Virus record (IMG/VR): IMGVR_UViG_3300042467_000189
Coordinates: 1-24,658 of that record
DNA length: 24,658 nucleotides
Strand: one strand, 5' to 3'
From: a virus
The notes under the pieces are model-generated. The model had not been told where the DNA came from. It searched no databases and saw only the letters and a list, made by a program, of their open reading frames with translations. A program made the translations under genes and the position numbers. This document shows positions 1-24,658 of this stretch, in pieces (the first letter of the stretch is position 1; the number at the start of each line of letters is the position of its first letter).

Positions 1-41
1 CACGTAAGCGCATCGAGCAGACCGAAAAAGCCCCTTTTTAA
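1..41 (+). CDS. C-terminal tail of an upstream gene (partial)
   Basis: Reading from base 3, an open frame gives twelve residues ending in EKAPF followed by TAA at 39-41. The next gene follows on the same strand after 25 bases that carry a good ribosome binding site. This fits the 3' end of a gene that starts outside the window. The piece is too short to assign a function, and a chance open frame cannot be excluded. Confidence 0.35.
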   Translation, partial: RKRIEQTEKAPF

Positions 42-66
42 TCAGAATTTTCCTTGGAGATTTGAA

Positions 67-495
67 ATGAATACAGTAAACTTTTCCAGCATGACGACCC
101 CACAATTAGTGTCGTTTTATAACCGCCACAGTACAACACCGGTCAAGCGCTTTAGCGACCGCAAAACCGCCGAAAGGCGTTGTGCTGAGGTCTTTGAGAG
201 CTTGCTCTCCCCTGTACCTACTAGCAAAGTGATTAAACAAGTGGTTGACACCTCTACCCGCCCAGTCATGAAGGACTCGCTCAAGCTCGACCGCACGATC
301 ATCTGCGTGAACACCGGCGCTACGTGGAAGAATGCGTATCAGATGTGGCGCGACAATCCTGACTGGATGACTAGCGCTCAGCAAGACCGCTTGACCGCCC
401 AGCTCTACGCCGCCGCTAAGGTCGGTGAGCAGAAGATTATTGAAATCAATGACCGCAGCTTCATGTTGGTTAACATTAAAGGAGTAAAGAAATGA
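67..495 (+). CDS. Hypothetical phage protein, 142 aa
   Basis: The start is supported by GGAGA at 56-60, six bases upstream of the ATG. The N-terminal part (about residues 9-45), with motifs such as LVSFYN and PVKRFSDRKTAERR, resembles a short segment seen in many small phage and plasmid proteins that have no known function. The C-terminal half is mixed alpha/beta with no motif I recognise. There is no signal peptide or membrane segment. The stop codon overlaps the start of the next gene (ATGA), so the two are probably translationally coupled. The gene sits just ahead of the DNA-modification cluster and may be co-transcribed with it, but nothing in the protein shows a role there. Confidence 0.75.
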   Translation: MNTVNFSSMTTPQLVSFYNRHSTTPVKRFSDRKTAERRCAEVFESLLSPVPTSKVIKQVVDTSTRPVMKDSLKLDRTIICVNTGATWKNAYQMWRDNPDWMTSAQQDRLTAQLYAAAKVGEQKIIEINDRSFMLVNIKGVKK

Positions 496-716
496 CTGAG
501 AACGCACCTGTGTTGGCGGGCATAAAGTGGTTCACGAGCGGTAAGGGTCTCGTGGGCGTAGCAGCGGTGCGCATTGAGACCGGCGACATCAAGTTCTACA
601 TCGCCCCCGCTGATGGTTTCAACGAGGTGATCGACTCTAATTTGATCATGTCACACGGAGCGCCTTTCCCCGAGGACGCCGGTTACGCATTATTTGTAAA
701 GGAAGAGTTAGCATGA
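492..716 (+). CDS. Hypothetical small protein, 74 aa
   Basis: The ATG at 492 is preceded by a strong AAAGGAG (478-484) and overlaps the stop of the previous gene. The protein is 74 residues, slightly acidic, without cysteine, membrane segment or known motif. It reads as a small beta-rich protein (VGVAAVRIETGDIKFYIAP). Its own stop overlaps the start of the PLP enzyme gene by ATGA, which makes it part of the same coupled transcript. I do not recognise the family. Its expression should track that of the modification enzymes, but an enzymatic part in the pathway is not indicated. Confidence 0.7.
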   Translation: MTENAPVLAGIKWFTSGKGLVGVAAVRIETGDIKFYIAPADGFNEVIDSNLIMSHGAPFPEDAGYALFVKEELA

Positions 717-1669
717 ACACCGTATTTCCCGACCTGTCGCTTGACCGCAACGTCGTCAAGTGGGAGCAGCACCTTGGCACTCAGACGCCGTGGGAGAATC
801 ACAAGGGCTTGTGGTTCAAGCGTGAGGATTACTTTGCGCCGCTCGGCTATAGCGGTCCCAACGGCTCTAAGATGCGCCAGCTGATTTGGTACGTCAACAA
901 GTTCCGTCAAGGTAAGACCCACATCGTGACCGGCGCTAGCATTCAGTCCCCTCAGCTGAGCATGAGCGCTATCGTGGGTGCGCACTACGGCTTGCGCGCT
1001 CGGCAGATCGTCTATAGCAAACCTGAGACTGTGTTGCGTCATGAGAACCCTCGCATTGCCTACGGCTTTGATGCTGAGTTTGAGTACGCTTCTGGTCCGT
1101 ACAACCCTATCCTGCAGCGCAAGGTTGTTGACCTGACGCAACCTACCTCGCTCGTCGTAGAGTACGGCATTACCGTGCCACATGACCGCTACCCTGAGGA
1201 CGACGTGCGTAAGTTTCACGAGGTCGGCGCTCATCAGACAGCTAACATCCCGCCCGAAGTCAAGCGCCTCATCGCCCCTGCTGGGTCGTGTAACTCGCTG
1301 ACGAGCATTATGCTCGGCTTGAGCCGTGACTCGCACAATATTGAGGAACTGTTCACGATCGGCATCGGTCCCGACAAGCGCGGCTGGATGCGTGCTCGGT
1401 TAGCCTACATCGGCATTGACATTGACAAGCTGCCGTTCAAGTGGAAGCACTTTAGCCTGCACGACAGCGGCTACAGCAAGTACAGCGATCACTTCACCGG
1501 TGAGAATTTTGACGGCATCCGCTTTCACCCGACCTACGAGGCTAAGATGTGGCGCTGGTTGACACACAACAACCAGTTAGATTATGATGACCATACCGCC
1601 TTCTGGATTGTGGGCAGCGCCCCTGACACGAAGATTGTTGAACCCTTTTACACTAGGAAGTTTTCATGA
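713..1669 (+). CDS. PLP-dependent fold-type-II enzyme (ACC deaminase/D-cysteine desulfhydrase-like)
   Basis: The 318-residue protein matches the layout of the tryptophan synthase beta-like PLP family, and best the ACC deaminase/D-cysteine desulfhydrase branch. A KRED motif (36-39) is followed by GPNGSKMRQL, where Lys53 takes the place of the PLP-binding lysine of GGNKxRKLE. GASIQSPQLS (74-83) corresponds to the GGIQSNxTR segment whose serine (Ser79 here) acts in ACC deaminase. A Gly/Ser-rich loop at 189-196 (PAGSCNSL) fits the phosphate-binding loop. The usual Asn after Ser79 is Pro, so the substrate pocket differs. The gene lies immediately upstream of thymidine-hypermodification genes and overlaps both neighbours by ATGA. 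In phages such as ViI and M6, PLP enzymes tailor amino-acid adducts on thymidine. A similar role here is inference; the exact reaction (decarboxylation, deamination or beta-elimination) is not readable. Confidence 0.72.
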   Translation: MNTVFPDLSLDRNVVKWEQHLGTQTPWENHKGLWFKREDYFAPLGYSGPNGSKMRQLIWYVNKFRQGKTHIVTGASIQSPQLSMSAIVGAHYGLRARQIVYSKPETVLRHENPRIAYGFDAEFEYASGPYNPILQRKVVDLTQPTSLVVEYGITVPHDRYPEDDVRKFHEVGAHQTANIPPEVKRLIAPAGSCNSLTSIMLGLSRDSHNIEELFTIGIGPDKRGWMRARLAYIGIDIDKLPFKWKHFSLHDSGYSKYSDHFTGENFDGIRFHPTYEAKMWRWLTHNNQLDYDDHTAFWIVGSAPDTKIVEPFYTRKFS

Positions 1670-1854
1670 GACAACAACAAGCATTCCCAAGTGAAGAATA
1701 TTACGGCATGAATTTGCGTGATTACTTCGCGGCTCAGGCTATGCAATCATTTACAGGAGACGTTGGCTGGAAATCTGACCAGAAATGGTTTGAAGAAATT
1801 GCAGAAGGCGCTTACAAGGTTGCAGACGCAATGATGAAAGCGAGGGAAGCATGA
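1666..1854 (+). CDS. Hypothetical small protein in the modification cluster, 62 aa
   Basis: The start overlaps the stop of the PLP gene (ATGA) and is preceded by AGGAAG. The stop in turn overlaps the start of the amino acid:DNA transferase gene. The 62-residue protein has an aromatic, Gln-rich N-terminus, a GMNLRDYFAAQAM segment and a C-terminal helix ending in ADAMMKAREA. Similar short proteins with the motif GMxLRDYFA are common in phages and have no known function. It may be a passenger or a small partner of the flanking enzymes; the sequence gives no way to choose. Confidence 0.65.
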   Translation: MRQQQAFPSEEYYGMNLRDYFAAQAMQSFTGDVGWKSDQKWFEEIAEGAYKVADAMMKAREA

Positions 1855-2852
1855 CCGATTATCGTCTACCTGAGAACCGCGCCGCGTATTTCTCGGCGCT
1901 GTACAAGATGAACCTTGAGCATGGTGTTATGCCAGGACTGGTTTATCTGTACATGCCTGAGTTAGCCCGCCGCTGCGAATGGGACGCTGAGCAGAAGCTC
2001 TGGTTCGCCTTTCTGAACGGCTTGACGCAGAACCCGATCACCTCGTTACGCTTGCTCAGCCGACTGCCGAGCGTGCCTCCTGCGGGCGCTCAGTTGACGC
2101 AGTTCAATGATTGGTTCAATGCTGAGTGGGATACGCTTCAGTTTGACACCGACCGCCGCTACCAGAAGCGCGACACCCTTGAAGCCATCAAGACTTACGC
2201 TAAGTTGGTCGAGGAGTTCGGCTCTCAGGAGGCAATGCTGACCGGTAAGCCTTACTCCGAGCTTTGGGATCTTGTGCGTAACCGCTACTACAGCTTCGGT
2301 CGTCTGTCATCGTTCAGCTACCTCGAGTATGTCTACCTGAACGGCTTCGGCGCTGACTGCGATGATCTGATGTTTAGCGACAAGTCGGGCAGCAAGTCAC
2401 ACCGCAACGGAATGCTGTTTTTAATCGGCAGAGACGAGCTGGTGTGGGACAAGCGCCTGCCCAACGGACAAGACGGCAGCTACCCTAAGTTCAACCTGAT
2501 GTGCGGCTTCCTCGCTGCGGAGGCTGACAAGTACATTGATAGCTTCAACGCCGCCAATCCTGGCATCGCTCCCGCGGGTCGCTTCACTATGGAGTCAAAC
2601 CTTTGCACGTTCAAGAATCATTTCTTCGGTCGTCGCTACCCAGGAGTTTACGCGGACATGGCGTGGGAGCGGATTGAGTGGGCTGAGGCGCGTGACCAAG
2701 GCGAGTACACCGAGGTGTTCAAGGACATGCGCTCACAGCTCTTGCCTGACTGGTTACGCGCTGAGTGTGAGACCGAGCCGTTGACCGTAAAACAGAAAGC
2801 CGCCGTGTTCCCTGAGACCGGTTCACCCTATAGAGCGGAGTACTTTTTATGA
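1851..2852 (+). CDS. Amino acid:DNA transferase-like protein (aGPT-Pplase2 clade)
   Basis: The 333-residue, mainly helical protein has the signature start of alpha-glutamyl/putrescinyl-thymidine pyrophosphorylase clade 2. An FxxxYKMNLEHGVMPGLVY segment (about 15-33) is followed by MPELARR and then EQKLWFAFLNGLTQNP (about 47-62). In characterised hypermodification pathways, proteins of this group displace pyrophosphate from 5-pyrophosphorylmethyl-dU in DNA and join an amino acid or polyamine to the methylene carbon. The gene is directly followed, with an ATGA overlap, by the kinase that would make that activated substrate, which supports the assignment. Length is in the normal range and no truncation is seen. 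The attached amino acid cannot be predicted; the adjacent PLP enzyme suggests an amino acid that is then altered. Confidence 0.8.
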   Translation: MTDYRLPENRAAYFSALYKMNLEHGVMPGLVYLYMPELARRCEWDAEQKLWFAFLNGLTQNPITSLRLLSRLPSVPPAGAQLTQFNDWFNAEWDTLQFDTDRRYQKRDTLEAIKTYAKLVEEFGSQEAMLTGKPYSELWDLVRNRYYSFGRLSSFSYLEYVYLNGFGADCDDLMFSDKSGSKSHRNGMLFLIGRDELVWDKRLPNGQDGSYPKFNLMCGFLAAEADKYIDSFNAANPGIAPAGRFTMESNLCTFKNHFFGRRYPGVYADMAWERIEWAEARDQGEYTEVFKDMRSQLLPDWLRAECETEPLTVKQKAAVFPETGSPYRAEYFL

Positions 2853-3427
2853 AGCATATCATCCTGCGAATTGCCGGCACGTTCGGCTCGGGCAAGACCA
2901 CCGCGATGCGCGGCTTCTTCAACTACCCGCACACAGTTTTGATGAGCGGTAAAAAGATCGCCGGTTATCAAGTCGACGCCAGCTCTGCCGGAATCAGCGA
3001 GCCGATCTTTGTGGTTGGCAAGTATGACAACACGTGCGGCGGCACAGACGCCATCAAGACACAGGCTGAGATTGCCGAGAAGATCCTGAAAGCACACCCC
3101 CATGGCCATGTGTTATACGAGGGCGCTTTAGTGTCTGCGAGCGGACTCGCCGGTCAGGTGACGCAAGCCATTCACCCTACCGGCTGCGATGTGTACGCCT
3201 TTCTTGACACTCCGCAAGACCTCTGCGTTGAGCGGGTTAAGGGGCGTCGCCTCGCCGCCGGCAACGACAAAGAGTTTGACCCGAAGAACCTGATTGACAA
3301 GTTTGAGTCGGTTGTCAACTGCTACAAAAACCTGCGCAAAGAAGGCACGTACGACGTGCGTCTGATTGACCACACAGACCCGCACCCCGCGCTAGTAGAA
3401 ATCATAAAGGAGTATGAAAATGCGTGA
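2849..3427 (+). CDS. 5-hydroxymethyl-dU DNA kinase, P-loop kinase domain
   Basis: This 192-residue P-loop kinase has a Walker A motif GTFGSGKTT at residues 10-18. A GKYDNTCGGTDA segment (57-68), typical of phage 5-hmdU DNA kinases, follows. Next come a Walker B-like strand VLYEGAL (88-94) and a lid region FLDTP...ERVKGRR (118-134). The expected reaction is ATP-dependent phosphorylation, or pyrophosphorylation, of the 5-hydroxymethyl group of hmdU already in phage DNA. The start overlaps the previous stop (ATGA), and the stop lies eight bases inside the next gene. Some homologues carry a helical domain fused to the kinase; here that domain appears to be a separate downstream protein. Alternative nucleotide or gluconate-type kinases share the fold, but the GGTDA motif and the neighbours favour the DNA kinase. 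Confidence 0.85.
   Translation: MKHIILRIAGTFGSGKTTAMRGFFNYPHTVLMSGKKIAGYQVDASSAGISEPIFVVGKYDNTCGGTDAIKTQAEIAEKILKAHPHGHVLYEGALVSASGLAGQVTQAIHPTGCDVYAFLDTPQDLCVERVKGRRLAAGNDKEFDPKNLIDKFESVVNCYKNLRKEGTYDVRLIDHTDPHPALVEIIKEYENA
3406..3412 (+). promoter_or_regulatory. Ribosome binding site deciding the start at 3420
   Basis: AAAGGAG ends only one base before an ATG at 3414 but seven bases before the in-frame ATG at 3420. The latter spacing is normal for initiation, so 3420 is taken as the start of the downstream gene. Confidence 0.7.
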
Positions 3428-4340
3428 CAATTGCCCTTACCCTATGCCGACGCCGGAGACAGTTTGCTCGATGGCGGGTCTGCTTTACTTCATCTGGGAG
3501 CGGGAGGCTATCCGCATCGCTCGTGAGAACGGTCACAGCGCTCCGTGGACTAAAGACCCTGTACTCGCTAAGTACAAGTTCACCAACATCCACCGCTGCG
3601 ATGATCGCGTTTCGGTTTGGGTGATTGATCGGTTGATTGAGCCAGCGACCGCTCGAGGCGATGAGCACTTGTGGTTCACGCTGTTGATCGCCCGCCTGAT
3701 CAACTGGCCGCCCACGCTACAGGCGCTGCTTGACAAGGGGGTCATCCCCTGCGCTCCTGAAAACTTTGATGCTGACTTGTTTGAGCACACGCTTGAGCGT
3801 ATCAAGAAAGACGGCAACAAGGTTTACTCCGGCGCGTACATGCTCTACCCGACTAAGATGGAGCCAGGAGGCAACAAGTCTAAGGCGGTGGCAAAGTACA
3901 TCATCGGCAGCGCGGTTGAGAACGCTGACAATATTAGCGCGGCGCTGTGGAACGATGGCGGGATGATGTCTATTGAGCGGTTCGTAGCTGAACTGAGCAA
4001 GTGCTTCGGCATCAGCACCTTTATTGCCGGACAGGTCGCCGCTGACTTGACGTACACCGGCATGGACGTTGAAGACTTGTTCACTTACGCGCCTATCGGT
4101 CCTGGTAGCTCGCGTGGGCTAAACTATTTGCTCGGCAAGCAGCCGTTCGCCACGTGGAAGCAGAAAGAATTCAATGCCGAGCTGAGCAACATCTTCAGCG
4201 AGATCGTTGATAAATTAGAAATCGTAGACATGACGCTGCATGATGTGCAGAACTGCATGTGCGAGTTCAGCAAGTACTGCCGCGCCGTACTCGGCGAGGG
4301 TAAACCTAAAACAACCTACCAACCAGAAACGGAGTTCTAA
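3420..4340 (+). CDS. Helical aGPT-Pplase/5-hmdU DNA kinase helical-domain protein
   Basis: From the ATG at 3420 the protein has 306 residues and is almost entirely alpha-helical. The N-terminal block carries the pattern of the helical domain found with 5-hmdU DNA kinases and thymidine pyrophosphorylase-like proteins. It contains FIWEREAIRIAREN, then APWTKDPVLAKYKFTN and HRCDDRVS. The C-terminal part (LNYLLGKQ, then a long helix) has no separate motif I know. It overlaps the kinase gene by eight bases and is followed after one base by the TS homologue, so all three should be made together. The likely role is binding or flipping modified thymidine, or catalysing adduct formation beside the kinase. 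The split between kinase and helical protein is seen in the sequence; the division of labour is inference. Confidence 0.72.
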   Translation: MRDNCPYPMPTPETVCSMAGLLYFIWEREAIRIARENGHSAPWTKDPVLAKYKFTNIHRCDDRVSVWVIDRLIEPATARGDEHLWFTLLIARLINWPPTLQALLDKGVIPCAPENFDADLFEHTLERIKKDGNKVYSGAYMLYPTKMEPGGNKSKAVAKYIIGSAVENADNISAALWNDGGMMSIERFVAELSKCFGISTFIAGQVAADLTYTGMDVEDLFTYAPIGPGSSRGLNYLLGKQPFATWKQKEFNAELSNIFSEIVDKLEIVDMTLHDVQNCMCEFSKYCRAVLGEGKPKTTYQPETEF

Positions 4341-4341
4341 A

Positions 4342-5379
4342 ATGGAGTTAGTCGTACGTAACGTCAATCAGGCTTTCAGTGAGATATTCTGGAAGCTCAA
4401 AGTGCTCAACCTTCAACCTGAGCAGACCCGCAATGGTCCCGCTATCGTGTACCCTGAGATGGTGACCACGGTCTACAAGTGCCCGTCTGAGCGCGTGCTG
4501 TTTCACAAGGGTCGTGATGCTAACCCGATCTTTCACCTCATGGAGTCGATCTGGATGCTGGCAGGGCGTAATGACGTTGCGTTCCTACAGCAGTTCAACA
4601 AGCGCATGGTCGAGTTCAGCGACGACGGCAAGACATTTAACGCCGCCTATGGTCACCGCTGGCGCAAGCACTTCGGTCATGACCAGCTTGACGAGGTCAT
4701 TAGAACCCTGCGCCGCGACCCTAACAGCCGTCAGGCGGTTGTTCAGATCTGGGACGACGCTGATTTGAACAAGAAGACCAAGGACAAGGCGTGCAACATG
4801 CAGGTCATCTTTGACACTCGCGGCGGTCGTCTGAACATGACGGTGATCAACCGGTCTAACGATATCTGGTGGGGTGCGTACGGCGCTAACGCTGTGCATT
4901 TCAGTTTCCTGCAGGAGTTTGTAGCCGCTGCGATAGCGCACAGAATCGGCGTGTACCGTCAGGTGAGTAATAATTTCCACTTATACACAGAACTTTATAA
5001 CGCGAACAAATACCTCGTGACCCCGCCGGACGCTAACGACTATGACCATTACTCTAACGGCTCAGTGCGCCCCCTCCCGATCATGCTGAACGGCGAGTAC
5101 AAACTGTTCCTAGCGGAGTGTGAGATGTTCTGCCACGACCCGTACAATGAGCGCATTCATTATGCTAACCCTTTCTTTGAGCACATCGCACGCCCCATGG
5201 CTATGATCAGTCGCGTACGCAAGATTCACGCAGGTGACGGTCGTAGCTATGCCGCTAAGATCCGCGCCGAGGACTGGCGTCGCGCAGCGTTTGATTGGAT
5301 TGACCGCCGTGACCAAGCACGCAAAATCAAAGAGGAAGATGACGAGATAAATGAGCTGCGGAAGGCTGAGAAAAAATAA
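4342..5379 (+). CDS. Thymidylate synthase homologue, probable dUMP hydroxymethylase
   Basis: The 345-residue start at 4342 is chosen because the ATG follows the previous stop by one base and has GGAG at 4331-4334. The in-frame extension to 4240 would overlap the previous gene. TS-superfamily landmarks are present. They are the helix HLMESIWMLAG (65-75), an RDPNSRQAVV phosphate-site region (125-134), the catalytic Cys151 in KACNMQVIF, and RSND (171-174). GAYGANAVH follows, with Asn183 near the pyrimidine-recognising asparagine, and then FHLY (212-215). An Asn rather than Asp at that site fits a uracil substrate, as expected for an enzyme forming 5-hydroxymethyl-dUMP from dUMP with methylenetetrahydrofolate. 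Context in a 5-hmdU pathway favours hydroxymethylase over ordinary thymidylate synthase. The charged C-terminal tail (about 325-345) looks like an extension. Confidence 0.82.
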   Translation: MELVVRNVNQAFSEIFWKLKVLNLQPEQTRNGPAIVYPEMVTTVYKCPSERVLFHKGRDANPIFHLMESIWMLAGRNDVAFLQQFNKRMVEFSDDGKTFNAAYGHRWRKHFGHDQLDEVIRTLRRDPNSRQAVVQIWDDADLNKKTKDKACNMQVIFDTRGGRLNMTVINRSNDIWWGAYGANAVHFSFLQEFVAAAIAHRIGVYRQVSNNFHLYTELYNANKYLVTPPDANDYDHYSNGSVRPLPIMLNGEYKLFLAECEMFCHDPYNERIHYANPFFEHIARPMAMISRVRKIHAGDGRSYAAKIRAEDWRRAAFDWIDRRDQARKIKEEDDEINELRKAEKK

Positions 5380-5380
5380 T

Positions 5381-5410
5381 TTGCGTGCTGTGAGAAATGT
5401 GAGCTATAAT
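5381..5410 (+). promoter_or_regulatory. Sigma70-type promoter upstream of the HD nucleotidase
   Basis: TTGCGT (5381-5386) and a consensus TATAAT (5405-5410) are separated by 18 bases. They sit directly after the TS homologue and about 33 bases before the GTG start of the next gene. This is the clearest promoter in the left arm and would start a second + strand transcript covering replication genes. It is read from sequence only. Confidence 0.65.
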
Positions 5411-5419
5411 TGCTCACAT
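5397..5419. promoter_or_regulatory. Perfect inverted repeat over the -10 box (candidate operator)
   Basis: ATGTGAGC and GCTCACAT form a perfect 8-base inverted repeat with a 7-base centre that contains the TATAAT box. A protein dimer bound here would block the promoter. The half-sites resemble those of the lac operator (TGTGAGC/GCTCACA) but are spread seven bases apart. The spacing does not fit CRP. Confidence 0.55.
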
Positions 5420-5442
5420 AACTGCTAACTGGAGAACTTTTT

Positions 5443-5931
5443 GTGAAACATACCCTCGATTTTATTCTGGCTGGAAGCGAAGTGAAGCGCTATCACACAG
5501 TCACCACGCTCGTGTCTGAGACCGTCGGTCATCATTCACACGGCGTTGCTATGCTGTGCTTGATGTTTGACCCGATGGCGAGCCGTCAACTGCTAATGGC
5601 TGCGCTGTTCCATGATTTGGCTGAACACCAAACCGGCGACATCCCCTCCCCTGCTAAGCGTGAGTTCGGCATCGGCGGCAAAGTTGACGAATTAGAGTTG
5701 CGCCTTATGAGCGCTGCCGGAATCGTCACACCGCACCTCTCACCTGAAGACAAGAGAACTCTCAAGCTCGCCGACGTAGCACAGGGTGCGCTGTTTTGCG
5801 CTCGGGAGATCTCACTCGGCAACAAACGCATGCGCCGCGTATTTGACCGCTACATCAGCTACGCGGAAGAGCTGATTCTGGTCGGTCGCGAGCGCGAAAT
5901 TTTCAACATGATCAAGGAATACGCAGCATGA
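5443..5931 (+). CDS. HD-domain 5'-deoxynucleotidase (YfbR-like)
   Basis: The 162-residue protein starts at GTG 5443, with GGAG at 5431-5434. HD-superfamily ligands are visible. RYHTVTTL (16-23) is followed by GHHSHGVAML (29-38), then FHDLAEHQTGDIP (56-68), which supplies the His-Asp pair and Glu61, and finally KLADVAQG with Asp111. Phage and bacterial relatives (YfbR type) usually have EHSWGVA, so the Trp is His here. The family removes the 5' phosphate from deoxynucleoside monophosphates. Beside a dUMP hydroxymethylase homologue, a plausible job is to lower dTMP or another dNMP so that hmdU enters DNA; this is inference. It has its own promoter with an operator-like repeat, and its stop overlaps the DUF3310 gene. 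Confidence 0.8.
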   Translation: MKHTLDFILAGSEVKRYHTVTTLVSETVGHHSHGVAMLCLMFDPMASRQLLMAALFHDLAEHQTGDIPSPAKREFGIGGKVDELELRLMSAAGIVTPHLSPEDKRTLKLADVAQGALFCAREISLGNKRMRRVFDRYISYAEELILVGREREIFNMIKEYAA

Positions 5932-6200
5932 GCGCGGCAAATCAAAAACAGATCGGTGGTAACCACTACAAGCACGGCGGCGAGGAACACTGGGACCGCG
6001 TCAATCGCTTGCGCCTGAATTACTTTCAAGCGGCGGCTACAAAGTACATTGAGCGTTGCTACCTGAAGGGTAACACTGTTCAAGACCTGCAGAAAGCCGT
6101 TCACTTCCTTGAGAAGCTGATTGAGATCGAGCAGCGTAAGGCTGATGCGGCTTGTGGTGACGGTAGCGAGCCTACCAGCGGCTATGTCAATCAAGACTGA
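5928..6200 (+). CDS. DUF3310 domain protein (T7 gp1.7-related)
   Basis: The 90-residue protein has the DUF3310 pattern: QIGGNHYK near the N-terminus, then a helix with LNYFQAAATKYIERCYLKG, DLQKAVHFLEKLIEIE and a short tail. The domain is widespread in phages. In T7 it is part of gp1.7, a nucleotide kinase acting on dTMP and dGMP, though this protein is less than half that length and has no P-loop. The start overlaps the previous stop by ATGA, and its last codons overlap the polymerase start. It may act in nucleotide metabolism with the HD nucleotidase, but function is not established by sequence. Confidence 0.85.
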   Translation: MSAANQKQIGGNHYKHGGEEHWDRVNRLRLNYFQAAATKYIERCYLKGNTVQDLQKAVHFLEKLIEIEQRKADAACGDGSEPTSGYVNQD

Positions 6201-8043
6201 CATGGGTACTTGGGTGTTTGATACTGAAACTCTGCCTAACCGGACTCTGTTCTGCGCAAAGAACATTGAGACCGGCGAGTGGTTTGACTTGTGGCGTCAT
6301 TCTGACGACGCCCCTGCTCGCCTCACTCGGTTTGTGCAGCAGTCAGACAGCACGTTCATCGGCTTCAACAGCAAGTCGTTTGACAACGCGGTTGTGGCGG
6401 CGTTCTGCCTCGGTAGGACTGAGATTGAGATCAAGCGGATTGCTGATGACATCATCACGAACCGCCTGTCGCCTTGGAACGCGATGCGTAAGCACAACCT
6501 GCGTGACATCATCATTGATGACATTGACTTGATTGAGGTCGCTCCCTCGTTTGTAGGTCTGAAAGCCTACGGCGCTCGCATGCATATGCCTAAGTTGCAG
6601 GACATGCCGATCGCTCACGACGAGATGATCGCCCCTGATCAAGAGCCGATGCTACTTGAGTATTGCCACAATGACGTTGACACAACTGCTGAGCTGTTGA
6701 ATCAACTCGAAGGCGAGCTTTTGCTGCGCGTTGAGATGAGCCGCCGGTACGGAGCTGACATGCGTAGCAAGTCTGACTCACAAATGGCGGAACAGGCGTA
6801 CATCACCAGCATGGGTCTCAAACGTCAAGAGAATGAGATCCCTAAGACGGTCAGATATACGCCTCCGGCATTCCTGAAGTTTATGGATGCCGAGCTACAG
6901 GGTCTGCTTGATCGTGTCTCTGAGCACGTGTTCAATATGAACCCTGCCACCGGACACGTCCAGCTTCCAGACTTTCTCGGGCAGCGGACGATTAAATTTG
7001 GCACCGGCGAGTACCAGCTCGGCGTGGGCGGCATTCACAGCGTGCATGATAAACAGGTGTGCCACATCGCCGGTGATGATCACATGTGCGACCTCGACGC
7101 GGCTTCGTTCTACCCGAGTATCATTCTTGAGTGCGGGTTTGTGCCCGCCGCGCTCGGCAAGCGCTTCGTTGAGGAGTACCGCAAGATTTACGAGCGCCGC
7201 CTCGAGGCAAAGCGCAACGGCGACAAGATCACTGACGCGACGCTGAAGATTTCGCTGAACGGCACGTTCGGCAAGCTCGCCAGCCGTTACTCGGTGTTGT
7301 ACTCGCCGGACTTGATGTTGGCGGTGACGCTGACTGGGCAGTTCACCCTGCTCATGTTGATTGAGTGGCTTGAGCGGGCAGGGGCTTTGACCTTGTCAGC
7401 TAATACCGACGGCATCGCGATCAAGTTCACAAAGGAACAGAAGGAGCTAGTTGAGAAGGTTGTCAATAAGTTTAGTGAGGTGTCCGGTTTCGTGTTTGAG
7501 TACACGCCGTATCGCGCCCTCGCTATGAAGGACGTAAACAATTACATTGCGGTCAAGCCTGACCGGAAGCTGAAAGTCAAGGGCATCTATGCGCCGCTCT
7601 CTCTTAAGAAAAACCCAACGGCTCAGGTATCGTCAGATGCTGTCGGCGCGTGGTTGGCAAGCGGTACTCCGTTCGAAGAGACGATTAAGTCTGCTCCGTT
7701 TACGCACTTCATTAGCGCAAGGAATGTCACTGGCGGTGGCCAGCAAGCTGGGGTTTACCTTGGCAAAGTCGTACGGTGGTATCAATCAACGGACACTGGC
7801 GGCGAGCCTATCAAGTATGCTACGAATGGCAACAAAGTCCCTAAGACCGAAGGCGCTAAGGCGTGCATGACCGTGCTTGACAAGGTCGCTCACCCTGCTG
7901 ATCTCGACTATGAATGGTATAACAAAGAGGCGATAAAAATCGCCATAGCGGTTGGCTGCTCGCAGTACCTCACCCCTGAGCAACTCGCTTTAGTGGCACC
8001 ACCACCTAAGAAAACTAGGAAAGTTAAAAATGGAACACGGTAA
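6184..8043 (+). CDS. Family B DNA polymerase with 3'-5' exonuclease
   Basis: Start 6184 gives 619 residues with an N-terminus close to the first exonuclease motif; ATG 6202 is an alternative, and neither has a strong ribosome site. Exonuclease motifs are ExoI VFDTET (11-16), ExoII GFNSKSFDN (60-68) and ExoIII YCHND (160-164). Polymerase motifs are A DAASFYPS (305-312), B KISLNGTFG (355-363) and C ANTDG (406-410). The motif C form is NTDG rather than DTDS; the metal-binding second Asp (409) is kept. The gap between motifs A and B is short and shows no room for the TPR1 insertion of protein-primed polymerases. This should be the replicative polymerase of the phage and would have to accept hmdUTP if the modification pathway works as proposed. 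Confidence 0.92.
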   Translation: MSIKTDMGTWVFDTETLPNRTLFCAKNIETGEWFDLWRHSDDAPARLTRFVQQSDSTFIGFNSKSFDNAVVAAFCLGRTEIEIKRIADDIITNRLSPWNAMRKHNLRDIIIDDIDLIEVAPSFVGLKAYGARMHMPKLQDMPIAHDEMIAPDQEPMLLEYCHNDVDTTAELLNQLEGELLLRVEMSRRYGADMRSKSDSQMAEQAYITSMGLKRQENEIPKTVRYTPPAFLKFMDAELQGLLDRVSEHVFNMNPATGHVQLPDFLGQRTIKFGTGEYQLGVGGIHSVHDKQVCHIAGDDHMCDLDAASFYPSIILECGFVPAALGKRFVEEYRKIYERRLEAKRNGDKITDATLKISLNGTFGKLASRYSVLYSPDLMLAVTLTGQFTLLMLIEWLERAGALTLSANTDGIAIKFTKEQKELVEKVVNKFSEVSGFVFEYTPYRALAMKDVNNYIAVKPDRKLKVKGIYAPLSLKKNPTAQVSSDAVGAWLASGTPFEETIKSAPFTHFISARNVTGGGQQAGVYLGKVVRWYQSTDTGGEPIKYATNGNKVPKTEGAKACMTVLDKVAHPADLDYEWYNKEAIKIAIAVGCSQYLTPEQLALVAPPPKKTRKVKNGTR

Positions 8044-8398
8044 TCAACGAACTGTCTACGTAGTACAAGTAGACAACAATAAAGACCTCTCGGACGCGAA
8101 GAAGTACGGCGCGTTGCGTGCGGTCTTCGGTAACCCGCGCAAGCCCTACGACACGATGAGCATGATCGCTAAGGCGCGTCGTGTCATGTCTGAATGGCAA
8201 AATGGTGACCATTTGTTGATGGTAGGCGACCCCACACTGTGTGCAGTATGCATGGTGGTGGCTAGCGAGCAGGACGACATTATCAATGTGCTGAGCTGGG
8301 ATCGTAACTCGTTCTCGTACATGCCTCAGCGTTGGGACTTTGGTCAGATGGGTCTCGACTACGACGATTTTGAAGCAGCGGATGACAAACCGCTTTAA
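8030..8398 (+). CDS. Hypothetical protein of a widespread phage family, 122 aa
   Basis: The gene overlaps the polymerase end by 14 bases and has AGGAAAG upstream. The protein begins with YVVQVDNNKDLSDAKKYG, followed by a helix and a hydrophobic stretch GDHLLMVGDP (59-68), then IINVLSWDR. Small phage proteins with the same plan (YVVQ at the start, a central LLxxGDP/GNP strand, LxWDR late) are often found next to replication genes and have no assigned function. It is soluble and acidic at the C-terminus. I infer only that it belongs to the early/replication transcript. Confidence 0.7.
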   Translation: MEHGNQRTVYVVQVDNNKDLSDAKKYGALRAVFGNPRKPYDTMSMIAKARRVMSEWQNGDHLLMVGDPTLCAVCMVVASEQDDIINVLSWDRNSFSYMPQRWDFGQMGLDYDDFEAADDKPL

Positions 8399-8417
8399 CC
8401 CACGAAAGGAGAAAAAT

Positions 8418-9158
8418 ATGTCAAACTGGCAAGACGCCTTGAGAAAAGGTAAACAGGATGTACCGCCCCGTATTTGCATTTACGGGGGTCACGGTATCGG
8501 TAAATCCACCTTGGCTAGCAAGTTCCCAGCGCCGATTTTCATCAGCACTGAGGACGGTCTAGACTCGTTGGATGTTACCAGCTTCCCGCGTGCAACTAAG
8601 GTTGAGGACGTGGTCGAGAACATCAAGACCCTCATCAAAGAGGAACATGAGTTCAAGACCGTCGTAATTGACTCGGTTGATTGGCTCATCGAGCCGCTCA
8701 TCGTGAGCAACGTGGAATCGTCACACGACGCAAAAGACCTCGCCTACGGTAAAGGTCAGATGCTGGTTGCTGAGGAGTTCCGCGAGATCCTGCAGGGGTT
8801 GGACGTGCTGCGCGTAAAGCGCCGTATGAACATCGTGCTGATCGCTCACGCTGCTGTGGTGAAGTTTGAAGACCCGCGCACCGAACCCTACGACCGCTAC
8901 CAGCCGAAGCTGCCTAACCGCTGCAACGCGCTGCTGCAGGAGTGGGCTGATGTGCTTGCGTTTGCCGCATTCAAGGTGATCATTCGCAAGTCTGACTCCG
9001 GTTTCAATAACCAGAAGAACCGAGGCGTAACGACAGGTGAGCGCTTGCTCCACTTTGTTGAGAACCCCGCGTTCGCTGCTAAGAACCGGTATACCTGTCC
9101 CGAAGAGATTGAGATGTCCATCGAAAATCTCGAAAAATTGATTCCCATTGCTAAATAA
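8418..9158 (+). CDS. Sak4-like RecA-fold ATPase (single-strand annealing/recombinase)
   Basis: The start at 8418 follows a strong AAAGGAG, and the in-frame upstream extension would overlap the preceding gene. The 246-residue protein has Walker A GGHGIGKST (23-31) soon after a short N-terminus, and Walker B TVVID (81-85). A strand MNIVLIAHAAV follows near 134-145. This matches the AAA_24/Sak4 group, short RecA-like ATPases of phages that work in DNA annealing and recombination together with an SSB-like protein. The next gene encodes just such a protein (DUF669), which is the usual pairing. No oligomer or DNA-binding extension is seen beyond the core. Confidence 0.85.
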   Translation: MSNWQDALRKGKQDVPPRICIYGGHGIGKSTLASKFPAPIFISTEDGLDSLDVTSFPRATKVEDVVENIKTLIKEEHEFKTVVIDSVDWLIEPLIVSNVESSHDAKDLAYGKGQMLVAEEFREILQGLDVLRVKRRMNIVLIAHAAVVKFEDPRTEPYDRYQPKLPNRCNALLQEWADVLAFAAFKVIIRKSDSGFNNQKNRGVTTGERLLHFVENPAFAAKNRYTCPEEIEMSIENLEKLIPIAK

Positions 9159-9174
9159 CTGAAGGAGCATTACC

Positions 9175-9675
9175 ATGGCTAAATTTGGATTTGACGTCTC
9201 TGACGTCGCCCCCGACACCGGTACTACCGGTGGTTCTTACGACCCCATCCCTGATGGTGAGTACATTCTGAAAGCGCTCGACGCTGAAGAGAAAACAACT
9301 AGCGCTGGTACGGGTTCGTACATCAAAGCGAAGTTTGAGGTCGTCAAGGGTGAGTTCGCCGGTCGCTTGATCTGGCAAAACTTCAACATCAACAACCCTA
9401 GCGAGAAGGCACAGCGTATCGGTCGTCAACAGCTGGTGGCTTGGTCTACCGCGTGTGGCAAGCCCGATGCCGACGACACTGACAAGCTGCTTGAGAAGCC
9501 TTTCCGCGCAGCGGTCAGCATTGAGAAGGGTACTGGTGGTTATTCTGACAGTAACCGCATCAAAGCGTTCTTGTTTGATCAGGAAGCCGCCACGCCAGCT
9601 AAGGCTGCACCGGCTAAAGCCGCCGCTCCTAAGGCAGCAGCCCCCGCCGCTAAGTCCGCTAACCCTTGGGACTAA
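9175..9675 (+). CDS. DUF669 single-stranded DNA-binding-like protein
   Basis: The 166-residue protein starts at 9175 behind AAGGAG. The core (about 1-138) is beta-rich, with PDGEYILKA, YIKAKFEVVKGEF and RLIWQNFNI, which is the pattern of DUF669 phage proteins. Residues 140-162 are a low-complexity Ala/Pro/Lys linker made of repeated APAKAA-like units. The last residues NPWD give an aromatic-acidic tip like that of many SSBs. It probably coats single-stranded DNA and works with the Sak4-like ATPase just upstream. The Ala/Pro linker is likely flexible and may vary in length between relatives. Confidence 0.85.
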   Translation: MAKFGFDVSDVAPDTGTTGGSYDPIPDGEYILKALDAEEKTTSAGTGSYIKAKFEVVKGEFAGRLIWQNFNINNPSEKAQRIGRQQLVAWSTACGKPDADDTDKLLEKPFRAAVSIEKGTGGYSDSNRIKAFLFDQEAATPAKAAPAKAAAPKAAAPAAKSANPWD

Positions 9676-9678
9676 ACC

Positions 9679-10515
9679 ATGGTAGCCATACCGCCCCGAC
9701 CAGAGCAGCAGATCATCAATAGGGTGTACGCTGCTATTGAGAAAGAGAAGTCAAACCCTGACCTCTACCTCGGGCGGCTTGGCTCGTCTTTCATAGGCGA
9801 AGAATGCATACGACAAATCTGGCTTGACTGGCGCGGGTTCGCCCGCGAAGGTTTTGAGGGACGTATGCTTCGCCTATTTGAGACGGGACACCTGCAAGAA
9901 GAGCGGATCGTAGCTGATTTGCGCCGCGCAGGGTTTGCCGTCTGGGATAAGCGGGAGGACGGTCGTCAGTTTGAGTTCATAGATGACACAGGTCACTTTA
10001 TTACTAAGGTGGACGGAGTCATCAAAGATGTGCCAGACTGCGACACACCTCACGTGCTCGAGGTCAAGACGCACAACAAGAACAGCTTCAGCGGAGTCGT
10101 CAAGAAGGGTATTCAGGAGTCCAAGCCGTTACACTATGCTCAGGTGCAAATCAGCATGGCGCTCGGCGGGTTCACCCGCGCCCTCTACGTCGCAGTCTGC
10201 AAAGACGATGAACAGTTCTACGTTGAGCGCGTCAAGGAAGACAAGAGCGAGCAAAAGAAACTGCAACAGAAAATCATCAAGCTGACCGAGGCGCGTCTGC
10301 GCCCTGCCGGTATAAGTGATGACGGTAGCAGCTTCGGGTGTAAGTTTTGTAGCATGAAGGCGGTCTGCACTCGTGAGGCTGAACCCTTACGTCACTGCCG
10401 CACATGCACTATGGCCACGCCGACCCCAGCAGGGACTTGGACGTGTGAACTCAACAAAGAAACTCTCAGCATGGACGCTCAACGAGCTGGCTGTGAGAAT
10501 TACGAGGCTTTATGA
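9679..10515 (+). CDS. PD-(D/E)XK nuclease, Cas4/RecB-like, with Fe-S-type cysteines
   Basis: The 278-residue protein has the nuclease core in order. LGSSFIGEEC (35-43) is followed by GHLQEERIV with a conserved Glu, then KVDGVI (Asp112), HVLEVK (Glu128, Lys130) and HYAQVQ (Gln155). Cys43 and the C-terminal set Cys221-x2-Cys224-x5-Cys230 reproduce the four-cysteine iron-sulfur staple of Cas4 and AddB-type nucleases. A second group, Cys240, Cys243, Cys256 and Cys272, could hold zinc. The likely task is a 5'-3' or end-resecting exonuclease feeding the Sak4/DUF669 pair. The start follows the previous stop by three bases with no strong ribosome site. Its stop overlaps the RuvC-like gene. No cas1 or CRISPR array is present, so a role in adaptation is not suggested. 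Confidence 0.85.
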   Translation: MVAIPPRPEQQIINRVYAAIEKEKSNPDLYLGRLGSSFIGEECIRQIWLDWRGFAREGFEGRMLRLFETGHLQEERIVADLRRAGFAVWDKREDGRQFEFIDDTGHFITKVDGVIKDVPDCDTPHVLEVKTHNKNSFSGVVKKGIQESKPLHYAQVQISMALGGFTRALYVAVCKDDEQFYVERVKEDKSEQKKLQQKIIKLTEARLRPAGISDDGSSFGCKFCSMKAVCTREAEPLRHCRTCTMATPTPAGTWTCELNKETLSMDAQRAGCENYEAL

Positions 10516-10988
10516 TTACAATCGGTATTGATCCAGGACTCAGTGGCGCTATCGGCGTTCTTCGTGATGGCGTGTACGTAGCCGTGGAAGATATGCCGGT
10601 CGTAGCCAAAGGCTCTGGTGCTGTGAAGAACGAAGTCGACCCCGCTGGGTTAATCACCCTGCTCAAGAAGCACGTCCCCGCTGAGGAGGCGGTATGCGTT
10701 GCGCTTGAGCGGGTGAACGCCATGCCTGGACAAGGGTCGTCTTCTATCTTCAGCTTAGGGGACAGCTTCGGCTCTGCCCGAGCCGCTATTGCGGGGTGTC
10801 GGTTTGAGACCGTCTACATGACTCCTTCGCAATGGAAGAAACATTTCAAACTGACCAGCGACAAAGAAATGAGCAGGGCGCTCGCGATTCGCATGTTCCC
10901 TGAAGCGCCGTTGAATCTGAAAAAGCATTCTGATCGTGCAGAGGCGTTGCTCATGGCTCGTTGGCTTTACGAGACGAGGTACAAATGA
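10512..10988 (+). CDS. RuvC-like Holliday junction resolvase
   Basis: This 158-residue RNase H-fold protein has the RuvC acidic residues in place: Asp7 in GIDPGLSGAIG, Glu66 in VALERV, and Asp141/Glu144 in KKHSDRAEALLMA. The loop GQGSSSIFSLGDSFG (73-87) and TPSQWKKHF (104-112) are typical of RuvC-like resolvases in phages. It would cut Holliday junctions or branched replication intermediates before packaging. The start overlaps the stop of the nuclease gene (ATGA), and its end overlaps the next small gene, so it is part of the recombination transcript. Confidence 0.88.
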   Translation: MITIGIDPGLSGAIGVLRDGVYVAVEDMPVVAKGSGAVKNEVDPAGLITLLKKHVPAEEAVCVALERVNAMPGQGSSSIFSLGDSFGSARAAIAGCRFETVYMTPSQWKKHFKLTSDKEMSRALAIRMFPEAPLNLKKHSDRAEALLMARWLYETRYK

Positions 10989-11224
10989 TTGAGACTCAGA
11001 TTAAGGGTATACCCTGCCAAGTCGAAATGACCGGCGGGTATTACCAGAGACCAGACTACAACACGTGGGCTAGCGACTGGGATTATTACGGCGGCTGGTT
11101 TGACGTGGAGTTTGAGGTGTATGACCGTAAAGGTTATAAGGCAAAATGGCTTGAGAAGAAGATGACCGCTGACGACGAGAAGCGTATCATCAGAGAACTA
11201 ACTGAAAACGCAGGAGAACATTAA
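10985..11224 (+). CDS. Hypothetical protein, 79 aa
   Basis: The start at 10985 is chosen because it overlaps the stop of the RuvC-like gene as ATGA; an in-frame ATG at 10961 would cut further into that gene. The protein is rich in Tyr and Trp (residues 15-47, with WDYYGGWFDVEFEVYDRKG) and then turns into a charged helix. It looks like a small beta-sheet protein. No family is recognised. It is followed by a TAATG overlap with the next gene. Confidence 0.65.
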   Translation: MIETQIKGIPCQVEMTGGYYQRPDYNTWASDWDYYGGWFDVEFEVYDRKGYKAKWLEKKMTADDEKRIIRELTENAGEH

Positions 11225-11406
11225 TGGAAAAATTTGAACCCGCATGCCCTTGGCATATTCGAGTCGGTGACTTGTTCATCGCTCCTGGTCGCATACCTAA
11301 CACCGGCACGGTCTGGATTGGTGAAGTGGAAGGCGGCGAAGGTGGAGAGTTCAAGACTGAAGACCTCGCTGAAGTGCTGCGCAAATTTTATAACGAAAAC
11401 TTCTGA
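11224..11406 (+). CDS. Hypothetical protein, 60 aa
   Basis: A TAATG overlap links it to the previous gene, GGAGAA lies upstream, and its stop overlaps the next start (TGATG). The 60-residue protein has a GDLFIAPG strand and a Gly/Glu-rich loop VEGGEGGEF, ending in a short helix. This is consistent with a small SH3-like beta barrel, but no known motif is present. It is one of four small genes closing the left arm. Confidence 0.6.
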   Translation: MEKFEPACPWHIRVGDLFIAPGRIPNTGTVWIGEVEGGEGGEFKTEDLAEVLRKFYNENF

Positions 11407-11813
11407 TGGCTAAACTCGCCCCCACTCGGGTCAAGAAGCAAGTCGGTCTCAATCCGGTTGCTCAGCTGATGGCGCGTCAAACTATGCGTAAGGCTATCCT
11501 TGATCAAAAGATCCAGCTCTACATGCGTGACGAAGGCGCTCCTTGTGTTGACTTCTGCGTGCCGATGTGGATGACGTTTCGCGCCTTAGTTGGTGCGGCA
11601 GCAGCTGACCCGAAAGTGGGTGTTGAGAACTATGAAGTGAGAATCATTCGCGGGGCTATTTCCGCGCTTGAGCAGATGATAACTGATAACGAATACCGCC
11701 GCGTAAATATTATTTCACTTGAGACAGCGCTTGACTGCGCCTACGCACTAGTTAACAAGGTTAACTCCGTGCTGTTCAATCAAGAGTGGAATAGGCTCGC
11801 GGGCGGTGCTTAA
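11406..11813 (+). CDS. Hypothetical helical protein, 135 aa
   Basis: It starts in a TGATG overlap with the previous stop. The 135 residues are mostly helical, with a basic N-terminus (KLAPTRVKKQVG) and several amphipathic helices, including one with LETALDCAYALVNKV. There is no membrane segment and no nucleotide-binding motif. The basic start could contact nucleic acid, but that is only a guess. I do not recognise the family. It ends in an overlap with the last gene of the arm. Confidence 0.65.
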   Translation: MAKLAPTRVKKQVGLNPVAQLMARQTMRKAILDQKIQLYMRDEGAPCVDFCVPMWMTFRALVGAAAADPKVGVENYEVRIIRGAISALEQMITDNEYRRVNIISLETALDCAYALVNKVNSVLFNQEWNRLAGGA

Positions 11814-12013
11814 TGCCGTGGGCGTATATTCGCTCACTGCTCGGACCAGGACTTCACTGGGACAGAACCCAGCGAGAGTTGTTAGACGCTATAGCTCGCG
11901 CTGATCGCGAGGGGCAACCTGACGCCGCTGATCACATTCGCATCATACTCAGGTTGCGTAACCGCGTGCTCATGGACGTTGAGCAAAAAGAAACCCCGCC
12001 GGAGCGGGGTTAA
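11813..12013 (+). CDS. Hypothetical protein, 66 aa; 3' end forms the terminator stem
   Basis: This is the last gene of the rightward arm. Its ATG overlaps the stop of the previous gene (TTAATG). The 66-residue protein is a charged helical polypeptide, with LLDAIARADREGQPDAADHIR in the middle. Its last residues TPPERG and the stop codon are encoded by the hairpin that separates the two convergent arms. No function is recognised. The overlap of coding sequence and terminator is a compact arrangement common in phages. Confidence 0.6.
   Translation: MPWAYIRSLLGPGLHWDRTQRELLDAIARADREGQPDAADHIRIILRLRNRVLMDVEQKETPPERG
11985..12011 (-). terminator. Rho-independent terminator between convergent arms
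   Basis: AACCCCGC (11992-11999) pairs with GCGGGGTT (12004-12011) around a CGGA loop, an 8-base GC-rich stem. Read on the - strand it is followed by a TCTTTTT tract, so it should stop leftward transcription of the structural genes. In the + direction only TT and then AAAA follow, so it is weaker that way. Confidence 0.85.
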
Positions 12014-12051
12014 AAGTGGCAACTGCTCTTGAGGAGACAGTGAGGTGAATT

Positions 12052-14088
12052 TTACTTCATTTTCTTGAGGTCTGCCTCGATGTCCGCATCAATGTCCGGA
12101 CCGGTCATCAAGTTGCCAGGGAAGTTACCGGTTTCAGGCGTGTCGATATCCTCCGGTTTAGCGTTAGGGTCAATGGGCGAAGGCGGGAACGCCGCCGTAG
12201 TACCCATAATCGCGCCGGTTTCACCCTTACCGAGTCGGGCAGCACCCGCAGCGGCTTTCACGTCATACTGCTCGATCAATTTGACCGCTGCCGCAACTTC
12301 ATGCGGGTCGCTTGACATGAGCAGTTTTCCTACCTTCTCAGCGACTTCGTCAGTCATCGTGGCGCTACGTGCCAGACGCGCTGCCATATTCGTGAGAGAC
12401 CCCCAGAATCCTCCCGAGACGGCATCCGCAACCGCTGTGCCCACACCTGAGCCTTCCTCAAAGCGTTCGCGTGCCTGAGTGCGTCTTCCGGTAGCCGCGC
12501 CACCGAGAATGCGGTTGGATTGTTGGAACAACTGAGCCTCACGCTCAAGCGCGGACTTGAACATGTCAAACTTAGCGGGGCTGTCAAACAGCGGCTGCAA
12601 CTTAGCTTGCATCTCAGGAGAGCCGATGACGCGCTGGGCAGCGTTGATATTGCTTGACGGATCCATGATCTTGCTGTACAAATCGCGCACCACACCTGTG
12701 CGGAATGCGTCTTTCTCAGCGACACCCATTTTGCTGATCATGTCAATGACCTGCTCGTGGTCGAGCTTGTTGAAGTCATTCATACCCGCACGCATCGCAT
12801 CAAGCACTTCCATGTCACCGGAGTAGGCTTGACGAGCTTTGAGATAAGGCGAGTTTGCGCCGCCGGTGGCTTCATCAATCGCGTTCACGTAGACGTTACG
12901 CAACTGCTTCAGGGCGTTAGCTTCAGCGCTGCTCATACCCTGAGCGCTCTTGTAACCGGCTTCAATCGTAGCGTCAATACCGCGCTTGATGTAATCAAGA
13001 GTGCGGACATCGGGCAATTTTGTCAACTCAAGGATCTCATTGCCGTTAGCGTCAAATTTACCGCTAGGTTTGTAGATTTCGGGCAGGGCAAACTTGCTGG
13101 GGTCTTCACCGCGCAACTTAGCCGCTTGAGCCTCAGTGTCGGCGATGCTACGCGCCTTACTCCAGAAATCTTGAAAGCGGGGGTTCTTCAAAGCATCGAT
13201 GATGCGGGGATCATCTACGTCACCGAAAGCGTACGCGTCGTCATAGAGCGTATTAGCTTGCTTACGCAGATCTGCCACCATTTTCTGTTCATCAGCGTAG
13301 AAGTTACCAGACTTGATACCTTTACGGGTCTGGGCGTAAGTGCGCTCACGAGCACCCGCTGTCTGCTCGCCGAGCTTCTTCTCAACCAGACGACCGCTGG
13401 GACCGCTACGCTGGGCGACGGTCTCTGCGAGGTCAACCAGCGCGGGATCAGCGTTGGCGATTGTTGAGGGAATGTTACGAGCGCGATCCTGCAAGACCTT
13501 CTGCTCAATCTGCTGAGGGGTCATCCCTGATTCGTTGAAAGCGCGGGAGACTTTACCTACGGCGGCTTTAGTCACGCTAGCTTCGCTCGGGGCGAGTCTG
13601 TCACGCAGCCACTTAGCAGCCGCACCTGTTCCGCGAATAACTCCTGGAGCCGCTGTGCCGACGCCAGTGCCAATGACCGTGCCGGTCACAGCGCCTGAGC
13701 CGCGCTCATTAGGCTGGGCAGAACCCGCGCCGGAGATGCCGCCGGTTACGCCGCCGGTCACTGCGCCGCGCACATACGGGTTAGCGGCTAAGCGCGACAA
13801 CGCACTCGCGGCAACCGGCGCGGTAGCGCCTCCCGTAGCGGGAGCGGTCAACATCGCCGCCAGCGCGGGAGCAGCCCCGCCGCCGAACTCAAGAGCAGGA
13901 GCTACGAATGGGTTCTCCTTAGAATACTGCGCGTACTCTTGATTGATTCTAGCGAGTTCAGCCTCGTAACCTTTGCTACCGGCGAGCTTGGAGCGGAGCC
14001 ATGCTTCGGCTTCATCACCCCAGCCCATACCGAGACCTTGACCGATAGCGGCGCGAGCACCGCCCAAGTAAGGATTAGCTGTAGCCAT
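12052..14088 (-). CDS. Large internal virion/ejection-like protein, 678 aa
   Basis: The start has GAAGGA upstream. The N-terminus (about 14-60) reads GMGWGDEAEAWLRS, then ELARINQEYAQYSKENP, a plan I associate with phage internal virion proteins. Residues about 62-155 are Ala/Gly-rich with glycine-zipper spacing (GAVTGGVTGGISGAG, TVIGTGVGTAAPG) and could insert in a membrane. From 160 to 620 the protein is helical and charged. The C-terminus (about 625-678) is Pro/Asp-rich and disordered-looking. No lysozyme or transglycosylase motif is visible. A role in DNA ejection through the cell envelope is inferred from the glycine zipper, the size and the position last in the virion gene block. Confidence 0.7.
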   Translation of the reverse strand: MATANPYLGGARAAIGQGLGMGWGDEAEAWLRSKLAGSKGYEAELARINQEYAQYSKENPFVAPALEFGGGAAPALAAMLTAPATGGATAPVAASALSRLAANPYVRGAVTGGVTGGISGAGSAQPNERGSGAVTGTVIGTGVGTAAPGVIRGTGAAAKWLRDRLAPSEASVTKAAVGKVSRAFNESGMTPQQIEQKVLQDRARNIPSTIANADPALVDLAETVAQRSGPSGRLVEKKLGEQTAGARERTYAQTRKGIKSGNFYADEQKMVADLRKQANTLYDDAYAFGDVDDPRIIDALKNPRFQDFWSKARSIADTEAQAAKLRGEDPSKFALPEIYKPSGKFDANGNEILELTKLPDVRTLDYIKRGIDATIEAGYKSAQGMSSAEANALKQLRNVYVNAIDEATGGANSPYLKARQAYSGDMEVLDAMRAGMNDFNKLDHEQVIDMISKMGVAEKDAFRTGVVRDLYSKIMDPSSNINAAQRVIGSPEMQAKLQPLFDSPAKFDMFKSALEREAQLFQQSNRILGGAATGRRTQARERFEEGSGVGTAVADAVSGGFWGSLTNMAARLARSATMTDEVAEKVGKLLMSSDPHEVAAAVKLIEQYDVKAAAGAARLGKGETGAIMGTTAAFPPSPIDPNAKPEDIDTPETGNFPGNLMTGPDIDADIEADLKKMK

Positions 14089-16709
14089 TATTCAGTTCCT
14101 TCATCAATAGAGGGTGCTGCCGTGTCACGGTAGAGACCTGAGTTGATTTCGTTCAAGCGTTTGCGATGGCGCTCGCTAACAGTCTTGAGCGCGGCATAGC
14201 CGTTCTTCATGATACGTGCGCGTTCTTCTTTACTCTTAGCGCCCAGACCTTGAACGTCTTGCAGGGCTTTACGCTCGTCGTTAGAGATCGCTCCTGGGAA
14301 GGTTGCTTTCAGCTGAGACAAAGCGGCTTTTTCAAGCAAGTTCTCCATCTCACGAGTCGCAGCAACTTTAGGATCTTTTGACCCACCGGCTTCTAGCAAC
14401 TTACGCTGAGCAACATCAACCAATGACGTGTCAAAGGTGTTAGGATTCAGCGCGTAAGCCTTCTTCAAATTGATGAGGGCTTGGTCAGTCTGAGCCAGCG
14501 TTTCTTCTGTTTCAGTTTTCAGCTTCAACTCAGGACCGGTCAGTTTAGCCTGTTGGGTCTTCTGGTTTTGGAACTTTTCTTGAGCCAAAGCCAAATTAGC
14601 AGCAGCTGTATTCACACCCGCCAAGGAAGCCGTAATCTGCGCCAGTTTACTCTCAATATTCATATTACCGAGAGCTTCTACGCGCTTCTGATACTCAGGC
14701 GTTCCTGGCTTCAGACCCTCATCTTTCGCCTGCTTACCCGCCGCAGACTGAGGCTCACCGGACTTGATGTAGTCTTTGATGAGTTCAGTAGCGATGGTAC
14801 GCTTGTCTTTCATTTCCTCAGCTGACAGCGCTTGCAGGGTGCGGAGGTCATCCTTAGCCGCACCCATCTTCATCTCCTGACCTTTCAAAGCCAGAGCCAG
14901 TTTCTGTTGTCTAGAGGCGCGTTGCTCCTTAGAGTAATCGCCCAGCTCTTTACCAACCATACTCAGGTTTTCAGCAAAATGACCGGTCTTAGTGGGAGCG
15001 CCGAAAGCGGCTGCTAAACGGAAGTACATCTCCGCTTTAGAACTCTTTGCGTCCTCTGGGGTCTTCATAGAATCTGACAACAGCTTAGCAAAAGCGTCGC
15101 TCTCAGCCTTAGCGCTAGCGCGGGCGGCTTTGAGTTCTGCGCCGTATGCGCCATCTTTCGGACCGTACGCAGCGAGCAGGGCTTGAATGTTACCCATGCG
15201 CTCATCACCGAGCATCGCTGGAGGCTTCGGAATCTGAGGTTGAGCTACAGCTGCCGGAGCCATAGGCGCGGGAGCGGTGTTCATAGCAATAGTCGCCAGA
15301 GGCGCTTTAGCTGGCTCCATCACAACTGGCGGGGGAGGGTTAGCCATGTCAACAGGGCTAATCTCAACTGGGGCGCGGTCGCGCTCTTGGCGAGCGAGAA
15401 AATCTGCTTCTTCCTCAGCGCTTCCGTAGCCGCTAGGTAAGCTCACGCTACCGGCGGTTTGATAATGTGTTTTCACTTGACCACCTTTAGCGTATGCTGC
15501 AGAACTCCAGTCATCATAACCTTTGATACCTCCGCCACCACCGCCACCGAAGTTGAAGTCGCTTCCGCTGAAATCATAATTACTATCAAATGAACTGCCG
15601 CCGAAATCAGAAGGATCAACGGCGACGAAATCGCTACCGGTATCGGTGGTCACCGCAGGGGTATCCGTTACAAGGTACTTGTCAAACTCTTCTGGCAATT
15701 CTTCTTGATTTTTAATCAATCCTCTTGACGGACCAACTTCTACGAAATCAGGGTCATCCCAGAAAGACTTGTCTTCTTTCGGAGTCTCGACTGTGAAGTC
15801 TGGCAACTCAAGGGGGAACTCAGGAGTGATCAATGGAATATTGTTCGGGTCAACAACGTCGTCAGGGATAGTGCTAATTATCGGTTTCGTGTAAATTGAT
15901 GGTGTTTCAACCACCGGATCAACAACTGGGTCAACAACAGGGTCAACGACCGGATCTACCACGGGATCAACAACTGGGTCAGGAATCACGGGATCTACCA
16001 CGGGGTCGACCACCGGATCAATCACCGGATCAACCACAGGATCCACAACTGGATCAATTACCGGTGGTAAAATCGGCGGTAAAACAACCGGAGGCGGGGT
16101 TACCACAGGAGGTTCAACAACCGGAGGTTGTACAATCGGAGGAACCACGGGAGGAACTACGGGAGGTGTTTGAGTGCCGTACTTAGGCGCTTGCAACACG
16201 TTGCCCCAACGATTCTGAGTTGCGTTGTAAATGTCTTGAGCGCCGATACCGTACTTGTCCGCGTACGCATTGATAGCGCTAGAATAAGCCGTAGGGTTCT
16301 GAGCAGCCCAGTCTTGAATGTTTTTGTTGAACTGCTTAACACCCATCCCTGAGCCGGTCTCAACATTCACGTCAGGTCTAGTTGCCCATTGCAACGCGGC
16401 GGACTTAGGTTCGTTACCGGTCTGGAACTGAGATTGCATGTACATCGGGGTGTTCATCAAACGAGTTTGATATTCCTTCTTGTACGCGTCATACGCCGCG
16501 TTGTCAGCAGGCGCGTTAGCTTTGTCAACATTGTACTTGCTTAGCAGCGCGTCGTAATCAGCTTGCGCAGTAGCTAACTTATCACCCGTCAGCGTGTCTG
16601 TGGCAACTGGGCGCGTGCCAGGATCAACCGGAGTCGCACCTGAGTAGTTGATTCTACCAGGAGTACCAACTCCGTACTGCTGCATTATTCTGTTTAATTC
16701 AAAGCCCAT
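14088..16709 (-). CDS. Large virion protein with Pro-Val-Asp repeat, 873 aa
   Basis: The start is preceded by AAGGAG. The 873-residue protein divides into parts. Residues 1-178 are helical. Residues 181-216 are a PPVV-rich stretch, and 217-268 a run of DPVV units. A flexible acidic region ends in polyglycine at 388-394. A YAKGGQVKTHYQTAG motif (406-420) follows, then a Pro/Ala-rich linker near 440-500. The C-terminal half is long helices and likely coiled coil. The stop shares its last base with the next gene's start. I take it as an internal virion or ejection protein by context. The repeat would give a stiff extended rod joining the two folded halves. Confidence 0.68.
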   Translation of the reverse strand: MGFELNRIMQQYGVGTPGRINYSGATPVDPGTRPVATDTLTGDKLATAQADYDALLSKYNVDKANAPADNAAYDAYKKEYQTRLMNTPMYMQSQFQTGNEPKSAALQWATRPDVNVETGSGMGVKQFNKNIQDWAAQNPTAYSSAINAYADKYGIGAQDIYNATQNRWGNVLQAPKYGTQTPPVVPPVVPPIVQPPVVEPPVVTPPPVVLPPILPPVIDPVVDPVVDPVIDPVVDPVVDPVIPDPVVDPVVDPVVDPVVDPVVDPVVETPSIYTKPIISTIPDDVVDPNNIPLITPEFPLELPDFTVETPKEDKSFWDDPDFVEVGPSRGLIKNQEELPEEFDKYLVTDTPAVTTDTGSDFVAVDPSDFGGSSFDSNYDFSGSDFNFGGGGGGGIKGYDDWSSAAYAKGGQVKTHYQTAGSVSLPSGYGSAEEEADFLARQERDRAPVEISPVDMANPPPPVVMEPAKAPLATIAMNTAPAPMAPAAVAQPQIPKPPAMLGDERMGNIQALLAAYGPKDGAYGAELKAARASAKAESDAFAKLLSDSMKTPEDAKSSKAEMYFRLAAAFGAPTKTGHFAENLSMVGKELGDYSKEQRASRQQKLALALKGQEMKMGAAKDDLRTLQALSAEEMKDKRTIATELIKDYIKSGEPQSAAGKQAKDEGLKPGTPEYQKRVEALGNMNIESKLAQITASLAGVNTAAANLALAQEKFQNQKTQQAKLTGPELKLKTETEETLAQTDQALINLKKAYALNPNTFDTSLVDVAQRKLLEAGGSKDPKVAATREMENLLEKAALSQLKATFPGAISNDERKALQDVQGLGAKSKEERARIMKNGYAALKTVSERHRKRLNEINSGLYRDTAAPSIDEGTE
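15906..16169 (-). repeat. In-frame PPVV and DPVV tandem repeats
   Basis: Inside the 873-residue protein, residues 181-216 repeat PPVV/PPIV and residues 217-268 repeat DPVV or DPVI about a dozen times with one PDP interruption. At the DNA level these are 12-base units of variable third positions (GGATCAACCACC-like on the + strand), so the protein pattern is kept while codons drift. Confidence 0.9.
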
Positions 16710-16718
16710 ATTTACTCC

Positions 16719-18488
16719 TTAACCGCCGAGGTTGTTCAGACCTTTGTACGTATAGAGACCGGTGGCCAGCTGAGACAGCGGCGAAGGTGAATACGTAGCG
16801 CCGGTTGTGGTGCCAGTGTTAGTCGTAACTTGCGGTGTGATTGGAGCCATGCCGCGAATCTGCGTATTGAGCCAATCCATTTGCTGCTTAGGATAGTTCT
16901 GCTGGTTGACGAACTGTTGCTGAGCAGCGTTGAGTTGCTGCTGCATTTGATTCTGCTGAGCCGCGCCCGCACCTTCAAGCGCCGCCACATCAGCTGAACG
17001 CATAGCTTGCTCTTGCTGTTGCATGTTAGCGAAGTTCTGCAACGCAGACATCTGACGCTGGTAATCTTGAGCCTGAGCCGCCTGAGTAGCCTGAGCAGCG
17101 GTGAGACCGAACTGCTGTTGAGCTTGACCCGCACTGGTTTGCATCTGACCCAAGTTACCCAACTGAGACATCTGCTGGGCAGTGAGCTGACCTTGTGTTT
17201 GACCGAGGTTGGTCAGGTTCTGTTGTTGCTGGCTTGTCAACTGACCGGTGGTCTGACCGAGGTTGGTCAAAGCCGAAGCCTGCTGCCCTGTCAGCTGACC
17301 AGCGGTTTGACCGAGGTTAGCCAACGCAGAAGCCTGCTGGCCAGAAAGTTGACCTTGTGTTTGACCGATGTTAGCTAGCGCTGAAGCCTGCTGACCGGTC
17401 AACTGACCTTGAGTCTGTGCGAGGTTACCATACTGAGCACCGCCCTGAAGCACGCGAGAGAGGTCTGCGCCGGAAATACTACCGACCGTACCAGCCAACT
17501 GCGCTTGACGTGCGAGGTCTGCCTGAGAAGCACTGAGAGCCTGCCCGTAGCCTTGGTTAGCCAGTTGAGCCTGTTGGTTCAACACAGCTTCCTGAGTGTC
17601 GCGCAGAGCACGACTACCGAACTCGCCCATACGTGAGCCGCCGAACTGACCAGCTTTGATGAATGCGTCGGAGACGTTAGGTAGCAGGTTCTCACTGAGG
17701 TTGCGACCCGCCTGCTTAGCGAGCACATCCATAACCCCGCCTTGGTAGGGTGACATGTATTGGTTGATGCCGCCCGCAGCAGATTGAGCCGCTGCTGTGA
17801 GGTACGGATTAGCCGCGCTCAATGCTCGGTCAGAAAGCGCCTCTGCGGTCGTTTGACCGGCTTGGCTCATGTAAGGTTGAGCAGCGTTATAAATGTTACC
17901 CGCCGCAGTAGCGGCTTGGTTCATGTAAGGTTGAGCCGCGCCCGTGATGTTTCCGGCGGCGGTTCTAGCTTCGCCCAAATAAGGTTGCGCCGCACCCATG
18001 ATGTTGCCCGCCGCTAAGCCCGCTTGCGTCAACGAAGGTTGAGCAGCACCTACGGCATCCATCGCCATCGCTTTTGACAGCGCCGGTTGACCCGCCGCTA
18101 CGATGTCCATCTTACCCGCTCTGTCAAAATACCCTTGACCCGCGTCTAAGTTTTTACCGACTAAATCTTGACGCAAATACTGACTTTGCGCCTGCTTCAA
18201 CGCATCAGCCGTACCTTTACTGCCGAAGTCGTACATTCCGGACTGAGCTTTGTCAAGGTCACCCTGATAGAAACCTTGATTAGCTTGAACCTGCTTGTAC
18301 GCTTGCTGTTGCAGAGGTGACAATTCAGCCACAGTGGGCATGTCATACGACTGGTAAGGCGCGTTGGCGATGTTCTGTGCCACTTGAATCTGATTGTAAA
18401 TCGCGTCCTGCATCCACTTAGGAGTCTCAGTGGATGACGTAGTGTAAGACGTAGCGGTCTGAGGCGACCCTTGGAATAAGCTGCCCAT
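16719..18488 (-). CDS. Ala/Gln-rich virion protein with two 18-residue repeat arrays, 589 aa
   Basis: The start at 18488 follows AAAGGAG. The 589-residue protein has an N-terminal region (1-125) with Tyr and Gln. A first repeat array (about 131-222) has AAQPYxxQAxTAAGNIxx units, and a middle segment (230-350) is rich in Ala/Gln. A second array (357-446) has GQTQGQLTGQQASALAN units, followed by a Gln-rich helical segment to about 530 and a Thr-rich tail. Almost the whole protein should be alpha-helical. There is one base of overlap with the 603-aa gene upstream in transcription order. Similar Gln/Ala-rich repeat proteins occur among internal virion proteins of podoviruses. The exact role is inferred. 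Confidence 0.7.
   Translation of the reverse strand: MGSLFQGSPQTATSYTTSSTETPKWMQDAIYNQIQVAQNIANAPYQSYDMPTVAELSPLQQQAYKQVQANQGFYQGDLDKAQSGMYDFGSKGTADALKQAQSQYLRQDLVGKNLDAGQGYFDRAGKMDIVAAGQPALSKAMAMDAVGAAQPSLTQAGLAAGNIMGAAQPYLGEARTAAGNITGAAQPYMNQAATAAGNIYNAAQPYMSQAGQTTAEALSDRALSAANPYLTAAAQSAAGGINQYMSPYQGGVMDVLAKQAGRNLSENLLPNVSDAFIKAGQFGGSRMGEFGSRALRDTQEAVLNQQAQLANQGYGQALSASQADLARQAQLAGTVGSISGADLSRVLQGGAQYGNLAQTQGQLTGQQASALANIGQTQGQLSGQQASALANLGQTAGQLTGQQASALTNLGQTTGQLTSQQQQNLTNLGQTQGQLTAQQMSQLGNLGQMQTSAGQAQQQFGLTAAQATQAAQAQDYQRQMSALQNFANMQQQEQAMRSADVAALEGAGAAQQNQMQQQLNAAQQQFVNQQNYPKQQMDWLNTQIRGMAPITPQVTTNTGTTTGATYSPSPLSQLATGLYTYKGLNNLGG
17151..17420 (-). repeat. Five 18-residue repeats (GQTQGQLTGQQASALANL type)
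   Basis: Residues 357-446 of the 589-residue protein are five consecutive 18-residue (54-base) units. The first three units differ at only a few positions; the last two have drifted (QQQQNLT, QQMSQLG). An 18-residue period equals five turns of alpha helix. Confidence 0.9.
17823..18098 (-). repeat. About five 18-residue repeats (AAQPYxxQAxTAAGNIxx type)
   Basis: Residues about 131-222 of the 589-residue protein hold five or six copies of an AAQP-starting unit, three of them exactly 18 residues long with an AAGNI ending. The unit sequence differs from the downstream array but has the same length. Confidence 0.85.
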
Positions 18489-20299
18489 TATGCAACTCCT
18501 TTCAAATAGCTGAGTGGTGACTTAGCGTTAGGGCTAAATTTACCCTTTGCCAACGCTTTACCTTTGTGTGAACGGATGCTTCCGCGCATAGCGTCGAGGC
18601 GTTTAGCTCCCTCTTTGTTAGAGCCATCACCGAGCATTGCAACTGTTTCTGCGTCAATCACGTATTCACCATCTGAGAGTTTAGCATCAATGGTGTCTGC
18701 TCGACCAGAACCTGCTCCTTGAGCGAATCGGGCAACAGCTGACAGAGCGCCACCTTGTGCCAGTTTTGGCGGATTGGTGGTCGCGGTTTGCATATTATAA
18801 GCGCCAGAAGTGATTTTTGGCCAACTCCGCGCCATGTATTCAGTCAGGCTCACGTTGTTTGCGTTGGCGTCGCTTTGCAGCTTGTTCCAGTCCCAGCTGA
18901 TTGAGGGGCGGTTAAAGTACTCCTGCTGCTCGGGCGACATCTTACTGACCGCCTGTTGAACCTGCGGAGGAGCGCTACCGAGACTACCTAAAAGCGTAGC
19001 GCCCATCAGCACGTTCTTCATTGATAAGGGGTTGCTAGAACCGGCTGTCGGCGCTGTTGTTTTGAGTTGCGCGAGGGGTGACTGAGGGGTCGTAGAAAGA
19101 CCACTACCCATGTCTTGACCGCCGAAACCTTGCGGTGCTACCGGCGCGGCTGGATTTGTCAAAGAATAATCAACTGCGAAGCTGTCCGGACCTTTGTAAC
19201 CGGTCTGCCCTGTCAAATAGTTTGTAGTACCGTAACCGGCTTCGGGCACGCCGCTGTATGAATAATCGCTACCCTTGGGCATCTTCAGACCTTCAACTAC
19301 CGCGTCAGAAGGTTTCAGACCCATGTTGCTGTTCTGTGTTTGAGCAGGGCGAGACATGCTGGTCGCCAGACCCGCCAAACCGCCGCCGATGATAGCGGAC
19401 TTGGGGTCATAACCGGCAGCAATCATGTTACCGAACTGCTTACCACCCGCACCGAACGCTGCACTGCCCGTCAGATCGCCGAGCTGTTGACCAGCGTAAG
19501 ACCCGAGAGCGCCTGTAGCCGCGCCCTTCAAGAAGCCTTGACCGGTAGCCATACCCATACCGCCGCCCACGAGCGCGTTGCCGAGAACATTTTGGCCAGC
19601 TGTGCCTAAATTTAACCCTAAGCTACTGTTAACCGCTGAACCTGCGGCTTCACCTAGACCGCCGCCTAAACCACCCAACACCGCGCCCTTAAGCGGGTCG
19701 CCGCCAGTCAAAGCAGCCGTACCGCCACCGATAACTGCACCGCCCACCATCGTGGCGGCTGTACCGGTAAAGCCAAGAGAAGCACCAATTGCCGTACCCG
19801 CACCAGGAACGATGAAGTCCAAAGCGATAGGAAGCGCGACGGCGAGAAACTTTTTGAACCAGCTGTACTCGGGGTATCCTGTTTGTGGATTTATAGTACC
19901 CGCACCACCCATACGCTTGAGCATAGCGGCTTCACGCGGATTGATGTGCGCTAACATGGTGTCGCCGTGGCGACCCATAGAAGCTAGACCGCCTTTAGCA
20001 AAACCTTTCTGCTTAGTACGCTCTTGCATTCCGTACAAAAGAACGAGCAGGGAGATGATAACTATGGGGTCAAACTGCGCAGGGAGATCACCCTCCTCAA
20101 CCATGTCATCTTTGATGGCTGAAGCTAAGATCTCTTCATAATTCTCAGGGTGATTGAGCGCAAACTCGAGCATCTGGACTAATTCATCCAAGCCCTCACC
20201 CGTGATCGGCATATCACCGATTTGATTCTCAAGCGTTAAAACCGCTTTTGAGAACCGAGGGTCGTTCTTCGCAATTTCAAGAATTTGCTGCTTATCCAT
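18488..20299 (-). CDS. Glycine-zipper virion/ejection protein, 603 aa
   Basis: The start follows GGAGTGACAA. Residues 1-75 are an acidic helical domain. A hydrophobic segment PIVIISLLVLLYG (78-90) precedes FAKGG (100-104). GDTMLAHINPREAAMLKRMGG and TINPQTGYPEYSWF (about 112-148) are motifs that recur in phage virion proteins. A second hydrophobic stretch (about 151-166) leads into a glycine-zipper region to about 310. A variable Pro/Ser region follows, and the C-terminal block contains RADTIDAKLSDGEYVIDAETVAM-type sequence, again common in phage internal proteins. Membrane-active regions plus position among structural genes suggest an ejected protein that helps form the channel for DNA. That role is inferred. 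Confidence 0.72.
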   Translation of the reverse strand: MDKQQILEIAKNDPRFSKAVLTLENQIGDMPITGEGLDELVQMLEFALNHPENYEEILASAIKDDMVEEGDLPAQFDPIVIISLLVLLYGMQERTKQKGFAKGGLASMGRHGDTMLAHINPREAAMLKRMGGAGTINPQTGYPEYSWFKKFLAVALPIALDFIVPGAGTAIGASLGFTGTAATMVGGAVIGGGTAALTGGDPLKGAVLGGLGGGLGEAAGSAVNSSLGLNLGTAGQNVLGNALVGGGMGMATGQGFLKGAATGALGSYAGQQLGDLTGSAAFGAGGKQFGNMIAAGYDPKSAIIGGGLAGLATSMSRPAQTQNSNMGLKPSDAVVEGLKMPKGSDYSYSGVPEAGYGTTNYLTGQTGYKGPDSFAVDYSLTNPAAPVAPQGFGGQDMGSGLSTTPQSPLAQLKTTAPTAGSSNPLSMKNVLMGATLLGSLGSAPPQVQQAVSKMSPEQQEYFNRPSISWDWNKLQSDANANNVSLTEYMARSWPKITSGAYNMQTATTNPPKLAQGGALSAVARFAQGAGSGRADTIDAKLSDGEYVIDAETVAMLGDGSNKEGAKRLDAMRGSIRSHKGKALAKGKFSPNAKSPLSYLKGVA

Positions 20300-20311
20300 T
20301 TGTCACTCCAA

Positions 20312-20539
20312 TTAAGACAGCGACTGCGCAAATCGCTCAGCCCAGTCACGCCAATCATCAAAGTCGTAAGGTAGAGGAAAGTTCCTACCTAGCGACGTAT
20401 TATTTAAAAACTGCATAGCCCAGTTCTGCCAGTCATCACCGTCCAACCGACTGAGCGCCCCGTAGCTGTCCAGATCGAGCGCGATCTGATCAGCCCAGTC
20501 ATGTAGCGACATGTACGAGGGGCGCGTGATCGTGGTCAT
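20312..20539 (-). CDS. Small Trp-rich repeat protein, 75 aa
   Basis: The start overlaps the stop of the hub protein gene (ATGA type). The 75 residues hold three related units: LHDWADQIALDL (12-23), DDWQNWAMQFLNN (35-47) and DDWRDWAERFAQSL (61-74). Each pairs Asp-Trp with a short amphipathic helix. Very small proteins of this type are often found between tail-hub and internal protein genes of podoviruses. It is probably a minor virion protein or assembly factor; no function is recognised. Confidence 0.7.
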   Translation of the reverse strand: MTTITRPSYMSLHDWADQIALDLDSYGALSRLDGDDWQNWAMQFLNNTSLGRNFPLPYDFDDWRDWAERFAQSLS

Positions 20540-22371
20540 CCGAGCACCGTCCTGTCGCCGGAATCAACGTGTCCGATGATCTGACCCATCTGGTAATTGC
20601 CACCCACAGCGTTTGACTCAAAGCGCACGCGCAACTCACGGCGCTGCTCTTTAAGCATCACGATCTGCTGATAAGGCTCTGTGGCGGTTTCAGGGAATGA
20701 GAACACGCTGCTGTAAACTTCAGGCGCTCGGGCGTTAGCGCGACCGGTGACTTGAACTGTCATCGGACCGTTCTGAATGAAGTCAGGCTCAATCTCCGTA
20801 ATACGCAAGTATTCGTTCTTACCCTGCGGCAAAGATGACAAGTCGGCTGTTTCAAAATAAGATTGAATCGGCAGGGTGGACTGACCTTCAACTTCGTCAA
20901 CACCTTGCTCATGAATCCAGACGCGGTAACCACTTGCCGTCGGAATGCAATCCGTCAGCAGAGGCGCGGCGAAGCCGTTATTGTAACCGCCAGAAGCTCG
21001 ACCGGAAGCGGGCAGCGCCGTGTCATACCAAGAGTTCTCACGCACATTGTAAATAATGGCGTGGGTGCATTCTGTCGCGTCGTCGCGAGGGTAGCACCAC
21101 CAGATTTCACCAAAGTGCGGGACTTTGAACGCGAATACTTTTGCCCTCTGACCTTCGTTAATGTTGTCAAAGAAATAGTTCAGATTCATCTGGTTAGGCA
21201 CTTCACGCACCACGCCGTTGAACATCAGGAAGCGGTCAACGCCTGCCCAGAAAAACACGCCATCATAATCAACCACGCAGTCGGGTGACATGATAGAAGT
21301 GTCCGTTGCGATTGTGTCAAACTGGAACACAGTTGCGCCGCCCGTAAAAGTTGCACGAATCACAGCGTCGTAAGCCCAGAACAAACCCGCAGGTGCGGAG
21401 CCTGAACCGGCGCGCAGCGGCATACCTTTGATAATTTTCTGTCCCCAAACTCGGGCGATACCTGATCCGGAGCCGCTCAGGTCAGTGAAGTCGCCGGCAA
21501 CAGACCAGCCGACAATACCCGCTGTACCGTAGTAAAACAGGTAGGGAAACAGCATCACAATACCGCCAGTGGTATTAGCGCCAGCAGGGAGGGGAATTTC
21601 AACTAAGGGCGCAGTCCCTAGAATATCGCCGTAGAAAATCTGACCGCCGGTGTCGTTACAAATACATTCTAAATTAGGAGCTACGTGCGCGATTAACGAG
21701 TTGTTAGTCGTTGATGCGTCGTACGCGGTCTGGAACATCCATTGATTGTTATCGCTGACCGTCAAAGCGTCTAAGCCACCAGACATGTCGGTCACAGCGG
21801 TCGTGATAGTTGTCGTGTTAGCCACAACGACGAATCCGTTAGTAGCCTGCCCGACAGATGAGGCGGTGATTGTGATGACCGCGCCCACCGCGACTGCCGT
21901 GTAGTCAGGCGTAGACGCGTAAGCGTTGATATTCGCAGCAACGGCGGTGGCGGTCGTCGGTAAGTCAGTCGTGAACGAAACAGAGCCGGAGGTGATTGTT
22001 ACGCCGTTGACGGTGATGTTGTTAACTGATCCCGCGCCACCACCTGTCAGTGTGACAGAGCCGGTCGCGCTGACACCCACAGGTGTACGGTCGCTGATGA
22101 CAGAGCTATTTTTAGTGCTGTCAATCGTGAAGCGCTCAACAGTAGATGACCCCGCTGAGTGGCAATACTGTAAACCTTGTTGAGTAAAGCTGTTAAAACC
22201 CCTAGAGATTTCGGTCAGGTACTTGTTGATTGAACGATACCCTGCGATTTTTCTAGGAAGCCCGCGCTGAAACCGAACCCACTGCCCATCAATGTAGAAG
22301 TCACCTTCATACCTAGTACCGTCCCGCTTGATACCAGGTAGAGATTTTAGGACAATTGTAGATTCAGGCAT
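20536..22371 (-). CDS. Tail hub protein, P22 gp10/T7 gp12 (tail tubular B)-like
   Basis: The 611-residue protein starts with LKSLPGIKRDGTRYEGDF and DGQWVRFQRGLPRKIAGYR (about 8-46), a pattern of the packaged-DNA stabilisation/tail tubular B family. A beta-propeller-like series of strands follows (GGIVMLFPYLFYYG, GVFFWAGVDRFLMFNG, IWWCYPR). The C-terminal beta domain ends VRFESNAVGGNYQMGQIIG. Residues about 98-200 are a Thr/Val/Ala-rich insert, probably an Ig-like or other beta domain. In the mature particle this protein would close the tail tube below the adaptor. The adaptor gene lies two genes upstream in transcription order, as expected for this module. The stop of the neighbour and this start share one base. 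Confidence 0.75.
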   Translation of the reverse strand: MPESTIVLKSLPGIKRDGTRYEGDFYIDGQWVRFQRGLPRKIAGYRSINKYLTEISRGFNSFTQQGLQYCHSAGSSTVERFTIDSTKNSSVISDRTPVGVSATGSVTLTGGGAGSVNNITVNGVTITSGSVSFTTDLPTTATAVAANINAYASTPDYTAVAVGAVITITASSVGQATNGFVVVANTTTITTAVTDMSGGLDALTVSDNNQWMFQTAYDASTTNNSLIAHVAPNLECICNDTGGQIFYGDILGTAPLVEIPLPAGANTTGGIVMLFPYLFYYGTAGIVGWSVAGDFTDLSGSGSGIARVWGQKIIKGMPLRAGSGSAPAGLFWAYDAVIRATFTGGATVFQFDTIATDTSIMSPDCVVDYDGVFFWAGVDRFLMFNGVVREVPNQMNLNYFFDNINEGQRAKVFAFKVPHFGEIWWCYPRDDATECTHAIIYNVRENSWYDTALPASGRASGGYNNGFAAPLLTDCIPTASGYRVWIHEQGVDEVEGQSTLPIQSYFETADLSSLPQGKNEYLRITEIEPDFIQNGPMTVQVTGRANARAPEVYSSVFSFPETATEPYQQIVMLKEQRRELRVRFESNAVGGNYQMGQIIGHVDSGDRTVLG

Positions 22372-23573
22372 CAGAACGTCCCACCTACGACCACATTAGC
22401 GGGTGCGATACCTAGCGCAGCCCATGCCGCCGCTTCGTCAGTCGCGGTGAAAATAGCCGTACCCACGGAAGTCCCGCCGAGGTTGATCAAAGCCGCGCCT
22501 GCGTTTGTAGCCCCTGTACCACCCTGCGCGACAGAAATCGGATAGCTCGCGACTCGTGTGTCCGCGTTAACAACATCACTACCGTTACAATAATAAATTC
22601 CGCGAGAGCCTTGAGTAACGGCGATACCCGCACCGGCTGAAGTTTTAACCGTCAGTGTGTAAGCGCCGGTGGTCGCGTTGTCAACCCAATACTGCTGAAC
22701 AGTTGAAGGGACAACCACGTTACGATTACCGGTTAACGTGCCGGTGAATTTATAAACAATACGGTTTAGCTCCGAACCGCTCAGCGTGTAAGTGCCGCTT
22801 CCTGCAATGTCGACCACCGTATAGTCAAAAACAAAAACCGAAGCCTGACCGAACCCTAATGTGTAAAAGTTAGTCCCGTCACTGATAATTACGGATGACT
22901 CACTGGGTTGGTAATCTTTAGTTGCAGCCCCGTCAATCGTGTTGATGCCTGAAGGGGTGACCGTAACTTGACCGCCACCCGAGTTACGCAGGTACATGAA
23001 CCAGTCGTTACCGACCGTAGCAGCGCTAGGTAGCGTCAACACGCCTGAGCCTGAGCCGGTCCACAAATACATCTTGGCGCGGTCAGCTGTACCCGCCGTG
23101 TAATTCGTGTTGAACTGTGTAATAGGTACGGATTGAGACAACAGCGTACCAACCGCGACAATACCAGTACCCGCGAGAGCAGAAGCGTTGGCGTTAGAAA
23201 CTGTAGCGCCGAACTGGAGCGTTTCCCACAAGCCGTTCGTAGTTGTGTTGCTCGTCAAATAGACTTGCCAAACTGTGCCCGCAGCGATAGAAGCAACCTG
23301 CGTACCGCCCGCGTTTTTGACTATGAAAGTGTAAGCGCCTTGGTTGTTAAACAGGATCGTGTTACCTGTGCCGCTCTTCTGCGCATCTGGCAGGAAGATT
23401 GACCAACCTGACGTAGATTCCGTCACGTCAATAATGCGGGTTGCTAAGTTCGTGTTAGTAGAGGTTTCCTCTGGCCAACTCAAAACAATATCGGCGGTCA
23501 GCGTGACTGCGCTGTAGCTGATTTCGCTCGGGTAGATGTTCGCTCCACCAAAGACGTCGTTATAGATAGGCAT
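22371..23573 (-). CDS. Virion/tail fibre-like beta-rich protein, 400 aa
   Basis: The start has AGGAGTGAAG upstream. The 400-residue protein is rich in Thr, Ser, Gly and Val, and repeatedly returns to a strand pattern such as NTILFNNQGAYTFIVKN and TVGNDWFMYLRNSGGGQVTV. This suggests three related beta domains. Near the C-terminus it has ISVAQGGTGATNAGAALINLG (about 348-368), a short motif found in many phage tail fibre and receptor-binding proteins. It lies between adaptor and hub genes. It is probably part of the tail or an attached appendage; whether it binds the host receptor is not shown. Confidence 0.65.
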   Translation of the reverse strand: MPIYNDVFGGANIYPSEISYSAVTLTADIVLSWPEETSTNTNLATRIIDVTESTSGWSIFLPDAQKSGTGNTILFNNQGAYTFIVKNAGGTQVASIAAGTVWQVYLTSNTTTNGLWETLQFGATVSNANASALAGTGIVAVGTLLSQSVPITQFNTNYTAGTADRAKMYLWTGSGSGVLTLPSAATVGNDWFMYLRNSGGGQVTVTPSGINTIDGAATKDYQPSESSVIISDGTNFYTLGFGQASVFVFDYTVVDIAGSGTYTLSGSELNRIVYKFTGTLTGNRNVVVPSTVQQYWVDNATTGAYTLTVKTSAGAGIAVTQGSRGIYYCNGSDVVNADTRVASYPISVAQGGTGATNAGAALINLGGTSVGTAIFTATDEAAAWAALGIAPANVVVGGTF

Positions 23574-24205
23574 TACGCTTCACTCCTATTTGCTGTGCGA
23601 TCCATGATACGCTTCAAGTCTTCGCCATTCAGCGCCTGCGCCGCACGGTCGTACATGGCTTGCCAAGTCTGAATACGCTCGTCTTTCTTGAGGAACGGAG
23701 TCGCTTCAAGCAGGGTTGCGTACAATAGCACGTCAGGTGCATACTCGGTGAGCCAGTTAGTTTGCAGGTCATCACCCAGCAGGGCGGGCTGCTCGTAGTA
23801 CAAGATTTCAAGGGTCTGCGCTGCGGCGGGTGTCGGGGTAATCAGCCAGTGCTGATAATCGTAGTCGGCGTAAAACTGAGGAGCGGCGGTTTCGGCTTCG
23901 TCTGGCCAGTAGTTACGGCAATACTCGTATGCGCGGGCAAAAATGGGCGAGCCGTTGACCGTCATGCTGATTGTGTCGCGCCAGCGGTCAGGCTTCAGGT
24001 AGACCGCCACTCCGATTGACAAAGGGGTCGTCACAGCGCGGATAAAACCCTGAATTTTAAGTTCGCGGGCGATACGGCGCTCACCTAATGTGATTAGGCG
24101 AGGTAGCTGGTCGTAAACGATTTGGTCGCTCTCTTGCGTGAAACCACGTTCAAGGTAGCGACGCACGTCCACCAGCAAACTGTCGTACGTCATGCTATAG
24201 CTCAT
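23573..24205 (-). CDS. Head-tail adaptor protein (SU10/T7 gp11-like)
   Basis: The start is preceded by GGAGT. The 210-residue protein has the plan of podoviral adaptors that sit under the portal: helices with LPRLITLGERRIARELKIQG (about 34-53), a beta section (LKPDRWRDTISMTVNGSP), then LEILYYEQPALLGDD and a final helical part with APDVLLYATLLEATPFL. This layout matches SU10-type adaptors and T7 tail tubular A-like proteins. It is the first gene after the promoter in this arm and is followed by tail genes in the usual order. Residue-level contacts cannot be read from sequence. Confidence 0.78.
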   Translation of the reverse strand: MSYSMTYDSLLVDVRRYLERGFTQESDQIVYDQLPRLITLGERRIARELKIQGFIRAVTTPLSIGVAVYLKPDRWRDTISMTVNGSPIFARAYEYCRNYWPDEAETAAPQFYADYDYQHWLITPTPAAAQTLEILYYEQPALLGDDLQTNWLTEYAPDVLLYATLLEATPFLKKDERIQTWQAMYDRAAQALNGEDLKRIMDRTANRSEA

Positions 24206-24255
24206 AAATACTCCATGGGTATTAGCAGCTGATTCAGCATGCGCCGTTTTGATGA

Positions 24256-24285
24256 ATTATAACCTTGAAACAGAGTTCAAGGCAA
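24256..24285 (-). promoter_or_regulatory. Sigma70-type promoter for the leftward virion genes
   Basis: On the - strand TTGCCT (24280-24285) and TATAAT (24256-24261) are 18 bases apart, in the 96-base gap between the endolysin and adaptor genes. It would start a transcript reading the adaptor and all downstream structural genes. Confidence 0.55.
24263..24282. promoter_or_regulatory. Inverted repeat inside the promoter spacer
   Basis: CCTTGAA and TTCAAGG form a perfect 7-base inverted repeat around six bases, filling the spacer of the leftward promoter and touching its -35 box. It may be an operator. As an RNA hairpin it lacks a U tract, so it is a poor terminator for the endolysin gene. Confidence 0.45.
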
Positions 24286-24301
24286 GCAGTTCTAATCCGC
24301 G

Positions 24302-24658
24302 TCATGAAAGGAACACAGCGCGTTCGTCAATCCGGCGCTTCTGAAGCCCCTTCAAGACTTTACCCCCCGCCATGCAATACTTCAAGAGTTCCTCAGCAGC
24401 ACCCTCTTTATCACCGCGTAGCAGCTTCTGACGCAACGTCGAACGCTGGAGTGTTCCCAGACCGACATTAAAAGCAAAAGACACAAGACCGTCAAACATC
24501 CCTTGTGTAAGAGGTACAGGACAGAAGCGTTCCACTCCACGCTCAAACCTGTTAAGATCGCTTCTGAGAATCCCATCTACTTCTTCTTTGGAAAATTGGC
24601 GGTTATCTTCTGCACGAAGCGCGTAAGCGCCTCTTTGATCGATTGGTAACTTACCTTG
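24302..24658 (-). CDS. Endolysin, GH24 lysozyme/muramidase (5' end outside window)
   Basis: The frame is open to the right edge of the window, giving about 118 visible residues; the N-terminal part is missing. The visible part carries the GH24 pattern. FSKEEVDGILRSDL is followed by LTQGMFDGLVSFAFNVGLG, then LQRSTLRQKLLRGDKEGAAEEL and finally AGGKVLKGLQKRRIDERAVFL. This enzyme cuts the glycan backbone of peptidoglycan for host lysis. The catalytic Glu and the N-terminal end, including any signal-anchor sequence, lie outside the window, so the export route cannot be judged. A GTG at 24535 lies inside the domain and is not the start. A promoter follows in the 96-base gap before the adaptor gene. 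Confidence 0.88.
   Translation of the reverse strand, partial: QGKLPIDQRGAYALRAEDNRQFSKEEVDGILRSDLNRFERGVERFCPVPLTQGMFDGLVSFAFNVGLGTLQRSTLRQKLLRGDKEGAAEELLKYCMAGGKVLKGLQKRRIDERAVFLS

Follow-up and report, generated by a model that had tools for sequence, protein, structure and literature searches.

A compact operon of an uncultivated virus and its probable role in ViI-type thymidine hypermodification

The six-gene operon carried by an uncultivated virus (IMG/VR record IMGVR_UViG_3300042467_000189) is considered, with somewhat better than even confidence, to encode, in compact form, a ViI-type (5-NeOmdU) pathway of thymidine hypermodification; it would be a hybrid joining an M6-like front-end to a ViI-like back-end, with 5-(2-aminoethoxy)methyl-dU as its product. 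The original prediction of thymidine hypermodification is well supported by the family profiles, the hydroxymethylase signature of the thymidylate synthase (TS) homologue and the fold match of the amino acid:DNA transferase (ADDT) to a 5-PmdU glycinyltransferase. It had also suggested that the combination with an ACC-deaminase-like PLP enzyme might yield an undescribed base; this was dropped since ViI carries a PLP enzyme of the same family (phrog_3650) together with homologous ADDT, kinase, helical and TS proteins, and the base made is probably one that is already known. The enzyme families, the signature, the ADDT fold and the co-occurrence of the genes are supported by the observations below.

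We infer the product base, the amino acid, the order of steps, the decarboxylation and the biological role as follows. The TS homologue would produce 5-hydroxymethyl-dUMP, the triphosphate form of which would be incorporated into phage DNA while an HD nucleotidase shrinks the dTMP pool; the kinase and the helical domain would then phosphorylate the base hydroxymethyl in DNA, so that some sites would carry 5-phosphomethyl-dU. ADDT would put an amino acid in place of the phosphate, serine linked by its hydroxyl being the most likely one, and the fold-type-II PLP enzyme would decarboxylate the attached serine to give 5-(2-aminoethoxy)methyl-dU, a cationic base that may stop many host restriction enzymes. 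ViI reportedly uses serine and a PLP decarboxylase, as is said to have been described by Lee et al. in 2018 and 2022. To our knowledge the phage group is known from metagenomic contigs only, and no description of thymidine hypermodification in it was recognised in the accessible portions of the openly licensed literature searched.

The operon would be a ViI pathway of five enzymes, probably near-minimal, held in one operon by a phage group with contigs of up to about 61 kb, and it would combine M6-like and ViI-like parts; with its genes side by side, the pathway could be transferred as a single block to a laboratory strain, testing its sufficiency for 5-NeOmdU.

Organisation of the locus

The window (the whole stretch of DNA analysed, 24,658 nt, positions 1-24,658 of the record) contains six overlapping or near-touching frames within 713-5379, which bears out the six-gene operon first predicted there (Table 1). 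The earlier frame list needed one correction only: TS in its longest frame would begin at 4240, and the start was placed at 4342 on the basis of homology and a CGGAG motif. Overlaps of 4 nt are found at the PLP/small, small/ADDT and ADDT/kinase junctions; the kinase and helical frames overlap by 14 nt, and the helical and TS frames are separated by a 1-nt gap. When compared to the relative L008, which lacks the 62-aa frame, the percentages of codons changed at positions 1, 2 and 3 are 3, 3 and 27 for the PLP gene, 11, 9 and 31 for ADDT, 4, 3 and 20 for the kinase, 9, 4 and 31 for the helical gene, and 3, 1 and 22 for TS; this third-position bias, with the recurrent gene order, indicates that the operon is not due to chance.

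Judging from the overlapping frames that begin at 67 and the genes that follow TS (HD nucleotidase, DUF3310, DNA polymerase), the transcription unit is probably wider than 713-5379. The 142-aa and 74-aa upstream frames share 4 nt, the 74-aa frame shares 4 nt with the PLP gene, and both frames are probably on the same transcript as that gene. A scan of IMG/VR turned up 85 relatives of ADDT, and the 80 best were retained as loci; among these 80, blastp homologues of the 142-aa frame are present in 58, of the 74-aa frame in 15, and of the 62-aa protein in 3. The 62-aa protein was dropped as a pathway component for this reason, not being core. A sequence scan gave 11 promoter-like matches with 7.0 expected and 18 terminator-like matches with 11.6 expected, which are not relied on. 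No nucleotide similarity to phage records was found with window positions 1-12000, and none of 7 window proteins matched known defence models.

Table 1. Features of the operon and its flanks
Feature	Position	Strand	Basis
Upstream frame, function unassigned (142 aa)	67-495	+	
Upstream frame, function unassigned (74 aa)	492-716	+	
Fold-type-II PLP enzyme, 318 aa	713-1669	+	phrog_3650 E=7e-74; ViI homologue; fold match
62-aa protein	1666-1854	+	accessory; matches C-terminal part of phrog_2201
ADDT (aGPT-Pplase2)	1851-2852	+	PF18724 E=4.6e-18, 66.2 bits vs cut-off 26.2
Putative 5-hmdU DNA kinase (P-loop), type I allele (IAGTFGSGKTTAMR)	2849-3427	+	phrog_800; PF18748 below cut-off
5-hmdU DNA kinase helical domain (aGPT-Pplase1, HMUDK_hel)	3414-4340	+	PF18723
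dUMP hydroxymethylase (TS superfamily)	4342-5379	+	PF00303, phrog_5131, active-site signature
YfbR-like HD 5'-deoxynucleotidase	5443-5931	+	PF12917 E=3e-10; M6 gp59 36%
DUF3310 protein	5928-6200	+	PF11753 slightly below its cut-off
DNA polymerase, start of replication module	about 6187-8043	+	

The TS homologue and the putative 5-hmdU DNA kinase

The TS homologue matches PF00303 (E=1.5e-22) and phrog_5131 (E=6e-105). Its alignment displays C151, N152 at the position of ThyA His147, and N183, with nothing aligned to ThyA Trp80; the Cys, the uracil-reading Asn and the Asn at ThyA His147 are kept in 16 of 16 aligned relatives (17 were picked, one being without a 300-aa frame), and the same signature aligns in M6, ViI, SPO1, W14 and Montesquieu. 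Among sequences of solved structure, CMP 5-hydroxymethylases match best, ahead of every thymidylate synthase. A canonical thymidylate synthase was rejected because of Asn152 in place of His147 and the missing Trp80 counterpart; the C-terminal closing peptide PVAI of ThyA did not align in the homologue, where C-terminal columns align poorly.

The original prediction had called for profile placement of each protein: the transferase, helical and TS proteins fall inside their families, whereas the kinase is 0.6 bit below the Pfam cut-off (PF18748, E=5.7e-6, 26.4 bits against 27) and, on profile scores, appears to be the weakest family placement of the set. The kinase matches phrog_800 (E=2e-16), which is common to ViI Vi01_061 and M6 gp54; it is 32% identical to M6 gp54 over 146 columns and about equidistant from the kinases of M6 and ViI (46 and 44 bits). 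A search against the PDB returned no informative match. The PHROGs label of the kinase family is 'terminase small subunit'. Profile searches of 20 window proteins revealed this one P-loop kinase and no second nucleotide kinase, while two are reported for ViI in the accessible part of the source. The helical protein matches PF18723 strongly (E=1.8e-42; 146 bits, cut-off 25), is 30% identical to M6 gp55 and is proposed to be the partner of the P-loop kinase; a sequence search of the PDB gave no match for it.

The likeness of this part of the locus to Pseudomonas phage M6 (Yuavirus, 5-NedU) extends to the TS (44%), the HD hydrolase (36%) and a DUF3310-type protein (43%); M6 also has adjacent kinase and helical genes, with the HD and DUF3310-type genes ahead of DNA polymerase, in the same order as in the window. 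No blastp match to the window polymerase was found in the M6 stretch searched.

The ADDT and the PLP enzyme

The structure model of ADDT (pLDDT 91.8) has as its best solved match the 5-PmdU glycinyltransferase PUGT of phage PaMx11 (PDB 8z2m, 8z2n); the match to 8z2n has a Foldseek probability of 1.00 with E 4.7e-3, and a VIA Z=16.4 (4.2 A across 250 residues). The two are 12% identical, and PUGT, whose entry title describes it as a glycine enzyme, groups with M6 gp51 by sequence. Searches of the PDB with the single ADDT sequence gave no match, and with a profile chance matches only. It is proposed that ADDT swaps the phosphate of 5-phosphomethyl-dU for an amino acid, with serine suggested. That the locus instead serves ordinary nucleotide metabolism, with a true thymidylate synthase and other genes unrelated to DNA modification, is scarcely credible: databases do label such genes thymidylate synthase, and the PHROGs kinase label is in keeping with this, but the hydroxymethylase signature, ADDT and HMUDK_hel profiles above their cut-offs, and the glycinyltransferase fold all speak against it.

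In the tree, ADDT clusters with ViI, Cygsa01, Zemanar and Montesquieu and away from M6 gp51 and W14, though the reference enzymes sit on very long branches and their position is uncertain; once near-copies had been removed, the trees contained 58 of 111 ADDT rows and 44 of 97 PLP rows, with the window and references added. M6 gp51 gave no blastp match to the window ADDT at E 0.01. ADDT is 30% identical to the ViI enzyme and nearer to two actinophage enzymes, those of Zemanar (36%) and Montesquieu (37%), so its substrate may differ from that of ViI. The Glutamicibacter phage Montesquieu is an actinophage with a gene order unlike that of the window; its ADDT relative, which PF18724 does not match, is directly followed by a phrog_3650 PLP enzyme, and its aGPT-Pplase1 and TS genes lie about 3.5-5 kb off.

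No Pfam family scored above cut-off on the PLP enzyme, and a single-sequence PDB search gave no match. Alignment with DcyD places the Schiff-base lysine at K53 in NGSK, and S79-P80-Q81 at the S-N-H site of D-cysteine desulfhydrase, presumably the substrate loop; ViI also has S-P-Q. The ViI homologue (phrog_3650 E=5e-243) is 31% identical over 369 columns, and its frame, which has an insert, runs to 424 aa as against 318 aa; among the references, the window enzyme is nearest to that of ViI. Sixty-four positions, including K53 and S79-P80-Q81, are at least 97% conserved across the 97 sequences of the group (with second loci on a contig counted too) and carry the same residues in ViI, Vibrio phage 207E48.1, LHE287 and TSW001. 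The window enzyme weakly matches phrog_7093, the family of M6 gp52 (2.9e-5), and the phrog_3650 profile also matches M6 (3e-6) and 3 of 14 control bacteria; by these matches the two PLP families are not cleanly separate, while M6 gp52 gave no blastp match to the window enzyme at E 0.01 and sits on a separate branch.

It is proposed that the PLP enzyme is a decarboxylase of the base-attached amino acid. A pathway of the same logic in which ADDT adds another amino acid, leading to a base not yet described after PLP tailoring, is rather unlikely; it would fit the closer identity of ADDT to the actinophage enzymes and a tree that sets the window group apart from the ViI ADDT, but the PLP positions common to the four ViI-like enzymes, active-site loop included, lead to the expectation that the same adduct is handled, and the motifs DTD99-101, GRLS150-153 and GS.S.RNG180-187 are present in ADDT as in the ViI enzyme. 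Quite improbable is a lyase or deaminase of the ACC-deaminase or D-cysteine-desulfhydrase kind, with amino acids, free or attached, as its substrates and leaving a carbonyl or an intact amino acid as the arm. The closest solved folds of the PLP model are an ACC deaminase homologue and D-cysteine desulfhydrase, with a fold match at Z=19.8, and XcbE and ACC_deam of NCBIfam are matched weakly; against this, the S-N-H of DcyD is replaced, and at 19.7 and 15.5 bits the enzyme falls far short of the curated equivalog cut-offs for ACC deaminase (392 bits) and D-cysteine desulfhydrase (469 bits). Moreover, of the 68 loci where this could be scored (12 of the 80 could not), 54 have the PLP gene at most 4.5 kb upstream of ADDT.

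The serine-decarboxylating, ViI-type reading is matched by homologues of the core enzymes in ViI itself: a dUMP hydroxymethylase, a kinase linked to that of the window through phrog_800, a helical domain, an ADDT and a phrog_3650 PLP enzyme. The ViI genes are scattered, lying at about 37-39 kb, 88 kb, 141 kb and 151 kb, and those of the window form a single operon. The accessible part of an Ackermannviridae listing gives a dUMP hydroxymethyltransferase, two kinases, a PLP enzyme and two aGPT-PPlases (PMC6336734), and 5-NeOmdU is described at about 40% of thymidines in ViI and CBA120 DNA in the part of a second source available (PMC11721090).

The M6-type 5-NedU pathway requires a radical SAM isomerase. 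Neither PF04055 nor an M6 gp53 homologue was found in 21 of 21 contigs of relatives of 53-61 kb, which may be incomplete; one of these (G001) carries the same operon as the window, and the search matched M6 itself and found none in ViI. The 5-NedU pathway was rejected on this absence and on the other branches occupied by the M6 transferase (gp51) and PLP enzyme (gp52).

Relatives of the operon and their variation

Most of the best 80 of 85 loci share the gene order of the window, with the kinase in 75 of 77 testable loci, TS in 73 of 74, and the HD nucleotidase gene downstream of ADDT in 70 of 72. The 14 loci without a PLP gene scored upstream comprise two artefacts of the coordinate rule (L022, L045), three with the gene in the same stretch on the opposite strand (L014, L015, L078) and nine without a PLP gene. 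One missing kinase is an ORF-boundary artefact (L031), while L067 truly lacks kinase, helical, TS, HD and polymerase genes; L074 lacks the helical gene, and L078 the HD and polymerase genes. A 101.8 kb contig (G018) consists of two related genomes joined, with one operon each. Two peptide patterns matched 89 stretches of bacterial genome contigs, none of which encodes a relative, so no host is indicated; distant relatives or prophages were possibly missed.

The kinase switches between two alleles among relatives while neighbouring genes remain alike; typing covered 82 loci, with second loci of the same contigs dropped and near-copy contigs (e.g. L038, L039, L041, L042) included, and the corresponding trees contain 62 of the 82, after removal of identical helical sequences, loci without ADDT or helical frames, and one untyped kinase. 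The PLP gene is missing from one clade, and a Rossmann/methyltransferase-like gene is inserted in 11 contigs. Tentatively, the operon may be viewed as a modular kit, in which swapped kinase alleles would direct modification to other thymidines and PLP loss or gain of the Rossmann/methyltransferase-like gene would alter the arm, giving several undescribed thymidine derivatives and site patterns; kinase exchange could, on this still doubtful view, resemble the specificity-subunit swaps of restriction systems, and the base after loss of the PLP decarboxylase might conceivably be O-seryl. The allele exchange makes a role of the kinase in the hypermodification sequence pattern testable, and the PLP-less relatives provide a natural test of the final step.

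Part of such a gene set is described for the HTVC023P-type pelagiphages, podoviruses with TS and aG/PT-PPlase1, some of them with a 5'-deoxynucleotidase near DNA polymerase; the accessible part of that source names neither a PLP enzyme nor an aGPT-PPlase2 (PMC9599517). Among window proteins, one is distantly similar to a virion protein of HTVC027P (23% over 42% of the query). We take HTVC027P to be a pelagiphage of the HTVC023P type.

Operon layout and gene identity

The locus very probably directs thymidine hypermodification via hmdU, as the original prediction proposed; its six genes are all found, adjoining by overlap or a 1-nt gap, and profile searches place both the amino acid:DNA transferase (ADDT) and the helical protein in their expected families. 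IMG/VR classes the 24,658-base record as linear and probably a fragment; a 53.6 kb contig (G001, locus L002) carries the same operon, encoding proteins 99.7-100% identical to those of the window. The plus strand holds the main frames from 67 to ~11.8 kb, and past 12 kb the minus strand encodes the virion and lysis proteins. The start of the TS homologue is corrected from 4240 to 4342, downstream of a CGGAG motif. Against the relative L008, substitutions are mostly third-position in each operon gene except the 62-aa frame, which is missing from L008 in this comparison.

Features of the window and of related loci
Feature	Coordinates	Match or content
PLP enzyme	713-1669	phrog_3650, E 7e-74
62-aa frame	1666-1854	
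ADDT	1851-2852	PF18724, E 4.6e-18
Kinase (type I)	2849-3427	PF18748, 26.4 bits (cut-off 27); phrog_800
Helical protein	3414-4340	PF18723, E 1.8e-42
TS homologue	4342-5379	
HD hydrolase	5443-5931	YfbR-like 5'-deoxynucleotidase
DUF3310 protein	5928-6200	
Virion protein	20536-22371	
Kinase (type II)	L006:7753-8331	
Rossmann/methyltransferase-like gene	L064:9237-10004	homologues L052-L057, L065-L067, L113; distant L069, L070
Alternative gene set	L069:1135-4777 (and L070)	in L069: Tet/JBP-type oxygenase (PF12851), methyltransferase-like protein, ADDT, P-loop kinase (PF18751)

The kinase assignment is marginal by Pfam, falling just below the cut-off; phrog_800 is common to the window kinase and those of phages ViI and M6. 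This family is named 'terminase small subunit' by PHROGs and in the ViI and M6 records; since the 5-hmdU DNA kinase model matches its ViI member at 386 bits, the name looks like a propagated mislabel. The second ViI kinase has no counterpart among the window proteins scanned.

Predicted enzymes of the pathway

The ADDT was modeled with AlphaFold2 from an alignment of 36 window-group sequences (mean pLDDT 91.8), and its top solved match is the 5-phosphomethyl-dU glycinyltransferase PUGT of phage PaMx11; the Foldseek probability is 1.00 with an E of only 4.7e-3, no match falling under 0.001. The VIA Z against PUGT is 16.4 over 250 residues at 4.2 Å, and the structures next in rank, queuine salvage enzymes and DNA glycosylases, score 8-10; as helical models with no relationship may still give a top Z of ~14, the gap between PUGT and the next rows counts more than the Z itself. 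The title of the PUGT entry also fits 5-phosphomethyl-dU, the expected kinase product, as substrate of the transferase. All six references (ViI, Cygsa01, Zemanar, Montesquieu, M6, and W14) share residues N186, E248, C252, K255, Y263, and P299; the motifs DTD99-101, GRLS150-153, and GS.S.RNG180-187 are intact in the first four and, in the alignment, not whole in M6 or W14. To our knowledge, the ADDT is distant from any enzyme whose amino acid is established.

The PLP enzyme is modeled as fold-type II, with an ACC deaminase homologue and D-cysteine desulfhydrase (DcyD) nearest at Z 19.8 each; mean pLDDT is 80.5, dropping to just 52 over residues 41-50, immediately before K53. At least 97% conservation within the group is seen at 64 positions that are also identical in ViI and in the Vibrio 207E48.1, Escherichia LHE287, and Aeromonas TSW001 phages; these include K53 and the loop S79-P80-Q81, which stands in place of S-N-H of DcyD. 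A search with phrog_3650 finds ViI (E 5e-243), Montesquieu (1e-31), and M6 at only 3e-6, and also matches 3 of 14 control bacteria; the window enzyme itself has a further, weak match at 2.9e-5 to phrog_7093, to which M6 gp52 belongs.

Judged by its active site, the TS homologue is a predicted hydroxymethylase. Relative to E. coli ThyA it retains the catalytic Cys (C151), the uracil-reading Asn (N183), and equivalents of Arg126, Arg166, Ser167, and Asp169; His147 is replaced by Asn152, and no residue aligns to Trp80. The same pattern occurs in M6, ViI, SPO1, W14, Montesquieu, and all 16 relatives aligned (17 were picked, one lacking a frame of 300 aa); the absence of the closing peptide is a softer point, given the poor alignment at the C-terminal end. 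In the sequence search against solved structures, CMP 5-hydroxymethylases rank first (E 2.9e-23) and outscore every thymidylate synthase (best 4.8e-12). The HD hydrolase lies 3' of the TS homologue, and its M6 counterpart gp59 also follows the TS gene of that phage; it is likely a dTMP-lowering partner.

Kinship with known pathways

Modification genes of the Ackermannviridae listed for phage PP35 comprise a dUMP hydroxymethyltransferase, two kinases, a PLP enzyme, and two aGPT-PPlases; the window operon corresponds to this list minus one kinase (PMC6336734). 5-(2-aminoethoxy)methyl-dU (5-NeOmdU) is reported in the DNA of ViI and CBA120 (PMC11721090, PMC6449724). ViI is the nearest reference for the PLP enzyme, whereas M6 is nearest for the TS homologue (44%), helical domain (30%), HD hydrolase (36%), and DUF3310 protein (43%); the two tie for the kinase (46 bits for M6, 44 for ViI), and the ADDT is nearest to Zemanar and Montesquieu, then ViI. 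The window proteins give no blastp match to M6 gp51 or gp52, and the radical SAM gene found in M6 is not found in ViI or in any of 21 contigs of 53-61 kb. This mixed kinship, together with the scattering of the ViI genes across a 157 kb genome, marks the window operon as a hybrid and compacted form of the pathway; long tree branches limit placement of its enzymes relative to the references. 5-NeOmdU is the predicted product, with somewhat better than even confidence. The work of Lee et al. from 2018 and 2022 is said to make serine the ViI amino acid and the ViI PLP enzyme a decarboxylase.

Variation among relatives

The ADDT query returned 85 viral stretches with a relative, 80 of which were kept; where flanks permit the test, the ADDT is followed by the kinase in 75/77 loci, the helical domain in 74/76, the TS homologue in 73/74, HD in 70/72, and DNA polymerase in 64/66, and is preceded by the PLP gene in 54/68. 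A two-pattern scan of bacterial genomes found no relative. Through one virion protein these phages are related to Caulobacter phages GB2A/RW/RLK/KcrB (54.5% over 83%) and, more remotely, to HTVC027P and several podovirus-like records. TS together with aG/PT-PPlase1 is reported for HTVC023P-type pelagiphages (PMC9599517).

Typing of 82 kinases gave 50 of type I, 31 of type II, and one of neither type, the two alleles being ~48% identical. Between the window and L006 (type II), identity is 48% for the kinase, compared with 93% for the PLP enzyme, 85% for ADDT, 91% for the helical domain, and 88% for TS; the L006 kinase is instead 80 and 82% identical to those of L118 and L050, whose ADDT and helical genes reach just 58-68%. 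Mapped on quick trees of these two neighbouring genes, the allele label is clustered (9 changes versus a shuffled mean of 19; 0/500 shuffles as low) without forming a single clade, and well-supported branches force at least three (ADDT) or at least four (helical) changes; more than one exchange of the kinase gene between otherwise similar operons thus seems to have taken place. A bold reading would make these exchanges specificity swaps, since work on restriction puts the kinase forward as a possible determinant of the TG/TC context in which bases are modified (PMC6449724).

The PLP gene is missing beside ADDT in L029, L037, L038 (with near-copies L039, L041, and L042), L046, and L059, which form one clade of the ADDT tree with near-copies left out; the contigs G016 (60.8 kb) and G023 (57.5 kb), of genome-like size, have no PLP gene by protein or profile search. 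Outside this clade, the sole trace of the gene in L044 is a match of 22 residues at the C-terminal end of PLP (E 5e-7), not detected by profile; it lies, by coordinate conversion, ~230 nt before ADDT, the expected position of the gene end. If the pathway reading is correct, PLP-less phages should halt at the amino-acid stage.

PLP and ADDT are separated in 11 contigs by a gene of ~250 aa with a Rossmann/methyltransferase-like appearance; L064, the one member of these scanned, has no Pfam or PHROG match and a weak PADLOC match to mad2, and the distant homologue in L069 likewise gives no Pfam or PHROG match. In L069 and L070, which carry the alternative gene set, 5-hmdU probably arises by oxidation of T in DNA, not from a TS homologue. 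The 101,830-base contig G018 (locus L042) joins two related phage genomes, with one modification operon in each.
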